Origin: Epilithonimonas zeae
Lineage (GTDB): Bacteria; Bacteroidota; Bacteroidia; Flavobacteriales; Weeksellaceae
Reading direction: 5' to 3'
DNA length: 64,000 bases
NCBI RefSeq assembly: GCF_023278365.1
Contig: NZ_CP075338.1
Coordinates: forward strand, 2,790,001-2,854,000
The notes under the pieces were generated by a model. It did not search any database, was not told the origin of the DNA, and worked only from the letters and a program-made list of their open reading frames with translations. A program made the translations under genes and the position numbers. Positions 1 to 64,000 of the stretch are shown here, piece by piece (position 1 is the stretch's first letter; the number at the start of each line of letters is the position of its first letter).

Positions 1-14
1 AAATCTATTAATCA

Positions 15-1871
15 ATGAAAAAATCACTTGCAATACTCCTACTTTTCATCAGTTTCAATCTCATTCTTTCTCAAAAAATCGAAAGAATAGAACCGGCCAA
101 TTGGTGGGTTGGGATGAAAAATAATTCGGTCACTTTATTAATTTATGGTAAAGACATTTCAGATTTACAGCCTGCAATTTCTTATCCCGGCGTTACCATT
201 ACCGAAAACAAAACAGTGGAGAATAAAAACTATCTGTTTCTGACCTTGCAAATCAATCCGAATGCAAAAGCCGGAAATGTAAAAATTAAATTCCAAAAAG
301 ATAAAAAAATTGTTCTGACCCAAGATTTTCCAATTCTTGCTCGGGAAACTAACAGCGCTAATAGAGAAAGTTACGGGTCAAAAGATGCGATTCTTCTGAT
401 TTTTCCGGACAGATTTTCAAATGGTGATGAAAAGAACGACATCATCAAAACAACCTTGGAACAAAAACTTGACAGAAATAATGAAGACTCCAGACACGGC
501 GGTGATATCCAGGGAATTATTAATCATTTGGATTACATCAAGTCTTTGGGTTACACTCAGATTTGGAACACGCCTTTGATTGAAAATGATGAGCCGACCT
601 ATTCTTATCACGGTTATGCAGCGACAGATTTTTACAAGATTGACCCGAGATTTGGAACTAATGAAGATTTGAAAAAACTATCCACAGAAGCCGGGAAAAG
701 AAACATTGGTTTGATTTGGGATGTTGTGCTTAATCATTGTGGATCAGAGTATTATTTCGTCAAAGACTTGCCTGAGCAAAGCTGGATTAATTATCCTTAT
801 TCTGAAAACAGAGTCAGAACTAATCACCTTAAAACCACCATCACAGACCTCTACGCCACTGAAATTGATAAAGAAGAATATCTCAACGGCTGGTTCGATG
901 GTCATATGGCAGACCTCAACCAGAAAAATCCTTTGCTGGCAAGATATCTGACCCAGAATATCATCTGGTGGATTGAGTATGCTGGGCTTTCCGGATTGCG
1001 TGTTGACACCTATTCTTATTCTGACAAAAAATTCCTAGCTGATTGGACCAAAACCATTCTCGAAGAATATCCGAAAATGAACATCGTTGCCGAAGAAATG
1101 ACAAGAAATATTGCCCAGACTTCCTATTGGCAAATCGACAAAGAAAACAGCGATGGTTACAAAAGTTATATGACGATGATGATGGATTTTTCTATAAATG
1201 ACAATATTGTTACTGCACTCAATGAGAAAAGCGGTTGGTTTTCAAGTTGGCGAAAGGTCTATGAAAGTGTTGCAAACGATTTTCTTTTTCCACATCCTGA
1301 GAATCAGTTGATTTTTCCGGACAATCACGATTTGGATAGGTTTTATTCTCGTCTCAACAAAAACTTTGAGAACTGGAAACTCGGGATTGCGATGTATATG
1401 ACAATGCGTGGAACGCCTCAATTTTTCTATGGAACCGAAGTTCTGATGACCAATGACAAAGCCGGAAGCGATGGGCAAAGAAGAAGTGATTTCTACGGCG
1501 GTTGGAAAGGCGATTCCAAAAATGCTGTGACCGAAATAGGATTAACTAATGAAGAAAAAGAAGCGAAGAAATATTTTTCTACTTTACTTAACTGGAGAAA
1601 AACGAGTGATGCGATTGCCAATGGAAAATTTAAACATTATGCGCCAACCAATAATGATGTTTATGTTTACTTCCGATACACCGACAATCAAAAAGTGATG
1701 ATTTTACTCAATAAAAACAATAATAAAGTAACGCTTGACCTTAGTCGATATAAGGAGATGATTCCTAATCACTTCAACGCTAAAAATATTATTTCTGACA
1801 AAGATTTTAGTTTTCAGAACACAATAGATATTCCGGCAAGAACAGCAATGATTTTGGAAATCCGGAATTAA
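15..1871 (+). CDS. Secreted GH13 alpha-amylase family glycoside hydrolase (SusA/neopullulanase-like)
   Basis: Glycoside hydrolase that should cleave alpha-glucans (starch, pullulan or cyclodextrins) outside the cytoplasm. A signal peptide covers about residues 1-19. A cyclomaltodextrinase-type N-terminal beta domain follows (about 24-110), then the GH13 barrel. The GH13 regions are visible: DVVLNH at 236-241, GLRVDTYSY with the nucleophile D331, the acid/base Glu in AEEMT (E360 or E361), and PDNHD with D439. The last 80 residues look like the C-terminal beta sandwich. At 618 aa it has normal length for SusA-type enzymes. No SusCD transporter pair lies next to it in the window. The exact substrate is not visible in the sequence. 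Confidence 0.93.
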   Translation: MKKSLAILLLFISFNLILSQKIERIEPANWWVGMKNNSVTLLIYGKDISDLQPAISYPGVTITENKTVENKNYLFLTLQINPNAKAGNVKIKFQKDKKIVLTQDFPILARETNSANRESYGSKDAILLIFPDRFSNGDEKNDIIKTTLEQKLDRNNEDSRHGGDIQGIINHLDYIKSLGYTQIWNTPLIENDEPTYSYHGYAATDFYKIDPRFGTNEDLKKLSTEAGKRNIGLIWDVVLNHCGSEYYFVKDLPEQSWINYPYSENRVRTNHLKTTITDLYATEIDKEEYLNGWFDGHMADLNQKNPLLARYLTQNIIWWIEYAGLSGLRVDTYSYSDKKFLADWTKTILEEYPKMNIVAEEMTRNIAQTSYWQIDKENSDGYKSYMTMMMDFSINDNIVTALNEKSGWFSSWRKVYESVANDFLFPHPENQLIFPDNHDLDRFYSRLNKNFENWKLGIAMYMTMRGTPQFFYGTEVLMTNDKAGSDGQRRSDFYGGWKGDSKNAVTEIGLTNEEKEAKKYFSTLLNWRKTSDAIANGKFKHYAPTNNDVYVYFRYTDNQKVMILLNKNNNKVTLDLSRYKEMIPNHFNAKNIISDKDFSFQNTIDIPARTAMILEIRN

Positions 1872-1908
1872 AAATCATTTTTTGTAAATTCGCATCAAGA
1901 TTACTAAA

Positions 1909-1940
1909 GCTCTGGTTTAAAATTTTAGCCAGAGTTTTGG
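1909..1940 (+). terminator. Probable rho-independent terminator after the amylase
   Basis: CTCTGG and CCAGAG flank an AT-rich near-palindromic centre, followed by TTTTGGTTTTT. It lies about 40 nt after the amylase stop. Confidence 0.5.
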
Positions 1941-1995
1941 TTTTTAATGCCAAAGTTGAGAAGAAAACTCTGGACAAAATTTAAGTAAATAAAAA

Positions 1996-2340
1996 ATGAA
2001 CGAATCCGAAATCTGGAAAAAAATAGAACACTTTTTTGAAGTTAACTTTCAAACTGAAAAAAACCCGCCAATAGAAACATTTCTATTCATTATCGGTGTT
2101 CAGGAATTGGGAAGTGGACAACAGAAATTCACCAAAGATGATAAGGTCAATTTGGTTCACATCGCAGTTTGCAGATTGTTGGAGCCTTTTGGTTATTACA
2201 AATTCACGCATTATGAAGATGGCTGGCCACAATTTGAAAAGTTGGATGACCTTCCGGAATTGAAACCCAATGAACAATCGCTATTAATGAAAAAAGCGAT
2301 TATTCAATATTTTATTGATGAAGAAATTGCTTTGGATTAA
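1996..2340 (+). CDS. Conserved hypothetical protein, 114 aa
   Basis: Small soluble acidic protein with no signal peptide, membrane segment or metal motif. It is predicted mostly helical, with a Trp/Phe/Tyr-rich middle (EDGWPQFEKLDDLPELKPNE, about residues 75-94). I do not recognise a characterised family; it resembles uncharacterised proteins of flavobacteria. The ATG is preceded by an AT-rich leader without a clear Shine-Dalgarno, which is usual in Bacteroidota. It is separated from the amylase by a probable terminator, so it is probably transcribed alone. An inverted repeat follows its stop. Confidence 0.75.
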   Translation: MNESEIWKKIEHFFEVNFQTEKNPPIETFLFIIGVQELGSGQQKFTKDDKVNLVHIAVCRLLEPFGYYKFTHYEDGWPQFEKLDDLPELKPNEQSLLMKKAIIQYFIDEEIALD

Positions 2341-2348
2341 GATTTACT

Positions 2349-2420
2349 TCTCACAGATTTAGCAGATGATAAAGACTTCTTTGAAGTTATTATCTGCTAA
2401 ATTCGCTTAATCTGAGAGAA
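2349..2420. repeat. Inverted repeat (hairpin) between convergent genes
   Basis: ATTTAGCAGAT (2357-2367) pairs exactly with ATCTGCTAAAT (2392-2402). Imperfect outer arms (CTCACAG and CTGAGAG) extend it. It may serve as a terminator for the convergent genes on both sides. The same CTCACAGATT start is seen again near 5880. Confidence 0.55.
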
Positions 2421-2422
2421 AA

Positions 2423-2935
2423 TTATTTAGAATACTTTTCTTCCAAAATATCTTCCAACTGATTCAGTCCCATTTTAAAGCCTTCTTCAAAACCCATTTC
2501 CAGAATTTGATTCAGTTCTTCCTTTGAATTGAAATGCAGATTGAACGTCATTCTTGTGCCTTCATCTATCCCTGTAAAGCCAATTAACCAAGCCGTTTGT
2601 GGTAAATCTGTTTTGACTTTCCCTTTTTCATCTGCGAAAGCATCTGTCCAAGCAATACTTCTGTGAGGCATTATTTCGCCATAACTGGCTAACGCAAATT
2701 CTTTTTTTCCATCCGTACCTTTCATTGCATACAACCAAATACCATTTTCACGAAAATCCATTTTTTCGGTTTCGCATTGCCAAGGTTTTGGTGCCCACCA
2801 CTGGTCAATCAATTCCGACTTTGTGAAATAATCCCAAAGTGTGGAAACATCAGCCTTATAAACCTTCATCACATAGACTCCGGTGTCTGAATCCTTATTA
2901 AAAACAATTTCTGAATTCATAATATTTTCTTTCAT
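2423..2935 (-). CDS. SRPBCC / AHSA1-family protein
   Basis: START-like (SRPBCC) ligand-binding fold of the Activator-of-Hsp90-ATPase-homologue 1 type. Typical features are the early VxxVWDYFTKSELIDQWWAP block (here around residues 28-48), a central strand region with GIWLYAMKG, and a C-terminal helix EEGFKMGLNQLEDILEEKY. The family binds small hydrophobic ligands or acts as a stress-related accessory protein, but the ligand cannot be predicted here. An internal ATG at 2920 is an alternative start (MNSEIV). It stands alone, convergent with the preceding small gene. Confidence 0.85.
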   Translation of the reverse strand: MKENIMNSEIVFNKDSDTGVYVMKVYKADVSTLWDYFTKSELIDQWWAPKPWQCETEKMDFRENGIWLYAMKGTDGKKEFALASYGEIMPHRSIAWTDAFADEKGKVKTDLPQTAWLIGFTGIDEGTRMTFNLHFNSKEELNQILEMGFEEGFKMGLNQLEDILEEKYSK

Positions 2936-3058
2936 ATAAAATTAATATTAAAAAATCACACCAAAGTTTTCATATGGCAACATTTTTGATTATTCACAAT
3001 AAAATGTTAAATATTGTCGTTTTAAGAAAAATTTAATAATTGTAAGCCGTTTTTTTTA

Positions 3059-3087
3059 TTGAGATATTCTTAAAAAGAGTAATTTTA
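3059..3087 (+). promoter_or_regulatory. Candidate promoter for the histidine kinase gene
   Basis: TTG at 3059-3061, an 18-nt spacer and TAATTTTA at 3080-3087, one mismatch from the Bacteroidota -7 consensus TAnnTTTG. The ATG is at 3111. Confidence 0.35.
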
Positions 3088-3110
3088 ACTTTTCAAACTT
3101 AAAAATTGAT

Positions 3111-4652
3111 ATGAACAACAAGTTTATTCCTATTATATCTGTATTTATGACGATTTCTTTGGTAGTTTTCGTTTCATTGCAGTTGTATTGGATTAAAGAA
3201 CTATATACTTCGCTGGAGCAGGATTTTTCTAATAAAGTTTATTCGGCTTTAGAAACATCGACTCAGAAAGTGAATCAAATTGAGGTTAATAAATATTGGA
3301 ATGAAACTTATGGCGGTGTTGGAAAAGAAGTTTTAGCGTCAGCTAATCAACCCGTAAAAACTTACATTCAGCAAAGTTCTGATTCTGCTAATCGTTCTAA
3401 TATCCTTTTCCAAACAAGTATTGTTGAGAAAAAAAACATACCGGTTTCTGCCAAAGGAGACACTTTATATACAACGAAACTTTACAAAGACGAAGGCCAA
3501 TTAAAACTGAAAAGAAATTCACCTGAACCTTTGACAACGAATATCAGCCGAGACCTTGATAACAATTCTTATCAGATGAAAGAATTTGCCAGATTAAGCG
3601 CGACAAATCTTCCCATCGAAAAAAGAGTGGACAGCAAGACCATTGATTCTGTTATTGCTAAGGAATTGAGATTGAAAGGAATTGACACCAAATTCGGCTT
3701 TGGTGTTATCAACAAAACCAATCAATTAACAACTGTTGCAAACAATATCTATCTTGACCAAAAAGACAAAACGAATTATACTTACCCACTTTTTACAGAC
3801 AGCAAAGACAGAACGCTTTATACGCTGGCTTTGGTTTTTCCAAGAAAAGATTATTCTCTGGTGAAGCACAATTTACCAATGCTGTTAGGGACTTTCATAT
3901 CATTATTGACGATTTTGGGGATTTATATTATCTCAATCAATTATATGATGAGACAGAAAAAAATTGCGGAAATCAAGACCGACTTTATCAATAATATGTC
4001 TCACGAGTTCAAGACGCCTTTAGCAACAATTTCTGTTGCAACAGATTCTTTGGCTAATGATAAAATTGCTACCGACCCGGATAAAGTCAAATACTATTCG
4101 GGGTTGATAAAACAGGAGAATCTGAGGATGAAAAAACAGGTAGAAACTGTTCTGAATATGTCCAAATTGGAACGAAATGAAATGCCTCTTCATCTCAAAG
4201 AAACCAATGTACGAGAATTGATTAAAAGTATCGCAGAATCTTTCCGATTAATCGTCAATGAAAGAAATGGAAGTTTGACAACGGAATTTACGGCAACTAA
4301 ATATAATTTTTTGATTGATGAATTTCATATTTCGAATGCATTGGTCAACTTATTGGATAACGCCAACAAATATTCTCCCGACACGCCCGATATAAAGTTA
4401 AAAACAAGAAATGAAGGAAACTGGTACGTGATAGAAATTTCCGACAAAGGAATGGGAATGGAATCGACCAATAAAAATAAAATCTTTGAAAAATTTTTCC
4501 GCGAAGAAACCGGAAATATCCATAATGTAAAAGGACAAGGTCTTGGATTGTCTTATGTGAAAAAAATTATCGAAAATCACAAAGGGCAAATCCACGTAGA
4601 TTCTCACAAAGGAAAAGGAAGCACATTTACAATAAAACTTCCGATAGTATAA
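3111..4652 (+). CDS. Membrane sensor histidine kinase
   Basis: Two-component sensor kinase. There are two membrane segments, about residues 5-27 and 256-278, enclosing a periplasmic sensor region of about 225 residues with no domain I recognise. The kinase core follows: the H-box NMSHEFKTPL with phospho-acceptor H298, N-box DNANKY near 416-421, G1 box DKGMGM at 445-450 and G2 box GQGLGL at 475-480. There is no HAMP domain between membrane and H-box. The cognate regulator is very likely the OmpR-type gene about 490 nt downstream, although a small gene sits between them. The stimulus is unknown. Confidence 0.93.
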   Translation: MNNKFIPIISVFMTISLVVFVSLQLYWIKELYTSLEQDFSNKVYSALETSTQKVNQIEVNKYWNETYGGVGKEVLASANQPVKTYIQQSSDSANRSNILFQTSIVEKKNIPVSAKGDTLYTTKLYKDEGQLKLKRNSPEPLTTNISRDLDNNSYQMKEFARLSATNLPIEKRVDSKTIDSVIAKELRLKGIDTKFGFGVINKTNQLTTVANNIYLDQKDKTNYTYPLFTDSKDRTLYTLALVFPRKDYSLVKHNLPMLLGTFISLLTILGIYIISINYMMRQKKIAEIKTDFINNMSHEFKTPLATISVATDSLANDKIATDPDKVKYYSGLIKQENLRMKKQVETVLNMSKLERNEMPLHLKETNVRELIKSIAESFRLIVNERNGSLTTEFTATKYNFLIDEFHISNALVNLLDNANKYSPDTPDIKLKTRNEGNWYVIEISDKGMGMESTNKNKIFEKFFREETGNIHNVKGQGLGLSYVKKIIENHKGQIHVDSHKGKGSTFTIKLPIV

Positions 4653-4692
4653 GCATAAGCGATATTTGATAAGTGATGATTGATTAATTAGT

Positions 4693-5068
4693 ATGGATAA
4701 TAATTACAATCAGATTTTTTGCAAAAAGGATAAAAGATTTGTCAGTAGATATTATCAATCAATTGTCAGAATTAGCTTACTCAGAAAAAGTTTCTGTTTT
4801 AAGAAAACAAATTTTCAGAAGTTCATCTTCCTCAGCTGCAAATTATAGAGCAATGTGTAGAGTTAGGTCGACAAAGGAAAGATATTCTAAAATTTGTATC
4901 GTTGTTGAAGAAGCTGATGAAACTCTATTTTGGATAGATTTTATGCAAGATTTGAAAATGTTTTCAGAAACTACTTTGAATAAATGGTTTAATGAAGCAG
5001 AAGAAATTGTAAAAGCAACATCTAGCTACAAAAGATATTTAAAAGAAAAACTAACAGAAAATCAATAA
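4693..5068 (+). pseudogene. Four-helix-bundle (S23/IVP-type) protein gene with a frameshift near the start
   Basis: From 4739 the frame encodes an intact four-helix-bundle protein of the 23S-rRNA-intervening-sequence (S23) family: SVDIINQLSELAYSEKVSVL, then FRSSSSSAANYRA and a C-terminal KRYLKEKL. The expected N-terminus lies just upstream but in another frame. ATG at 4693 reads MDNNYNQIF, and a run of six T (4715-4720) then shifts the frame. With five T it would continue AKRIKDLSVDII, which joins perfectly. This may be a true frameshift, a slippery tract or a sequence error. If expressed as is, TTG at 4739 would give 109 aa. It lies between kinase and regulator genes. The family's function is unknown. 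Confidence 0.75.
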
Positions 5069-5144
5069 ATTAGAATGCAATCATTGAGATTTATCTGAAT
5101 TTATATAAAATCAATTATCATTAATATAACATCAATCATAAATT

Positions 5145-5834
5145 ATGAGCAACAGAATATTATTAGTAGAAGACGACCAGAGTTTTGGCGCAGTTCTTAA
5201 GGATTATTTAACCATCAACAACTTCGAGGTAACATTGGCAACTGACGGAGAAATGGGACTGAAAGAGTTTACAGAAAAAGAATTCGACATCTGCATTTTC
5301 GATGTGATGATGCCGAAAAAAGACGGATTTTCTTTGGCAGAAGATGTGAAGAAAATTGATAAAAACACACCAATTATTTTCTTGACCGCAAGAAATATGC
5401 GTGAAGATATCTTGAAAGGTTACCAAATCGGCGCAGACGATTACATCACAAAACCATTTGATACGGAGTTACTTCTTTATAAAATCAAAGCCATTCTACA
5501 AAGAAGTGCCGTTTTGGAAAATGAGGATCAAGAGCAATTCAAAATCAGTAATATTTTCTTCGATTCTATGTTGAGACAACTGAGAGTTGGTGAAAATGAA
5601 TACAAGCTTTCTCCAAAAGAAAACGAACTTTTGAAATTGCTTTGTATTCACAGAAACGACTTTATGCCTAGAGATTTGGCATTGAGAAAAATCTGGAAAA
5701 AAGAAAATTATTTCACAGCAAGAAGTATGGATGTTTACATTGCAAAATTGAGAAAACTTCTGAAAGATGATGAAGGTTTGGAAATCATCAACGTTCATGG
5801 AGAAGGTTTCAGACTATTAGTGAAAAACCCATAA
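5145..5834 (+). CDS. OmpR/PhoB-family response regulator
   Basis: DNA-binding response regulator of the upstream histidine kinase. The receiver domain occupies about residues 1-118, with acidic pocket E9-D10-D11, phospho-acceptor D53 in IFDVMMP, T81 in FLTA and K103 in TKPFD. A winged-helix effector domain follows at about 130-227, seen in KLSPKENELLKLL and RSMDVYIAKLRK. At 229 aa the length is normal. A strong terminator follows directly, so it closes the transcription unit. Confidence 0.95.
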   Translation: MSNRILLVEDDQSFGAVLKDYLTINNFEVTLATDGEMGLKEFTEKEFDICIFDVMMPKKDGFSLAEDVKKIDKNTPIIFLTARNMREDILKGYQIGADDYITKPFDTELLLYKIKAILQRSAVLENEDQEQFKISNIFFDSMLRQLRVGENEYKLSPKENELLKLLCIHRNDFMPRDLALRKIWKKENYFTARSMDVYIAKLRKLLKDDEGLEIINVHGEGFRLLVKNP

Positions 5835-5840
5835 AAATAA

Positions 5841-5872
5841 AAACCCTTCAGAAAACTCTGAAGGGTTTTTAT
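5841..5872 (+). terminator. Rho-independent terminator after the response regulator
   Basis: AAACCCTTCAGA (5841-5852) pairs with TCTGAAGGGTTT (5857-5868), followed by a T run. The preceding A-rich tract lets it work in both directions. Confidence 0.85.
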
Positions 5873-5943
5873 TTTTTACAAACTCACAGATTGATCTGAT
5901 TAGTAATAATAATCAGCTAATTCTGCACAATCAGCGATAATTC

Positions 5944-6738
5944 TTAATTCGTTGCCATATTTTCTTTTGGAGAATCAAGGATTGAATCAGTTTTCTCCAC
6001 ATTTTTTAACCATTGAGAACTTGCCAGATAATTTTGGTCTGGAAAATAAATGAATAGACAAGTTCTGTTTTTTATCGTATTGATAATTGGTTTTGCCAAA
6101 TTGGTTGGAACTGCTGGGCAACCCCAACTTCTCCCCAACCTTTTTTCAGATTTGATAAAATCCTCGCTTACATACTTGGCGCCGTGCATCACAATGCATC
6201 TTTCCAGAGCTGCATCGTTATAACCTCTATCCATCCCGAATAATCGCAAAGAATAGCCGTTATCACCGTTGTAGGTCTGTTCTGTCACATAGAAACCCAT
6301 ACTCGACTGATGCGAATCTTCTGTGTTGGAAAAGCTCGTTGCGAACTCTTCTCCCGTTCCTTTTCCGTGTGCTACCAAAGTGTTGAACAATACTTTTTTC
6401 TCACCCAAATCTATAACCCAAAGCCGTTTTCTGTTGGAAGACAAACTAAAATCACAAACCGAAAGCAACTTAGCTGTCGGTTCCAATTTTCCGGAGTTCT
6501 TTAAATTTTGGAATCCCAAAAACGCTTTTTCGAAGACTTCAAAATTCAATGTTTCATCCGTAAACTGAAGTTCTTTGTAGATTTCTTCTGCTGGATTTTG
6601 TGGTGAGAAATTCTTTTTTGGACTTAGCTTAATTTCTTTGACACTTATCTTGGGCTGTGAAAAATCCTCAGAACTCGCAGGATAAAAAGAAGTAGTTACC
6701 AAATAAACTAAGCATAACAATAATGGGAATTTCTTCAT
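5944..6738 (-). CDS. Murein L,D-transpeptidase catalytic domain family protein
   Basis: Exported protein of 264 aa with an N-terminal hydrophobic signal (about residues 1-19). The catalytic region carries HGAKYVSE and GRSWGCPAVP, with the presumed nucleophile C207. This is the H...S-x-G-C pattern of YkuD-like L,D-transpeptidases in the form usual for this Bacteroidota family. Such enzymes cross-link or modify peptidoglycan peptides in the periplasm. The AKP-rich stretch after the signal is low complexity. It is a single gene facing leftward, bounded by the terminator of the response regulator. Confidence 0.88.
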   Translation of the reverse strand: MKKFPLLLCLVYLVTTSFYPASSEDFSQPKISVKEIKLSPKKNFSPQNPAEEIYKELQFTDETLNFEVFEKAFLGFQNLKNSGKLEPTAKLLSVCDFSLSSNRKRLWVIDLGEKKVLFNTLVAHGKGTGEEFATSFSNTEDSHQSSMGFYVTEQTYNGDNGYSLRLFGMDRGYNDAALERCIVMHGAKYVSEDFIKSEKRLGRSWGCPAVPTNLAKPIINTIKNRTCLFIYFPDQNYLASSQWLKNVEKTDSILDSPKENMATN

Positions 6739-7077
6739 TAATTATAAATATTAAGTATTTTATTTTAGTGGGGCAAAATTATATATAAATCATTTCCAAA
6801 CTCTTATAATCAATTTTTTTTAACTAATATTTAGGAGACTTTAACGCAAAACAATCCTTTTTGAACGATTTTTATTAAGACTTTATTATGATTATATTTT
6901 ACTAAATAATCTTCGAAAACCTCAGACCAATAAAAATGGATTTATATAAAGAGACGAAGTCTTGAAATATTGGTATAGAAGTATAACAAGGAAATGGAGG
7001 AGCGAAGCTCCGAAATGTTGGTTACAATTTATTTCAATAATAATTTAAAATCATAAATTGCAGTAAACTTTTGAGGT
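6739..7077. other. Divergent intergenic region, 339 bases
   Basis: Very AT-rich spacer between divergent genes. It should hold promoters for both, but I cannot place either with confidence. Its right half carries two REP-like stem-loops, listed separately. No reading frame here looks real. Confidence 0.6.
6952..7026 (+). repeat. Two REP-like stem-loop repeats
   Basis: AGACGAAGTCT (6952-6962) and GGAGCGAAGCTCC (6999-7011) are perfect stems closing a GAA loop. Each is followed by a similar tail: TGAAATATTGGTATAGAA after the first and GAAATGTTGGTTACAA after the second. A related element in the other orientation lies at 20819-20900. They resemble degenerate REP-type repeats of Bacteroidota intergenic regions. 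Confidence 0.55.
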
Positions 7078-7839
7078 ATGTCAACACTTAGAATCGCAGG
7101 ATTAAACCTAGATATTGCTTGGAAAAATAAAGAAGAAAATTTCAAACAAATTGAAAACGAATTTGCTTCAGTAGAGGCGGATTTATTTCTATTACCAGAG
7201 ATGTTTTCTACCGGATTTTGTATGGAAGCCGATGAAGTGGCGGACAGAAATGAAGAATCTTTAACTTGGATGAAGTCCTTTGCTAAGGACAAAAATTCGG
7301 CAGTTGCAGGAAGTGTCTCCGTGGCAGAACATGGGAAATTCTATAACCGTTTTTATTTTGTCTTTCCTAATGGGAACTTCGAATATTACGACAAAAGACA
7401 TTTGTTTTCTTATTCAGGAGAAGATAAAATCTATACAGCAGGAACAGAGCGAAAAATTATTGATTACAAAGGATTTAAAATTCTTTTGCAGGTTTGTTTT
7501 GATTTGCGTTTTCCTGTTTTTTCAAGAAATCAAAATGATTATGATGCGATTTTATACGTCGCAAATTGGCCAAAATCCAGAGTTGAAGCTTGGAAATCTT
7601 TGCTAAAAGCACGTTCAATTGAAAATCAGGCTTATCTGTTTGGATTAAATCGAATTGGAACCGACGGTTATAATCTTAAATATGAGGAAAGTTCGTTAGT
7701 TTATTTTCCGGATGGAAGAGAAATATCTGAAAGAAAAAAGAACCTCATCACAATTGAATGGAATTTGGATGAATTGAAAGATTTTAGAAGCAAATTCCCT
7801 TTTTTGAATGAGAGAGATGAGTTTGAAATTATTCCTTAG
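7078..7839 (+). CDS. Nitrilase-superfamily amidase (omega-amidase YafV-like)
   Basis: Carbon-nitrogen hydrolase of 253 aa with the full catalytic triad: E41 in LLPEMFSTGF, K106 in YDKRH and C140 in LQVCFDLRFP. Length and motifs fit the YafV/Nit2 omega-amidase group, which hydrolyses alpha-ketoglutaramate or alpha-ketosuccinamate formed in transamination and methionine salvage. It is cytoplasmic. The ATG is preceded by a GAGG-like ribosome binding site, clearer than most in this window. It starts a short rightward run with the downstream lipoprotein gene (21-nt gap). Confidence 0.92.
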   Translation: MSTLRIAGLNLDIAWKNKEENFKQIENEFASVEADLFLLPEMFSTGFCMEADEVADRNEESLTWMKSFAKDKNSAVAGSVSVAEHGKFYNRFYFVFPNGNFEYYDKRHLFSYSGEDKIYTAGTERKIIDYKGFKILLQVCFDLRFPVFSRNQNDYDAILYVANWPKSRVEAWKSLLKARSIENQAYLFGLNRIGTDGYNLKYEESSLVYFPDGREISERKKNLITIEWNLDELKDFRSKFPFLNERDEFEIIP

Positions 7840-7860
7840 TTTTGCAGAAAAGCTTTAACA

Positions 7861-8688
7861 ATGAAGAACATATTTACATTATTCTTTATAAGTCTTATTC
7901 TGTTTTCTTGCTCGAGAGATAATGAAGATGAAATTATCGAAAATAATGAGCCACTAATTACAAAAATGAATCTCATTTTATATCCAAACTCATTTCCGTA
8001 TGGTAATTCAGAATTAAGTTTTAATTTTCAATATGATAATGATAAACGTCTGATTAAAAAAACTGGTGGTTTTCTTTCTGTTTCCGGATCTACTGGATTT
8101 AGTGGCTATTTTACAGATAAAATATTTACTACACTTATCTATAATAGTAATAATGTAACTATAGAGAATTTTTCTTCTTCTCCAGATTTTACTGTTCCGA
8201 AAAACTCTAAGTACTTTATATTAAATAATAACCAACAGATAAAACAAAAAGACGTTCCGAGTACTTTTTATAGTAATTATCGGGATGAAAAGCAATTTTT
8301 CACATACAATACTAGCGGGCAACTTACCGAAATAAAAACAACTTTACCAAATATGCCTTATTATCCACCAGATGATTACATAGAAACTTATTTAGAAAAA
8401 TTCTATTATGACTCAAAAGGTAATTTGACAAAATCAGAATACTTTGAACAGAGGGACGGCGTAAATAAAGGAATAAAAATCATAAGAACATTTGGAGACT
8501 ATGATAATTCTTTAAATCCGTTTAAGAGATTTTATTTATTAGACGAATATTTTTATCGAGCAATATCTAAAAATAATTATAGAAAATATACTGAGATTAA
8601 ATATAACGAAATAGGAAATATCACATCTAGTATTGAACAGACTTGGACCTTTAATTATGATTCTAGCGGAAATATAATCATTAATTAG
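7861..8688 (+). CDS. Putative lipoprotein with YD-like repeats, 275 aa
   Basis: Signal peptide with lipobox ending LILFSC, so lipidation is predicted at C17. A DNEDE-rich linker follows. The mature part contains several short segments of the form F-Y-x-Y-D-S-x-G-N-L/I (near residues 180-187 and at the end), reminiscent of YD/RHS-type beta repeats common in Bacteroidota lipoproteins. No enzymatic motif is visible, so function is unknown. The last 8 nt overlap the convergent thioredoxin gene. Confidence 0.8.
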   Translation: MKNIFTLFFISLILFSCSRDNEDEIIENNEPLITKMNLILYPNSFPYGNSELSFNFQYDNDKRLIKKTGGFLSVSGSTGFSGYFTDKIFTTLIYNSNNVTIENFSSSPDFTVPKNSKYFILNNNQQIKQKDVPSTFYSNYRDEKQFFTYNTSGQLTEIKTTLPNMPYYPPDDYIETYLEKFYYDSKGNLTKSEYFEQRDGVNKGIKIIRTFGDYDNSLNPFKRFYLLDEYFYRAISKNNYRKYTEIKYNEIGNITSSIEQTWTFNYDSSGNIIIN

Positions 8689-8983
8689 AATACCGCTCCA
8701 GCAACCCAACTAAAGAATTAACATCGTGAACACCACTTTCTTTCCAAAGCAATTCGCCATTCTTGAAAATCGCTAAAGTCGGAACACCGCGAACGCCATT
8801 ATCAGCAGCAATTGAAGGGAATTGGGCAACATCAATTTTAACGATTCTCGCTTTTTCTCCCACTTGCTCTTTTACAGAATTCAAAACGGAAGACTGAACT
8901 TTGCAAGGCTGACACCAGGTTGCAAAAAAATCAACGAGAACAGGACGTTCGGATTGGATTAATTCTTTAAATTTTTGTGACAT
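8681..8983 (-). CDS. trxA: Thioredoxin
   Basis: Cytoplasmic thioredoxin of 100 aa. The redox centre is FFATWCQPCK with C24 and C27; Gln replaces the usual Gly of WCGPC. The cis-Pro is in RGVPTLAIF. It lies 39 nt downstream of, and on the same strand as, the MBL-rhodanese gene, so it is probably co-transcribed and could reduce persulfide or disulfide intermediates of that enzyme (inference). The gene is short but complete for the fold. Confidence 0.92.
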   Translation of the reverse strand: MSQKFKELIQSERPVLVDFFATWCQPCKVQSSVLNSVKEQVGEKARIVKIDVAQFPSIAADNGVRGVPTLAIFKNGELLWKESGVHDVNSLVGLLERYSN

Positions 8984-9022
8984 AGTGGTAGAAATTAGAG
9001 ATTAGAATTTAGATGTTAGATT

Positions 9023-10432
9023 CTACAGAGTTTTACTTTGGCAAACAAAATTGCTCAATGGAAATTTCTCATTTTTCTTGATTGCATTGAAACCACCATC
9101 AATCTCAGTGAAATTCCTATAACCTCTTGCCTGCAAAATACTTGCCGCAATCATACTTCTGTAACCACCCGCACAATGGATATAAAAATGCTCAGAATTA
9201 TCTAAAGAATTAACCCAATCATTGATGTAAGCTAAAGGTTTGCTATAAGCCTCATTGATATGTTCTGCTTCGTACTCTGTCTCTTTTCTGACATCAATAA
9301 CTTTCACATTGTCAGAAAATTCGTCCGCAAATTCTTCCACAGAAATTCTCTTGACTTCATCTGTTTCTTTCCCGGAATTTTTCCAAGCCTCGAAACTTCC
9401 ATCCAAATAGCCTAAAACATTATCAAACCCTACTCTGCTCAATCTGGTAATTGCTTCTTCTTCGGTTCCTTTATCAGAAACCAAAAGAATTGGTTGCTGA
9501 ACATCTACAATCATCGCTCCAACCCAAGGCGCAAAATCACCTTTGATACCGATGTTGATAGAATTGGGAACAAAACCTTTATGAAAAACAGATGCACTTC
9601 TTGTGTCCAAAATCAAAGCTCCGGTTTCTTCTGCTGCAGTTTCAAAATCTTCTACAGACAAAGGATTATTTCCTTTCTTCAGAACTTGGTCAAAACTTTC
9701 GTAACCGCCTTTGTTCATAGCGACATTCATCCCAAAATATTTTGGAGGTGCGGTTAATCCGTCAAGAACTTCATTAATAAAAGATTCTTTATCCGGTTGA
9801 TTAAGTGCATAATTGGTTCTTTTCTGATTTCCTAAAGTATCCACTGTTTCTTTCTGCATATTTTTTCCACAAGCAGAACCAGCACCGTGAGCCGGATAAA
9901 CCGTGATAGAATCATCTAAAGGTAAAATCTTGGTTTGAAGACTTTCATAAAGCATTCCAGCCAAATCTTTTTCTGTGATTTCGCCAGCTTTTTGAGCCAA
10001 ATCCGGTCTTCCAACATCACCCAAAAACAAAGTGTCACCAGAGAAAATAGCCGTTTCTTTTCCGTTTTCATCAATCAGAAGAAAAGTCGAACTTTCCAAA
10101 GTATGTCCAGGCGTATGAAGAACTTTAATCTTGATTTTTCCTATCTCGAAAACCTGATTATCTTCTGCAATAACCGCTTCAAATTCTGGTTTCGCCGTTG
10201 GTCCAAAAACAATAGGAGCATCGGTTTTTTGTGATAAATCCAAATGTCCCGAAACAAAATCGGCGTGAAAATGCGTTTCAAAAATATACTTCAGTTTTAC
10301 TTTATCTTTTTCTAGTCGCTCCAGATAGGGTTTCACTTCTCTTAGCGGGTCAATAATTGCGGCTTCATTTTCAGAAGTGATGTAGTAAGCGCCTTGAGCA
10401 AGACAACCAGTATATATTTGTTCGATTTTCAT
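9023..10432 (-). CDS. Metallo-beta-lactamase fold / double rhodanese fusion (persulfide dioxygenase-sulfurtransferase, CstB-like)
   Basis: Three-part protein of 469 aa. Residues 1 to about 230 form an MBL-fold domain with ETHFHADFVSGH (H54, H56, D58), matching persulfide dioxygenases that oxidise glutathione or CoA persulfide to sulfite. Next comes a rhodanese-like domain (about 255-350) whose active loop reads LLVSDKGTEEE and has no Cys, so it is likely inactive. A second rhodanese domain (about 360-455) has the active loop HCAGGYRS with C420. This order matches the CstB-type sulfide-detoxification enzyme. Low-sulfur persulfide regulation is not visible: no CsoR/CstR gene is adjacent. It forms a likely operon with thioredoxin. 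Confidence 0.9.
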   Translation of the reverse strand: MKIEQIYTGCLAQGAYYITSENEAAIIDPLREVKPYLERLEKDKVKLKYIFETHFHADFVSGHLDLSQKTDAPIVFGPTAKPEFEAVIAEDNQVFEIGKIKIKVLHTPGHTLESSTFLLIDENGKETAIFSGDTLFLGDVGRPDLAQKAGEITEKDLAGMLYESLQTKILPLDDSITVYPAHGAGSACGKNMQKETVDTLGNQKRTNYALNQPDKESFINEVLDGLTAPPKYFGMNVAMNKGGYESFDQVLKKGNNPLSVEDFETAAEETGALILDTRSASVFHKGFVPNSINIGIKGDFAPWVGAMIVDVQQPILLVSDKGTEEEAITRLSRVGFDNVLGYLDGSFEAWKNSGKETDEVKRISVEEFADEFSDNVKVIDVRKETEYEAEHINEAYSKPLAYINDWVNSLDNSEHFYIHCAGGYRSMIAASILQARGYRNFTEIDGGFNAIKKNEKFPLSNFVCQSKTL

Positions 10433-10603
10433 TGTGAATCAATAGATTATATTCAAAAACTTAGAATTTAAATTATTTGAACTTTTTATAGATACAAATA
10501 TGAGGTTATTTGGATTAACTATAAATAATTTTTAACTGATATTATTTATGATTCCGATTTAAAATTAAACAAATGCTTGATTTTATAAATCGGTTTCAAA
10601 ACC

Positions 10604-11122
10604 TTATCGAACCAAAGCCCAAATTCCAACACCAATTCCTGCATAAGCTGCAACTGTGATGACATCCGCTACCGGCTGAGAAAAACGTCTTTCAGCAATG
10701 GTAGATTGGTTGATTTGGTTTTTATGGAATTTAAGAATCTTTTTCGGTTTATGGATAACGTGTGCCACCAATGTGTCACTTTCCCATTTGTCAACCTGTA
10801 TTTTGTAGCTTCTGTCTGCAACATCAATTTTAAAAAACTTTCCTGCCTCCAACTTTTCTGTGATGCTGGTCGGTTTTGGCTTTTTATCTTTATTGATTTT
10901 AGCATTTCGAGGACCTTTAGAATTGACTTTTGGATTTACCTGACCTTCCTCAGCCATTGCGCTCATGGCAAGCTGTTGCACATTAGATTTTTCCTTTGGC
11001 TCAGGTTTTCTTTTCGGTTCACTTTTGTCCTGCGTTGTTTCATCTGTCTCTGCGCCAACTTTATAAGTGTAACAATTGGTCAGAGAGAATGATATAAGAA
11101 AGAGGTAGAGATATTTTTTCAT
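10604..11122 (-). CDS. Putative lipoprotein, 172 aa
   Basis: Lipoprotein signal MKKYLYLFLISFSLTNC with lipidation predicted at C17. It is followed by a Lys/Glu/Pro-rich low-complexity stretch (about residues 25-90) and a compact C-terminal part. That part contains FKIDVADRSYKIQVDKW and ends in a short hydrophobic segment, AYAGIGVGIWALVR. The same organisation (lipobox, basic linker, short terminal hydrophobic segment) is seen in the lipoprotein at 19223. I do not recognise a family; function unknown. Confidence 0.75.
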   Translation of the reverse strand: MKKYLYLFLISFSLTNCYTYKVGAETDETTQDKSEPKRKPEPKEKSNVQQLAMSAMAEEGQVNPKVNSKGPRNAKINKDKKPKPTSITEKLEAGKFFKIDVADRSYKIQVDKWESDTLVAHVIHKPKKILKFHKNQINQSTIAERRFSQPVADVITVAAYAGIGVGIWALVR

Positions 11123-11236
11123 TAGCTAAATTTAAGAATTAAACGGATTATTCCTAATTTTCTTTTGATGAATCTTATTTTTATTAATTTTTGAAAAGAA
11201 CATTTTTATTATTTTTATTGAATCAAACCAATTAAT

Positions 11237-12109
11237 ATGATTCTGAATCCTGTTGACGTTGTAGAACACATTGATAAAGAAGACTTCCAAAAGAAATATT
11301 TCAAACCGCACAAACCGTTACTAATCAGAGGTTTTGCAAAACAATGGGGCGCTTACGAAAAATGGAATCTGGATTATATCCGAGAAAAAGCCGGAGACCA
11401 AATTGTTCCCATCTATGACAACAAACCCGCTGATGCGAACAAGAGTTCTGACACGCCGGCTACCAATATGAAGATGAAGGATTATATTGATATTATCAAG
11501 AATAAACCTTCTGACCTCAGAATCTTTTTTTACATTATTACCGACAGATTGCCGGAATTGCTGAAAGATTTTACCTATCCTGATTTGGGAATGAAATTTT
11601 TCAAACGTCTTCCCACTCTGTTTTTTGGAGGAAGTGAAGCGCACGTTTTGATGCATTATGATGTGGATTTGGGAGACTTTTTCCATGTTCATTTTGGTGG
11701 TAAAAAAAGAATTTTACTATTTGACCAGAAGCAGAACGAAATGCTCTATAAAGTTCCACTTTCTGTCCACACGATAGAAGAAATTGATTATGATAACCCT
11801 AATTACGAAAAATATCCTGCCCTGAAATATGCGACAGGAACCGAAATACTGATGGAACACGGCGACGCTTTGTTCATCCCTGGCGCTTTCTGGCACTACA
11901 ACCGTTATCTGGAGCCTGGTTTTTCTTTATCTATCAGAGCATTGCCCAATCGACCTTCAAAATTTTTGAGTATGCTTTATCACGTTTTCATTATGCGATA
12001 TACGGATAAGCTGATGCGAAAAATCTTCAAGGCAAAATGGGTGAAATATAAAGAGGAATGGGCTTACCGGAAAAGCTCCAAAGCTCTGGAAAAGTTGAAG
12101 AAAAAATAA
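11237..12109 (+). CDS. Cupin-like (JmjC-type) domain protein
   Basis: Protein of 290 aa with the cupin-8/JmjC signature of Fe(II)/2-oxoglutarate-dependent oxygenases. HYDVD in the middle supplies the H-x-D metal pair, HGDALFIPGAFWHY carries the distal His, and the first half has KPLLIRGFAKQWGAYEKW, a family-typical opening. Members hydroxylate proteins, RNA or small molecules; the substrate here is unknown. Likely cytoplasmic. The C-terminus is Lys-rich. It is followed by mutS on the same strand after 70 nt. Confidence 0.85.
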   Translation: MILNPVDVVEHIDKEDFQKKYFKPHKPLLIRGFAKQWGAYEKWNLDYIREKAGDQIVPIYDNKPADANKSSDTPATNMKMKDYIDIIKNKPSDLRIFFYIITDRLPELLKDFTYPDLGMKFFKRLPTLFFGGSEAHVLMHYDVDLGDFFHVHFGGKKRILLFDQKQNEMLYKVPLSVHTIEEIDYDNPNYEKYPALKYATGTEILMEHGDALFIPGAFWHYNRYLEPGFSLSIRALPNRPSKFLSMLYHVFIMRYTDKLMRKIFKAKWVKYKEEWAYRKSSKALEKLKKK

Positions 12110-12179
12110 TTTTCAGCGAAACATCCTTCTTTTTTCTGGCTATTAATTTCGTATTTTAGCGCTTCTAAAATTCAGACAA

Positions 12180-14759
12180 TTGGCAAAGAAAGAAACTCCG
12201 TTAATGACACAATACAATACGATTAAGGCGAAATATCCTGATGCATTGCTATTGTTCCGGGTTGGGGATTTCTACGAAACTTTTGGACAAGATGCGATAA
12301 AAACGTCGCAGATTCTTGGCATTGTTTTGACCAAAAGAGCCAATGGCGAAGGTCATATCGAACTGGCCGGATTCCCGCATCATTCTGTGGATTCTTACCT
12401 GCCAAAACTGGTAAGAGCCGGAATGCGTGTCGCCATCTGCGACCAATTGGAAGATCCCAAATCTGTCAAAGGAATTGTGAAACGTGGTGTTACGGAATTG
12501 GTTACACCGGGCGTTACTTTCAACGACCAAGTCCTATCTTCTAAGAAAAATAATTTTCTGCTTTCCCTTCACAAGGAAAAAGAAAAATACGGAATGGCGC
12601 TTGTAGATGTTTCAACAGGTGAATTTCTTGTAAGCGAGGGAAATTTGGAGAAATTACTTCACATTGTTCATACCTTCGACCCGAGCGAGATCATTTATCA
12701 GAGAACTTCGGAAATACCGAGCCAATTGAAAAATAAAAATGTTTTCAAGCTGGAAGACTGGGCGTTCAGATATCCTTATGCTTACGAAAAACTGACTTCA
12801 CATTTCAAAACACAATCTCTGAAAGGTTTTGGAATCGAGGATTCTAAGTTGGGAATCACGGCTGCCGGAGCAATTTTCGCTTATTTGGTAGAAGATACAC
12901 ATCACGCATTGTTGCAGCATATTACAAGAATCCAAGTGATTCCGCAAGATGATTATCTGATGATGGATAATTTCACGCTGAGAAACCTCGAAATTGTTTA
13001 TTCGGCTAATCATAATGGGAAATCGCTTCTTGATATCATCGACAAAACTTGTACTCCGATGGGTGGAAGATTGTTGAGACGCAGATTGATTTTACCTTTA
13101 AAAAACATTAGTGACATCAACCGAAGATTAAGCCTGATTGAATTCCTAAACAAAGAAGATTCTTTGAAATACGATATCAAAGATTTGCTGAAAGGCATTT
13201 CTGATTTGGACAGGTTAATTGGAAAATTAGCGGCTGAAAAGATTTCACCGAAAGAATTAGGCTATCTCCGTCAAAGCATCATTAATATTAATGAAATCAG
13301 AAAAAAACTTCTGAATTTCCCAGACGTTTTGGCTTGGATTGACCCTTTCATTAATCTTGAAGAATTAATTACTTTGATTAATGAGCATCTGAATGACGAA
13401 CTTCCCGTGAACATCAACAAAGGAAATGTCATCCGAGAAGGAATCTCGGAAGAACTCGATTATCTAAGAAATCTTCAAAGTAAAGGTCGTGGCTTCCTGG
13501 ACGAAATGTGTCAGCGTGAAATTGAAAGAACAGGAATCACAAGCTTGAAAATCGATTTCAACGGTGTTTTTGGCTATTATATAGAGGTTAGAAATACGCA
13601 CAAGGACAAAGTTCCGGAAGACTGGATCAGAAAGCAAACTTTAGTAAACGCTGAACGTTATATTACCGAAGAACTTAAGGAATATGAAAGTCAGATTCTT
13701 GGTGCTGAAGAAAAAATTGGAAAGTTAGAATTGGAACTTTACAGAAATGTCTGTGAAAATGTTCTGATTTATATTGACCAATTACAGGAAAATTCAAAGT
13801 TAGTCGGCGAACTGGATTGTGCAGTTGGTTTGTCTGAATTATCGGTTGAAGATAATTACACCAAGCCGATTCTGAACGATTCTTTCTCGATTGATATCCA
13901 GGAAGGGCGACATCCAATCATCGAAAAGTCTTTACCACTTGGTGAATCTTATATTCCAAATGATGTTTTTCTTGATAGAGATTCTCAGCAGATCATTATG
14001 GTAACCGGACCGAATATGGCGGGTAAATCTGCAATTCTGAGACAAACAGCAATTATTTCTCTATTGGCTCAAATTGGAAGCTTTGTGCCTGCAAAACACG
14101 CAGAGATTGGAACTCTGGACAAGATTTTTACAAGAGTTGGCGCAACGGATAACTTATCTGCTGGCGAATCGACTTTTATGGTGGAGATGAATGAAGCCGC
14201 AAATATCCTTAATAATATCTCGGACAGAAGTTTGATTTTGCTGGACGAAATCGGGCGTGGAACGTCTACTTATGACGGTGTTTCCATTGCTTGGGCGATT
14301 GCAGAATATCTTCATCAGCATCCTACGCAACCGAAAACATTGTTTGCAACACATTATCACGAACTTAACGAAATGTCTGTGAACTTCGAGAGAATCAAGA
14401 ATTTCCACGTTTCAATCCAAGAAGCGAAAGGCAGTATTATTTTCCTCAGAAAACTGATTTCTGGTGGAAGTGAACACAGTTTTGGTATCCACGTGGCGAA
14501 GTTGGCTGGAATGCCTTTTAAGGTTGTAAATCGTGCAAATGAGATTCTTAAAACTTTGGAATCCAGCAGAGCAACGCAAGATTCCGGAGAGAAAATAAAA
14601 CGTGTAACGGAAGAAAATCTTCAGCTTTCATTTTTCCAATTGGACGATCCAGTTCTTGAAAATATTCGTGAAGAATTAACGAAAATCGACATCAATACTT
14701 TGACACCAATTGAAGCTTTAATGAAGTTGAATGCGATTAAAAAGATGATTGGAAAGTAA
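12180..14759 (+). CDS. mutS: DNA mismatch repair protein MutS
   Basis: Mismatch-recognition ATPase of 859 aa. The N-terminal domain has GDFYETF with the mismatch-probing F31-x-E33. The connector, core and clamp regions are present, and the ATPase carries Walker A GPNMAGKS (610-617) and Walker B LILLDEIGRGT. HYHELNEM and GGSEHSFGIHVAKLAG near the end are family signatures. The start is TTG (reading MAKKETPLMTQYN); no ATG precedes it in frame close by and the family N-terminus fits. Length is normal. The gene ends 2 nt before the convergent small lipoprotein gene. Confidence 0.97.
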   Translation: MAKKETPLMTQYNTIKAKYPDALLLFRVGDFYETFGQDAIKTSQILGIVLTKRANGEGHIELAGFPHHSVDSYLPKLVRAGMRVAICDQLEDPKSVKGIVKRGVTELVTPGVTFNDQVLSSKKNNFLLSLHKEKEKYGMALVDVSTGEFLVSEGNLEKLLHIVHTFDPSEIIYQRTSEIPSQLKNKNVFKLEDWAFRYPYAYEKLTSHFKTQSLKGFGIEDSKLGITAAGAIFAYLVEDTHHALLQHITRIQVIPQDDYLMMDNFTLRNLEIVYSANHNGKSLLDIIDKTCTPMGGRLLRRRLILPLKNISDINRRLSLIEFLNKEDSLKYDIKDLLKGISDLDRLIGKLAAEKISPKELGYLRQSIININEIRKKLLNFPDVLAWIDPFINLEELITLINEHLNDELPVNINKGNVIREGISEELDYLRNLQSKGRGFLDEMCQREIERTGITSLKIDFNGVFGYYIEVRNTHKDKVPEDWIRKQTLVNAERYITEELKEYESQILGAEEKIGKLELELYRNVCENVLIYIDQLQENSKLVGELDCAVGLSELSVEDNYTKPILNDSFSIDIQEGRHPIIEKSLPLGESYIPNDVFLDRDSQQIIMVTGPNMAGKSAILRQTAIISLLAQIGSFVPAKHAEIGTLDKIFTRVGATDNLSAGESTFMVEMNEAANILNNISDRSLILLDEIGRGTSTYDGVSIAWAIAEYLHQHPTQPKTLFATHYHELNEMSVNFERIKNFHVSIQEAKGSIIFLRKLISGGSEHSFGIHVAKLAGMPFKVVNRANEILKTLESSRATQDSGEKIKRVTEENLQLSFFQLDDPVLENIREELTKIDINTLTPIEALMKLNAIKKMIGK

Positions 14760-14761
14760 TT

Positions 14762-14953
14762 CTATTTTCCAGACTCTTTTGTAGAAACCGTATCTGCAAC
14801 ATTCTTATTGGGTGATAAAGCAGCCGAATCTACACCTTTGTTTCTCATATGTTCTGCGCTGTGATCTGCTTTTCTTTTATCTCTTTTGTCTTTATCCGGC
14901 ACACAACTGAAAATTAGTGATGACAATACACCGATGAATAATAGCTTTTTCAT
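14762..14953 (-). CDS. Small lipoprotein, 63 aa
   Basis: MKKLLFIGVLSSLIFSC is a clear lipoprotein signal with C17. The mature part is about 46 very hydrophilic residues (KDKRDKRKADHSAEHMRNK) with no hydrophobic core, so probably unfolded. Function unknown. It is one of several small envelope proteins in this stretch. Confidence 0.65.
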   Translation of the reverse strand: MKKLLFIGVLSSLIFSCVPDKDKRDKRKADHSAEHMRNKGVDSAALSPNKNVADTVSTKESGK

Positions 14954-15007
14954 AACAATAAGATTTGGTTAAGATTCTATTTTCAAAAATCAAACCGAAA
15001 ATTATTA

Positions 15008-15385
15008 TTAAATATTGATGGCCGCCGGAAATCTAAATCTTGACCTTACTGTGGTTCCATCTTTTTTTGCCGGGGACCATTTTGTTTTTATTTTTTTCAT
15101 GGCTTTTACCGCCTGTTCGTTAAAGCTTTGATTTTCTCCGCTGGCTTTCAATTCAGAAATAGTTCCATCTTTTTCTACAACAAAAGTCATAACAGTACGA
15201 AAAGTTCCTTTTCCCAGCACTTTTTTTATGTCAACATTTTTCGCAAACTCATTTCTAAAAGAAGAAATTCCGGCTTCAAAAGTTGCCGCTTTATCGACAG
15301 TTTCAAAGACTTCGTTTTCAGTTTTTTCTTGAGAAAATGCTGTAATGCTGAATAATAAAACAAATAGTAATAAGATTTTTTTCAT
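15008..15385 (-). CDS. TonB C-terminal-domain (energy-transducer-like) periplasmic protein
   Basis: Signal peptide MKKILLLFVLLFSITAFSQ, then about 100 residues ending in a TonB C-terminal-like fold. The diagnostic run is VMTFVVEKDGTISELKASGE, then AVKAMKKIKTKWSPAKKDG, as in TonB/TolA C-terminal domains. It lacks the transmembrane anchor and Pro-rich linker of a real TonB, so it is a free periplasmic domain. I use the ATG at 15385, which has GGA upstream, rather than the one at 15400 that would place five residues before the signal. Confidence 0.8.
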   Translation of the reverse strand: MKKILLLFVLLFSITAFSQEKTENEVFETVDKAATFEAGISSFRNEFAKNVDIKKVLGKGTFRTVMTFVVEKDGTISELKASGENQSFNEQAVKAMKKIKTKWSPAKKDGTTVRSRFRFPAAINI

Positions 15386-15447
15386 AGTTATTTTTTCCAA
15401 AGATATTCAATAACTGAAATTATCAAAAGTATTTTTTAAATTTGAAT

Positions 15448-15939
15448 ATGAAGACTTTAGTAAAATTTCTCTTGTTGATTTTTCCTTTCTTGATAAATGC
15501 TCAGATTCAAACTGATGTTTCTTTGATTAAGTATGAAGATTTAGAAAAGCGTATTCAACAAGAAAAAGATAAGTTTGTTGTGGTTAATTTTTGGGCAACT
15601 ACTTGCGCACCTTGTGTCAAAGAATTGCCACATTTCATTGAAGTGAATAAAAAATATTCTCAAAATCCGAATTTCAAAATGCTGTTAGTTTCTTTGGATA
15701 TGGCGAGAGATAAACAGAAAGTCATCAATTTTATCAAGACCAAAAACCTGACTGCAGAAGTTGTGATTTTGGATGATAACAAAAGGATGAATACTTGGAT
15801 TCCGAAATTCCAGAAAGATTGGGAAGGCGAGATTCCGGTAACGTTTTTCTATAAAAATGGAGAAAAAGTATTCTTCAATAATGGCGAAATGTCCTTGGAA
15901 GAGCTAGAATCAGCAATTAATAAAAATTACAATCCATAA
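15448..15939 (+). CDS. TlpA-family thioredoxin-like protein
   Basis: Exported thioredoxin-fold protein of 163 aa. The signal peptide is about residues 1-18 and the redox motif is NFWATTCAPC with C53 and C56. The GEIPVTFFYK segment holds the cis-Pro. TlpA/ResA-like proteins reduce disulfides in the periplasm, for example during cytochrome maturation. The ATG at 15448 is chosen over a TTG two codons upstream. The next gene, 11 nt downstream, is another thioredoxin-fold protein, so the two form a likely operon. Confidence 0.88.
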   Translation: MKTLVKFLLLIFPFLINAQIQTDVSLIKYEDLEKRIQQEKDKFVVVNFWATTCAPCVKELPHFIEVNKKYSQNPNFKMLLVSLDMARDKQKVINFIKTKNLTAEVVILDDNKRMNTWIPKFQKDWEGEIPVTFFYKNGEKVFFNNGEMSLEELESAINKNYNP

Positions 15940-15950
15940 AAATATTTAAA

Positions 15951-16568
15951 ATGAAAAAAAGAAAATGGCTTTCCTACGGTCTAATCCTGATTTTGGGATT
16001 ATTAAGTTTTACCAAAGTTTATAATTCCGGTTACCAAGTTGGCGATGAAGCAACAGATTTCAAACTGAAAAACGTGGATGGAAAAATGGTTTCATTAAGC
16101 GATTTCAAATCTGCAAAAGGTTTTATCGTTGTTTTCACCTGCAACCATTGTCCGTATGCGAAAAAGTATGAAGACAGAATCGTTGCGCTGGACAAAATGT
16201 ACAAAGACAAAGGTTATCCTGTGATTGCCATCAATCCGAATGACCCAACTGTTCAGCCTCAGGATGGTTTTGCGGAGATGCAGACGAGAGCGAAAGAAAA
16301 AGGTTTTACGTTTCCATATTTGGTAGATGAAGGTCAGAAAATTTATCCCGTTTATGGCGCTACGAAAACGCCACACGTTTATATTTTGAAAAAAGAAAAC
16401 GGGAAAAATATCGTGAAATACATCGGAACGATTGATAATAATTACGAAAACCCGAATGATGTTTCAGATCATTATGTTCAGGATGCTGTGAATCAGCTTT
16501 TGAAAAACGAACCCGTCAAAACCGAGAAAACAGTTGCGATTGGTTGCACAATCAAAGTGAAAAAATAA
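15951..16568 (+). CDS. Thioredoxin-family (AhpC/TSA-type redoxin) exported protein
   Basis: 205 aa with an N-terminal membrane or signal segment (about residues 5-22), then a redoxin domain starting GDEATDFKLKNVDGK. The active site is FTCNHCPYAKKYEDR with C64 and C67, a CxxC variant typical of a bacterial redoxin family close to AhpC/TSA. TPHVYIL supplies the cis-Pro. A third Cys (GCTIKVKK) lies near the end. The presumed role is periplasmic or membrane-bound thiol redox chemistry together with the preceding TlpA-like protein. A hairpin terminator follows. Confidence 0.87.
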   Translation: MKKRKWLSYGLILILGLLSFTKVYNSGYQVGDEATDFKLKNVDGKMVSLSDFKSAKGFIVVFTCNHCPYAKKYEDRIVALDKMYKDKGYPVIAINPNDPTVQPQDGFAEMQTRAKEKGFTFPYLVDEGQKIYPVYGATKTPHVYILKKENGKNIVKYIGTIDNNYENPNDVSDHYVQDAVNQLLKNEPVKTEKTVAIGCTIKVKK

Positions 16569-16570
16569 AA

Positions 16571-16600
16571 AAATCGAGGTAATAATTGCCTCGATTTTTT
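16571..16600 (+). terminator. Rho-independent terminator after the redoxin gene
   Basis: AAATCGAGG (16571-16579) pairs with CCTCGATTT (16589-16597), followed by TTT. The hairpin argues against the TTG at 16586 as the start of the next gene. Confidence 0.8.
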
Positions 16601-16621
16601 GTTTTAGTTAAAAACAATTCC

Positions 16622-17014
16622 GTGAAAATTAATTTTAAATTCGATTACAAAAACTTTCTGATTGCAGTTTTGATTTTTATCGTAGAGGTTTTGATTGCTA
16701 CAAAACTCAAAGATTGGTTCTTTGTCAGAGCTTATTTGGGTGATGTTTTTGTTGTAATGCTGATGTATTATTTCATTAAAGCATTCTTCGATTTCAATTC
16801 AACAAAACTGGTTATCGGAATTTTCATTTTTTCCTGCCTGATTGAGTTTGCCCAATATTTTCACTTCGGAGAATTATTGGGTTTCAAAGACAATCGCATA
16901 ATGATGATCGTTCTTGGCAACTCATTTAGCTGGATTGACATTCTCTGCTATTTTGCCGGATGTGTGGTTTTGTATATTATAGAAATCGGTTCAGTTAAAC
17001 TTAAGTCAAATTAA
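16622..17014 (+). CDS. DUF2809 membrane protein
   Basis: Integral membrane protein of 130 aa with four hydrophobic segments. It carries the DUF2809 pattern: DWFFVRAYLGDVFVVMLMY, then SCLIEFAQYF and a Trp-containing last helix (SFSWIDILCYFAGC). I choose GTG at 16622 (VKINFKFDYKNF); an in-frame TTG at 16586 lies inside the upstream terminator. Function of the family is unknown. The conserved charged residues within helices hint at a small-molecule or ion-related role, but that is speculation. Confidence 0.8.
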   Translation: MKINFKFDYKNFLIAVLIFIVEVLIATKLKDWFFVRAYLGDVFVVMLMYYFIKAFFDFNSTKLVIGIFIFSCLIEFAQYFHFGELLGFKDNRIMMIVLGNSFSWIDILCYFAGCVVLYIIEIGSVKLKSN

Positions 17015-17015
17015 A

Positions 17016-17624
17016 TTATTGATTTTTAATGAAATAAGCATAGTTCCGCATCACATTCAAAGATTTTTCATCCATAGTTGAAAACTCGAATATTTCATTT
17101 TTTTTGAGAACAAATTTTGTGTTGAAGATTTTATTGCAATAGCCTTGGCCGGAATTGCTTGCATTTTCTAATAGATTGAATTGATTATTAGCAACTTCTT
17201 CGTTTTCAAATTCATAAACGCATAACTTGAATTCATAATTGTAGCGTCTAAATTTTTTATTAGAATAATCTCGTCTCTTGTATCGTACGTTTTCCGAATT
17301 ACTTTTTATAGAATAAGAGCGCATTCCTGTTTTTTCGAGATCATACTGTGTCTGCTTATCACAATCCGACACAAAACTATATTCTGGATTATCTTCTTCT
17401 ACCTTATATGCGTAAATTGAAAAATCATTTTTTTCAAGTTCTTTTGTGAGATTATTTATAATTTCGACATTATCAACCATATTTACAGTTCAAACGGTGT
17501 CGTGCGTATATTTTGAAACAAACAGTTGGTTGAGGACGGAATCTTCTGACTGTTTATGGCAAGAGCTTAAATATAAACAATTTACGATGAGAAAAAACAA
17601 AAACTGGACTTGGTACTTTTTCAT
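17016..17624 (-). pseudogene. Lipoprotein gene interrupted by one in-frame TGA
   Basis: Reading leftward from ATG at 17624, the frame gives a lipoprotein signal (MKKYQVQFLFFLIVNC, lipobox LYLSSC with C22), then HKQSEDSVLNQL up to codon 44. Codon 45 is TGA (17492-17490). The same frame continues without another stop for 158 codons to 17016. The internal ATG at 17480 would give a 154-aa product without signal peptide: VDNVEIINNLTKELEKNDF, later YNYEFKLCVYEFENEEVANN. The perfect fit of signal and body around one stop suggests a nonsense mutation (CGA or CAA to TGA), a sequence error, or two separate products. The body family is not recognised. Confidence 0.7.
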
Positions 17625-17658
17625 CACTTCATCTAAAAATTATGTTTTACTAAAAATT

Positions 17659-18585
17659 CTATCGTCCAAAAGTGTCGTAATGATCTTCAGCATATTTTTC
17701 CAAACGGGCAAGAAGTGCCACATTTTCCTTTTCCAAAGGTGAAAGGTCAGCATCTACATTGTTGGAGACAGGAACGTACCAATCTGTATTCTCGAAAAAT
17801 TGGCGGTAAGTAGCTTTTTTGAAAGAATAACCATGGCGTGCAAAAACCGTATTTCTGATAATCTGAAGATCTAATTTGCGAAGGTTTTTTAAATCTTTTT
17901 CAGCTAATTTTTGTTTGGAAGCATTGATAACAAAAACCTTGTCAGACGCGCTTCTGTAAAATGTATTTTCGTAAGTTTCTGTTTTGCCTTCGTCAGTCAC
18001 ATAAGATTCCGTTTTCACTTTTCCGCCATTCCAATCTACGGGATTTTCGTAATCACTTTCTTCATAACTTTTCTTTGAAAGCATAAAATTAGGATTATAG
18101 GCAAACTCTTTTCTTATCAGCTTCACGGTTTTCTCCGGTGATTTCACATCAGATTTGTTGTAAGCAGACCAATCTCCAACCAAACTGTCCTGCTTAATCT
18201 TGAGTTGAAAACGCCCGTCCGATTTATTACTTCCAGGCTCATCTAAGACAAAACCCAAAGTATTTTCATTCAGAATGCCGCGGAAGGGTCTTTGGTTACC
18301 ATTCACAACAGAATAACCATAAACGCTGTCTTTTGTGATTCTATTGATTTTGACTGATATCTTTTTGTACTCTTCGATTTCATTGCCATACTCGGTCGCA
18401 ATTGGCTTTGAGTTGAAATCTCCAGTGTAGATTCCGTACCAATCTTTATGGAACTCCTGCTCCACTTCCTTTTTAGAAGCCAAAGAATCTGCTTTTATTT
18501 TTTCTTCAGATTTCGTTTCTTTTTTACAGGAAATAACAGAGACAGTCAAAATTGCACTTGCGAAAATTAGATTTAAGGTTTTCAT
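17659..18585 (-). CDS. YARHG-domain lipoprotein
   Basis: Lipoprotein of 308 aa: signal MKTLNLIFASAILTVSVISC with C20, then a KKETKSEEK linker and a beta-rich middle (GIYTGDFNSKP, VKINRITKDSVYG). A C-terminal YARHG domain follows, seen as LRNTVFARHGYSFKK-type text with the diagnostic ARHGY and a later WYVP. YARHG is an extracellular domain of unknown function. An upstream in-frame extension to 18864 is rejected: the signal peptide sits at 18585, and its ATG overlaps the preceding stop as ATGA, indicating translational coupling with the DUF2306 gene. Confidence 0.87.
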   Translation of the reverse strand: MKTLNLIFASAILTVSVISCKKETKSEEKIKADSLASKKEVEQEFHKDWYGIYTGDFNSKPIATEYGNEIEEYKKISVKINRITKDSVYGYSVVNGNQRPFRGILNENTLGFVLDEPGSNKSDGRFQLKIKQDSLVGDWSAYNKSDVKSPEKTVKLIRKEFAYNPNFMLSKKSYEESDYENPVDWNGGKVKTESYVTDEGKTETYENTFYRSASDKVFVINASKQKLAEKDLKNLRKLDLQIIRNTVFARHGYSFKKATYRQFFENTDWYVPVSNNVDADLSPLEKENVALLARLEKYAEDHYDTFGR

Positions 18586-19217
18586 CGGTTTTGTTTTTTG
18601 ATTAAATATTCTACTAATAACAAGTTGGGAATCCATCCAAGCCAAGCAATAACCTGATAAATATCCATTGGATTGGGCTGGAATAAATATACTAAAATTA
18701 CTTTCCACATCCGCAATGTGATCGCAGAAACGGCCAAAGCATAACTTCGCCACATCCAGAATTTGTGCCGTGCGATATTTTTTTTCCGAATTTCTGAATA
18801 CGATTTGCAGGTCGTGTAAAACCAAAGAATGCCAAGCAACACAAATGAAACTTTTGCTGTCCATCCGCCGTTGGCAAAAATGCCAATATAAATCCCTGAT
18901 AAGGAAGAAAAAGCAAGCGTTATAAAAACATAAATTCTGCCGGAAAATCTATGTAAGTATTTCAAATTTTTATCAAAAAAAACAGCAATAAATCCTGCCA
19001 ACAAAGCGAAAATACTGCTGTATACGTGTATGTAAAAAATAGGGAGATATTCCGGTCGGGAAGTCACTTCTGTCTGCTTGATCATTAAGAAACTGACGTC
19101 AGAAGCTATCGGAACATAATCCAAAGTAATGTTCAGCATCAGCCAAAAAAAATAAATAAAAGTAATTGCAACAATTGCTTTTAAGATAAAATTCCTGGGT
19201 TTTGCCGAACCAAGCAT
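18582..19217 (-). CDS. DUF2306 membrane protein
   Basis: Polytopic membrane protein of 211 aa with about six hydrophobic helices. Conserved His/Arg positions lie at helix borders: LPIFYIHVYSSIFALLAGF, LHRFSGRIYV and ARHKFWMWRSYAL, as in DUF2306 (a DoxX- or cytochrome-like four-helix group). The repeated His residues would suit haem or metal binding, but none is proven. The stop overlaps the start of the YARHG lipoprotein (ATGA), and it begins 5 nt after the preceding lipoprotein gene, so it belongs to a leftward operon. Confidence 0.83.
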   Translation of the reverse strand: MLGSAKPRNFILKAIVAITFIYFFWLMLNITLDYVPIASDVSFLMIKQTEVTSRPEYLPIFYIHVYSSIFALLAGFIAVFFDKNLKYLHRFSGRIYVFITLAFSSLSGIYIGIFANGGWTAKVSFVLLGILWFYTTCKSYSEIRKKNIARHKFWMWRSYALAVSAITLRMWKVILVYLFQPNPMDIYQVIAWLGWIPNLLLVEYLIKKQNR

Positions 19218-19222
19218 TTTTT

Positions 19223-19555
19223 TTAAATCGGAACAAAAATAACGGCAGCAACCGCTGCTACAACAATTGCAATGGATGCTAAAACATCTGGTTTTTTGAT
19301 TTCGCGCACTTCGCTTCTTTCAATTTCAACCATTTCTCCAGTTTTGTTTTTACCATAGATTTTGGTCGCGTCCACTTTCAAAACTTCGATTTTCTGAGTC
19401 TTGGCATCTTTGGTTTGGATAGAGTATTTTTTGTAAAGTTCTAGTGTATTGTCATACATCGGCTTGTTGGGAGATACAACTGTCGTCTTACAAGAAACCA
19501 TTAAAAAAAACACGGCTAGCAGAAGTGTTTTCAGAATATTTTTCGAATATTTCAT
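19223..19555 (-). CDS. Small lipoprotein, 110 aa
   Basis: Lipoprotein signal with lipobox LMVSC (C22 from the ATG at 19555; a TTG two codons upstream is ignored). A middle region rich in Lys/Thr/Glu follows, including EVLKVDATKIYGKNKTGEM, a pattern seen in small Bacteroidota lipoproteins with a possible beta hairpin. The C-terminus is a hydrophobic, Ala/Val-rich segment of about 20 residues. It is in the same leftward operon as DUF2306 and YARHG. Function unknown. Confidence 0.75.
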   Translation of the reverse strand: MKYSKNILKTLLLAVFFLMVSCKTTVVSPNKPMYDNTLELYKKYSIQTKDAKTQKIEVLKVDATKIYGKNKTGEMVEIERSEVREIKKPDVLASIAIVVAAVAAVIFVPI

Positions 19556-19592
19556 TTTCAAATTTATTTTTCAAATTTAATAAAAGATTTCA

Positions 19593-20804
19593 TTACAAAG
19601 CGTTCAGATGTTGAGAAATCAGCCAAGCTTCGCTCCAACAGGCTTGGAAATTAAAGCCTCCTGTAACTGCATCTATATCAAGAACTTCGCCAGAAATATA
19701 AAAATCAGGCAAAATTTTGGAAGACATATTCTTAAAGTTAACTTCTTTGAGGTCAACACCTCCTGCCGTTACGAACTCATCTTTGAAGGTTGATTTGCCA
19801 GTAACCAATAGTTTTTTCTGACAAAGATTTTCAAGAATCAAAGTCATTTCTTTGCCGGAAAGATTAGCAATTTGCTTTTCGGGATTGATTTGATTGATTT
19901 CCAGAATCTTGTTCCAGAAACGATTGGTCACATCAAATATTTTCGATTGTCCGATAGATTTTTTCGGATTTTGATTTTTGAATTCTTTCAGTTCTTCCTC
20001 CGCATCAGAAATAGGTTTCGAAATAAAATTAACTTCAATCTCAAACTGATATTTCAACTTTGCTAAAGTTCTGGCTTCCCAAGCCGAAATTTTTAAAACC
20101 GCAGGACCAGAAAGTCCCCAATGTGTAATCAATAAAGGTCCGGATTCTTCCGTTTTCAGACTCGGAATTCTGATTTCTGCATTTTCAAAACTTGTTCCCG
20201 GCAGGTCTTTCAACAAATTATTTTTGATATTGAAAGTAAATAAGGACGGAACCGGTTCCACAATTTTGTGCCCAAGATTCTCAATAATTTTCAAAGACTT
20301 GGGCGAACTTCCGGTTGTGTAAATCACAATATCGGCTATGAAATCGCCTTGTTTTGTTTTAATTAAATAAGATTCATTTTCATTGATAATTTCTGTAACA
20401 GAAACTTGATTTTTAACTTCAAAGTTTTTATTTCGAACTTCAGTAATCAAAGCATTCATAATACTTTGAGAAGAATCGGACTCAGGGAAAATCCTGTTAT
20501 CTTTTTCGATTTTCAAAGGTACATTTCTGGATTCGAACCAATCCATTGTATCGCCCGGTTGGAATTTGGTAAAAACGCTTAGTAATTCACGATTGCCTCT
20601 TGGGTAAAATTGAGTCAACTCTCTTGGGTCAAAACAAGCGTGCGTCACGTTGCATCTTCCGCCGCCGGAGATTTTCACTTTTTGCAAAACATCCGAATTT
20701 TGCTCGAGAATTGTGACATAGAATTTTTCCTCGTCCAGATTGGCTGCCGCGAAAAAACCCGCTGCGCCACCGCCTATGATAATTATTCTTTTCTTCTTTG
20801 ACAT
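19593..20804 (-). CDS. HI0933/BaiN-type FAD-dependent oxidoreductase
   Basis: Flavoprotein of 403 aa. The N-terminal dinucleotide-binding motif is IIIGGGAAGFFAAANL, followed by KVKISGGGRCNVTHACFDP, diagnostic of the HI0933/BaiN family. The C-terminus has GGVDLKEVNF, then SGEVLDIDAVTGGFNFQACW, where the FAD-binding C-terminal helix sits. These proteins are annotated as NAD(P)/FAD-dependent oxidoreductases; some reduce steroid-like double bonds, but the substrate here is unknown. The ATG at 20804 is used; a TTG one codon upstream is possible. It heads the leftward run ending at 17016. Confidence 0.92.
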   Translation of the reverse strand: MSKKKRIIIIGGGAAGFFAAANLDEEKFYVTILEQNSDVLQKVKISGGGRCNVTHACFDPRELTQFYPRGNRELLSVFTKFQPGDTMDWFESRNVPLKIEKDNRIFPESDSSQSIMNALITEVRNKNFEVKNQVSVTEIINENESYLIKTKQGDFIADIVIYTTGSSPKSLKIIENLGHKIVEPVPSLFTFNIKNNLLKDLPGTSFENAEIRIPSLKTEESGPLLITHWGLSGPAVLKISAWEARTLAKLKYQFEIEVNFISKPISDAEEELKEFKNQNPKKSIGQSKIFDVTNRFWNKILEINQINPEKQIANLSGKEMTLILENLCQKKLLVTGKSTFKDEFVTAGGVDLKEVNFKNMSSKILPDFYISGEVLDIDAVTGGFNFQACWSEAWLISQHLNAL

Positions 20805-20818
20805 CAATTTTAATTTCT

Positions 20819-20900
20819 ATGAAACCGATATGTCGCTCCTTCGGAGCTCTTCCTAGTATGGTGATATATTCTTTACCAACATATCTTGTCTTCAACACTT
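20819..20900 (-). repeat. REP-like dispersed repeat
   Basis: On the minus strand this reads a near-palindrome, GAGCTCCGAAGGAGC (GAA loop), followed by GACATATCGGTTTCATAGAA, and is preceded by ATATGTTGGTAAAGAATATA. The GAA-loop stem and TTGGT/TCGGT tail resemble the elements at 6952-7026. It lies directly upstream of the flavoprotein gene, inside its presumed 5' region. Confidence 0.5.
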
Positions 20901-20977
20901 TCTATTCAATGCACAAAATTACATTTTTAATATCCACCTCAAATGGTTAATTTTGAAGAATATTAAAATCGAAAAAA

Positions 20978-21481
20978 ATGTCTGTTTATTACCATAAATT
21001 TGAAGTGAGATGGAGTGATATTGATGCGAATCGTCACCTGGGAAACTCAACCTATGTTGATTATTGCTCACAAACGAGAATGGCTTTTCTTAATAAAAAC
21101 AAAATCGGATTGACTCAACTGAATCGTTGGGGCGTAGGTCCGGTAATGTTGCACGAGCGCTATTCTTTCTTCAAAGAAATCTATGCGGATCAGACAGTTT
21201 ATGTAGCTCTTGAAGTTGCTGCTTTGTCAGAAGACGGATCAATTTATCAGTTCGTTCACAAATTTTATCTGCCAGACGGAACGCATTGTGCAACAGCGGA
21301 AGCAACCGGCGTTTGGATTGATATGATGTTGAGAAAAACGACAACGCCACCAGATGATATTATGGAAGTGATGAACGAGTACAAGTCTGAACATGTGCAG
21401 ACCATCACAAGAGAATATTTGAAAACTTTGCCTTTCCGTCCAGAAAACATAGATGTTTCTCTTTTAGAAAACTTTAAATAA
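20978..21481 (+). CDS. Acyl-CoA thioesterase (4HBT hotdog fold)
   Basis: Hotdog-fold thioesterase of 167 aa of the YbgC/FadM-like group. The characteristic opening VRWSDIDANRHLGNSTYVDY contains the catalytic Asp and the substrate-proximal His. The last third, CATAEATGVWIDMMLRKTT, is also family-typical. It would hydrolyse acyl-CoA thioesters in the cytoplasm; chain length is not predictable. The gene is followed by thiL on the same strand after 64 nt. Confidence 0.88.
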   Translation: MSVYYHKFEVRWSDIDANRHLGNSTYVDYCSQTRMAFLNKNKIGLTQLNRWGVGPVMLHERYSFFKEIYADQTVYVALEVAALSEDGSIYQFVHKFYLPDGTHCATAEATGVWIDMMLRKTTTPPDDIMEVMNEYKSEHVQTITREYLKTLPFRPENIDVSLLENFK

Positions 21482-21545
21482 ATTTTACTTTAATGATATT
21501 CAGCTTTTATCATTAATCATTTATAATTCATCATTAATTAAAATT

Positions 21546-22601
21546 ATGCTCGAAGATAAATCACAAGAATTAACGCCTATTTCCAAGTTGGGAGAATTTG
21601 GATTGATAAAACATTTGACCGAAAACTTTCCAATTGTTCAAACTTCAACCAAAGTTTCAATTGGCGACGACGCAGCAGTCATCGATTCTGAAAATCAAAA
21701 AGTAGTTGTTTCCACAGATATGTTGGCGGAAGGTGTTCATTTCAATTTAGGCTATGTTCCTTTGAAACATTTAGGCTATAAAGCTGTTGTTGTGAACCTC
21801 AGCGATATTGCTGCAATGAATGCAACACCAACTCAGATTTTGGTTTCCGTTGCTGTTTCCAACCGTTTCCCGGTTGAAGCTCTGGAAGAAATCTATGCCG
21901 GAATTGCTTTGGCTTGCAACAGATACAAAGTGGACTTAATTGGCGGAGATACAACAAGTTCCAACGCTGGTCTTGTGATTAGCGTTACAGCAATTGGTCT
22001 TGAAAATGAAGAAAAAATTGTTAAAAGAAATGGTACAAAACCGAATGATCTTTTGGTAGTAACCGGAGATCTTGGTGGTGCTTATCTGGGACTTCAGATT
22101 TTGGAAAGAGAGCATTCTGTCTATTTGGCAAACCCGAATATGCAGCCTGAAATGGAAGGCTACGATTATATCCTCGAAAGACAATTGAAACCGGAAGCAA
22201 GAACGGATATCAAGAAAAAACTGGAAGAATTGGATATTTTACCAACGTCTATGATTGATGTTTCCGATGGTTTGGCTTCTGAGATTTTGCATCTTTCTGA
22301 TCAATCTAAAGTCGGCTTCAATGTTTATGAAGAGAAATTACCGATGGACGAAACAACAATCCATACAGCAGATGAGCTAAATCTTAATCCGGCAATGGCA
22401 GCTCTTAACGGTGGTGAAGATTATGAATTGTTATTCACAATTGCATCGTCTGATTTTGATAAAATTAAGAATCATCCGGACTTTACTATCATAGGTCATG
22501 CAACTGAAGAAGCACAAGGCAGTTTCTTGGTAGCAAGAGGTTCAAATCAATTGATTCCGTTGACAGCCCAAGGCTGGGATGCATTCCTGAATAAAGAGTA
22601 A
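21546..22601 (+). CDS. thiL: Thiamine-monophosphate kinase ThiL
   Basis: Catalyses ATP-dependent phosphorylation of thiamine monophosphate to thiamine diphosphate, the last step of cofactor synthesis. ThiL features: GEFGLI near the start, SIGDDAAVID with the metal-binding D41-D42, STDMLAEGVHF, GGDTTSS, SMIDVSDGLASE and NGGEDYELLF. At 351 aa it is a normal length. No TPP riboswitch structure was seen in the 64-nt upstream gap. Cytoplasmic. Confidence 0.96.
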   Translation: MLEDKSQELTPISKLGEFGLIKHLTENFPIVQTSTKVSIGDDAAVIDSENQKVVVSTDMLAEGVHFNLGYVPLKHLGYKAVVVNLSDIAAMNATPTQILVSVAVSNRFPVEALEEIYAGIALACNRYKVDLIGGDTTSSNAGLVISVTAIGLENEEKIVKRNGTKPNDLLVVTGDLGGAYLGLQILEREHSVYLANPNMQPEMEGYDYILERQLKPEARTDIKKKLEELDILPTSMIDVSDGLASEILHLSDQSKVGFNVYEEKLPMDETTIHTADELNLNPAMAALNGGEDYELLFTIASSDFDKIKNHPDFTIIGHATEEAQGSFLVARGSNQLIPLTAQGWDAFLNKE

Positions 22602-22650
22602 ATCTTTGGAATAAAACTTGTAAAACACAACCATATTTAAAAAATAAACG

Positions 22651-23457
22651 ATGAAAATTTTAAAAACTTCAGCTTTCGTAATTGCAGCATTAGGAATTAC
22701 TGCTTGTGTCACTAACCCAATTACAGGTAGATCATCTATCCAGATTGCTAATAATTCTGAAATTGCAACTGCTGCTGCATCAGAATATAAGACAACGCTT
22801 TCCAAAGCAAAAGTTGTAACCGGAACGGCAGATGCTAACCGGATAAAAAATGTTGGAGCCAGAATTAAAAATGCGGCTTATGCTTATTATAAGAAAATCG
22901 GTCGTGAGTCAGCTTTGACTGGGTATAATTGGGAATTTAACTTGATTCAAGACAGTCAACTGAATGCTTGGTGTATGCCTGGCGGAAAAGTAGCTTTTTA
23001 TACAGGAATTATGCCTGTGTGTAAGGATGATAATGGTGTTGCCGTTGTAATGGGACACGAAGTTTCTCACGCTTTGGCAGGACACGGAAACGAAAGAATT
23101 TCGCAGGCGATGTTGGCTCAATACGGTGGGAGTCTTTTAGGCGGAACAATGTCTAACAGCCAATGGGCAGGCGTTTTTGAAAAGGTTTATCCAATCGGAG
23201 CTCAAGTTGGACTTTTAGCTTACGGAAGAAAACAGGAGTCTGAGGCAGACGAAATGGGATTGCAACTAATGGCAATGGCCGGTTACGATCCAAGAACTGC
23301 GACAGCTTTCTGGCAAAGAATGGAAGCTTCTTCTACTGGCAGCAGACAGCCAGAATTCTTATCCACTCACCCGAATCCGCAAAACAGAATAGCTGACCTA
23401 AATGCTGATATGCCAAAAGCACTGGAATATTATAAAGCTGCCGGAGGAAAATTATAA
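22651..23457 (+). CDS. M48-family zinc metallopeptidase lipoprotein
   Basis: Lipoprotein signal ending LGITAC (C19), then an M48 peptidase domain. The zinc site is MGHEVSHALAGHG with H136, E137 and H140; the third ligand is in ESEADEMG (E198). The C-terminus SSTGSRQPEFLSTHPNPQNR is the usual family ending. Such LoiP/YcaL-like enzymes degrade misfolded proteins at the outer membrane. The gene is followed after 35 nt by a small membrane protein on the same strand, a likely operon. Confidence 0.93.
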   Translation: MKILKTSAFVIAALGITACVTNPITGRSSIQIANNSEIATAAASEYKTTLSKAKVVTGTADANRIKNVGARIKNAAYAYYKKIGRESALTGYNWEFNLIQDSQLNAWCMPGGKVAFYTGIMPVCKDDNGVAVVMGHEVSHALAGHGNERISQAMLAQYGGSLLGGTMSNSQWAGVFEKVYPIGAQVGLLAYGRKQESEADEMGLQLMAMAGYDPRTATAFWQRMEASSTGSRQPEFLSTHPNPQNRIADLNADMPKALEYYKAAGGKL

Positions 23458-23492
23458 ACTTTTTTTAGTTAATTTAGATAAAATTTAAAACT

Positions 23493-23762
23493 ATGAGAAG
23501 TTTAGTAGTCATTGGAATTATTTTATTCGGTCTTGGCGCATTGCTATTTTATTTAAATGATATGGCCGTTGACCTGAGAGTCGTTTACGGTTCACTTTGC
23601 GGGATTGGAATAGGATTAATTATCGGCGGATTAGTTGGTTATGTTAGTAAAGGAAACGCCGTAAAACAAGCCAAAATCCAGCAAGAATTCAAGCTTTTAC
23701 AAAAAGAAAAAGCGGAATTGGAAAGACAAAAAAGTGAAAATCTTAATAACGGAAACCTTTAA
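23493..23762 (+). CDS. Small membrane protein, 89 aa
   Basis: Two hydrophobic helices (about residues 3-22 and 33-55, the second Gly/Ile-rich) are followed by a charged helix, EFKLLQKEKAELERQKSEN, predicted to form a coiled coil. No known family is recognised. It probably sits in the inner membrane with the coiled coil in the cytoplasm. Adjacent to the M48 protease gene, but any functional link is unproven. Confidence 0.72.
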   Translation: MRSLVVIGIILFGLGALLFYLNDMAVDLRVVYGSLCGIGIGLIIGGLVGYVSKGNAVKQAKIQQEFKLLQKEKAELERQKSENLNNGNL

Positions 23763-23764
23763 AA

Positions 23765-24610
23765 TCAGAGATTCCTGATAAATTGTCCTGGCGTTGTCTT
23801 GGTATATTTTTTAAAGGTCTTATTAAAATAAGTAATATTATTAAAACCTGTAGCATAGCAGCTTTCTGCTATGCTTTTTTCTTGGGATAACAGAATGCAA
23901 GCTTTATCAATTCTATATCGATTAACAAACTCTACAAACGTTAATGATGTTGCTTTTTTGAAGAAATTGCAGAAAGCAGGTTTTGTAAGATTTGCCAAGT
24001 CTGCTGCCTGCATAATATCAATCTCATTCTGATACCCATTTTCCACATAGGTGAAAACAGCTTCCAACCTTGTCCGGTTTCTGGAAACAATGGTATAAGG
24101 CATCACTTCGGTATTCATTAATTCAAAATCTTCTGTCTTAGAAAGTTCGAAGAGAATCTCAAGAAGTAATAAATATTTGGCATAACCTTCTGACTCAGCG
24201 AGTTTTTTAAGTTTTGGGATGAGCTGCTTTTTAACTTCAGAAGAAAACAAAACGCCATATCTGGATAGTTCCAATAATTTCTTGATTGAATTGGCATCAG
24301 TTTCTCCTTCCGGTAATGAAAGTATCTCTTCTTTAAACAAAACTACGATTTCTTCGTGCGGATCAGTTGCATTTAATCCAAATCCTGAATGCGGGATATT
24401 GGAACCTATCACAGCCAAAGCGCCATCTTCAAAATGGCTTTTGTGGTAACCAACGTGCCTAGTTCCTTTCCCGTGCAGAACACAAACTATCTCAATCTCA
24501 GAATGATAGTGGTATTGCCAGTTCAATTCAGAGATTGGAACATCTTTAATATGCAGTACTTTGAAAGAGCTATTTTCATCCGGAGAAATATGTTCAAGAA
24601 TAACTTTCAT
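23765..24610 (-). CDS. AraC-family transcriptional regulator
   Basis: 281 aa with an N-terminal cupin sensor domain (HYHSEIEIVCVLHGKGTRHVG near residues 35-55) and two C-terminal helix-turn-helices at about 185-280. The second ends in YATGFNNITYFNKTFKKYTK, then TPGQFIR, the classical AraC signature. The effector is unknown; cupin-type AraC proteins usually sense sugars or aromatic compounds. It ends 3 nt from the convergent small membrane protein gene. No target gene is obvious next to it. Confidence 0.92.
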   Translation of the reverse strand: MKVILEHISPDENSSFKVLHIKDVPISELNWQYHYHSEIEIVCVLHGKGTRHVGYHKSHFEDGALAVIGSNIPHSGFGLNATDPHEEIVVLFKEEILSLPEGETDANSIKKLLELSRYGVLFSSEVKKQLIPKLKKLAESEGYAKYLLLLEILFELSKTEDFELMNTEVMPYTIVSRNRTRLEAVFTYVENGYQNEIDIMQAADLANLTKPAFCNFFKKATSLTFVEFVNRYRIDKACILLSQEKSIAESCYATGFNNITYFNKTFKKYTKTTPGQFIRNL

Positions 24611-24777
24611 TCCAGTTAATGTTATTATGAAACAAAAATAAGCAAAACATATTAATATTGTTCTATTTTTTGTTTATTGCGTTAAAAGAAATTACAATGA
24701 TAGCCTTTACTTTTGTATAACAAAATCAGTTTCTCACAAAGAATTGATTTTGTGAATTTTTAAGGTCTATATATGAA

Positions 24778-24806
24778 GAAGGCTGGAAATTAACTTTCCA
24801 GCCTTC
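24778..24806 (-). terminator. Hairpin terminator for the barrel-protein gene
   Basis: GAAGGCTGGAAA (24778-24789) pairs with TTTCCAGCCTTC (24795-24806). It lies 24 nt after the stop of the leftward gene; the T tract after it is weak. Confidence 0.6.
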
Positions 24807-24829
24807 TCATTTTATATAATCGTTTGAGA

Positions 24830-25465
24830 TTATTTGAAGTTATAACCGATACCTACGATAAACATACTAGGACGGTTATCATATCTGATTTCTGTATTGT
24901 TTCCAGAAGCGTCTGCAACGGTATTGATGAACTTTCTGCTATCTTTAGAAAAAGCACCTTCATATCTTGCATTAATTACAAATTTTGAAAGAGTAGCTTG
25001 AGCTCCAAATTGATAACCTACAGTAAAATCTTTAGTTCCATTTTCTTTAAAGTCAGCATAAGTATTGTCTGTTGAAAGGTTATAGGATGCAACAGGGCCA
25101 ACAAAAGCTGCTAATTTTCCTAACAGAAAGTTGTGACCTACTAAAACAGGCACATCAATTCGGTTACTTTTCGCTTTTATCTCAACATCTCCAGTAGTTT
25201 CAACACTTTTTTTGAAAGAAGTATAATAGATTTCCGGCATTACAAACCATCCACTAACGGGGAAGTCAATTTTAGCAGCCAAACCAACATTAAAGCCTGT
25301 TGAGTTATCTCCTTTTGTATCTACTGCTTGGTTAATTGATCCTTTGAAGTTTTCCCAACTTGCGGATGATGTGTCTAACAATGCGTTTGCTCTCAATCCA
25401 AATGTTATTTGTGAATAAGCAAATACACTTGCTAATACACCGATCGTGCTAATTATTTTTTTCAT
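24830..25465 (-). CDS. Outer-membrane beta-barrel (porin-family) protein
   Basis: 211 aa with signal peptide MKKIISTIGVLASVFAYSQ and a mature part made of alternating strands. The strands include GFNVGLAAKIDFPVSGWFVM, an ALLDTSSASW loop, and a last strand IVGIGYNFK ending in aromatic-x-Lys. This fits the eight-stranded OmpA/OprF-like barrels called porin family in Bacteroidota. It is the last gene of the folD-queE-transferase-mlaEF run. Its start overlaps the end of the ATPase gene by 17 nt when the ATG at 25465 is used, so it may be translated by coupling. Confidence 0.83.
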   Translation of the reverse strand: MKKIISTIGVLASVFAYSQITFGLRANALLDTSSASWENFKGSINQAVDTKGDNSTGFNVGLAAKIDFPVSGWFVMPEIYYTSFKKSVETTGDVEIKAKSNRIDVPVLVGHNFLLGKLAAFVGPVASYNLSTDNTYADFKENGTKDFTVGYQFGAQATLSKFVINARYEGAFSKDSRKFINTVADASGNNTEIRYDNRPSMFIVGIGYNFK

Positions 25466-26261
25466 TGTCTTCTGGTTTATCATTAATTAAACTTGTTTGA
25501 TTATTTTCTAACATAAATTCTCTCAGCTGTTTAAAGAGCTCTGAAGAATAAACGAAATCTATCAGATTTTTATTTTTTGCTGTTGCCAATATATCTTTGT
25601 TGCCTTCCCATTCTTTGATTCCTAATCTCAGGTAAAGAATTTTCTCACCAATGGTCATCACAGAGTTCATATCGTGTGTATTGATAATGGTTGTGGTGTT
25701 ATATTCTTTAGTGATTTCTAAAAGAAGATCGTCAATAACATTAGAGGTGTACGGATCTAATCCAGAGTTGGGTTCATCACAAAAAAGGTACTTGGGGTTA
25801 TTTACAATTGCTCTGGCAATCGCTACCCTTTTCTGCATTCCGCCGGAGATTTCTGACGGATATTTTTTATTAGCTTTATCCAGATTAACTCTGCCAATTA
25901 CTTCCAGAACTTTTCTTTTTTTCTCACGATAAGTGAGATTTGTGAACATATCTAATGGGAAACTGATATTCTCTTCCACAGTCATAGAATCGAAAAGCGC
26001 ACTTCCCTGAAAAACAGTTCCAATCTCAGAACGCAAGCCTTGTTTCTCTTCTCGCGACATTGTCATAATATCACGCCCATCAAATAAAATGGCTCCACTG
26101 GATGGTTCATAAACATTCAAAAGGGACTTTAAGAAAACGGTTTTACCAGATCCACTTTGCCCAATGATAAGATTAACTTTTCCGGTATCAAATGTTGTAG
26201 TGATACCTTTTAGAACTTCAACCTCCTCAAAACTCTTTCTTAATTCTTTTACTTCTATCAT
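25449..26261 (-). CDS. MlaF-like ABC transporter ATP-binding protein
   Basis: ATPase of 270 aa for retrograde phospholipid transport (Mla-type) or a related lipid ABC system. Walker A GQSGSGKT is at 34-41, signature SGGMQKR follows, Walker B is LFCDEPNSGLDP and the switch His is in INTHDM. The start at 26261 overlaps the permease stop as TAATG. The longer frame to 26444 only overlaps the permease gene and is rejected. No mlaD (MCE) gene lies next to it, so the substrate-binding partner must be encoded elsewhere. Confidence 0.92.
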   Translation of the reverse strand: MIEVKELRKSFEEVEVLKGITTTFDTGKVNLIIGQSGSGKTVFLKSLLNVYEPSSGAILFDGRDIMTMSREEKQGLRSEIGTVFQGSALFDSMTVEENISFPLDMFTNLTYREKKRKVLEVIGRVNLDKANKKYPSEISGGMQKRVAIARAIVNNPKYLFCDEPNSGLDPYTSNVIDDLLLEITKEYNTTTIINTHDMNSVMTIGEKILYLRLGIKEWEGNKDILATAKNKNLIDFVYSSELFKQLREFMLENNQTSLINDKPEDNEKNN

Positions 26262-27013
26262 TAGCTCAGGAACATTTGGGTTAATAATAAATTCATGATG
26301 ATTACAGAAATCATCGTCCAAACCACCGCTTGTGTACTTGCCCGTCCAACTTCCAAAGAACCTCCTTTTACGTTGTATCCAAAATAAGCAGGAATAGTTG
26401 CAATTAAAAATGCGAAAGCTGCTGTTTTCATAAAGGCATACCAAATAAAATAAGAGGGCATATACATTTGGATTCCGGTAATATAATCTGCTTTTGTCCA
26501 GCTTCCGGTAGCAACTCCTGCAATATATCCTCCATAAATCCCGATTACAATACTAATCGCAATGAGAATAGGATTGAAAACCACACTCGCTACAATTTTT
26601 GGCAAAATCAGAAAATTCGGTGAGTTAACACCCATAATATCAAGAGCATCAATCTGTTCTGTTACACGCATTGTTCCAATACTGGATGCGATATAAGAAC
26701 CTACTTTCCCAGCAAGAATTACCGAAATAATAGTTGGTGAAAATTCTAGAATTAAAACCACTTTTGTTGCATAGCCCACAAAACTATTAGGAATAGGGAA
26801 TGATGAAGCATCGAAGTTATTGAACATCTGAATAGCAACAACGGCTCCCACGAAAAATGATGTAAATAATACCAATCCGAAAGAGTTAACTCCAAGATCG
26901 TAAAATTCTCTCACCAAAAGTTTCATATAAACATTTCTCTTTTGGGGTTTGCTCAAGACTTTTCCCAACAGCATGAAATATTCTCCAATAGATTCAAAAA
27001 ATCGTTTTACCAT
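26261..27013 (-). CDS. MlaE-like ABC transporter permease
   Basis: Permease of 250 aa with five to six membrane helices. It carries the MlaE/YrbE signature block: FFVGAVVAIQMFNNF, then SPTIISVILAGKVGSYIASS, then the conserved TEQIDALDIMGVNSPNFLI, which contacts the ATPase. In Mla systems it moves phospholipids between inner and outer membrane. It is translationally coupled to the downstream ATPase (TAATG overlap) and follows the sugar-transferase gene after 30 nt. Confidence 0.93.
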   Translation of the reverse strand: MVKRFFESIGEYFMLLGKVLSKPQKRNVYMKLLVREFYDLGVNSFGLVLFTSFFVGAVVAIQMFNNFDASSFPIPNSFVGYATKVVLILEFSPTIISVILAGKVGSYIASSIGTMRVTEQIDALDIMGVNSPNFLILPKIVASVVFNPILIAISIVIGIYGGYIAGVATGSWTKADYITGIQMYMPSYFIWYAFMKTAAFAFLIATIPAYFGYNVKGGSLEVGRASTQAVVWTMISVIIMNLLLTQMFLS

Positions 27014-27043
27014 ACGGCTAAATTAGTGCTTTTCTTATTAATA

Positions 27044-28414
27044 TCAGCGTGCATTTTTGTCACCCACAATCACCAAGAAGATTGTTTTGAGAATGATTAC
27101 AATATCCATACTAAAACTCCAGTTTCTCACATAAAATGAGTCTGCAAGGATTCTTTTTTTCATTCCGAGATTCATATCGCCTTCATCTCCTCTCAAACCG
27201 CTGACTTGTGCCAGTCCGGTAATTCCGGGTTTGACCATACTTCTGAGACTATATCTGCTAATTTTCGGTTTGTAAAAATCATCTACCAAAAGCATATGAG
27301 GTCTTGGTCCTACAACAGTCATATTACCCATCAGTACATTGATGAATTGTGGCATCTCATCCAAGCTGGTCTTTCTTAAGAATTTTCCAACTTTTGTAAT
27401 TCTTTTGTCATCCACGGCAGTTGTACTTTGTGCTTTATTATCTTCAGACCTCATTGTTCTGAATTTCAAACAATTAAAAACTTCGTCGTGATAGCCATAT
27501 CTTTTCTGAATAAAAAATACTGACCCTTTGGATCCATCCATTTTTATCAATAAAATGATTAATGGAAAAAGCCAGGAGCAAATTCCAATCAAAACAATCA
27601 ACGAAAATAAAATATCGAAAATTCTTTTAAGACCGGCGTTTGTGAAAAAATCCAATGGGTATTTTGCCTGAGATAGTACCGGAACTGTTTCTATATAATT
27701 GAATTCATACTCAAAAAACTGATTTTGAATAATATTAGGAACCAATGAGATTTTCACTTTATTAAGTTCTGCCTGACGGAAAAGGTCATTCTCAAATTGT
27801 TTATCCAAACAATGTTCTGAGGGCAAAAAAATAGTATGAATTCCATTATCTTTCCAGAACTCTATCATATTAGGCAAGTCATAATTCCCTTGCGGATAAT
27901 CGTAGATTTTGTATCCATAATCTTTTCGTTCATTGATGATATCTCTCAAGACATTAGAAGAAGTTCCCTCCTCTATAAACATCACATTTCTGTGATTAAT
28001 ACCTTTGCTTCTGATATATTTCAAAAGAAAATAGATAAAACTTTTAATGGGTATAACTACAAGCAACAAAATCCCAGCAAGATAAAATCGCTCTGTTTTG
28101 AGGAAATCATTCTGACTGACTTTCCCAAGCATAACTACGCCAATAAAGAAGAAAAAAACGTGAATAAAAATTCGCTCCAGATAAATAGTGTACGTTACGT
28201 TTCTAGGAATGTGGTAAAGTCTTGTTCTTCCGCTTAGTAGCAACCAAAAGAAACACAATACTAAAATTGATACAATATTCTGCTCCACCGAATCCGAATC
28301 ATACTTAACCTCGAAATTCCTCCAATAATAAATCACAAATACAGATGATACCAGAATCATATCCAGTAAAATCACAAATGCTTTGAAATATCGGGAATAT
28401 CGGAGTCTCTGCAT
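27044..28414 (-). CDS. Polyprenyl glycosylphosphotransferase (exopolysaccharide/O-antigen initiating sugar transferase)
   Basis: 456 aa. Four N-terminal membrane helices (to about residue 120), a nucleotide-binding-like middle domain, a fifth helix, then the bacterial sugar-transferase domain. Its signatures are KRIFDILFS, KFRTMRSED and SLDEMPQFINVLMGNMTVVG, then the PRP motif. The enzyme transfers a sugar 1-phosphate (often glucose or galactose) to undecaprenyl phosphate, starting a surface polysaccharide. No other polysaccharide gene is adjacent except the general operon. It follows queE by 9 nt. Confidence 0.93.
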   Translation of the reverse strand: MQRLRYSRYFKAFVILLDMILVSSVFVIYYWRNFEVKYDSDSVEQNIVSILVLCFFWLLLSGRTRLYHIPRNVTYTIYLERIFIHVFFFFIGVVMLGKVSQNDFLKTERFYLAGILLLVVIPIKSFIYFLLKYIRSKGINHRNVMFIEEGTSSNVLRDIINERKDYGYKIYDYPQGNYDLPNMIEFWKDNGIHTIFLPSEHCLDKQFENDLFRQAELNKVKISLVPNIIQNQFFEYEFNYIETVPVLSQAKYPLDFFTNAGLKRIFDILFSLIVLIGICSWLFPLIILLIKMDGSKGSVFFIQKRYGYHDEVFNCLKFRTMRSEDNKAQSTTAVDDKRITKVGKFLRKTSLDEMPQFINVLMGNMTVVGPRPHMLLVDDFYKPKISRYSLRSMVKPGITGLAQVSGLRGDEGDMNLGMKKRILADSFYVRNWSFSMDIVIILKTIFLVIVGDKNAR

Positions 28415-28423
28415 AAATCAAAT

Positions 28424-29056
28424 TTAAGGAATATTCAGATATTTATGTGTTTGGATAGAAGATCTCCATCTTGGATTTTCTAAAATGAAATCCGTAATTT
28501 TAGGATAATTTGCATCACGCTTGCTCCATTCACTTTGCAGATAAAGTTCGCAAGAATCTGAAACTTTTGCAGCTTGTTCTTCGGCAAACTTAAAATCATT
28601 TTGATTAAAGATAATCATCTTCAATTCACTCGCTTCTTTATAAATATTGGCTAACGGAAGCCCTGTTTTTTTAGGAGAAAGTGTAATCCAATCCAGATGG
28701 CCACTCATAGGATAAGCTCCCGAAGTTTCTATATGAATGGTGCATCCTAACTCTTTCAGCTTCGAGGTCAAGATTTCCAGGTTCCACATTAGAGGTTCTC
28801 CACCTGTAAGAACAATCGTCTTACAATATTTGGCTGCCGTTTCTGCAATTTCTTCCGTATTCATCAACGGATGAAGTTTTGGATCCCAACTCTCCTTCAC
28901 ATCACACCAATGGCAACCAACATCGCATCCGCCCAAACGAATGAAATAGGCTGCTTTCCCTGCATGAAATCCTTCTCCCTGAATAGTGTAAAAATGCTCC
29001 ATTACCGGGAGCATTTTACCTTCTTTTAATAAAATATCTTCTTCTTCCTTAGTCAT
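28424..29056 (-). CDS. queE: 7-carboxy-7-deazaguanine synthase QueE
   Basis: Radical SAM enzyme that converts 6-carboxytetrahydropterin to 7-carboxy-7-deazaguanine, en route to queuosine. From the ATG at 29056 it is 210 aa. FYTIQGEGF precedes the cluster motif GGCDVGCHWC (C44, C48, C51), with VLTGGEPLMW and HIETSGAYP following. The start overlaps the end of folD by 8 nt. An upstream in-frame ATG (29080) would extend the overlap. Pairing with folD makes metabolic sense only loosely, through pterin/folate precursors. Confidence 0.94.
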   Translation of the reverse strand: MTKEEEDILLKEGKMLPVMEHFYTIQGEGFHAGKAAYFIRLGGCDVGCHWCDVKESWDPKLHPLMNTEEIAETAAKYCKTIVLTGGEPLMWNLEILTSKLKELGCTIHIETSGAYPMSGHLDWITLSPKKTGLPLANIYKEASELKMIIFNQNDFKFAEEQAAKVSDSCELYLQSEWSKRDANYPKITDFILENPRWRSSIQTHKYLNIP

Positions 29057-29933
29057 TATAAACTGACGTTTTATAGGCAATGATGGTATTTTTCATCAGC
29101 ATTGCTCGCGTCATTGGCCCCACTCCTCCCGGAACTGGTGTGATCCAACTTGCTTTCTCTGCACAACTGTCAAAATCTACATCGCCTGCAAGATGATAAC
29201 CTTTTTCGGAGTCATCATCTACTCTAGTAATGCCGACATCTACGATAACTGCTCCATCTTTGATCATCTCTCCTTTCAAGAAGTTGGGATCACCAAGAGC
29301 TGTTATCACAATGTCTGCTTTTTTTGTATATTCTTCTATATGCTCTGTGTAAGAGTGTGTCAAAGTCACTGTAGAATTCCCTGGAAAATCTTTTCTTCCC
29401 ATTAATATACTCATTGGTTTTCCAACGATTCTACTTCTTCCGATGATTACACAATCTTTTCCTTTGGTTTCGATATTATATCGTTCCAATAATGTCAATA
29501 TTCCAAATGGTGTTGCCGGCAGGAAAGTATCCATTTCCAAAGCCATTTTCCCGAAATTCTCCGGGTGGAAACCATCCACATCTTTTCTCGGATCGATCGC
29601 CATAATAATCTTCTCCTGATCAATCTGCTTTGGCAAAGGCAATTGAACGATGAAACCGTCCACGGCTTTTGATTTATTCAACTCATCAATCTTTTCCAAC
29701 AATTCGGACTCGGAAACTGTACTCGGAAATTTAATCAATGAAGAACTGAATCCAACTTCCTCACAATCTTTCACTTTGCTGTTCACATAGGCTTTGCTTG
29801 CACCATTGTTACCAACAAGAATCGCAACCAAATGTGGCGCTCTCCTGTTGTTGGCAAGAATTTTTTCAACCTCTTGCTTAATTTCAGCCTTTACTTCTTT
29901 TGAGACCTTCAGTCCATCTAGAATTTGTGCCAT
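29049..29933 (-). CDS. folD: Bifunctional methylenetetrahydrofolate dehydrogenase / methenyl-THF cyclohydrolase
   Basis: FolD of 294 aa. It interconverts 5,10-methylene-THF and 10-formyl-THF in the cytosol, feeding one-carbon metabolism. The catalytic region YVNSKVKDCEEVGF carries the Tyr and Lys; further signatures are GFIVQLPLP, the NADP-loop CVIIGRSRIVGKPM and TPVPGGVGPMTRAML near the end. It begins the run folD-queE-sugar transferase-mlaEF, 74 nt after pgi. Confidence 0.96.
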   Translation of the reverse strand: MAQILDGLKVSKEVKAEIKQEVEKILANNRRAPHLVAILVGNNGASKAYVNSKVKDCEEVGFSSSLIKFPSTVSESELLEKIDELNKSKAVDGFIVQLPLPKQIDQEKIIMAIDPRKDVDGFHPENFGKMALEMDTFLPATPFGILTLLERYNIETKGKDCVIIGRSRIVGKPMSILMGRKDFPGNSTVTLTHSYTEHIEEYTKKADIVITALGDPNFLKGEMIKDGAVIVDVGITRVDDDSEKGYHLAGDVDFDSCAEKASWITPVPGGVGPMTRAMLMKNTIIAYKTSVYND

Positions 29934-30007
29934 TTTTCTTTCTTTTTACTTTTTAGATTTATTTTGAAAAATGAAATGTTCCTTTCCCAACACTTCACTT
30001 TTATATT

Positions 30008-31651
30008 TTATCGGTTAGATTTATAGAAATTGATCAATCCGTTTGTAGAACTGTCGTGTGTTTCAACTTGACCTTCAGCGTCCAATTCCGGAAGGATTTT
30101 TCCTGCCAAAACTTTCCCTAATTCTACTCCGAACTGGTCAAAACTGAAAATATTCCAGATGACACCCTGAACAAAAATCTTGTGCTCATACAAAGCAATC
30201 AATTGCCCTAATGAAAACGGTGTCAATTCTTTAAACAAGAAAGAGTTCGTCGGCGTATTTCCAGCGAATATTTTATAATTCAATAATTTCTCAATTTCTT
30301 CTTCCGTTTTTCCAGATGCTTTTAGTTCCTCATAAACTTCTTCGTGAGTCTTTCCAAAAGCTAAAGCTTCTGTCTGAGCAAAATAATTAGCTAATAGAAT
30401 ATCCTGATGTTCGCCAACTTCATTCGGTGATTTGGCATAAGCAATGAAATCTGCCGGAATCAATTCTGTTCCTTGATGAACCAATTGATAAAACGCGTGC
30501 TGACCATTGGTTCCAGGTTCTCCCCAAATGATTGGTCCTGTTTCATAAGTTACAAACTCGCCATTTCTGTCTACTGATTTACCGTTACTTTCCATATCAC
30601 CTTGTTGAAGATAAGCTGAAAAACGGTCAAGATACTGAGAATAAGGCAAAATCGCATAAGTTCCAGCCGCATAAAAATTACGGTACCAAACGCCTAGAAT
30701 ACCCATCAAAACAGGAATATTTTCCTTAAAATCTTTAGTTTGAAAATGAACGTCTGTATCGTTTGCACCTTTCAAAAGTTGTTCGAAGTTTTCATAACCA
30801 ACAGACAAAACGATGCTGAGTCCAATCGCACTCCAAAGCGAGTAACGACCACCAACCCAATCCCAAAATTCGAAGATATTTTCTTCTGCAATTCCGAATT
30901 TTTTTACAGCTTCGATGTTGGTTGATAATGCTACGAAATGTTTTGCAACGTCTTGGTTTGTAGCACCTGATTTCAGGAACCATTCTTTTGCAGAATTGGC
31001 ATTGGTCATTGTTTCCTGAGTTGTAAAAGTTTTGGAAGCCACAATGAATAAGGTAGTTTCAGGATTAAGGTCTTTAACAACCTCAGCCATATGATTTCCG
31101 TCCACATTGGAAACGAAATGGACATTTAGTCTTGTTTTGAAATGTTTCAATGCAGAACAAACCATCACTGGACCAAGGTCAGAACCTCCGATTCCTACAT
31201 TCACAACATCTGTAATTTCTTTACCTGTAAAACCTTTGTGAGAACCGGAAATTACGGATTCTGAAAAAGATTTCATATGATCCAGAACTTTCTTAATTGC
31301 AGGTTTGATATTTTCCCCATCAACTAAAATTTCTTTATCAGAAAAATCTCTCAAAGCCGTATGTAGAACTGCTCTACCTTCTGTCTCATTGATTTTATCA
31401 CCAGAAAACATTTTTCCGATCGCTTCTTTTAACTGAGTTTCTTCAGCCAATTGAAGTAATAAATCCAAAGTTTTAGCATCAACCAAATTCTTAGAATAAT
31501 CAAAAAGATAATTTTCTGTTTCTAATGAAAATTCCTGAAAACGATTCGGGTTATACTGAAACAAAGTTCTCAACTCAAAATCATTATTGGCAAATTGTTG
31601 ATCTAAAGCTTTCCAAGCAGCAGTCTGGATAGGATTTATTTTTGGTAACAT
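30008..31651 (-). CDS. pgi: Glucose-6-phosphate isomerase
   Basis: Interconverts glucose 6-phosphate and fructose 6-phosphate in glycolysis. 547 aa, the length of the long bacterial type. Signatures: [62 protein letters not shown] and the last-third motif [10 protein letters not shown]. Preceded by a Bacteroidota-type promoter. Likely transcribed leftward alone or into folD (74-nt gap). Confidence 0.97.
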
Positions 31652-31705
31652 TCTTTAAGGTTTTAAATTTAAAATCAAGCTTACAAGAAATTCTTATAAG
31701 ACCTG

Positions 31706-31733
31706 CAAATTTACGAAAAATAAGCCACTTGAA
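31706..31733 (-). promoter_or_regulatory. Promoter for pgi
   Basis: On the minus strand: TTC, 17-nt spacer and TAAATTTG (plus positions 31713-31706), a perfect -7 box with a one-base-off -33 box, about 55 nt upstream of the pgi ATG. Confidence 0.5.
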
Positions 31734-31840
31734 TTTAAATTGTTTTTAACATAATATGACAATTGTTTTGCAATAAAAGAATGATGAAAATTTCTAAATT
31801 TTGACTTATCGTTTTTGACAAATAATTAGGTCAAAAAACA

Positions 31841-31871
31841 AACGAGAGTGGTATTAGATATCACTCTCGTT
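31841..31871 (-). terminator. Terminator of the Ter operon
   Basis: AACGAGAGTG (31841-31850) pairs with CACTCTCGTT (31862-31871). On the minus strand the hairpin is followed by TGTTTTTTG. It stands 40 nt after the terC stop and marks the 3' end of the operon. Confidence 0.8.
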
Positions 31872-31910
31872 GTTTTATACATAAGCTAATCTTAGCTTTT
31901 TTGAAATTTT

Positions 31911-32924
31911 CTATTTTGCTTCTTCTTTCTCTGGAAACATTACTGAAATCAACACTGATAAAATCAAAATCCCACCAACAATTCCCAATGAAACCGGAGA
32001 CGAAATATGATACCAAGGCGAGATCAACATCTTCACTCCAATGAAACTTAGAATTATTGCTAATCCGTAAGGTAATTTGCTGAACATATGGATGAAGTTG
32101 GATAGCAAGAAATATAAAGATCTCAATCCTAAAATCGCAAAAATGTTAGACGTATAAAGAATAAATGGATCTTTTGAAATGGCAAAGATTGCCGGAATAG
32201 AATCCACTGCAAACAATACATCCGTGAACTCTATCACCGCAACTACAACCAAAAGTGGTGTTGCCATTTTGATTCCGTTTTGTACTGTGAAGAACTTGTC
32301 TCCATCGTAGTTATCGGAAACTTTCCAGAAGCTTTTGATTAATTTTGCACCGGCACTTTCGCTGTAATCCTGCTCATCATCATCGTCACCGCCACCCCAG
32401 GATTTGATTCCTGCATAGACCAAAAATAATCCAAAAAGTGTCATAACTACATTGATTCTAACCGGATGTCCGAAAACATTCATTTCTGGCAGATAAGTCA
32501 AATCGATCAACTCAACACCTGCGAAGATGAAAATCGCTCTGAAAATCAACGCCCCGATAATTCCCCAAAACAAGACTTTGTGATGCAGATGTCTTGGAAC
32601 TTTGAAAAATCCAAAGACGAGAATGAATACAAAAAGATTATCAACCGATAAGGCTTTTTCTATCCAATAAGCGGCTTGAAACTGGGTGAATTTTTCAATT
32701 GCCAAAGCGTGTCCGCCGGCATCCTGATTGAAAACCCAATACACAATACCTGAAAAAACCATTGATAAAGAAATCCAGATAATACTCCAGATTGTCGCTT
32801 CTTTGGAAGACACCTCGTGCGCTTTTTTGTTGAAAACTCCAAGATCCAGCAATAACATTACTATCACTACGATAGCAAATCCTACTACAAGGCCGGGATG
32901 TAAATCGATAATACTCTTCTCCAT
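31911..32924 (-). CDS. terC: TerC-family integral membrane protein
   Basis: 337 aa with about nine membrane helices and the family's acidic motifs: EKALSVDNLFVFIL, EFTDVLFAVDSIPAIFAISK. A cytoplasmic Asp/Glu-rich loop (GGDDDDEQD, about residues 177-187) lies in the middle. TerC/Alx proteins are linked to tellurite resistance and manganese or other metal export. It is the last gene of the Ter operon, 11 nt after the kinase gene. In this setting it is the likely membrane anchor of the Ter complex or a metal transporter. Confidence 0.95.
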   Translation of the reverse strand: MEKSIIDLHPGLVVGFAIVVIVMLLLDLGVFNKKAHEVSSKEATIWSIIWISLSMVFSGIVYWVFNQDAGGHALAIEKFTQFQAAYWIEKALSVDNLFVFILVFGFFKVPRHLHHKVLFWGIIGALIFRAIFIFAGVELIDLTYLPEMNVFGHPVRINVVMTLFGLFLVYAGIKSWGGGDDDDEQDYSESAGAKLIKSFWKVSDNYDGDKFFTVQNGIKMATPLLVVVAVIEFTDVLFAVDSIPAIFAISKDPFILYTSNIFAILGLRSLYFLLSNFIHMFSKLPYGLAIILSFIGVKMLISPWYHISSPVSLGIVGGILILSVLISVMFPEKEEAK

Positions 32925-32935
32925 GTTTATTTTAA

Positions 32936-34450
32936 TTATTTATTTGTCAAAGTTATGTACATTAATCGTCCGCCTTCTTCATCGGACAACATTATTTTTT
33001 TCCCATCGGTCAATTCTACCATAGAGTTGATGGGAACTGGTTTATTTTCTGTTATATCTTTCATATCCGGCAAACTTTGATTCACCAAAACCCATCTATT
33101 CTGATGAAATGTGAAATAACCAACCGGTTTTTTATCTTCAGCTGTCAAACTTTCGTTCCGAATCACTTTCTTAGAAACGTGCCATTTGAAAAGATATTGG
33201 TTGTGATAGACCATTAATCTGTGATTTTCAGGTTTCCAAACATTGTCCTTGAATTTGAAATACAAATCGACAACCGGCAAAGTTCCTTTGTGCTGAGTTC
33301 CGCAGAACGGACATCTCGGCTTCGACGTATTATCAAAAACATACCATTTTTCATCACAATTGGGGTTGCTGCAAGGCTGGATCAAATCTACGGTTTTTAG
33401 CAATGCGGTTTCCCATTCATTAGCAATTGGTCGCAACATTGGATTATGCAAGCCGTCTACAAAAGCTCTTTTGAACAATTCTGACAGATAAGGTCCTGTA
33501 ACTGTGTACGGAATCTTCTGAGGATCGCCCCAAAACAGATTCCATTTTTTGAGATGGTCTACTTTTACACGATTGGTCGTATCTGTAGTACTTTCTACGA
33601 AAATTGCTTTCTCTCCCATCGATAAAACCTCATCTCTTTCCGAATCCAAATCCCAAATTTTTCCGCCACGTAAAGGATGCCTTCTGAGCAGATACATATA
33701 AATCAAAACCGCTAATGCGTGCAAATCTGTTTTCTGATTGGGTAAAATACGATTAGAATCCTGAAGTGGTAAATGCTTGGTTTTAAGAACTTCCGGCGCA
33801 ATAAAATCTGCTGTACCAATCACTTCAGGAGGGAATAGTCCTGGAACTACAAGTCCATCAATATCAATAATCGTAGCCGATTTTGTAACCGGATCTACCA
33901 AAACATTGTTGTAGGACAAATCCGAATGCGCCAATCCCATCTGATGCATTTTTTTCACGCCTCGGGAAATGTTGATGGCAATCTGAAAATAACTCAGCCA
34001 ATCTCCCAATTCTGACTTATCTAATGCCAATGGATATTGATTATTTCTGAATGAAGGCGTTGTAAACCACTTGCCTACTTTCTCGCCACCTTTGATAGTG
34101 TCATTGGCAGAGTATCCTTTTTTAAAGAAAAATTTGGAATTATAAATCGGAACAATGACGCCAATTTTTCCATTTTTTTCTACAGCATCAGAAGGCCAAC
34201 GGAAAATCTCGTCCAAGAAATAATCCGCACTGTTTCCCTTTTTGATGTTTTCCAGGTAAAGAGAAACGATTCGTTTAATTCTATCTTTTTGATTAAAATC
34301 CAACGGATCTCTGAAAAAAGCCACAACATATTGCCGATTCGGTGCAAAATATACATCTTTTACGCCGCCTCTTTTCGGGTTTCCATCATCTACATATTCA
34401 TAAGATTTTGATGGGTCTATGATAGAATTAACCTTGATTGTACTCATCAT
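32936..34450 (-). CDS. Eukaryote-like protein kinase with C-terminal zinc ribbon (Ter system kinase)
   Basis: 504 aa. Glycine-rich start GNPKRGGVKDVYFAP (about residues 23-37), then a catalytic loop MGLAHSDLSYNNVLV with D177 and the Asn pair, and IDIDG in place of DFG. The usual VAIK lysine is not obvious: the expected strand reads YVVAFFRD. After the kinase lobe (to about 340) comes a zinc ribbon with CSNPNC and CPFCG. With the PP2C gene 1 nt upstream and the vWA gene beyond, it forms the TerY-P triad known from Ter systems. The substrate is presumably another Ter protein (inference). Confidence 0.88.
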   Translation of the reverse strand: MMSTIKVNSIIDPSKSYEYVDDGNPKRGGVKDVYFAPNRQYVVAFFRDPLDFNQKDRIKRIVSLYLENIKKGNSADYFLDEIFRWPSDAVEKNGKIGVIVPIYNSKFFFKKGYSANDTIKGGEKVGKWFTTPSFRNNQYPLALDKSELGDWLSYFQIAINISRGVKKMHQMGLAHSDLSYNNVLVDPVTKSATIIDIDGLVVPGLFPPEVIGTADFIAPEVLKTKHLPLQDSNRILPNQKTDLHALAVLIYMYLLRRHPLRGGKIWDLDSERDEVLSMGEKAIFVESTTDTTNRVKVDHLKKWNLFWGDPQKIPYTVTGPYLSELFKRAFVDGLHNPMLRPIANEWETALLKTVDLIQPCSNPNCDEKWYVFDNTSKPRCPFCGTQHKGTLPVVDLYFKFKDNVWKPENHRLMVYHNQYLFKWHVSKKVIRNESLTAEDKKPVGYFTFHQNRWVLVNQSLPDMKDITENKPVPINSMVELTDGKKIMLSDEEGGRLMYITLTNK

Positions 34451-34451
34451 C

Positions 34452-35831
34452 TTAATAAATTACAGCTAATGTTCTATCGTCGTGATTGCCTTTGCTCCAA
34501 AAATCCATCCAGTCAGACAATTGATTTTCGATATTCTGATCTTCTGCGAAATCCACTTTTATTTGATCTTCATTTTTGCCATCCAAATCTTTGAGGAAAT
34601 TTTTCCAGCTCTCTAAGTTTTCCAATTTACTTTCCACAACGAATTTCGGATCATAAATTCCGTCCGTCATCAGAAATAATTTTGAGAAATCTTTGAAACA
34701 ATTGATTCCAAATCGGTCTGCCATATCTGGTCTGCTGAAAATGTCGGACATTGTGATAAATCTTGTCCCACCACTGAACTCGCCGACATCCAGAAAATTC
34801 AGAAGTTTTACACTTTCCTCGTTTTCATCAATGACATTGATTGGACAATCGCCAACGCCAAATGAGAGAACGACATAACCAAAATCAAATTTCTTGACCA
34901 AAACGAAAATCAAAGTCGTGTGGAGATCTTTTAGATTGATTTCTTCAGAATCTGCAAATTGGTTTAAAGCTTCGTTAAGTTGTTTTACATTTTTGTAGAG
35001 GCTGTTGATCACAAATGCTTTACTTTTAATCTTCGCATCTTCGGAATTATTGCCATCGAAATAACTGATAATTTCTGATGACAGATTTTGCAAAAAAGTT
35101 TCATTATTAAAACTTTCAGCGATATTTTCAGTTACAAATTTTGATCCTGCTCTGGCAAATTTTGCGGAACCAGCGCCATCAGCAACTGCAACTACATTCC
35201 AATCATCAGGTAAAGATTTTACTACGAAATCATCATCGCGGAAAGTTCCTTCGTGTGCGTGAGAACGACCTCTTTTGGATGCAACAACAATTTTTTTATC
35301 CAGGAAAGATGAAGAGAAAGTTACATTCTCTTCTTTCGGAAATCTGCTGTCTGTAGGACTTGGTTTATTCATCCAAAGATCTTTCGGGTCAGCATTGACG
35401 ATGAAAGGAATTTTTTTGATATCAATTTCAAAATTTTCGTCTTCTTTGTGGAAGAATTCGATTTCAATATCAATTTGACTGGCATTGGTTGGAACGCCGG
35501 AAATACAAGCTTTTTCTGCATCAAACTGTAAACCTACCAAATCCAAATTCTTAATATCATTGATTTGAATTTTCGGAAATAAAGAAGAATCAAAACAAAA
35601 TTGATATTCTTTTTTGACATTCGCATTCGGAATAGAAATCTGCTCCTCCCTGAATTCTTCTTTATCTTTATTCATATTGAAAATTTGTAGAATTTGAGAT
35701 TTTAAATTGCTGATCGATTGGGATAATTCATTCAATTTTGCGTTATCCCTCAACTTCAGAATTGTTGAATCAATTAGTTTATTTCTCTCAATATTATATT
35801 CCTTTAGAATTTCATTTAACAATTTTTCCAT
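34452..35831 (-). CDS. PP2C-family protein phosphatase (Ter system)
   Basis: 459 aa. An N-terminal region of about 170 residues with a coiled coil (residues 1-50) and a beta domain precedes a PP2C-like phosphatase. Metal-binding motifs: SHAHEGTFRDDDFVV near 190-205, VAVADGAGSAKFA, LMTDGIYDPKF and the terminal GNHDDRTLAVIY. PP2C enzymes remove Ser/Thr phosphate with Mn or Mg. It is positioned to oppose the kinase encoded 1 nt downstream; the vWA protein encoded 1 nt upstream completes the triad. The N-terminal extension may bind the partner proteins. Confidence 0.9.
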   Translation of the reverse strand: MEKLLNEILKEYNIERNKLIDSTILKLRDNAKLNELSQSISNLKSQILQIFNMNKDKEEFREEQISIPNANVKKEYQFCFDSSLFPKIQINDIKNLDLVGLQFDAEKACISGVPTNASQIDIEIEFFHKEDENFEIDIKKIPFIVNADPKDLWMNKPSPTDSRFPKEENVTFSSSFLDKKIVVASKRGRSHAHEGTFRDDDFVVKSLPDDWNVVAVADGAGSAKFARAGSKFVTENIAESFNNETFLQNLSSEIISYFDGNNSEDAKIKSKAFVINSLYKNVKQLNEALNQFADSEEINLKDLHTTLIFVLVKKFDFGYVVLSFGVGDCPINVIDENEESVKLLNFLDVGEFSGGTRFITMSDIFSRPDMADRFGINCFKDFSKLFLMTDGIYDPKFVVESKLENLESWKNFLKDLDGKNEDQIKVDFAEDQNIENQLSDWMDFWSKGNHDDRTLAVIY

Positions 35832-35832
35832 T

Positions 35833-36876
35833 CTATCCTAAAGTTCTGTTGATATCGAATCCACCTTCTGCCATTCCGTAAAATCCGGTATTCCCACACC
35901 AAGGACATTTTGCATTGCCGTCGCCGTTGATGCAATGAATTCCGCCACAAATGCAGGTTGCCAAAGCAAAATTGTTACCACAAGAAGGACAACTCGGATT
36001 GCCATAAAGTTCTTCACTTGAAATTTTGTTGGAAATAGCAGAATCCGCAGAGTATTCCCAATAAGAATTTTCATCGATTCTATAGGCACCTTCAACTTTG
36101 TAAAATCTGGTTTGGAAGCCGGGAACATTCGATTCCTGCAAAGCTTTCTTGAATTTCAGAAGATACATTTTGTCATTGGTAGAACATTTTCCACTGAGGA
36201 CAACAAAATTATTATCCGGCAACGAATGATTTTTAGACAAATCTATTTTTTCAACAATATCCGGATTGGATTTGCTAAGATCGATTCCTTCTTTATTGGT
36301 ATTATTGATATTTTCGCTGGTTGTTTTGATGGAAGCTGTTACCCATTTGAAAAATTCTTTATAGGAATTGCTGTCGGTATTATTGAACAACAAAACCTGA
36401 TCAGACAATCTTCCTAACAGATTGAGATTGGTATTATCACCAATAGAAATGATGACTAAGTTACTTTTGCCTCGATAATCATTATTCCAACGATTGATTG
36501 CTTTTTCGGAATCGTCTGTAGGAATTCCGTCTGTAAATAGAAAGACAATCGGTTTCCAGTCGCCTTTTCTTTCATAGGTTGTTTTCACTACATCTCTGTC
36601 GATAGCGTTCATCAGTTCTTCCAAACCTTTTGACAGCGAAGTTCCACTACCAATCGGAATTTTCGGCGGATAAAAAGTAATCACATCCTGCAATGGCGTA
36701 ATCGTCTTACTTTTTCCTGCAAAACCGATGATGGAAATCCAAACTGTTTCCAAAGCATATGGATCAGTTTTGAGTTCTTTGATAATGGTTGCAATTCCTT
36801 CCTGAACCTGTTCAATCGGTTCGCCAATCATCGATTCTGAAACATCCAGAAGGAAATAAATTGGTAATCTTCTCAT
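35833..36876 (-). CDS. TerY-type vWA protein with C-terminal zinc ribbon
   Basis: 347 aa. The von Willebrand A domain (about residues 1-190) has a complete MIDAS: D11-x-S13-x-S15 in LDVSESM and TDGIPTDD. A middle region follows, with LSGKCSTNDKMYLLKFKKAL. The C-terminal TerY-C metal-binding module has CPSCGNNFA, CICGGIHC and CPWCG. Of the three tandem vWA proteins only this one carries the ribbon and lies beside the phosphatase and kinase, so it is the TerY of the TerY-P triad. It probably acts as a cytoplasmic metal-dependent assembly factor. Confidence 0.92.
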   Translation of the reverse strand: MRRLPIYFLLDVSESMIGEPIEQVQEGIATIIKELKTDPYALETVWISIIGFAGKSKTITPLQDVITFYPPKIPIGSGTSLSKGLEELMNAIDRDVVKTTYERKGDWKPIVFLFTDGIPTDDSEKAINRWNNDYRGKSNLVIISIGDNTNLNLLGRLSDQVLLFNNTDSNSYKEFFKWVTASIKTTSENINNTNKEGIDLSKSNPDIVEKIDLSKNHSLPDNNFVVLSGKCSTNDKMYLLKFKKALQESNVPGFQTRFYKVEGAYRIDENSYWEYSADSAISNKISSEELYGNPSCPSCGNNFALATCICGGIHCINGDGNAKCPWCGNTGFYGMAEGGFDINRTLG

Positions 36877-36894
36877 AGCATTTGGTTTTTGGTT

Positions 36895-37533
36895 TTAGAC
36901 GATAATATTGAGTTCGCTTGGCGGTGGAGGAAGTGTCATAGATTCCCCTGTTCCTTGGGATTTGCTTCCCATTTCGATAGAAGAACTTACCCATTGGAAA
37001 AATGTGGTCAAAGTAGAAGCATCGGTTGTATCAAGCTTTACAACATTATTGGTTAATTCCTGAAGGAAACTAACTTCTGCTTTCGGTCCCGCTGCACAAC
37101 CTACAATAACCCCGAAATCTAAAGCTTTGATTTTGGGAATCATTTCTCTATATTTTTGCAAGTCAGACGGTTTGCCATCTGTAAAAATAAATAATAGAGG
37201 TTTCCAATCTCCTTTTCTGTCTGCAGAACCTTTGATCAAATCTTTATTGACCAAATCATAAATCATTTCCAAAGCCTGACCTGTATGCGTTGGTCCACTG
37301 TCCGGACATTTGATTTCGACCGGATGAAAACTTGCCAAATCCACCAATGGAATCAGATTGTTAACTTCTCTGTCAAACGTCACAACATTGATATGGAGAG
37401 AATCCATCGCTTGCGGATCTGTTCTCAGCATACTTATCAAACCATTGAATCCGTTATTCAGCGCAGCAATTGGTTCGCCTCGCATTGATCCGGAAGTGTC
37501 TAATAAGAAATAAGCTAAAAGTCGTCTGTTCAT
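36895..37533 (-). CDS. TerY-type vWA domain protein
   Basis: 212 aa, a stand-alone vWA domain. MIDAS: D12-x-S14-x-S16 in LDTSGSMRGEP and TDGKPSD near residue 120. The C-terminus ends in a proline-rich TLPPPPSELNIIV, almost the same as the end of the next vWA protein, PPPPSELVIVS. The two are recent tandem duplicates that have diverged in the middle. Family members assemble with TerD proteins in a metal-dependent way. It is separated from its neighbours by 2 and 18 nt. Confidence 0.92.
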   Translation of the reverse strand: MNRRLLAYFLLDTSGSMRGEPIAALNNGFNGLISMLRTDPQAMDSLHINVVTFDREVNNLIPLVDLASFHPVEIKCPDSGPTHTGQALEMIYDLVNKDLIKGSADRKGDWKPLLFIFTDGKPSDLQKYREMIPKIKALDFGVIVGCAAGPKAEVSFLQELTNNVVKLDTTDASTLTTFFQWVSSSIEMGSKSQGTGESMTLPPPPSELNIIV

Positions 37534-37535
37534 AA

Positions 37536-38174
37536 TTATGATACGATTACCAGTTCAGATGGTGGTGGCGGCAATTGATCCAATCCCACAAAATCAATTC
37601 CGGTTTCTTCCACTTTTGTAGAAGTTGTGGAAATGGATGCCGTTACCCATTGGAAAAATTTGGAAATACTTTCAGAATCTGCATTGTCCAATCTTACGAC
37701 AGAACTTGTGATCTGTTTCAAAATAGCATCATCTGCACCAGAACCAGCTGCACATCCGACAATCAAACCTTTGTTGACATTTTTAAGTTTATTAAAACCA
37801 ATCTGCCAATCATCCGTTGGGATTCCGTCTGTCATTATGAAAGTCAGAGGTTTCCAATCCCCTTTTTGCTCGGTAGTTGTTTTGGTAATCTCGAGTTCCA
37901 TTTTGTCTGCCAATAATCCTAAAGCAGCGCCCAAAGAAGTTGTGCTTTGCGCTTTGATATCGACCATTTGGAAAGATGCCAAATCTGTCAACGGAACTAT
38001 TTGCTTGGCTTCACTATCAAATGTTATGATACTGACATAAGCAGTTTCGATAGCCTGAGGATTTTGACGCAAAGAATGCAACATCATCTGAACGCCATTT
38101 TTCACAGCTTCTATCGGTTCTCCTGACATAGAGCCTGACGTATCGAGTAATAAATAAACGGGTAATCTTCTCAT
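37536..38174 (-). CDS. TerY-type vWA domain protein
   Basis: 212 aa, stand-alone vWA domain and paralogue of the adjacent downstream gene. MIDAS D11-x-S13-x-S15 in LDTSGSMSGEP; TDGIPTDDWQ near residue 119; GCAAGSGADD in the following strand. The C-terminal tail LPPPPSELVIVS is shared. Its ATG follows the stop of the 133-aa membrane protein gene without spacing, so translation is probably coupled. Confidence 0.92.
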   Translation of the reverse strand: MRRLPVYLLLDTSGSMSGEPIEAVKNGVQMMLHSLRQNPQAIETAYVSIITFDSEAKQIVPLTDLASFQMVDIKAQSTTSLGAALGLLADKMELEITKTTTEQKGDWKPLTFIMTDGIPTDDWQIGFNKLKNVNKGLIVGCAAGSGADDAILKQITSSVVRLDNADSESISKFFQWVTASISTTSTKVEETGIDFVGLDQLPPPPSELVIVS

Positions 38175-38576
38175 TTAATTGACATTATAAGTTGGTGTTT
38201 CTGACTCAGATTTATTATTAATCAAACTTTCTCCATAACCTGTATGACCATAAGAATCATCGTTTTGATTGATGTGGCCCATTACTTCTTGAGTAATATT
38301 CTTCCCTCCTGAAAGTACTCCGAATATCGAACCTATTGTATAAATCGGTCCCCAAGGAATTCCCCACCAGCCGACAATCAAAGATGTTCCAAGATGTTTC
38401 AAACCTGGTGTTATTGATGATTTGCCTGGTGGAATAAAATAAATGGAACTTGGTCTCTTGAATGTCATAAATATAATGGAGATGCAGTAATTGTACATTA
38501 CAAATTTACCGCCGTTATTTACCATTCCTCTGATTTGCTGGGTTGTTAAACCATCTGTGTTTTTAATTTTCATCAT
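38175..38576 (-). CDS. Small membrane protein of the Ter operon, 133 aa
   Basis: Not a classical Ter component. The N-terminal part reads LTTQQIRGMVNNGGKFVMYN. A Trp/Gly-rich hydrophobic stretch, SLIVGWWGIPWGPIYTIGSI, at about residues 85-104 resembles a conserved motif of uncharacterised proteins often annotated as hypothetical in Bacteroidota. The tail is Ser/Asn-rich and disordered. Probably one or two membrane insertions (also ISIIFMTF near 33-40). It starts within the stop of the upstream TerD gene (ATGA) and abuts the next vWA gene. The context suggests an envelope anchor for TerD/vWA proteins (inference). Confidence 0.8.
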   Translation of the reverse strand: MMKIKNTDGLTTQQIRGMVNNGGKFVMYNYCISIIFMTFKRPSSIYFIPPGKSSITPGLKHLGTSLIVGWWGIPWGPIYTIGSIFGVLSGGKNITQEVMGHINQNDDSYGHTGYGESLINNKSESETPTYNVN

Positions 38577-39229
38577 AAGTAGTTTTTATTAATTCTGTGA
38601 ATCGTTTGTCCAATAAACGCATCATCTGTCGGGTCGCCTATGGCATCGAATTTCCATTCTTCTCCCCTTTTGTACAATTTGGCCATAATAATGGCCGTTT
38701 TGTTTCGATAAGCAGATTCTGCTGAGACATTATAAGTTGCAAAAACAGAATTTACTCGCTTAGGCGTACCTTCAAACATTCTGATTTTCGCATAAGGAAT
38801 CTCTGAAAAATCCTCTTTTCCAACATTATTAAGAAAAAAGAAAATCTTAGAAACTTTCGGGTCTATTTTTGAAAGGTCAACTGTAATTATTTCATTATCC
38901 AAACCATCATCGCCTCCCTTATCACCTTCCAAATCGTCTCCTGTGTGTCGTAGAGCATTATCTTGTGACACCAATTTACCTTTTGGAAGTCCAAACTTCT
39001 GCAAAACATCAATATTGTAAAGCGGTGAGTAGAGGTGGTCACAAATATTATTATTAGTATCAAATAAGATACAGCTTAAGTCTAGGTCCACATCTTTGGA
39101 AGACCTCATCCCTAGAAAATTCTTCTTTTCTATTGCACCCCAGTTAACGCCAACACAAAAGTTTGTTAATGTTTCTCCAGAGCTTTTTCTAAGGTCAATT
39201 TTCTGTCCTTTTTGTAAATTGATTGACAT
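38573..39229 (-). CDS. TerD-family protein
   Basis: 218 aa TerD-domain protein. N-terminus SINLQKGQKIDLRK; calcium-binding-type acidic loops DLDLSCILFDTNN and GDDLEGDKGGDDG; C-terminus RGEEWKFDAIGDPTDD. TerD domains bind calcium and form complexes near the membrane in stress response. It is one of five TerD-type copies in the operon and closest to the copy directly upstream (39268-39879), apparently a tandem duplicate. Translationally coupled to the 133-aa membrane protein gene. Confidence 0.94.
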   Translation of the reverse strand: MSINLQKGQKIDLRKSSGETLTNFCVGVNWGAIEKKNFLGMRSSKDVDLDLSCILFDTNNNICDHLYSPLYNIDVLQKFGLPKGKLVSQDNALRHTGDDLEGDKGGDDGLDNEIITVDLSKIDPKVSKIFFFLNNVGKEDFSEIPYAKIRMFEGTPKRVNSVFATYNVSAESAYRNKTAIIMAKLYKRGEEWKFDAIGDPTDDAFIGQTIHRINKNYL

Positions 39230-39267
39230 TGTTATTAGTTTTTATTTTAAGATTAATTTTGAAAAAA

Positions 39268-39879
39268 TTATAAATAATTCTGTCTCACAGTTTCTACGGT
39301 TTCCTGCAGTTTTCTGTCTCTTGTAGGCTCTCCGATTGCATTGAATTTCCATTCACCGTTTCTTTTGTAGAAAACGCCCATTACCATTGCCACGTGACCA
39401 CCGAAATTATCGCCTTTTGCAATATTATAAGTTGCAAAAACTTCATTCACTCGGCTTGGTGTTCCTTCATAAATTCTAATCGATGCAAACGGAATCGTTC
39501 CGAAATCCTGTCCTTTGTAGCTATTCAAAACAAACGCAACGGACTGAACATTAGGACTTAATTTAGAAAAATCTAAAGTAATGATCTCATTATCCAGACC
39601 ATCGTCACCGGACAAATCACCCGTAAGATCATCACCGCTGTGTTTTACAGCACCGTCTCTAGACTTCAGTTGTCCAAAATAGACTACATCTACAGAATTT
39701 TTAGCTTCATCAAACAAAAGACAGCTTGCATCCAAATCCACTGCTTCTTTTGTCACGCTACCTAACCAGCTTTTTTTCTCGATTGCGCCCCAGTTAACGC
39801 CCACACAAACATTTTGTAATGTAGAGCCATTTTCTTTTACCAGACTTATTCTTTGTCCTTTTTGTAAGTTGATTGCCAT
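39268..39879 (-). CDS. TerD-family protein
   Basis: 203 aa. N-terminus AINLQKGQRISLVKENG, then NWGAIEKKSW shared with the adjacent paralogue. Acidic loops DLDASCLLFDEAKN and GDDLTGDLSGDDG supply the calcium ligands. The C-terminus NGEWKFNAIGEPTRD is the TerD ending. The same insertion of an NWGAIEKK segment in this and the next copy separates this pair from the shorter TerD copies at 41943 and 44644. It lies 2 nt after the unknown 322-aa gene. Confidence 0.95.
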   Translation of the reverse strand: MAINLQKGQRISLVKENGSTLQNVCVGVNWGAIEKKSWLGSVTKEAVDLDASCLLFDEAKNSVDVVYFGQLKSRDGAVKHSGDDLTGDLSGDDGLDNEIITLDFSKLSPNVQSVAFVLNSYKGQDFGTIPFASIRIYEGTPSRVNEVFATYNIAKGDNFGGHVAMVMGVFYKRNGEWKFNAIGEPTRDRKLQETVETVRQNYL

Positions 39880-39881
39880 TA

Positions 39882-40850
39882 TTATTGTATTTTATTATTT
39901 AAATTTAGATTAAGCATAGAATTAAGAATACTCAGTTCTTCATCGATGCTGATGACTTGGTTTAAGACTTCCTGACTGTCCAATGTTTCTTTATATTTTT
40001 CCAACATTGTGATGACTTCTTCAGGAAGTTCGGTTTTCATATTGTCGGCTTTTGTTTTAAGCTCCTCATTTCTATTTCTGAGTTCGCTGACAATGGATTT
40101 TTTAGACGATGTATTGGGAGAGCGATCCAGTAACAATGCAATATCTTGCTCCAAAAGATAAAACTCATTGGTCTGCAGATTCCAGATAAAATCTTCATCC
40201 GTGTCTACAATTCTGAACAATTCAAAAATCTGATTGCTAATGATATAACCACAAATAAATCTGATTTTAAAGTTATTAGCATTCAGTTTTCCTAATAATT
40301 TTCGTTCTATATCAACATTGTCGAACTCATAATATTTGACATCAGGCAAACTGAGCAGACAATCTATTTTCGCTTCTTTCCTGTAGTAATCCTGAGCATA
40401 GATATTAGAAAGATTCCTGATTTTCTTATAATCTACAGGGGTTACCACATCGGTCAAATTTTTATAAATAGATTTTAAAAAATCTGAAACCAGAGCATTC
40501 TGATATTTTCTTTCAGTACCGAAATCGCGGCCTCCTTTTTCCTGCGAAATAAATGCAGCGATATAATCCTCATTAGCATCAATTTCCTTATAAGCCGTAA
40601 GAATCCCTGCCTCCTTTTGTTTTTTAATTTTATCAAGAAGAACTATCAGGCTATCAGTGTATTGAAGATGAAACAACTCTAGCTTATTGATATCCAGACC
40701 TGCAATGGATTTGGATTCAAAATAAGAATGGATCACTTCTGTTTTGATGATAATATTGATAAGATCTTCCTGTCTAAAAAACTTACTTAGAAGCTTGAGT
40801 TTCTGAATTCTTTTTTTACTGTTCTTTAATATTTCCTTCTCCGGACTCAA
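39882..40850 (-). CDS. Unrecognised Ter-operon protein, 322 aa
   Basis: Predicted cytoplasmic and mainly helical, with no signal peptide or metal motif. The first third is basic and helical (KNSKKRIQKLKLLSKFFR). The middle has KYYEFDNVDIERKLLGKL and a hydrophobic IRFICGYIISNQIFELF. The last 90 residues form a coiled coil (SKKSIVSELRNRNEELKTKA). The start is TTG (reading MSPEKE), as no ATG lies in frame in the 7-nt gap. Position directly after telA suggests a partner of TelA. I do not recognise a family; a distant link to XpaC-like TelA partners is possible but not seen. Confidence 0.8.
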   Translation of the reverse strand: MSPEKEILKNSKKRIQKLKLLSKFFRQEDLINIIIKTEVIHSYFESKSIAGLDINKLELFHLQYTDSLIVLLDKIKKQKEAGILTAYKEIDANEDYIAAFISQEKGGRDFGTERKYQNALVSDFLKSIYKNLTDVVTPVDYKKIRNLSNIYAQDYYRKEAKIDCLLSLPDVKYYEFDNVDIERKLLGKLNANNFKIRFICGYIISNQIFELFRIVDTDEDFIWNLQTNEFYLLEQDIALLLDRSPNTSSKKSIVSELRNRNEELKTKADNMKTELPEEVITMLEKYKETLDSQEVLNQVISIDEELSILNSMLNLNLNNKIQ

Positions 40851-40857
40851 TTTTTAT

Positions 40858-41943
40858 TTAAGAATTTTGAATTTGTTTTTTCAAAGTATCTTCCAGGTTT
40901 TTAAGTTCTACATCCAACTGCTGTCTGGATTGTGCACCTTGCTGCTGGATTTGTTTCACCTCATTCAAAGTACTAATCAATGAACTTGTTGTATCCCGAA
41001 GCGTATCTATAGAAACAATCGTTTGCTCGTTAGCACGTGCCACATCAATTGTATTTTGCTGTAATCGTTGTGCATTTTTTCTAAGGATTTCTTCCGTTGT
41101 AGAAGACACTTTTTTCTGAACATCAATATTTTGCTGCTGTCTATGCATCGCCACAGCCAAAGTCAATTGGTTTTTCCAAACAGGAAGCGTTGTCGTCAAA
41201 ATAGTTTGTGCTTTTTCAGCAATAGAAACATTGTTATTCTGAATCAATCTGATTTGAGGCAACGATTGCAAAATGATGAAACGAACGACCTTCAAATCAG
41301 CCAGTCTTCTGTCCAATCTTGCGATAAAATCTCTTTTGTCAGCAATCTGGTAATCCTGATATTGAGCAGCATTGATTTCCATCAAAGCCAATTCTTCACT
41401 GGATTTTTGCATTCTGAGACTTCCTGCAATGATGTAATCTTCAATCTTTTTTACAGATTCTATATTGCTGGTAAAAATCGTTTGAAGAACTGCATTATCT
41501 TTTGTTGAATTGATGATTCCTGCATTGACTTTATTCGAAATGTCCGAAATATTATTGACGATTTTGTCATATTTCACAAACAAAGTTTCGACAGAACTTA
41601 CCATTTTGCTTAAGAAAGGAATCTTTTTCAGGAATTTCTTCACAGAACTTCCTTCCAATTCATCAACATCTACATAGTTGAGCTCAACCAATAGTTTATT
41701 AATCAATTCTCCAACTTCTCCAGAGTTTGATTTTCTAACATTATTCAGGAAAGAATCACTTTGATTAGCCAAAGAATTTTGCAATTCCGACCCAAAATTG
41801 ATAATCGAATTCGGGTTTTGTTCGTCTAATGAGCCAGAAAGACTGTCGTATTTCTGAACATCAATTGACGGAAGTTGCGCCAAATCTACGTTGCCATTTT
41901 TGTCAATGACAGGGCTTGTTACTTGAGGTAAATCCATTTCCAT
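40858..41943 (-). CDS. telA: Toxic anion resistance protein TelA
   Basis: 361 aa, all-helical TelA/KlaA family linked to resistance to tellurite and other toxic anions. Typical features are the middle VRFIILQSLPQIRLIQNNN, TTTLPVWKNQLTLAVAMHRQQ and the C-terminal long helix ending in LKNLEDTLKKQIQ. The family's biochemical role is unknown. It acts in the cytoplasm, probably with TerD proteins. The ATG overlaps the stop of the upstream TerD gene as TAATG, so translation is coupled. Confidence 0.95.
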   Translation of the reverse strand: MEMDLPQVTSPVIDKNGNVDLAQLPSIDVQKYDSLSGSLDEQNPNSIINFGSELQNSLANQSDSFLNNVRKSNSGEVGELINKLLVELNYVDVDELEGSSVKKFLKKIPFLSKMVSSVETLFVKYDKIVNNISDISNKVNAGIINSTKDNAVLQTIFTSNIESVKKIEDYIIAGSLRMQKSSEELALMEINAAQYQDYQIADKRDFIARLDRRLADLKVVRFIILQSLPQIRLIQNNNVSIAEKAQTILTTTLPVWKNQLTLAVAMHRQQQNIDVQKKVSSTTEEILRKNAQRLQQNTIDVARANEQTIVSIDTLRDTTSSLISTLNEVKQIQQQGAQSRQQLDVELKNLEDTLKKQIQNS

Positions 41944-42497
41944 TATTGATATAAACTTAAATATTTAGCTAAACCTTCTCTTTGTCCATTCCCAACAGCT
42001 TCGAACTTCCATTCGCCGTTTCTCTCATAAATTCTACCGAATTCTACGGCTGTTTCGATTGAGAAATCCTCATCTAATTCGTACTTTAAAATCTCTTCAT
42101 TGGTTTCAGTATTGAAAACTCTGATGAATGAATTTCTCACCTGTCCGAAGTTTTGATTTCTGGAATCCGCTTCGTGAATCGTTACCACAACGATGATTTC
42201 CTTAACTCTAGGGTCGATACCTGTAAGATCAATTTTAATTTGCTCATCATCGCCGTCGCCGTCTCCAGTCAGGTTATCTCCAGTGTGAGTTACAGATTTG
42301 TCAGGAGTTTGCAAGTTGTTATAAAAAACAAAGAACTCATCCGCTACCAATTTTTTATTCTCGCCCAACACAAAAACCGAAGCATCCAAATCGAAAGCAC
42401 CTCCAGTAGATGAATTGTTTGCGTCCCAGCCTAGTCCAATAGTGAATTTTGGGGCATTAATATTTTGTCTTTGTCCTTTTTGTAAGTTGATTGCCAT
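41943..42497 (-). CDS. TerD-family protein
   Basis: 184 aa, short TerD type. AINLQKGQRQNINAPKFTIG at the N-terminus, then GLGWDAN; DLDASVFVLGENKK and GDNLTGDGDGDDEQI as acidic calcium loops; VREIVVVVTIHEA-like strand; NGEWKFEAVGNGQRE at the end. It is most similar to the first gene of the operon (44644-45219), not to the 39-kb pair. Its first 22 codons overlap, in another frame, the 3' end of the phosphoribosyltransferase-like gene. Confidence 0.95.
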   Translation of the reverse strand: MAINLQKGQRQNINAPKFTIGLGWDANNSSTGGAFDLDASVFVLGENKKLVADEFFVFYNNLQTPDKSVTHTGDNLTGDGDGDDEQIKIDLTGIDPRVKEIIVVVTIHEADSRNQNFGQVRNSFIRVFNTETNEEILKYELDEDFSIETAVEFGRIYERNGEWKFEAVGNGQREGLAKYLSLYQ

Positions 42498-43306
42498 TGT
42501 AATTTATTTTTTAATTTGATTATATTTTGTTTGTATTCTTCTACCAAATGGTAGTTGTTGCTGATTGCCAGATTCAGGATTTCTTTTCTTTTAGCTTCTG
42601 AAATATTGTTATAAATATTCTCAAAATCCTGGTCCTGCATTAGCAAAATGTATTTTGTAATCCTTGTGTTGAAGTGGAAATCTCTGCCGTTAATTACATC
42701 AATCAAATCTTCAGTGGTTTTAATTTTGAAATAATTGTAATGATTTTCGATTTTTGGATGGATATTTTTGTTCATTAATTCAGCAAAATAAACGAAGATG
42801 AATTCGCCATTCACGTCATAATGTTTCAGGATTTTATCGACTGTATTTTCGTGACTTCCTGTGATTTTGATATCGTCCAAGAAAAGACAGAACTTGCCAT
42901 CTACAAAGCTTTTATCGATGTAATAAGTATCATTGGCGATGAGATTGATTCTTTCCTCATAACTCATATTGCCATAATCTTCCACATAAGTTTGCTTTCT
43001 GTGGATTTTTCCTTCCAGACAAGCTGATTTTCCATTCTCGAACAGGAAATAATTAAGCTGTTCCTTGAAATAGAAACAAAGAAAGTTCGAAGCTGTTGGA
43101 ATCGAATGATAAGGACTTGGAAACAGAATAATCTCTTCCTGTTCCAACAACTCATCTCTGAATTCTGAAATAAATCCCTGAAATAATTCTTCAGCAAATT
43201 CTTTCGCTACAGAAGTGTCTCCAAACTTGAACCTGCTGTAACTTCCTTCATCAAAAGGACTTTTAAGTTCACTTTCTATTTTATGTAAACTATATCTTTT
43301 TTTCAT
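42431..43306 (-). CDS. Phosphoribosyltransferase-like protein (Ter biosynthetic module)
   Basis: 291 aa. A PRPP-binding signature is visible: CLFLDDIKITGSHENT with D144-D145 and T149-G150-S151. Upstream strands include LFPSPYHSIPTASNF, giving a type-I PRTase-like core of about residues 55-190, with a helical C-terminal extension. Ter-associated PRTases are proposed to help make a nucleoside-like metabolite together with HAD and other enzymes. It lies 7 nt after the HAD gene. The last 67 nt overlap the next terD gene in another frame, adding a Lys-rich tail (KKDKDKI). Confidence 0.85.
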   Translation of the reverse strand: MKKRYSLHKIESELKSPFDEGSYSRFKFGDTSVAKEFAEELFQGFISEFRDELLEQEEIILFPSPYHSIPTASNFLCFYFKEQLNYFLFENGKSACLEGKIHRKQTYVEDYGNMSYEERINLIANDTYYIDKSFVDGKFCLFLDDIKITGSHENTVDKILKHYDVNGEFIFVYFAELMNKNIHPKIENHYNYFKIKTTEDLIDVINGRDFHFNTRITKYILLMQDQDFENIYNNISEAKRKEILNLAISNNYHLVEEYKQNIIKLKNKLQWQSTYKKDKDKILMPQNSLLD

Positions 43307-43313
43307 AACTTTT

Positions 43314-43979
43314 TTAAAATTTCACCAGTTGTGCTTTGACGCCAAATCGTTTTGCGCCTTCATAATCTGCAATTCTATTATCGCCTATATGTAAAATTTT
43401 TTCTTTTTCAACTTTTCTTAACTCATTGATTTTATTAAACATCATATCAAAAATCTTTAAGTTCGGTTTCGAAGCTTTTACCTCATCAGAAAAAATCATA
43501 AACGAAAAATAATTGGCCAAGCCGTGATGTTCCAAAACTTTCCTCAAAGATTCTCCATTGATAAACGCTGTGTTGCTTAAGATGCTTGCTGTTTTATTTT
43601 TTTCTTTGATTTCAATTAATATTTCCTCAATATTTTCCCATAAAATGACAGGTATATTATTCAGAAATAAGTCATCTACCTGATGAAAAAACTGATTGAG
43701 GTCTTCCAAAGAAATCTTTTCTGTGTCTTTTCCCAAAGCATCCAACATTATCAAAAAAGTCTCTTCTCTTTCCAGATGATTGCCAGTTTTTTCTGATATC
43801 CTGTTAAACAAAATATCATAATGCCTGACAGTTTTCCGAACCTCATCAATATCTTTTTCAATAGAAAAAAAATCTCTGAATAACGCATCTCTTTTCCCCT
43901 TGAAATTAGGATTAGATTTGATGATTGTCAGCCAAAGGTCAAAAGAAAAATGCTCGTACGAGTCTATATCTATCTCCAC
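43314..43979 (-). CDS. HAD-fold hydrolase-like protein (Ter biosynthetic module)
   Basis: 221 aa with HAD-fold motifs: motif I SFDLWLTI with D14, motif II SILSNTAF, motif III with Lys in VKASKPNLK and motif IV HIGDNRIADYEG. The second Asp of the phosphatase DxD motif is replaced by Trp (D14-L-W16), so ordinary phosphatase chemistry is doubtful. HAD proteins of Ter clusters are proposed parts of a nucleotide-related metabolite pathway. The start is GTG (reading MEIDIDSYEHF), 6 nt after the preceding stop. Confidence 0.87.
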   Translation of the reverse strand: MEIDIDSYEHFSFDLWLTIIKSNPNFKGKRDALFRDFFSIEKDIDEVRKTVRHYDILFNRISEKTGNHLEREETFLIMLDALGKDTEKISLEDLNQFFHQVDDLFLNNIPVILWENIEEILIEIKEKNKTASILSNTAFINGESLRKVLEHHGLANYFSFMIFSDEVKASKPNLKIFDMMFNKINELRKVEKEKILHIGDNRIADYEGAKRFGVKAQLVKF

Positions 43980-43985
43980 AAACTA

Positions 43986-44636
43986 TTACTTAGAACCCGC
44001 AGACCATTGCATTCCCCAATTGTACATCTTATCACAATCGCTATGCGAATTATGGAAAGTCACCAGTTTTTTCACCTGCATACTAGTTGGCGAAAATAGA
44101 ATCTCCGCGATAGCACAGAATTTTCTTGGATCACTTTGCTTGCCCATTTCAACTTCGATATCCGGATTTCCAGATACTTTGATGGTTACAACACCATTGG
44201 TTTCTGCCCATCTTGCAACACCATCATAGATGAAACAGTAAATGATCATTCTTTTGATGTTGTTATTAGGATTCACAATGATGTTTTCTCCAGATCCTGC
44301 CGCAGCTCCCCTGTCATCACCTGTATGCCAAACCCACGGCGAATCTGTATATCTGCCTTGGCGCGTTTGTCTGTCTCTTGGTCCGCCATTTCCTTTGGCA
44401 AACTGAACACCATCTATCACATTTTTTTGTCCATCTGCCAGCTCATAGAAACAACCAAGATCAAGATCAATTGCGTTATTACCGCCTAATAGACTTGCGA
44501 AAAAACCTTTTTTAGTTTCGCCTTGTGACCAGTTGAGATTAATAACAATCTCTTTACTGTTGTCTTTTTTTGTAAGATCAATGGAATGGGTGTCACCTTG
44601 TTTTTCAATGGTAACTTTTTGTAGGTTAATAGCCAT
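43986..44636 (-). CDS. TerD-domain protein, divergent (TerA-like)
   Basis: 216 aa. Starts AINLQKVTIEKQGDTHSIDL, resembling TerA/TerD N-termini, and has the DLDLGCFYELADG loop and a variant acidic loop (HTGDDRGAAAGSGEN) in place of the usual GDDxTGDxxGDDE. The C-terminus is unusual: KLVTFHNSHSDCDKMYNWGM, ending WSAGSK. It is the most diverged TerD copy here and probably has a distinct partner or metal. It lies 7 nt after the first terD gene and 6 nt before the HAD gene. Confidence 0.87.
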   Translation of the reverse strand: MAINLQKVTIEKQGDTHSIDLTKKDNSKEIVINLNWSQGETKKGFFASLLGGNNAIDLDLGCFYELADGQKNVIDGVQFAKGNGGPRDRQTRQGRYTDSPWVWHTGDDRGAAAGSGENIIVNPNNNIKRMIIYCFIYDGVARWAETNGVVTIKVSGNPDIEVEMGKQSDPRKFCAIAEILFSPTSMQVKKLVTFHNSHSDCDKMYNWGMQWSAGSK

Positions 44637-44643
44637 AATATGT

Positions 44644-45219
44644 TTATTTTATGATGGATCCGTTGTAATATTTTTCTAAGAAAAAGCCTAAATCTGCCTT
44701 ATATCCAATACCTGAAGCTTCGAATTTCCAAGCGCCGTTTCTTTTGTAAAGCCTTCCGAACTCAACACCCGTCTCGATAGAAAAATCTTCATCCAACTCG
44801 TATTTTGCAATTTCTTCATTATTAGAGTTATCTACAACTCTGATGTACGAATTACGAACCTGTCCGAAGTTTTGCTTTCTTCTTTCAAAATCCTCGATAG
44901 TGACTACAAAAAGAATCTCTTCTACTCTGGAATCTACTTTATCCAAATCTATTACGATAGCCTCATCATCATCGCCATCACTATTTCCACCTGTTGGATC
45001 ATCACCTGTGTGAGTAAGAGCGCCATCAGGAGAACTCAAATTATTATAAAAAACAAAATAATCTTCTCCCACCAATTTTCTGTTAGAATCGATCATTATT
45101 GCGGACGCATCCAAATCAAAATCGTGACCTGTTCCTTCATTAGGATCCCATCCTAACCCGATCGTCATTTTGGTTAACCCGATGTCAATTTTTTGTCCTT
45201 TTTGTAAATTAATTGCCAT
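44644..45219 (-). CDS. TerD-family protein, first gene of the Ter operon
   Basis: 191 aa. AINLQKGQKIDIGLTKMTIG, GLGWDPNEG, loops DLDASAIMIDSNRK and GDDPTGGNSDGDDDE, and NGAWKFEASGIGYK at the end: the standard TerD pattern with complete acidic loops. It is closely related to the 41943-42497 copy. Preceded by a Bacteroidota-type promoter. It should be the most strongly expressed gene of the operon (inference from position). Confidence 0.95.
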   Translation of the reverse strand: MAINLQKGQKIDIGLTKMTIGLGWDPNEGTGHDFDLDASAIMIDSNRKLVGEDYFVFYNNLSSPDGALTHTGDDPTGGNSDGDDDEAIVIDLDKVDSRVEEILFVVTIEDFERRKQNFGQVRNSYIRVVDNSNNEEIAKYELDEDFSIETGVEFGRLYKRNGAWKFEASGIGYKADLGFFLEKYYNGSIIK

Positions 45220-45250
45220 AAATATGTTTTAATGTTTTATTAGTTTTGAT

Positions 45251-45279
45251 GAAAGGTAAATATAGAACTTTCCTGCCAA
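45251..45279 (-). promoter_or_regulatory. Promoter of the Ter operon
   Basis: Minus strand: TTG (45279-45277), an 18-nt spacer and TACCTTTC (45258-45251), one base off the -7 consensus TAnnTTTG. It lies 32 nt upstream of the first terD start. Confidence 0.5.
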
Positions 45280-45420
45280 TGAAAATTATCGAAAAGTTTA
45301 AAAAAATCATAAATTTTCAGTTAATTTTATAAAATTCAAGGACTTTTTAGTAATTCTATGAGATAAATCATTCATTCTAAAATTGATACCACACAGTCTC
45401 TTATCGAACGAGCATCGAAC

Positions 45421-45486
45421 AACGGATATACAACGGATATACAACGGATATAGAATGGATATACAACTATCGAAGAAAGGATATAC
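45421..45486 (+). repeat. 11-bp tandem repeat array, six units
   Basis: Unit AACGGATATAC: copies at 45421, 45432, 45443 (last base G), 45454 (AATGGATATAC), 45465 (diverged, AACTATCGAAG) and 45476 (AAAGGATATAC). The 11-bp period is close to one DNA turn. No other such array was noticed in the window. Confidence 0.85.
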
Positions 45487-45700
45487 AAGCATTGATATTA
45501 TGTTAAATGATAACCTGTTAAGATCCTTAAAATCAAATATTAAGCCTCGACAAAAATAAAAATTTTACATCACGACACGTTTTGACGTTAACCTATAATA
45601 CTTTTGGCAAATATAATATTCAAAGTATGACAATTGTCTTGAGAAAATACAATTAATGATTTGAAATTAAACCTAACTTTACACAAGCAAAATGTAGATT

Positions 45701-47041
45701 ATGGATGATTTTCTAGCCGCCAGATCTCAAATGGCAATGTCCCTGGGCTTTCACATCATATTTTCCTGTGTCGGGATGGTAATGCCTTTTCTAATGGCGT
45801 TCTCACATTACAAATATTTGACGACCAAAGACGAAGTCTATAAAGGACTCACCAAAGCCTGGAGCAAAGGTGTGGCAATTCTTTTCGCAACTGGAGCCGT
45901 TTCCGGAACAATGTTGTCTTTTGAATTGGGTCTGCTTTGGCCAAAGTTTATGGAACACGCCGGTCCGATTTTCGGAATGCCGTTTTCTCTGGAAGGAACT
46001 GCCTTTTTCATTGAGGCAATAGCTATTGGATTTTTCCTATATGGTTGGGAAAAATTCAACAAATGGTTTCATTGGTTTTGCGGCGTTGTAGTCGGCGTAA
46101 GCGGACTTGCTTCCGGAATTTTGGTTGTAGCTGCCAATGCCTGGATGAATAGCCCGGCAGGCTTCGATTATATTGATGGAAAATATCTGAACATCGATCC
46201 TATAAAAGCAATGTTCAATGAGGCTTGGTTTCCACAGGCATTTCATATGACCGTGGCGGCTTTTGCAGCAACAGGATTTGCTGTAGCTGGGATTCACGCC
46301 TTGATGATTTTGAAAAAACGAAATGTCAATTTCCATACAAAAGCCTTTAGGATTTCTGCCGGTTTTGCGATTATCGGGGCTTTGCTAGCTCCTATCAGTG
46401 GTGATGTTGCAGCAAAATCCGTTGCAGTAAGACAACCGATAAAATTGGCGGCGATGGAAGCGCATTTTGAGACTGAAAAAGGCGCAAGTTTTGTGATAGG
46501 TGGTGTTCCAGATGAGGAAAATGAACAAATCAAATACGCTATAAAAGTTCCAAAAGTCTTGAGTTTTCTGGCTTGGGGCGATTTTGATGCCGAAGTAAAA
46601 GGGCTGAAAGATTTTCCAAAAGACCACTGGCCTCCGGTTGCGGTTGTTCATTATGCTTTTCAGATTATGATATTTTTCGGGAGCGTGATGATGTTAATTG
46701 GTTTGATCTACCTCATCGCTACATTCTGGAAGAAAGAATGGTTGACCAAAAACTGGTATCTGAAAATGTTCGTTGCAGCAATTCCATTTGGTTATATAGC
46801 TTTGGAAGCGGGTTGGACAGTGACAGAAGTCGGAAGGCAGCCTTGGATTATTTACGGCATTATGAAAACCATTGATGCGGTGACACCGATGCCGGGAATC
46901 CAATATTCGTTTTACTTTTTCACATTGATTTTTATTTCGTTATCATTAATTATCATCTTCTTGTTACTAAGACAACTTAAGATGGTTCCGAAATTATACG
47001 ACCCTACTGACCCTAATTATAATCCTAAAAATAAGAAATAA
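45701..47041 (+). CDS. cydA: Cytochrome bd ubiquinol oxidase subunit I
   Basis: Haem-bearing subunit of a bd-type quinol oxidase that reduces oxygen to water in the inner membrane, without proton pumping. 446 aa with nine helices. Haem ligands are seen as GFHIIFSCVGM with H18 and QAFHMTVAAF; the WP/GRQPWIIYGIMKT block is typical. At 446 aa it belongs to the short Q-loop group, shorter than the E. coli enzyme. The ATG of cydB overlaps its stop (TAATG). Confidence 0.96.
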   Translation: MDDFLAARSQMAMSLGFHIIFSCVGMVMPFLMAFSHYKYLTTKDEVYKGLTKAWSKGVAILFATGAVSGTMLSFELGLLWPKFMEHAGPIFGMPFSLEGTAFFIEAIAIGFFLYGWEKFNKWFHWFCGVVVGVSGLASGILVVAANAWMNSPAGFDYIDGKYLNIDPIKAMFNEAWFPQAFHMTVAAFAATGFAVAGIHALMILKKRNVNFHTKAFRISAGFAIIGALLAPISGDVAAKSVAVRQPIKLAAMEAHFETEKGASFVIGGVPDEENEQIKYAIKVPKVLSFLAWGDFDAEVKGLKDFPKDHWPPVAVVHYAFQIMIFFGSVMMLIGLIYLIATFWKKEWLTKNWYLKMFVAAIPFGYIALEAGWTVTEVGRQPWIIYGIMKTIDAVTPMPGIQYSFYFFTLIFISLSLIIIFLLLRQLKMVPKLYDPTDPNYNPKNKK

Positions 47042-48057
47042 TGATTTACGTAGTTATTGCATTTCTCTGGGTTTCAATTTGTTTGTATGTGATTACAGGT
47101 GGCGCAGATTTCGGAGCTGGGATTATCGAATTATTTTCCAAAAAATCTTATCGTAACCAAACGAAAAAGATAATGTCCAAATCTATCGCACCAATTTGGG
47201 AAGCGAATCATATGTGGCTGATTATTGCTGTTGTAATTTTATTTGTCGGTTTTCCTACAATCTATACAACTGTTTCGACTTATCTTCATATTCCTCTAGT
47301 TCTGATGCTGATTGGGATTATCGCAAGAGGAACCGCTTTTACATTCAGAAATTATGATGCTGTTGAGGATAACTGGCAAAAACTATATGCCCAGATTTTC
47401 TTTTATTCAAGCTTGTTGACACCATTTTTTTTAGGAATTATTGCAGCGGCAACGATTTCTGGCTCAATTGATACTGAAGCAAAAGATTTTCTGAGTCTTT
47501 ACATTTTCAGTTGGCTGAATCCTTTCGGAGTTTGTGTAGGTTTTTTCACCGTTTCGCTTTGTGCTTATCTGGCCTCGTTGTTTTCTCTTCACGAAGCGAG
47601 ATTCAGTGATGCGTTGCCAATTATGAAAAAAAAGGCAAGAGAAACAGCTATTTATGTAGTCGTAACAGGCATTTTAGTTTTTGTAAGCGCTCATTATTCT
47701 GACATCCCTTTATTAAAATGGATTTTTTCCAAAGCTTTGGGAATTATCGCCATAACACTGGCAACAATCAGTTTATTGTTTACCAACGAGGCCATCAAGA
47801 AAGGTCATTTTCTGTTGGTCAGAATTTATGGCGGGTTTCAGATCATTATGATTCTGGTTGCTGCCACTTATCAGCACAATCCTAATATCATTCTTTTTGC
47901 CAACGGCGGTCATCTTTCTCTGTTTGATGAAAGTGCTGCGCCGAAAACTATTGAAGCTTTGGGCTGGGCTCTTCTTTTGGGAAGTATCTTCATTCTGCCG
48001 TTTCTGTTTTATTTGTTGATGTCTTTCGGCAATCAAAGCAGAAAAGATCCGGAATAA
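47041..48057 (+). CDS. cydB: Cytochrome bd ubiquinol oxidase subunit II
   Basis: 338 aa, about eight membrane helices. The family opening GGADFGAGIIELF and the WEANHMWLI segment are clear. It forms the oxidase with CydA and is translationally coupled to it through a TAATG overlap. No cydX or cydDC genes follow. High-affinity bd oxidases help under low oxygen, nitric oxide, sulfide or oxidative stress, which may be relevant to the neighbouring Ter and persulfide genes (inference). Confidence 0.96.
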   Translation: MIYVVIAFLWVSICLYVITGGADFGAGIIELFSKKSYRNQTKKIMSKSIAPIWEANHMWLIIAVVILFVGFPTIYTTVSTYLHIPLVLMLIGIIARGTAFTFRNYDAVEDNWQKLYAQIFFYSSLLTPFFLGIIAAATISGSIDTEAKDFLSLYIFSWLNPFGVCVGFFTVSLCAYLASLFSLHEARFSDALPIMKKKARETAIYVVVTGILVFVSAHYSDIPLLKWIFSKALGIIAITLATISLLFTNEAIKKGHFLLVRIYGGFQIIMILVAATYQHNPNIILFANGGHLSLFDESAAPKTIEALGWALLLGSIFILPFLFYLLMSFGNQSRKDPE

Positions 48058-48094
48058 TAAAATAATACTACGGTCGTTTTTTAAATAGTGGTTT

Positions 48095-48102
48095 TATTTT
48101 TG
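48095..48102 (+). promoter_or_regulatory. Possible -7 promoter box upstream of the small barrel protein gene
   Basis: TATTTTTG matches TAnnTTTG; no clear TTG at the right distance upstream. It lies 38 nt before the ATG at 48141. Confidence 0.3.
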
Positions 48103-48140
48103 ATATCAGGAAGCCATTGAAAATTTAATAAAATAAGTTT

Positions 48141-48563
48141 ATGAAGAAATTGCTATTGACAATGGGTTTGTTGGCTTGCGTTTTGTCTTATGCTCAAGCC
48201 TGGAAAGGTGCAGGTGACCAAAAAGCACAAGCGGGAATTAATGTTTGGGGATTTGGAACCGGACCTACTGCAAGTTATGATTATGGACTTTCTAACCTCA
48301 TCTCTGTTGGTGGAGGTGCGAATGTTTATTTTAATGAAGATGATGATAATCCTTTTGTTTTCGGACGTATTGGGTTTCACTTACAAGAAGCTTTGGCATT
48401 ACCTTCTGAAATAGATATCTATCCTGGTGTTAATGTAGGAGTTGCCGGTAGAAACTTCGGTTTAGGCGTTTATCTTGGTGCAAGATATTTTTTCACAGAG
48501 AACTGGGGCGCTTTTATAGAAGCCGGGAACAATGGAAGTTTTGGTGTTTCTTATTCTTTCTAA
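48141..48563 (+). CDS. Small exported beta-strand protein, 140 aa
   Basis: Signal peptide MKKLLLTMGLLACVLSYAQ, then a short mature part of Gly-rich alternating strands: AGINVWGFGTGPTASYDYGL, YPGVNVGVAGRNFG, a GVYLGARYF strand and a last strand SFGVSYSF ending in Phe. This is the pattern of a small outer-membrane barrel in Bacteroidota. Function unknown. A bidirectional terminator follows. Confidence 0.75.
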   Translation: MKKLLLTMGLLACVLSYAQAWKGAGDQKAQAGINVWGFGTGPTASYDYGLSNLISVGGGANVYFNEDDDNPFVFGRIGFHLQEALALPSEIDIYPGVNVGVAGRNFGLGVYLGARYFFTENWGAFIEAGNNGSFGVSYSF

Positions 48564-48587
48564 ACTCAATTACAACGCAATAAAAAA

Positions 48588-48617
48588 AGCATTTCAGAAT
48601 ATCTGGAATGCTTTTTT
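48588..48617 (+). terminator. Bidirectional terminator between convergent genes
   Basis: AGCATTTCAGA and TCTGGAATGCT pair with one G-T wobble, flanked by A and T runs (48582-48588 and 48612-48617). Serves the barrel-protein gene and the convergent hydrolase gene. Confidence 0.8.
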
Positions 48618-48637
48618 GTTTTATTAATTTGAAAATT

Positions 48638-50143
48638 TTACTTCCCGATTTCTTTCTCGATTTTCAAAATCATTTCTTTTGCATTGTGATTGGCCGGATC
48701 AAGTTCTAATGATTTTTGATAATCCTTTTTTGACAACGCATATTCTTTTTTATTAAAATAAGCTTCGCCACGGCTGTCATAAACATTACCCGATTTTGGA
48801 AACTCATTGACATTCAAATCAAAAATTTTAAGCGCTTTGTCTAATTGATTATCTCTCAAAAATTCATATCCTAATTCATTGAGTTCATTTTCATTGGAAA
48901 AATTGTAGTCGTTTGGCTTCGTTCTTTTTAATTCTTTGTAGAGCGCAATTCCCTTATCAATATTTTTAAGGCTCTCTTTTCTAATCGTTAAACCGATCGA
49001 TTCTTTTTGAGGCACGACAGGATAATTTTTCCATTGGTTCAAGCTGGCAATACTTAAAAGGATTTCATCGATTAATTTAAAATTATTACCGTTGGTCATT
49101 ACAACCAGACCGTTTCCGTCTTCAACACTTCCAATATAATAGCAGACAAAACCTTCATTCCCGCCACTGTGTGCGAAATATTTTGTGCCTTTGAAATCAT
49201 TCAGAAATACACCATAATTGTTCTCAATTCTTTTTTGAGACATTTCTTTGGACAAAATTTTATTGGATTTTCCAAGTAATGATAACTGGGTTTCGATGAT
49301 ATATTTTGCCAGATCATTGGGATTTGTCCATAAACCGGCTGCGGCTTTTTCAGGATAAATATGATATTTGCCATTGACTTCTTTTCCATTATTATAAGCC
49401 GTTGCAAGCAGCTTTTCTTTATCTGGAGAAGGTGGTTGATTGTAAGAGCTTCTGGTCATTCCTAATGGCGTCAAGACATTTTTCAACATATAATCTTCAT
49501 ACTTTTCACCTGTCGTACTTTCAAGAATTAATTGTGAAATAGTTGTTCCACCACCTGAATACTGGAATTTGAGATTAGGCTCAAACACTGATTGAACTGC
49601 AGGAGAATTGGCTGGTTTTTGTCCATTGAGAATTTGTATTATTGTTGGTAATTCTGTTCCTTTTTGATAACCTCCGAAACCGTGTACAGACAAACCTGCT
49701 TTATGACTCAACAGATTTGCAATGGAAATTTTTTTTCCTTTTGAAAGTGAATCGTATGGAAATTTCCAGGTTTTTAAATAATTATTGATGTCATCATCCA
49801 AACCTAACTTGCCTTGTTCAACCAGCTTCAAAACCCCGAGACTATTGATAGATTTGCTTATAGACGCTGCCTGAAATAGTGTCTGCGGGGTTGCTTTTCT
49901 ATTTTCAGCAACGTCTGCATAACCATAAGCTTTTGCCCATTCTACCTTATAATCTCTTATGACTGCGATGCTTACCGCATTCATATTGTAGAAAGTCATT
50001 CTCTCTTTTAGAGTCCATTTTTTTGTTTTCGATGTATCCCAACTGAGTAGATTGTCTTCAAATGATTTGATTTTATCATTTACGCTTTGGGCAAAAACAT
50101 TTAATGATAGAGACAGCAGCAGGATTAGGCTTGGTTTTTTCAT
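48638..50143 (-). CDS. Exported serine hydrolase (beta-lactamase/class C fold) with C-terminal TPR
   Basis: 501 aa. Signal MKKPSLILLLSLSLNVFAQS, then a class-C beta-lactamase-like fold with nucleophile S94 in ASISKS (S94-x-x-K97), YSGGG as the Tyr motif and HSGGNEGF as the third box. From about residue 400 two TPR-like helices appear (AYFNKKEYALSKKDYQKSLE, then LDPANHNA). Members include esterases, D-aminopeptidases and penicillin-binding-like enzymes, so the reaction is not fixed. It is a tandem paralogue of the next gene. Confidence 0.88.
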   Translation of the reverse strand: MKKPSLILLLSLSLNVFAQSVNDKIKSFEDNLLSWDTSKTKKWTLKERMTFYNMNAVSIAVIRDYKVEWAKAYGYADVAENRKATPQTLFQAASISKSINSLGVLKLVEQGKLGLDDDINNYLKTWKFPYDSLSKGKKISIANLLSHKAGLSVHGFGGYQKGTELPTIIQILNGQKPANSPAVQSVFEPNLKFQYSGGGTTISQLILESTTGEKYEDYMLKNVLTPLGMTRSSYNQPPSPDKEKLLATAYNNGKEVNGKYHIYPEKAAAGLWTNPNDLAKYIIETQLSLLGKSNKILSKEMSQKRIENNYGVFLNDFKGTKYFAHSGGNEGFVCYYIGSVEDGNGLVVMTNGNNFKLIDEILLSIASLNQWKNYPVVPQKESIGLTIRKESLKNIDKGIALYKELKRTKPNDYNFSNENELNELGYEFLRDNQLDKALKIFDLNVNEFPKSGNVYDSRGEAYFNKKEYALSKKDYQKSLELDPANHNAKEMILKIEKEIGK

Positions 50144-50212
50144 ATATAAATAATTGATTTTCTATTTGATAAGACAATTTAGAGAAAAATATTGTTACAT
50201 TTTGAGACTGTT

Positions 50213-51634
50213 TTATTTTTCGATTTCTTTTTCGATTTTCTCTACCATCTTTTCTGCATTCCCGTTGGTTCCGCCAAGACCGATTGCTTTTTTATAATTC
50301 TCTAATGCCAAATCATATTGCTTATTGGTAAAATAAGCCTCTCCTAAACTATCAAATAGATTTGCATCTTTAGGAAACTCGTTGGTAGCCAATTTGAATA
50401 TGGTTATGGATTCGTGGCTTTTGCCGAGCCTTAATAATTCATATCCCAATTTATTAAGTTCTCCAGGATTTTCAAAACTGTATTCATTTTTAGAATTTTT
50501 CTTAAGTAAATAATAGGTTTCTATCGCTTTATTGACGTCATTGACAGCTTCTTTTCTTATCGCTTGATAAACAGATTTTTTAGGAATTTTGTACTCTTTT
50601 CCTAACATCAGATTATGAATAATATGTCCCAAATCCCAAACTCTATTGATGTTATTGGAAACCAGAATTATCGTAATATTATTTTTAAGATCATTTAAAA
50701 AGATGGATTCGAATTTATACGAAACGCCATTGTGTCTTTGTAGTTCTTCTTTTTCAAAGTATCTGCCAAGAGATCCGCCTTCGTCTTTGGCGTATGGATT
50801 ATTCAACAAAGTTTGGAAGGATTCTTTGGATATTAATCGATTAGAATTCAGCGCTTCAATCCATTTATAGAGATCATCGATATCTACCCAAAGCCATCCG
50901 CTAATAAATTGCATTTCCGGGCATCTGACATTGTCCATATCATAACAAGACGTTCGGTTTTTATATCCCGATTTGGGATCAAATACCGAGTTGGTCATTT
51001 TTAATGGCTTAATTATATTTTTAGAAACGAATTCCTCAAATGACATTCCGGTTACCTTTTCAATGATTCTTCTTTGCAAGAAAACGTTACCATTATCATA
51101 CCTGTAACTGGTTCCCGGTTCGAATAATAGACTATCGTTACTTCGCAAAATCTTCCACGCCTCTTCATCATTTTTCGGGACTATTAACCCATTTTCTATC
51201 CTAGGAATCCCACTGGCATAATTAATCAAATGACGGATGGTAACTTTCTCTGCCCATTTTGGTAATCCTAAATTAAATTTGGAAATTGGGTCATCCAGAT
51301 CGAGAAGACCACGCTCTACTAAAATCATTATAGAAACCGCATTAAATTCCTTTGCAATAGAACCAATGTTAAATATCGATCTTTTATTTAAAAGCGTTTG
51401 CTTCGTTTCATCAGTAAAACCAAATGATTTTTGATAGATGATTTTATTATTTTTAGCGATGAGGACATTTCCGTTGAATAAACCTCTTTCATAAGATTTC
51501 GCCATTACAGAATCAATTTGATTGGCATACACCGATTCTTTTTTCGATTTGTTTCTGTTGTTTAAGTCATTCACAGTTTGTGCAAAAGTACTTATTGATA
51601 AAAGCAGAAGCAAGATTAAATGTAGTTCTTTCAT
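50213..51634 (-). CDS. Exported serine hydrolase (beta-lactamase/class C fold) with C-terminal TPR
   Basis: 473 aa. Signal MKELHLILLLLLSISTFAQT, nucleophile S92 in GSIAKEF (S92-x-x-K95), YRYDNGN as the Tyr motif and HNGVSYKF as the third box. The C-terminal TPR segment includes AYFTNKQYDLALENYKKA. Same architecture as the downstream gene, with different catalytic-box details (HNG instead of HSG), so substrate preferences may differ. Separated by 69 nt from its paralogue. Confidence 0.88.
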   Translation of the reverse strand: MKELHLILLLLLSISTFAQTVNDLNNRNKSKKESVYANQIDSVMAKSYERGLFNGNVLIAKNNKIIYQKSFGFTDETKQTLLNKRSIFNIGSIAKEFNAVSIMILVERGLLDLDDPISKFNLGLPKWAEKVTIRHLINYASGIPRIENGLIVPKNDEEAWKILRSNDSLLFEPGTSYRYDNGNVFLQRRIIEKVTGMSFEEFVSKNIIKPLKMTNSVFDPKSGYKNRTSCYDMDNVRCPEMQFISGWLWVDIDDLYKWIEALNSNRLISKESFQTLLNNPYAKDEGGSLGRYFEKEELQRHNGVSYKFESIFLNDLKNNITIILVSNNINRVWDLGHIIHNLMLGKEYKIPKKSVYQAIRKEAVNDVNKAIETYYLLKKNSKNEYSFENPGELNKLGYELLRLGKSHESITIFKLATNEFPKDANLFDSLGEAYFTNKQYDLALENYKKAIGLGGTNGNAEKMVEKIEKEIEK

Positions 51635-51726
51635 TTTATAACTATTTTTTTAGTTATTAATATAACAACTATAGAAAAGCTTTTATTACATCGTTATTGA
51701 ATTTATTTACAAACTTCCAAAATAAA

Positions 51727-51752
51727 AAGCTTCGGAAGTTTTTCCGAAGCTT
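51727..51752 (-). terminator. Terminator of the pirin-GLPGLI unit
   Basis: AAGCTTCGGAA (51727-51737) pairs with TTCCGAAGCTT (51742-51752); on the minus strand it is followed by TTTATTTT. Confidence 0.82.
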
Positions 51753-51761
51753 GCGTTAAAT

Positions 51762-52583
51762 CTATATTTCAACCGTATTATTATAATGGGCTAATTTTTC
51801 TTTCTCCCGCTTTTCCTGCTCTTTGAGTCTTTTCATCAGTTCAGGATTTTTCTCATCAAACCATTGTGACATCTGTCCCATCGGGTTTTTGCGGTATTCA
51901 CTCAGTCTTTTTACGAAACCATCTTTGGTGATTTTCTTCGCTTCGCCCATTTGAAACTCCAGATAGTTCTGTTTGTTCGTGACGATGTTTTGACTTAGTT
52001 TTTTGTTAGCTTCCAGTGTCCAGATATAATTCTGACCAGCGTCTTCGATTTTCACAATCAATCCGGGCAAACCTGAAAATTTATACGGTCCGTCCTGAAT
52101 TGGGATTTCCGGTGTGAACCAGGCAGTCCATTTTCTTTCGCCAAATTCTGTTGTCGCTTTTTGTGTATTGTAAACACCGATTTTTTCTTTTTCTGATGAG
52201 ATGTTCCATTTCAGATTCGGTTTTTCTTCATAAACATAATACTCAGACATTCCGATGAAATCCTTATAGCGCAGCGTTCCATTTTTTAGCTTACTGATTC
52301 TGTAGCTGAAAATCGGCGGTTTCTTGGACATCAAGGCGGCATCTACATCAGCGCCCATTTCCTGAGCTTTTTTTATGCCCGCAGTCAATGTAGAATCGTA
52401 ATCCAATTGCTTGTAAGACATAAAAAGCGATTCATCTTTCCCAACATCCAAAACCATCATTTCTTTTTCCGTTGTTGCGGAATCTTTAGTCGGCTTGTAA
52501 ACCATTTCATAATAAAATCTGTGAACCTGTGAATGTGCTAGTGCGAATATTAATAGTAAATTGAAAGCAATTAATTTTCTCAT
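51762..52583 (-). CDS. GLPGLI-family protein
   Basis: 273 aa, exported (signal MRKLIAFNLLLIFALAHSQ). The family-naming motif is present as KFSGLPGLIVKIED, preceded by WFTPEIPIQDGPY. The family is confined to Bacteroidota and of unknown function, thought to be periplasmic or surface-associated, often near metallopeptidases or TonB systems. Its ATG overlaps the pirin stop as TAATG, so the pair is coupled. Confidence 0.93.
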   Translation of the reverse strand: MRKLIAFNLLLIFALAHSQVHRFYYEMVYKPTKDSATTEKEMMVLDVGKDESLFMSYKQLDYDSTLTAGIKKAQEMGADVDAALMSKKPPIFSYRISKLKNGTLRYKDFIGMSEYYVYEEKPNLKWNISSEKEKIGVYNTQKATTEFGERKWTAWFTPEIPIQDGPYKFSGLPGLIVKIEDAGQNYIWTLEANKKLSQNIVTNKQNYLEFQMGEAKKITKDGFVKRLSEYRKNPMGQMSQWFDEKNPELMKRLKEQEKREKEKLAHYNNTVEI

Positions 52584-53482
52584 TATTTCAGCTTAAGATT
52601 TTTATTTTGTGGTGGCAAAGGCACATAACCGTCATCATTAATCACTTTTGGAAACTCGTGGTTCTGCCATCTAGTTTTGGCGTCTTCTATGATTTCTCTT
52701 GAAGTTCCAACGAAATTCCAATAGATATATCTGGGTTCCGGAAACGGTTCGCCTCCAAATATATAAACTGTAGAATCCGGTTTTAAGGTAAAATGACAAA
52801 GTTTGGAATCTTTCGCAATCAGGATGTGTTTCGGGTTATAAAGATTGCCTTCGCTTTCGATATTACCTTCCAGGATGTAAAGCGACGATTCTCCAAAAAG
52901 ATAATCACCGAGAACAATTTCGCGGTCTTCCTGAAGTGTATTTTTGACTTCCAAAAAATACAATGGCGAATAAACAGGAACGGGAGATTTACGTCCAAGG
53001 ATTTCGCCAGCTATCAGTTTATAATTTACCCCATTGTCTATCCAATGTGGGATATCTTCTTTGTTGATGTGGAAAAACTCGGGTTCCATTGTTTCCAATT
53101 CTTTCGGAAGTGCTACCCAAATCTGCAATCCGTGAAGATGTTTGTCGGTGGTTCTTAGGTATTCTGGTGTTCTTTCAGAATGGGCGACACCTTTTCCGGC
53201 GGTCATCCAGTTCACAGCACCTTCTTTGATTTCGATTTCCGTGCCGATGGAATCTCTGTGCATAATGCTTCCCTCGAACAAGAATGTCAAAGTGGAAAGC
53301 CCAATGTGTGGATGCGGCGGAACATCCATATTTTCGTAATCTTTGAGCGCAGCCGGTCCCATATGATCAATAAACACAAATGGTCCAACACTTCTCTTCT
53401 GAGAAAATGGCAACAATCTGCCAACCAAAAAGTTACCAATATCCGCAGCACGCTCTTCGATTATCATCTCAATATTTGACAT
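52583..53482 (-). CDS. Pirin family protein
   Basis: 299 aa double-cupin protein. The N-terminal cupin has FVFIDHMGPA and PPHPHIGLSTLTFLFEG (Fe-binding His residues), then HSERTPEYLR. The C-terminal pirin domain shows GDYLFGESSLYILEG and YIFGGEPFPEPRYIYWNFV. Pirins are Fe-binding proteins, some with quercetinase activity or redox-regulatory roles. Cytoplasmic. Coupled to the GLPGLI gene. Confidence 0.93.
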   Translation of the reverse strand: MSNIEMIIEERAADIGNFLVGRLLPFSQKRSVGPFVFIDHMGPAALKDYENMDVPPHPHIGLSTLTFLFEGSIMHRDSIGTEIEIKEGAVNWMTAGKGVAHSERTPEYLRTTDKHLHGLQIWVALPKELETMEPEFFHINKEDIPHWIDNGVNYKLIAGEILGRKSPVPVYSPLYFLEVKNTLQEDREIVLGDYLFGESSLYILEGNIESEGNLYNPKHILIAKDSKLCHFTLKPDSTVYIFGGEPFPEPRYIYWNFVGTSREIIEDAKTRWQNHEFPKVINDDGYVPLPPQNKNLKLK

Positions 53483-53561
53483 AATTTCATTTTTAAATTT
53501 GATTTAAAATTAAGGATTTTCATCTAACTATTTACACTTTTGATTTACCGTTGAATCGCAT

Positions 53562-53694
53562 GCAGCCCCACTTGAGCGGAAATCCTTTTTTGCGTGTACA
53601 AATATCTATTTTGATGTGGAATCTTCGTGCAAAAAAGATTGACTTCGTCGAACCACTTCGTTAGGTTTGGGAGCGGAAGGCGGATTAAGCTGCC
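53562..53694 (+). repeat. Dispersed intergenic repeat, copy 1
   Basis: Left end GCAGCC then CTTGAGCGGAAATCCTTTTT, right end GGGAGCGGAAGGCGGATTAA then GCTGCC. The same two ends, in inverted orientation, are found at 58132-58212 with a much shorter centre. The centre here is about 85 bases of AT-rich sequence. Confidence 0.75.
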
Positions 53695-53749
53695 CGAATC
53701 ATCATTATCATTAAGTGTTATTTTGGCAGAGAAAAGGCTGGTTTTTACA

Positions 53750-53781
53750 TTGTATAGTTTCTGACTAAATGATTACCTTTG
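53750..53781 (+). promoter_or_regulatory. Promoter for rseP
   Basis: TTG at 53750-53752, a 21-nt spacer and TACCTTTG at 53774-53781 (exact -7 consensus), 25 nt upstream of the rseP ATG. Confidence 0.6.
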
Positions 53782-53806
53782 ACAACTATAATTTTAAAAC
53801 GTATTA

Positions 53807-55315
53807 ATGGAATTAGCATTAAAGATATTTCAGTTTATCCTGAGCATTTCTATCCTTGTAACTTTACACGAAATCGGGCACTTCCTGCCGGCGAAATGGT
53901 TTAAAACCAAAGTAGACAAATTCTTTTTATTCTTTGACCCTTATTTTTCCATCTTCGCAATGAAGAAAATCAATGGAAAATGGCAATATAAATTCTTTAC
54001 AAAAAATCAGCCTACTGAAGAGGAGGTTGAAATCAACGGGAAAAAAGTAACGCAACCGATTGATGTTTCTGCACTTCCAGACAGTGACTGGAGAAAGCAT
54101 GAAGGTGTGAAATACGGCATCGGATGGTTGCCAATGGGCGGTTATGTGAAAATTGCCGGAATGGTGGACGAAAGTATGGATACAGCTCAGCTTTCCAAAC
54201 CGGCTGAACCTTGGGAGTTCCGCGCAAAACCGGCTTGGCAAAGATTGATTATTATGTTGGGTGGAGTGACTGTAAATTTCTTTTTGGCATGGGCAATTTA
54301 TTCTTCTCTTTCTTATTTCACAGGAGAAACGTTTCACGATAATGCGAAATTCGAAAACGGAATCGCAGTTTCTGATGCTGGAAAAAAAATGGGCTTAGAA
54401 ACAGGAGATAAAATCCTGAAAATAGACGGAAAACCTGCAGAAAGAATGGAAACCTCAACCGTTAATATGCTTTTTGCTGATAACGTAACTGTTCTAAGAG
54501 GTGGAAAAGAAGTGACTTTCCCAATCAATGAGGATGGTGTAGCTGAAGTTCTACACGCTAACGAGGCAAAACTTTATTTTATGAATCGTTTTCCTGCTGT
54601 GGTAGACACTTTAACTCCAAATATGCCGGCAATAAAAGCTGGATTACAAAAAGGCGACAAAATTGTTGGCGTCAACGGACAGAAAACGGAATTTTACGAC
54701 CAAGTTACGGATGCTTTAAAGGCAAATAAAGGTGGAGAAATCAGTTTGAATATTATCAGAAATGATCAACCCCTTACAATCAATGCTAAAGCAACTCCGG
54801 AAGGAAAATTAGGATTTGGTCCTAACTTCCAATTGGCTCAGAGTTATCTGAACAAAAGCGAGACAACCAAAAATTATTCTTTTCTGGAAGCCATCCCAAG
54901 AGGGTTTACAAGAACTATTGATGTTTTGACAATGCAGGTGAAACAGTTTAAAATCATCTTTAACACCAAAACACAAGGTTATAAAAAGGTTGGAGGTCCT
55001 ATCGCCATCGTAAATAATATGCACGTTGAAAAAAGCAAGGATGGAAGCCTTTCTATCGATTGGGAGTTTTTCTGGGGCTTTACAGCGATGTTCTCTGTTT
55101 GGTTGGCATTCCTTAATTTGATTCCAATTCCAGGATTAGATGGTGGTCATGTCTTGTTTACATTGTGGGAAATCATCACAAGAAAACCAGTTCCGCAGAA
55201 AATTTTGGAAAATGCGCAAATGGTAGGTGTAATTTTCTTATTAGGCCTTATGGCGTTAATCTTTGGAAATGATATAGTTAAGGTTGTAGCGCAATTTTTT
55301 AGTCAAAAAAATTAA
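53807..55315 (+). CDS. rseP: RIP-type site-2 metalloprotease RseP
   Basis: 502 aa intramembrane zinc protease of the envelope stress response, cleaving anti-sigma factors or remnant signal peptides. Active site H21-E22-x-x-H25 in the first helix and a second metal ligand D445 in PGLDGGHV. Two PDZ domains lie in the periplasmic region (around residues 180-260 and 265-340). Proline-rich NLIPIPGLDG near the end is typical. Preceded by a good promoter, and the tRNA-Asn gene follows. Confidence 0.95.
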   Translation: MELALKIFQFILSISILVTLHEIGHFLPAKWFKTKVDKFFLFFDPYFSIFAMKKINGKWQYKFFTKNQPTEEEVEINGKKVTQPIDVSALPDSDWRKHEGVKYGIGWLPMGGYVKIAGMVDESMDTAQLSKPAEPWEFRAKPAWQRLIIMLGGVTVNFFLAWAIYSSLSYFTGETFHDNAKFENGIAVSDAGKKMGLETGDKILKIDGKPAERMETSTVNMLFADNVTVLRGGKEVTFPINEDGVAEVLHANEAKLYFMNRFPAVVDTLTPNMPAIKAGLQKGDKIVGVNGQKTEFYDQVTDALKANKGGEISLNIIRNDQPLTINAKATPEGKLGFGPNFQLAQSYLNKSETTKNYSFLEAIPRGFTRTIDVLTMQVKQFKIIFNTKTQGYKKVGGPIAIVNNMHVEKSKDGSLSIDWEFFWGFTAMFSVWLAFLNLIPIPGLDGGHVLFTLWEIITRKPVPQKILENAQMVGVIFLLGLMALIFGNDIVKVVAQFFSQKN

Positions 55316-55335
55316 AAAAAGTTGTCCAAAAATTT

Positions 55336-55365
55336 TTGGAAGTATAAAAAAAGTTTCTATATTTG
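55336..55365 (+). promoter_or_regulatory. Promoter of the tRNA-Asn gene
   Basis: TTG at 55336-55338, a 19-nt spacer and TATATTTG at 55358-55365: a full match to the Bacteroidota promoter pattern, 26 nt before the tRNA. Confidence 0.8.
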
Positions 55366-55391
55366 CACACGCTTAAAGCAAATGGAAACAT

Positions 55392-55466
55392 TCCTCTTTA
55401 GCTCAGTTGGTTAGAGCATCTGACTGTTAATCAGAGGGTCGCTGGTTCGAGCCCAGCAAGAGGAGC
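55392..55466 (+). tRNA. tRNA-Asn (anticodon GTT)
   Basis: Acceptor stem TCCTCTT / AAGAGGA, D arm with GCTCAGTTGGTTAGAGC, anticodon stem TCTGA / TCAGA with anticodon GTT at 55426-55428, T arm with GGTTCGAGCC. The 3' CCA is not encoded (bases after the discriminator are CAAAA). A hairpin terminator follows. Confidence 0.97.
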
Positions 55467-55467
55467 A

Positions 55468-55496
55468 AAACCACTAGATTAGTCTAGTGGTTTTTT
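55468..55496 (+). terminator. Terminator after tRNA-Asn
   Basis: AAACCACTAGA (55468-55478) pairs with TCTAGTGGTTT (55483-55493), followed by TTT. Confidence 0.88.
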
Positions 55497-55535
55497 GTTT
55501 TTATGTACTTCTTGTTTTCTTTAAAAATCTAATAT

Positions 55536-56129
55536 TTATTTTCTCGCTTTGGATTTTAGTTTTTTGATCCAAATAAAAAGAGCACAGAATAAAATAAACA
55601 AGACAATTAAAAGGCCAGAATTGACCAATACCTGATTCAATCCGAATTTTGATACATCTACAAACGGATAAGGATAAAAACCTGAATAATATCCACGAAT
55701 GAGGATGTAAAACAAATACACCAAAGGAAATATCAACCATTTCGGAATTTGATGATAATTAAGCTTATTATCCTCGTACAAATACCAATAAAGAATCGCT
55801 AATCCTGGAATGACGGAATGTAAGAGTTCATCAACAATCATTTGAAGTCCTGTCGGGCTCCAAGTGTGTCTCAAAAGAATCTGATAGACCAAGCCAACAA
55901 TGGTGATGTAAACAGTAATAGGTGTTAAAATCCTGATTGTCTCCTTTTTGAACGTTTGAATAGAAAATGAAATCGCTAAAATCATATTAGTCAAAATCGT
56001 GAAGTAACTGAAAAACCGAATGACAGATTCAAGTCTGGAAATGGTTCTTGATTCCATCATCAAATAAAACTGTAGAATCACCGCTATCCATCCTAAAATC
56101 GCAAGAAATAACGCCAGTTTCTGTTTCAT
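55536..56129 (-). CDS. Pr6Pr-family membrane protein
   Basis: 197 aa with six membrane helices. The Pr6Pr signature is visible: FFSYFTILTNMILAISFSI in the second helix region and SPTGLQMIVDELLHSVIPGL, then WLIFPLVYLFYILIRGYYSG. Homologous to FAR-17a/AIG1-type proteins; function in bacteria unknown. Followed upstream on the same strand by the DUF3667 gene (12-nt gap), so the two are co-transcribed. Confidence 0.85.
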   Translation of the reverse strand: MKQKLALFLAILGWIAVILQFYLMMESRTISRLESVIRFFSYFTILTNMILAISFSIQTFKKETIRILTPITVYITIVGLVYQILLRHTWSPTGLQMIVDELLHSVIPGLAILYWYLYEDNKLNYHQIPKWLIFPLVYLFYILIRGYYSGFYPYPFVDVSKFGLNQVLVNSGLLIVLFILFCALFIWIKKLKSKARK

Positions 56130-56141
56130 AATTCGATTAAT

Positions 56142-56882
56142 TTATAATGACATCACAACTATAAAGATTAAAACCGCTAATCCAACCAAAATAGTCATAA
56201 TCAAATGACTGAAAATTGACCTAACAATAATATTTATCGGTTTCATTGGTTTGAAAAACTGAAGATTCGTCCAAAAGTGCAATCCCAAATCAATCAAATA
56301 GACAATCAGCATTACCGTTCCGATATTGAGAGAATGTTTGACCAGGAAAATAAACGGTAAAAAGACAATCTGAACAATCAGCCTTTGCCCGGCTTTGTAA
56401 GTATTCAGAACCAGGTATTCCACAAAATTATAACCTTTGTTATGAAAGCAAATCCAGGTTCCCATCGTGTATAAAGGAATAGTCGCCAAAGTTACCCAAC
56501 TGAAATGTGACAAAAACCATTCATCAAGGTTCAAAGATTTTCCCGAACCAATATCAGATTTCAAAGATTCTTCTGATGCTGAGAATAAATTGATGTGAAG
56601 CCAATGACAAAGCAAAATATAAAAGCCTGTCAATATCAGAACAAACGAAAATGGCGTGACGTAATTCACTCTTTTTCCTTCCAAATAATCTCTGATAGCA
56701 TCTCCCGGTCTTAGAAATAATTGTTTGATCGTATAAAACAAACCAGCATTGATGTGAAAAAGACTGTGCGTTAGTTGATGTCTCAGATAATGAAAATTGA
56801 GTCTTTTGGTTTCCGCAGTTTGTCCGCAGTGATTACAGAATTTCCCTTCAAAACGATGACCACAGTTCTTACAAATTTTCAT
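56142..56882 (-). CDS. DUF3667 zinc-ribbon membrane protein
   Basis: 246 aa. A short zinc ribbon at the N-terminus, CKNC and CNHC (C4, C7, C16, C19), then RHQLTHSLFHINAGLFYTIK and FLRPGDAIRDYLEGKRVNY, the DUF3667 core, then four to five membrane helices. Function unknown; the ribbon faces the cytoplasm. It lies 11 nt after the glycosyltransferase gene and 12 nt before Pr6Pr. Confidence 0.88.
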   Translation of the reverse strand: MKICKNCGHRFEGKFCNHCGQTAETKRLNFHYLRHQLTHSLFHINAGLFYTIKQLFLRPGDAIRDYLEGKRVNYVTPFSFVLILTGFYILLCHWLHINLFSASEESLKSDIGSGKSLNLDEWFLSHFSWVTLATIPLYTMGTWICFHNKGYNFVEYLVLNTYKAGQRLIVQIVFLPFIFLVKHSLNIGTVMLIVYLIDLGLHFWTNLQFFKPMKPINIIVRSIFSHLIMTILVGLAVLIFIVVMSL

Positions 56883-56893
56883 AATCGATTAGT

Positions 56894-58102
56894 TTACTTC
56901 TTGTTTTTCTCCTCAATCCACCGACTCATATATTTTGTCGAATTCAACTGATGATGTTGTAGGATTTTTCCGAGATAATTTTCTGTCCGATGATTTTCCA
57001 GATGATTCTCAATTTTAGAAATTTTTTCCCAAAACTGATTAACATATAACTTCTTATCAAAAACTTCATTCAAAATCTCAAAAGCATTTTCATTAGCTTG
57101 CTTCCAAACCGATTCATTTTGATACAACTCAATTGCCTTTTCTGTAAATTTCTCGTCAGAATCCTCGATAAAACCATTCCAAGGCAAATCTTTGTGCATT
57201 GCTTCTGCACCAATAGAACTTGTAACATTCGGCAAACCAAATTTCATACTTTCCCAAAGTTTACCTTTCAAACCTGCCCCAAACGGAATCGGAGCCAACA
57301 AAACTTTGTATTCATTAAAAAGTGATTTAACATCGTCCGCTCTTCCTTTTACCACAAAACCTTCTTTATCATTATGCAGTTGATAAACTTTATCAGAAGC
57401 ATAGGCACCATAAATATGAATTTCAGCTTCCGGAAGTTGTTTTCGGATTGATTTCCAAATGGATTTCAGTTTCAGAACCGTTTGCCAATTCGGTTCGTGG
57501 AGGAAATTCCCGACACTTACAAAATGTTGTCTTTCTTGAAAAGCAGTCTTGTTTTTCTCAATCTTTTCAGTCAAAAACGGAATGTAAAACAGAATATCAG
57601 GATTGATTTTAAACTTCTCTGTCAGCAATTGATATTCAAATTCCGAAATAATCAATGACAAATCACAACGCAAAATCGAAGCGATTTCTCTCTTGAAAAC
57701 ATCATTAACAAGATCATCATTACTAACTTCCCTTTTCTCAAAAAAAGCTTTCCGTCTAGCTTCTCTAAGGAAATGCAAATCTTCAGTATCAATGATTTTC
57801 AAAGCATTGGGACAATTTTCAGAAACGCGCCAGCCAAATTGTTCTTCGGTCACATAACGGTCAAAAAGCACAATGTCAGGATTGAGTTTTTTTATTTTTT
57901 CATCAAAACTTTCGTTATTGATTTCGATTTTTTGGATTTCGATTTTTTCTGAAAATTCGATGTTATTGGAAGCCGTCAGAAACGTGATTTTATAATTAAC
58001 TTCCGAGAATAGTTGGATGAGCTGCATCATTCTGTGACCTGCTGCAGTAGAAGCCGGCTCCGGAATAACGAGACCAATAATGACAAGGTGTTTCACAATC
58101 AC
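56894..58102 (-). CDS. Glycosyltransferase (GT-B fold, family-4-like)
   Basis: 402 aa. The C-terminal half has GT4-type motifs: FVSVGNFLHEPNW, HIYGAYASDK and LLAPIPFGAGLKGKLWESMK, then FGLPNV, with the nucleotide-sugar-binding Glu. The N-terminal half has VIPEPASTAAGHRMMQLIQL. Start is GTG (58102); a second GTG lies two codons downstream. The sugar donor and acceptor are unknown. First gene of a three-gene leftward unit with DUF3667 and Pr6Pr. Confidence 0.87.
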   Translation of the reverse strand: MIVKHLVIIGLVIPEPASTAAGHRMMQLIQLFSEVNYKITFLTASNNIEFSEKIEIQKIEINNESFDEKIKKLNPDIVLFDRYVTEEQFGWRVSENCPNALKIIDTEDLHFLREARRKAFFEKREVSNDDLVNDVFKREIASILRCDLSLIISEFEYQLLTEKFKINPDILFYIPFLTEKIEKNKTAFQERQHFVSVGNFLHEPNWQTVLKLKSIWKSIRKQLPEAEIHIYGAYASDKVYQLHNDKEGFVVKGRADDVKSLFNEYKVLLAPIPFGAGLKGKLWESMKFGLPNVTSSIGAEAMHKDLPWNGFIEDSDEKFTEKAIELYQNESVWKQANENAFEILNEVFDKKLYVNQFWEKISKIENHLENHRTENYLGKILQHHQLNSTKYMSRWIEEKNKK

Positions 58103-58131
58103 AAAAATAGAGATTCTTTATTGATTATTTT

Positions 58132-58212
58132 GGCAGCTGTATCCGTCTTCCGCTCCCAATCTTTTCACTCCACTTCGTTGCGTAAAAAGGATTTCCGCTC
58201 AAGCCGGGCTGC
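58132..58212 (-). repeat. Dispersed intergenic repeat, copy 2
   Basis: On the minus strand: GCAGCCCGGCTTGAGCGGAA, then ATCCTTTTT, a centre with CAACGAAGTGGAGTGAAAAG, then GGGAGCGGAAGACGGATACA and GCTGCC. Same ends as 53562-53694, in the opposite orientation, with a shorter middle. Confidence 0.75.
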
Positions 58213-58310
58213 GGATTCGGCATTCAATCAACATTTGTCATCAAACAATTACTTTGTCATTCCGTTTAATAATCATTCATTTTCAAAAAAATAAATGCTA
58301 ATTTTGATGT

Positions 58311-59351
58311 ATGCGAATAGAAAACGAAATCAAGTTAGGGTTCAAAGATGTGATGTTTCGTCCGAAGCGTTCCACACTCAAATCCCGTTCAGAAGTGACA
58401 ATAGAAAGAGAATTCACTTTTCTACATACTCAGAAAAAATGGAGTGGCGTTCCGTTGATAGCAGCCAATATGGATACGGTCGGAACTTTCGAAATGGCGG
58501 AAGCACTTTATAAAGACAAAATCATTACAGCCATTCATAAGCATTATTCTGTACAGGAATGGTCTGATTTTCTGAAAGATAAAACCGATGACTTCTACCA
58601 ATACATTGCCTTGAGTACGGGAACCGGAAAAGCGGATGAAGAGAAAATCAAAACAATTCTGGATGCCAATCCTAAAATCCAGTTTTTGTGTATTGATGTG
58701 GCTAATGGTTATTCGGAACATTTTGTAGAGTTCGTGAAAAAAGCACGTCAGAATTTTTCTGATAAAATCATTATAGCAGGAAATGTTGTAACCGGCGAAA
58801 TGGTGGAAGAATTGATTTTGGCCGGAGCTGACATCATCAAAGTTGGAATTGGCCCGGGTTCCGTTTGTACAACCCGTGTAAAAACAGGAGTCGGTTATCC
58901 TCAACTTTCAGCCATTATCGAATGTGCTGATGCAGCACACGGTTTGGGCGGCCAAATCATCGGTGACGGTGGTTGTAAAGTACCTGGAGACGTTGCAAAA
59001 GCATTTGGCGGCGGTTCAGATTTCGTAATGTTAGGAGGAATGTTCGCCGGACACGACGAAAGTGGCGGTGAACTCATCACAGAAAACGGAAAAACCTTCC
59101 GATTATTCTACGGAATGAGTTCTCAAACAGCAATGGATAAACATTCCGGAGGTGTTGCAGAATATCGTGCTTCCGAAGGAAAAACGGTTAAAGTTCCTTA
59201 CAAAGGTCCGGTTGCAGAAACGGTAAAAGATATTTTAGGAGGCGTTCGTTCGACTTGTACTTATGTTGGTGCTTCGAAGTTGAAAGAATTGTCTAAAAGA
59301 ACAACTTTTATACGTGTTCAAGAACAGGAAAATCAAGTTTTTAACGGATAA
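58311..59351 (+). CDS. guaC: GMP reductase
   Basis: 346 aa TIM-barrel enzyme of the IMPDH/GMPR family, reducing GMP to IMP with NADPH in purine salvage. GMPR-type motifs: the opening [41 protein letters not shown] with catalytic C186, and [13 protein letters not shown]. No CBS domains, which supports GMP reductase over IMP dehydrogenase. A -7 box TAATTTTG ends only 4 nt before the ATG, so a leaderless mRNA is possible. Followed after 3 nt by a DUF1835 gene. Confidence 0.95.
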
Positions 59352-59354
59352 CTT

Positions 59355-60083
59355 TTGGAAAATATCTTTCACATAACCAATGGCGATTATCTCGCTGAAG
59401 AATTGAAGAAAACTTCAATTGAAGGTGAACTTATTGTTTGTCGAGAAGCTTTGGTTTCTGGGAATTTGAAAGCTGATTCATTAGAAGAATTTTGGGAAGC
59501 AAGAGCCAAATCAGTTTCTCAGGATTACAATGTTTCCAAGGAAAGTTACTATGAAAAATCCGTTTCGGAATTTGAAAAAATTCTGAATATTCCTGAAGGT
59601 TCCGAAGTTAATCTTTGGTTTGAAGATGATTTGTTTTGTCAGGTCAATTTGTGGTTTTGTATTTCATTGCTTTCAAATAGAAATGATTTAAAAATCTATC
59701 GGGGTTTTCCGAAAATAAACAATCATTGGAAAGGCTTTTCAGATTCTGATAATTCGGATTTAGAAGAGTCATTGAAATCAAGAGTTCTATTTAATAAAAA
59801 TGATATCGAATTAACTCTGAATCTTTGGAAAGCCTATCAAAATAATGACATAGATTCTTTGAAACAATTATCTGATAATCAATCAAATTGCTTCCATTTT
59901 TTGAAGGAAGTTACTGATGCTTATATCCACATAAAGCCAGAAAATTTCATTAGGAATCAAATCGAAAACGGCTTGAAAGATTTTGATTCGGTTTTTAAAA
60001 AATTTCAGGAAGAATTAGGGATTTTTGGTTTTGGAGATATGCAGGTCAAGAAGTTTTATGAAAAAGTTCTAAGCGAGAAATAA
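59355..60083 (+). CDS. DUF1835-domain protein
   Basis: 242 aa, cytoplasmic. DUF1835 features near the N-terminus: IFHITNGDYLAEELKK and GELIVCREALVSGNL, then SEVNLWFEDDLFCQVNLWF. The domain is of unknown function. The start is TTG (reading MENIFHITN), 3 nt after the guaC stop, so the two are translated as a pair. No catalytic motif is obvious. Followed by a bidirectional terminator. Confidence 0.85.
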   Translation: MENIFHITNGDYLAEELKKTSIEGELIVCREALVSGNLKADSLEEFWEARAKSVSQDYNVSKESYYEKSVSEFEKILNIPEGSEVNLWFEDDLFCQVNLWFCISLLSNRNDLKIYRGFPKINNHWKGFSDSDNSDLEESLKSRVLFNKNDIELTLNLWKAYQNNDIDSLKQLSDNQSNCFHFLKEVTDAYIHIKPENFIRNQIENGLKDFDSVFKKFQEELGIFGFGDMQVKKFYEKVLSEK

Positions 60084-60086
60084 ACA

Positions 60087-60114
60087 AAACCGGCCGAATT
60101 TTGGCTGGTTTTTT
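60087..60114 (+). terminator. Bidirectional terminator between convergent genes
   Basis: AAACCGGCC (60087-60095) pairs with GGCTGGTTT (60103-60111) with one G-T pair, followed by TTTA. Confidence 0.8.
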
Positions 60115-60115
60115 A

Positions 60116-60688
60116 TTAAAGATTATCTAGTTCCCTTCTCAATGCAATCGAAGCTTTTTTAACTTCTTCTGACCAATCATCGGCGGCATTTCCGTCTGCA
60201 CCGTCAGAAATATATTTCAGGCATAGAAAATCGATTCCTTCCTGCTCTGCAACTTTCGCCAATGCAAAAGCTTCCATATCGATGACATTATATTCAGGAT
60301 TGATATGTTCCATTTCGAATTGGTCTCCGGAACCGCATATCCCATTAGGGAGATTTTCTATAATTAATCCATATTCCAGGAGAATTGGTTCATTGGAAAA
60401 TGGTGTTTCAAATTTCCGAAAACCTAAAGCTCTGACATCCATATCTCTCTGAATAAAACGACAGCAATTCACAACGCTTCCTCTGTCAAAAGTTGTACTT
60501 CCGGCAGTTCCCAGATTGACAATCAAATCCGGCTTCACTTCCTGAATAGCTTTTGTCAGATTATAAGTCGCTTTAACTTTTCCTATTCCTACAAAGACTT
60601 TATTGTAATTTTCAAATTCATTTGCTGCTTCGGATTCCAAAGCAAAAACCAATAAAATATTGCTATAATTCTTTCTGTTGATTGTCAT
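60116..60688 (-). CDS. Nucleosidase of the MTA/SAH nucleosidase (PNP/UDP) fold
   Basis: 190 aa. Features of the phosphorylase/nucleosidase fold: LLVFALESEA near the start, VFVGIGKVKATYNL, LIVNLGTAGS and the active-site region VIDMEAFALAKVAEQ, with the later LKYISDGADGNAADD. It probably cleaves N-glycosidic bonds of nucleosides such as methylthioadenosine or S-adenosylhomocysteine, but it is shorter than standard MTAN (about 230 aa), so the substrate is open. Single leftward gene. Confidence 0.82.
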   Translation of the reverse strand: MTINRKNYSNILLVFALESEAANEFENYNKVFVGIGKVKATYNLTKAIQEVKPDLIVNLGTAGSTTFDRGSVVNCCRFIQRDMDVRALGFRKFETPFSNEPILLEYGLIIENLPNGICGSGDQFEMEHINPEYNVIDMEAFALAKVAEQEGIDFLCLKYISDGADGNAADDWSEEVKKASIALRRELDNL

Positions 60689-60732
60689 AATTTCTATAAA
60701 AAAAGCTTTCTGTAAAGAAAAGAAAAACGAAT

Positions 60733-60761
60733 TTGCCGGAGAACAAAAAAATGTAAATTTG
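60733..60761 (+). promoter_or_regulatory. Promoter for the paralogous envelope-protein pair
   Basis: TTG at 60733-60735, an 18-nt spacer and TAAATTTG at 60754-60761: exact match to the Bacteroidota pattern, 18 nt before the ATG at 60780. Confidence 0.8.
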
Positions 60762-60779
60762 TTTTTTTATTAAAAACCG

Positions 60780-61388
60780 ATGAAAAACACATTAATTTAT
60801 TCGCTCACTTTACTTTTTTCTTTTATGACGGTATATTTTCTGCTCAGTTTTAGAGTTTTGGAGAATACTCCAATAGGAAAATATCTTTATGATGAAAAAA
60901 TACCAATAGATTCTATCAGTATAAATCAAAATCTTGCTCCTGTGACATTACAGTCCGGCAACAAGTACGAAGATTTTGAATTGGACGAAGTTGAAGGTAA
61001 AACAATTTCTAACGAAGATTTTGAAAAATGGAAGGGAAAATATTTTTTCGAATGTATAGAAGCGCAGGGAGAAGGTCCGTATAGAGCTTTCATCGAGATA
61101 GAAGCATCTAATCCTGAAGATGTAAAAGCTTACATTTATTGTAAAGACATTGAAAATGATAAGGTAATAGAAGATGTCAGCTATCGGTTGCAAGGAAAAT
61201 TCGTTTCAAGAGGAAATGTTACAGACAGCATATTTTTCAGTCCGAAAAAATTGTACGATGGTAATAATCCTTATACGAATTATGATTTCAAACTTTACGA
61301 AAAAAATGGAAAATATTGGATAAAAACAGAGATGGTGGTTCCTGAAAATTATGAATACCCAAAATTTCCGATAACAAAATTAGATTAG
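60780..61388 (+). CDS. Membrane-anchored protein of unknown function, 202 aa
   Basis: N-terminal membrane anchor (about residues 6-24), then a beta-rich extracytoplasmic part. A motif FEKWKGKYFFECIEAQGEGP (residues 81-100) is shared in form with the next gene (LKKWKGEYYLEYFDEK). The C-terminus FKLYEKNGKYWIKTEM also has a counterpart, so the genes are paralogues. No known family is recognised. Preceded by an exact promoter; the second gene follows after 24 nt, so they form an operon. Confidence 0.75.
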   Translation: MKNTLIYSLTLLFSFMTVYFLLSFRVLENTPIGKYLYDEKIPIDSISINQNLAPVTLQSGNKYEDFELDEVEGKTISNEDFEKWKGKYFFECIEAQGEGPYRAFIEIEASNPEDVKAYIYCKDIENDKVIEDVSYRLQGKFVSRGNVTDSIFFSPKKLYDGNNPYTNYDFKLYEKNGKYWIKTEMVVPENYEYPKFPITKLD

Positions 61389-61412
61389 GCTTTTTACCTT
61401 AAAAAAACACGA

Positions 61413-62006
61413 ATGAAAAAAACTTTTACAATACTTTTAATGATTCTTATTGGAGGATTTGGAGGATATTTTTATTACAAATATTCGCAAAAAAATAAAG
61501 AAAACAATATTACTTCAGAAGCAGAAAATATTTCAAATACTCCAGAAACTGTGGAAAACCATAATGAAAATTTGGAAACTTCCAATGCCGAAGAACCTGA
61601 CGAAGAATCTCCACATTCAGGAAAACAAATTGATGAAACACAACTCGATGATGAAAGTTTAAAAAAATGGAAAGGTGAATATTATTTAGAATATTTCGAC
61701 GAAAAAAGCAAATCTATCCATCCAATAAAATTATCATTGAAAATTGACGCTCCTGATGACAGCAGTATCTTGATTTGGAGATATGATGAAGATAAGCAAA
61801 CGGATAAAGAAGCAGCATTTTCAGGCGAATTTTGGAAAATGGGAAATGAAAATAATGAATTAGATTTTATTTTGGGAGTTCAATCTGGTGTGTTTGAAGG
61901 AAAAAATGAAAGCACATTTTTTCTATCCGAGAAAGATGGAAGATTCTTCATAAGAACCAATTATTTGGATAAAAATGACGCTGTGTTGATTAAGAAAATT
62001 AAATAA
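61413..62006 (+). CDS. Membrane-anchored protein of unknown function, 197 aa
   Basis: N-terminal helix (about residues 5-22), then a long acidic, Asn/Glu-rich linker (about 28-80, including AEEPDEESPHSGKQID), then a beta-rich domain with SLKKWKGEYYLEYFDEKSKS and LSEKDGRFFIRTNY. Paralogue of the previous gene, with a longer linker. Function unknown. A terminator follows. Confidence 0.75.
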   Translation: MKKTFTILLMILIGGFGGYFYYKYSQKNKENNITSEAENISNTPETVENHNENLETSNAEEPDEESPHSGKQIDETQLDDESLKKWKGEYYLEYFDEKSKSIHPIKLSLKIDAPDDSSILIWRYDEDKQTDKEAAFSGEFWKMGNENNELDFILGVQSGVFEGKNESTFFLSEKDGRFFIRTNYLDKNDAVLIKKIK

Positions 62007-62030
62007 AAAATCTGTAAGAGATTTAACAAA

Positions 62031-62060
62031 AAACCGACCAAGAAAGGTCGGTTTTATTTT
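62031..62060 (+). terminator. Bidirectional terminator between the paralogue pair and fabG
   Basis: AAACCGACC (62031-62039) pairs with GGTCGGTTT (62046-62054), followed by TATTTTTT. Confidence 0.85.
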
Positions 62061-62082
62061 TTATAAATTAAAGTTCAATACC

Positions 62083-62826
62083 TTAAGTCAACATTCCGCC
62101 GTCAACATTCAGAACCTGACCTGTAACGTAAGAAGATAATTCACTTGCGAAGAAAACGCACGCATTGGCAACATCTGTAGGTTGTCCACCTCTTTTCATT
62201 GGGATTCCGTCTCTCCAGCCTTGAACTGTTTTTTCGTCAAGAGCAGCTGTCATTTCAGTTTCGATGAAACCTGGAGCGATAGCATTGCAACGGATGTTTC
62301 TGGAACCTAATTCCAAAGCGATAGATTTAGTAAACCCAATTGCTCCGGCTTTAGAAGCTGCGTAATTGGCTTGTCCAGCATTTCCTTTTACACCTACAAC
62401 CGAAGTCATATTGATTATGGAACCGGATTTTGCTTTCATCATTGGTTTGATAACCGCTTTTGTCAAGTTGAAAACAGAATCCAAATTAACTTTGATAATC
62501 GTATCCCAGTCGTCTTTTGACATTCTCAACATCAAATTATCTCTGGTGATTCCTGCATTATTTACCAAAATATCAATTGTTCCGAATTCTGCCAACACAT
62601 CCTCAACTAATTTTTGAGCAGCGTCGTAATCCGAAGCATCTGACTGATATCCTTTGATTTCTGTTATTTTGCTTAATTCCGATTCCAGTTCTTTAGCTTT
62701 TTCCACAGAACCGGCATATGTGAATGCGATTTTCGCACCTTCTTTGGCAAAAACTTCCGCAATTCCTCTACCGATTCCACGCGTTGCACCAGTGATGATT
62801 GCAACTTTACCTTGTAGTAATCCCAT
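62083..62826 (-). CDS. fabG: 3-oxoacyl-[acyl-carrier-protein] reductase
   Basis: 247 aa short-chain dehydrogenase of type II fatty-acid synthesis, reducing 3-oxoacyl-ACP with NADPH. NADP site GATRGIGRGIA, NNAGITRDNL, catalytic triad S142, Y155 and K159 (in ANYAASKAG), and GFIETEMTAAL then SSYVTGQVLNVDGGM at the end, all typical of FabG rather than other SDRs. Preceded by a Bacteroidota promoter that overlaps the end of the next gene. Confidence 0.94.
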   Translation of the reverse strand: MGLLQGKVAIITGATRGIGRGIAEVFAKEGAKIAFTYAGSVEKAKELESELSKITEIKGYQSDASDYDAAQKLVEDVLAEFGTIDILVNNAGITRDNLMLRMSKDDWDTIIKVNLDSVFNLTKAVIKPMMKAKSGSIINMTSVVGVKGNAGQANYAASKAGAIGFTKSIALELGSRNIRCNAIAPGFIETEMTAALDEKTVQGWRDGIPMKRGGQPTDVANACVFFASELSSYVTGQVLNVDGGMLT

Positions 62827-62860
62827 ATATTTTTTTAATGTTTTCTAAAATTTGTTATGG

Positions 62861-62891
62861 CAAAAATAATACTTTAAGAATTATTGACAAT
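62861..62891 (-). promoter_or_regulatory. Promoter for fabG
   Basis: Minus strand: TTG (62891-62889), a 20-nt spacer and TATTTTTG (62868-62861), exact -7 consensus, 34 nt before the ATG. It overlaps the stop region of the upstream gene. Confidence 0.65.
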
Positions 62892-63705
62892 CCTTTGGTT
62901 TTTTCTCAATATGCTTTTGAAGTTTTTCGCTCCACTTATAGCAATGTTCTTTTGTTAAAACCATTTTATTCTGCTTTACTTTATAGATATTTTTAACAAT
63001 CGATGCTCCTGCACAACACTGATTGGTTTCTGTAATCAATTTATTTTTTTCATCAAATTCCAAAGAAGTTCCAGAAAAATCACTTGCAAAAAATTCATTC
63101 TTTTTATTATCAAACAAAAAATAGGTTTTTGAAGTATTTGGACCGGCGTAAGATTGCACACAGCTGGAAAAATCTTCGTAACCATCAAAATTATAATCTC
63201 CAACCGAAACATTATAGATACTATTAAATCCACATTCTTCCATTTTCATTTTCTGAAAAATTTGATTGCTTTTTTTATCGATAATTAAAAGATAATTCTC
63301 TTCATTTTCTTCAGTTCCTCTAAAATAAAATTGTTTAGTACTTTCTGATTGTAAAAATGATTTTTGATTTGCTTTTTTCTTTAAATAGACATTCAATTGA
63401 ACTTCTGTTTTGAGATTTGTCCAAGTTCCCAGGTATTCTTCTTTTCCATCTTTAAAGTTATCAAAATAGAATTTTGCCTTCCTCGTATCTCCATCCAATT
63501 CAAACAATATTAAATGTCCATTCTCAATAATTCCTTTAATAGAAATTGGCTCATTGAATTTTGAATAAATATAAATTCCATCAGCAAATTCTCTATCAAT
63601 ATTAAGAACCATCTCAATTGGGTAATTACCAATTTTTCCTTCATAACTGACTTGAGTGAAGAAAAAAGCTGGAAAAAACAGAAATATGAGTTTAAGAAAA
63701 TTCAT
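62881..63705 (-). CDS. Exported XAC2610-like protein
   Basis: 274 aa. Signal peptide MNFLKLIFLFFPAFFFTQ. The C-terminal half has the pattern NVSVGDYNFDGYEDFSSCVQ, then GPNTSKTYFLFD, as in proteins of the XAC2610 type (an integrin-like or calcium-loop repeat, DxNxDGxxD-like). Four Cys in the C-terminal part (CVQ, QCCAG, EHCY, KDCQ) may form disulfides. Function unknown. It is followed by rsmI upstream with a 3-nt gap. Confidence 0.75.
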   Translation of the reverse strand: MNFLKLIFLFFPAFFFTQVSYEGKIGNYPIEMVLNIDREFADGIYIYSKFNEPISIKGIIENGHLILFELDGDTRKAKFYFDNFKDGKEEYLGTWTNLKTEVQLNVYLKKKANQKSFLQSESTKQFYFRGTEENEENYLLIIDKKSNQIFQKMKMEECGFNSIYNVSVGDYNFDGYEDFSSCVQSYAGPNTSKTYFLFDNKKNEFFASDFSGTSLEFDEKNKLITETNQCCAGASIVKNIYKVKQNKMVLTKEHCYKWSEKLQKHIEKKPKDCQ

Positions 63706-63708
63706 TTT

Positions 63709-64000
63709 TTAGATTGAATTATTCACGATTAGAACAATTTCGCCTTTTAAAGTTTTGCTTTTCGAGAATTCAATTAACTCATTGATTGTCCCTCGTTTAG
63801 TTTCTTCAAATTTTTTTGAAATTTCTCGACTCAAACTTGCTCTAGTTTCTTCCCCAAAGAATTCTTTGATTTGCTCAAGTGTTGTATTGATTTTATGTGG
63901 GCTTTCGTAAAGAACGATTGTCTTTTTCTCTTCAGCCAATTGTTTTAGTTTGGTTTGTCTTCCTTTTTTTTGAGGAAGAAATCCAGCAAAAAGAAACTCA
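63709..64000 (-). CDS. rsmI: 16S rRNA (cytidine(1402)-2'-O)-methyltransferase, partial (5' part beyond the window edge)
   Basis: C-terminal 96 codons of RsmI, which methylates C1402 of 16S rRNA with S-adenosylmethionine. Recognised by FLFAGFLPQKKGRQTKLKQL, TIVLYESPHKINTTL and SLSREISKKFEETKRG, all characteristic of the C-terminal half. The frame is open to the window edge at 64000. A TTG at 63939 is an internal codon, not the start. Confidence 0.92.
   Translation of the reverse strand, partial: EFLFAGFLPQKKGRQTKLKQLAEEKKTIVLYESPHKINTTLEQIKEFFGEETRASLSREISKKFEETKRGTINELIEFSKSKTLKGEIVLIVNNSI

What the first reader, a model, noticed from the sequence alone, without database searches (positions are those of the whole stretch)
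31911..45219. Sixteen-gene Ter-type stress operon with two kinds of regulation built in
All genes run leftward with gaps of at most 38 nt (the longest between the two TerD genes near 39.2 kb), several start/stop overlaps, one candidate promoter in front and one strong terminator behind. The content is five TerD-domain proteins, TelA, TerC, three TerY-type vWA proteins, a PP2C phosphatase, a eukaryote-like kinase, a HAD-fold protein and a PRTase-like protein, plus two unknowns. The vWA-PP2C-kinase trio matches the TerY-P triad described for Ter systems. HAD plus PRTase is a reduced form of the proposed nucleoside-metabolite module; ATP-grasp and TerB genes are missing. The arrangement suggests metal or stress sensing, phosphorylation signalling and a modified-nucleotide signal in one unit.
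Basis: partly seen in the sequence, partly recalled or inferred. Interest (0 to 1): 0.75.

Follow-up and report, generated by a model that had tools for sequence, protein, structure and literature searches.

The report
Composite two-module Ter stress operon
Sixteen genes that look like one bacterial stress operon are two separable modules merged together, an enzyme-and-membrane module and a protein-phosphorylation module, and the kinase in it appears to have moved its key lysine in the way the animal WNK kinases did.

Summary
In detail: 16 leftward genes, gaps of at most 38 nt, a strong terminator behind; no specific promoter could be shown. "One Ter unit with a reduced nucleoside module" is only partly right. 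The operon is composite. Module A (HAD, PRTase_3, TerD, TelA, orf322, TerD, TerC) stands alone in Chryseobacterium and two congeners. Module B (TerD, TerD, vWA, TerY_C, PP2C, kinase) is a separate locus in many of the same genomes, yet nearly always travels with A. The 322-aa unknown follows TelA in 77 of 79 loci. HAD+PRTase need not be a remnant of the ATP-grasp pathway: it is a portable two-gene unit, also in 154 phage records, that may work like the PRPP-dependent transferase/HAD-phosphatase pair of ribofuranosylation. The kinase lacks the beta-3 lysine but has an invariant Gly-loop lysine (175 of 175 sequences), the WNK position. A kinase with the same motif letters is listed in print as a pseudokinase; I predict activity, though a conserved arginine beside the old site is an alternative. 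Chemistry and physiology are inferred, not shown. Verdict: real, a new variant of a known kind, moderate interest.

The parts
44644..45219 (-). g1 TerD; heads stand-alone module B in Chryseobacterium
   Evidence: Pfam TerD 230 bits; 87-92% to the first gene of 19 of 20 stand-alone cassettes read, 74% in L176
43986..44636 (-). g2 divergent TerD
   Evidence: no Pfam/NCBIfam hit; hhalign to TerD profile prob 98.3
43314..43979 (-). g3 HAD enzyme, motif I DxWxT (no second Asp)
   Evidence: HAD_2 56 bits; DxWxT in 99 of 100 distinct relatives
42431..43306 (-). g4 PRTase_3 with intact PRPP motif DDIKITG
   Evidence: PF15610 276 bits; D144, D145, I146, I148, T149, G150 in 94 of 94, K147 in 91 of 94
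41943..42497 (-). g5 TerD
   Evidence: Pfam 242 bits
40858..41943 (-). g6 TelA
   Evidence: PF05816 290 bits
39882..40850 (-). g7 orf322, family PF26677 (precomputed label); TelA partner
   Evidence: label; directly after TelA in 77 of 79 loci; present/absent together with TelA in 94 of 94 decidable PRTase loci
39268..39879 (-). g8 TerD; last gene of module A before TerC
   Evidence: Pfam 139.6 bits
38573..39229 (-). g9 TerD, apparently swapped in with g10
   Evidence: 61-62% to sister species, 73-77% to most Flavobacterium, 81% to L094
38175..38576 (-). g10 orf133, small protein with WWGIPWGP motif
   Evidence: no family; 479 relatives reported, best 120 listed; absent from the sister-species loci checked
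37536..38174 (-). g11 vWA, MIDAS intact
   Evidence: motif counts
36895..37533 (-). g12 vWA, MIDAS intact
35833..36876 (-). g13 vWA + TerY_C metal-binding domain
   Evidence: PF15616 135.6 bits; 7 Cys and 1 His of the ribbon in 52 of 52
34452..35831 (-). g14 PP2C phosphatase, metal-site motifs intact
   Evidence: PP2C_2 102.5 bits; DGAG, GD, DG of TDG and DDRT in 53 of 53
32936..34450 (-). g15 kinase with candidate relocated lysine (K31), Cys-rich ribbon, C-terminal beta domain
31911..32924 (-). g16 TerC/Alx-family membrane protein
   Evidence: TIGR03718 358 bits; the only TerC match in the genome
31826..31885 (-). intrinsic terminator-like hairpin after TerC
   Evidence: z -5.3
45220..45700 (-). 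leader region divergent from a cydA-like gene; promoter not located; carries a non-conserved 11-bp tandem repeat at 45419-45467

Best explanation
A composite Ter stress operon made of two modules that also exist apart. Module A = HAD, PRTase_3, TerD, (TelA-orf322), TerD, TerC. Module B = TerD, TerD, vWA, vWA, vWA-TerY_C, PP2C, kinase; here it is split around module A, with TerD9-orf133 in addition. [quoted passage not shown] TerD proteins bind ions or that metabolite at a TerC membrane complex scaffolded by TelA-orf322. Module B sets the phosphorylation state of the complex: the kinase uses a lysine that has moved to the Gly-rich loop, PP2C reverses it, and the MIDAS vWA proteins present the targets. 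Shown: gene content, order, modularity, co-occurrence, invariant residues. Inferred: all chemistry, substrates, signal and phenotype.
For: Modularity: module A without B in 15 of 19 same-family loci, with B in 4; B alone in the 20 Chryseobacterium-group loci read of 24 known. Co-occurrence though unlinked: in 197 family genomes PRTase_3 is over the cut-off in 53 and TerY_C in 31, both in 29, of which 24 unlinked; Fisher p 6e-18, not corrected for kinship. TelA and orf322 present or absent together in 94 of 94 decidable PRTase loci (79 and 15). HAD directly before PRTase in 94 of 94 loci and in 6 of 6 phage/plasmid contexts viewed; 154 phage records for each. HAD matches 7shg 'Ribofuranosyl transferase' over residues 3-219, E 2.8e-5; the two-step chemistry is described in PMC11127046 (passages). 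Kinase residues K31, D177, N182, D196, D198 in 175 of 175; PP2C directly before the kinase in 71 of 72.
Against: No expression or biochemical data. Module A is not rigid: 15 of 94 decidable PRTase loci lack TelA-orf322, and all 15 carry the cassette. The HAD's best PDB hits are other HADs (2om6, E 4.6e-12, C-terminal half) and PRTase_3 has no PDB relative, so the ribofuranosylation parallel rests on one weak match plus gene pairing. Residue 47 of the kinase, beside the lost beta-3 lysine, is always basic (R 167, K 5, H 3 of 175) and could replace it instead of K31. The kinase model is poor in the C-lobe (mean pLDDT 67) and the N-lobe profile finds no kinase in PDB. 24 of 53 PRTase_3 genomes lack TerY_C, so A does not need B. 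TerY_C occurs without PRTase_3 in G111, G057 and G501.
Confidence: 0.55

Rival explanations
1. One integrated unit: all sixteen genes evolved and act together, and the separate arrangements are secondary decay.
For: Phosphorylation genes also sit between TerD and TerC in Flavobacterium, Pedobacter, Sphingobacterium and (no TerY_C detected) Chitinophaga loci, so the joined order may be old; the PRTase tree needs only 7 changes of cassette linkage against 29.2 for shuffled labels.
Against: Module A is kept contiguous where B is gone or elsewhere, and B is kept as its own locus; starred branches force at least 4 changes on each tree.
Confidence: 0.25
2. The kinase is a pseudokinase, or uses R47 rather than K31; in the first case module B works by binding, not by phosphorylation.
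For: No lysine at position 46 in 175 of 175 and a basic residue at 47 in 175 of 175; a review lists a Yersinia kinase of family Yegi1 with the motif letters VVA-, Hsdlsykn, DVD as a pseudokinase (PMC12599244, passages). I did not compare that sequence itself.
Against: H175, D177, N182, D196 and D198 are in 175 of 175; K31 is invariant where WNK has its catalytic lysine (PMC1821047, passages); a PP2C gene directly precedes the kinase in 71 of 72, with intact motifs.
Confidence: 0.35
3. The HAD-PRTase product is a ribosylated envelope lipid or glycan rather than a free nucleoside.
For: The HAD+PRPP enzymes described in PMC11127046 and PMC11231755 (passages) act on glycans or polyprenyl phosphate; a Klebsiella ter study proposes a role in envelope stabilisation (PMC9933665, passages).
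Against: Phage neighbours include nucleotide and RNA enzymes (NMN adenylyltransferase/NUDIX, RNA ligase, tRNA nucleotidyltransferase, NrdD); no test here links PRTase_3 to the gPRT fold.
Confidence: 0.3
4. The operon's main selective role is exclusion of phages or other invading DNA rather than metal or oxidant stress.
For: Phages carry HAD-PRT (154 records) and TerD (78 records), two of the four viewed (Kikimora, RHph_TM21B) both, tens of kb apart; ter genes are reported to affect phage inhibition and colicin resistance (PMC12054061 introduction, which lists Whelan 1995 as reference 23); PMC7824862 proposes superinfection exclusion.
Against: No annotated Ter gene lies in the stretches viewed, up to 6 kb each side, in the four phages; TerC/Alx and TerY_C point to metals, and plasmid ter genes are induced by Te, Zn and Mn.
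Confidence: 0.25

Closest known systems
IncHI2-type plasmid ter locus (viewed in E. coli pP2-3T, L174/L196)
   Same: TerD paralogues, TerC, and vWA-TerY_C-PP2C-kinase in the same order; kinase 50% identical.
   Different: Two divergent operons there; biosynthetic part is ATP-grasp, another PRTase, StiP, HpcH/HpaI, DUF4236, TerW; it has TerB, and no TelA, orf322 or HAD is annotated in the stretches viewed (that gene table is incomplete). In the window all is one leftward run with HAD-PRTase_3.
Ter system as described by Anantharaman et al. 2012 (paper not held; seen only as cited in PMC7824862, PMC8115787, PMC12054061)
   Same: TerD, TerC, TelA, vWA, PRTase and HAD listed as components.
   Different: Whether that paper describes the separability of the modules, the TelA-orf322 pair, the DxW HAD or the kinase lysine I could not check.
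PRPP-dependent ribofuranosyltransferases (gPRT + HAD PRP)
   Same: A PRPP-motif enzyme coupled to a HAD; aromatic residue at +2 of motif I in the aligned 7shg segment.
   Different: Two separate proteins here, different PRTase family.
WNK and POMK kinases
   Same: No beta-3 lysine; invariant Gly-loop lysine; POMK also has a DLD-type motif.
   Different: No sequence kinship shown; the N-lobe profile finds no kinase in PDB.
CAK-chloro subfamily of microbial kinases
   Different: Arg rather than Lys at 55; not compared with sequences here.
E. coli K-12 yegI-pphC-yegL
   Same: vWA, PP2C and kinase neighbours; YegI shares the C-lobe and Zn-ribbon region (BLAST E 3.7e-6 in a 16-protein database).
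   Different: YegI has a lysine in the beta-3 segment and none at the K31 position (Tyr in that alignment; Gly if aligned by the GxGxxG motif).

Membership tests
Ter stress-response system | TerD-domain proteins with TerC | tested here: met
Ter stress-response system | confers tellurite/oxidant/phage phenotypes | not testable with these tools
   needs bench work
TerY-P triad | adjacent TerY vWA (TerY_C), PP2C and kinase | tested here: met
Ter ATP-grasp biosynthetic module | ATPgrasp_Ter gene | tested here: not met
   none in the operon; genome hit is a non-specific 1060-aa frame
Ter ATP-grasp biosynthetic module | TerB nearby | tested here: not met
   none in the operon; one sub-cut-off hit elsewhere
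gPRT-PRP ribofuranosyltransferase | HAD PRP-like domain | tested here: inconclusive
   27 bits to 7shg over nearly the full length
gPRT-PRP ribofuranosyltransferase | gPRT-type PRTase fold | tested here: inconclusive
   PRTase_3 profile finds nothing in PDB; fold not modelled
WNK-type kinase | beta-3 lysine absent | tested here: met
   0 of 175 have Lys at position 46; 5 of 175 have Lys at 47
WNK-type kinase | lysine at Gly-loop position 55 (PKA numbering) | tested here: met
   K31 in 175 of 175; position judged by motif and DSSP, not by a reliable superposition
WNK-type kinase | that lysine is needed for catalysis | not testable with these tools
   needs assay
WNK-type kinase | sequence kinship with eukaryotic WNKs | tested here: inconclusive
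   weak C-lobe hits to many kinases, WNK among them; N-lobe finds no kinase

The most novel reading that the evidence does not exclude
The TerY-P kinase, matched in 2355 plasmid records and in chromosomes, is an active bacterial 'with-no-lysine' kinase rather than a pseudokinase: its ATP lysine moved from beta-3 (where the distant relative YegI still has one) to the Gly-rich loop at the WNK position, with an invariant DxD motif recalling POMK. In this operon it works beside a portable HAD-PRTase_3 pair, shared with large phages, that makes a ribosylated signal in two steps.
Probability: 0.42. Interest if true: 0.65.

Novelty: new variant of a known kind. Interest (0 to 1): 0.5.

Why it matters
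It replaces a single vague 'Ter operon' with testable units: a TelA-orf322 pair, a portable HAD-PRTase_3 enzyme pair that phages also carry, and a separable phosphorylation module. If the kinase is active through K31, the lysine shift known from WNK kinases (PMC1821047, passages, which also suggests a similar shift for the CAK-chloro subfamily) would have a clear bacterial case in a family matched on 2355 of 72,556 plasmid records, and at least one published pseudokinase call would need a second look.

Tried and rejected

For these I lowered the novel case from 0.45 to 0.42 and its interest from 0.7 to 0.65.

Literature: 10 of 10 searches used. None of their listings showed, in title or abstract start, the Ter kinase as lysine-relocated, the TelA-orf322 pair, or the module split. 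The founding paper (Anantharaman 2012), the Kelly 2022 ribofuranose paper and the YegK/PphC paper, all recalled, are not held, so nothing is claimed to be absent from print.

Rows dropped before counts: one search found 173 relatives and kept the best 80. One search dropped the same ten duplicates (120 loci); one search had counted them (82 of 83). Absence means no BLAST hit at 1e-4 to the window protein. One search dropped L038-L040. One search dropped the HAD of Rhizobium phage RHph_TM21B (motif I not readable) and counted as a miss one HAD whose called ORF seems to start after the motif. Its 175 kinases are distinct sequences, not independent ones; a few are partial copies of one gene, and of the 4138 kinase relatives reported only the 120 listed were examined. 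Of 24 unlinked cassettes 20 were fetched and read; the other four are judged by coordinates.


Full report
Observation. One search confirms 16 leftward ORFs at 31911-45219. Pfam, NCBIfam and profile comparison confirm the named content, including five TerD-domain proteins, the fifth only by hhalign. Between the operon and the next gene downstream (pgi-like, 30008-31651, recognised by eye) lies a strong hairpin with a T-run. Upstream is a 481-nt region divergent from a cydA-like gene (recognised by eye). The promoter scan is not informative, and no Rfam element reaches threshold apart from a tRNA. All four Pfam-detectable TerD genes and the only TerC match of the 3.94-Mb genome lie here.

Modules. 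I fetched 20 same-family loci; 19 carry the PRTase. In 15 the operon is only HAD-PRTase-TerD-TelA-orf322-TerD-TerC; in 4 the same core is extended as in the window. In 80 named loci, the best of 173 found, the extended form is common in Flavobacterium, Pedobacter and Sphingobacterium, and the core form in Chryseobacterium. TerY_C searches then showed that many Chryseobacterium-group genomes carry the phosphorylation genes elsewhere, as TerD-TerD-vWA-TerY_C-PP2C-kinase. In 197 family genomes PRTase_3 is over the cut-off in 53, TerY_C in 31, both in 29; 24 of these 29 are unlinked. In 395 genomes of the phylum 8 of 9 TerY_C genomes also have PRTase_3, and TelA is over the cut-off in all 14 PRTase_3 genomes and in one other. 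The Fisher value (6e-18) ignores kinship. On the PRTase tree (95 rows) linkage changes at least 7 times by parsimony, 4 forced by starred branches, against 29.2 for shuffled labels; on the kinase tree (53 rows) 4. So the window's operon is one of several arrangements of two units that tend to stay in the same genome. Whether fusion or splitting came first I cannot say; the joined form is widespread, which favours an old joined state with repeated separation. Module A itself varies: 15 of 94 decidable PRTase loci lack TelA-orf322, and all 15 carry the cassette.

TelA-orf322. Without duplicates, 77 of 79 TelA genes are immediately followed by orf322. The exceptions are L111, with a 121-aa ORF between, and L168, a TelA outside any Ter or PRTase context without a detectable orf322. 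Over 94 decidable PRTase loci the two are both present in 79 and both absent in 15. The protein carries the precomputed label PF26677. Its model is moderately confident (pLDDT 81, pTM 0.53), helical with a central beta part, and matches nothing convincingly. The simplest reading is a TelA partner or regulator.

HAD-PRTase_3. The HAD directly precedes the PRTase in 94 of 94 loci. The PRPP loop (D-D-I, I-T-G) is invariant in 94 of 94 PRTases. The HAD has Asp then Trp at +2 (DxWxT) in 99 of 100 distinct sequences, five phage and plasmid members included. Most HAD phosphatases have a second Asp there (recalled), so its chemistry may differ. The pair is not tied to Ter genes: the window PRTase finds 154 of 50,697 phage records, and phage HAD and PRTase queries also find 154 each with nearly the same organism tally; I did not check the sets record by record. 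In six contexts viewed (four phages, two plasmids) the HAD abuts or overlaps the PRTase, six of six. Two of those phages, Kikimora and RHph_TM21B, do carry a TerD tens of kb away. On a Rhizobium plasmid the pair has no annotated Ter gene within 8 kb; on a Hymenobacter plasmid it lies divergent from TerD x3-vWA-vWA-PP2C-kinase. The HAD matches the PDB entry 7shg, a ribofuranosyl transferase, over nearly its whole length at 27 bits, though better-scoring HADs match its C-terminal half. PMC11127046 (passages) describes such enzymes as a PRPP-using phosphoribosyl transferase followed by a HAD phosphatase. I take this as the best chemical model, not as membership.

Kinase. The N-lobe reads G-[GST]-x-K-[DN]-V-[YF]-F then YVVA-[FILV]-[FY], with rare exceptions. 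By motif and by the model's strands (beta-2 31-35, beta-3 41-46) the usual beta-3 lysine position is Phe/Tyr in 175 of 175 and K31 is invariant in 175 of 175, four plasmid kinases included. This is the position where WNK kinases have their lysine; PMC1821047 (passages) calls WNKs the only functional ePK family lacking the usual lysine, and suggests a similar charge shift (to Arg) in the CAK-chloro subfamily. The distant E. coli relative YegI has a lysine in the beta-3 segment and none opposite K31 (Tyr in the alignment), so the shift can tentatively be polarised. PMC12599244 (passages) lists a Yersinia kinase with the same motif letters as a pseudokinase, and describes POMK as binding ATP with a Gly-loop lysine and a DLD motif; here D196 and D198 are invariant. 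Against it: residue 47 is basic in 175 of 175 and could stand in for the lysine, there is no assay, the C-lobe model is poor, and no solved N-lobe is close.

TerD9-orf133. Twelve of the other genes are 90-99% identical to at least one sister-species locus (L037, L055, L056), the HAD 77-78% and PP2C 76-85%, but TerD9 is only 61-62%, while it is 73-77% to most Flavobacterium copies and 81% to L094, where no orf133 was detected. orf133 is absent in those sisters and present (45-49%) in the Flavobacterium and Pedobacter loci compared. The two genes were probably exchanged.

Function. Ter genes elsewhere are induced by Te, Zn and Mn (PMC12054061, passages), TerC proteins handle Mn (PMC12096827, abstract), the Klebsiella ter operon is proposed to aid envelope stabilisation and stress tolerance (PMC9933665, passages), and a review proposes TelA as part of sub-membrane structures and TerD as ligand binder (PMC7824862, passages). 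PMC8115787 (passages) describes the plasmid ter locus as two operons. None of this was tested for this operon.

Verdict. The unit is composite; the most testable new points are the kinase lysine, the TelA-orf322 pair and the portable HAD-PRTase_3 pair.

Noticed in passing
window 38175-39229: TerD9 and orf133 look exchanged as a block: sister species have a different TerD (61-62%) and no orf133, while many Flavobacterium loci have both.
   Followed up: partly
window 45419-45467: 11-bp tandem repeat (4.5 copies) in the leader, absent from the otherwise similar leader of G123.
   Followed up: yes
L204 10526-10720 and L174 7083-8291: DUF4236 proteins are annotated near the HAD-PRTase pair in Brevundimonas phage Kikimora and in the IncHI2 ter locus.
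   Followed up: no
L202 1-8798 (Hymenobacter monticola plasmid): HAD-PRTase divergent from TerD x3-vWA-vWA-PP2C-kinase-DUF475: the two modules facing each other.
   Followed up: no
L063, L173 and other Flavobacterium loci: Extra small ORFs (about 152-163 and 83 aa) sit between the vWA and TerY_C genes; absent in the window.
   Followed up: no
L168 (G198): A TelA gene without detected Ter neighbours or orf322, flanked by 261-aa and 332-aa ORFs: a different TelA context.
   Followed up: no
phage records H68, H146: One of the two genes under the PRTase match is annotated 'Zot-like toxin' in some phage records; the match there is to a phosphoribosyltransferase, so the label is probably an annotation error.
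   Followed up: no
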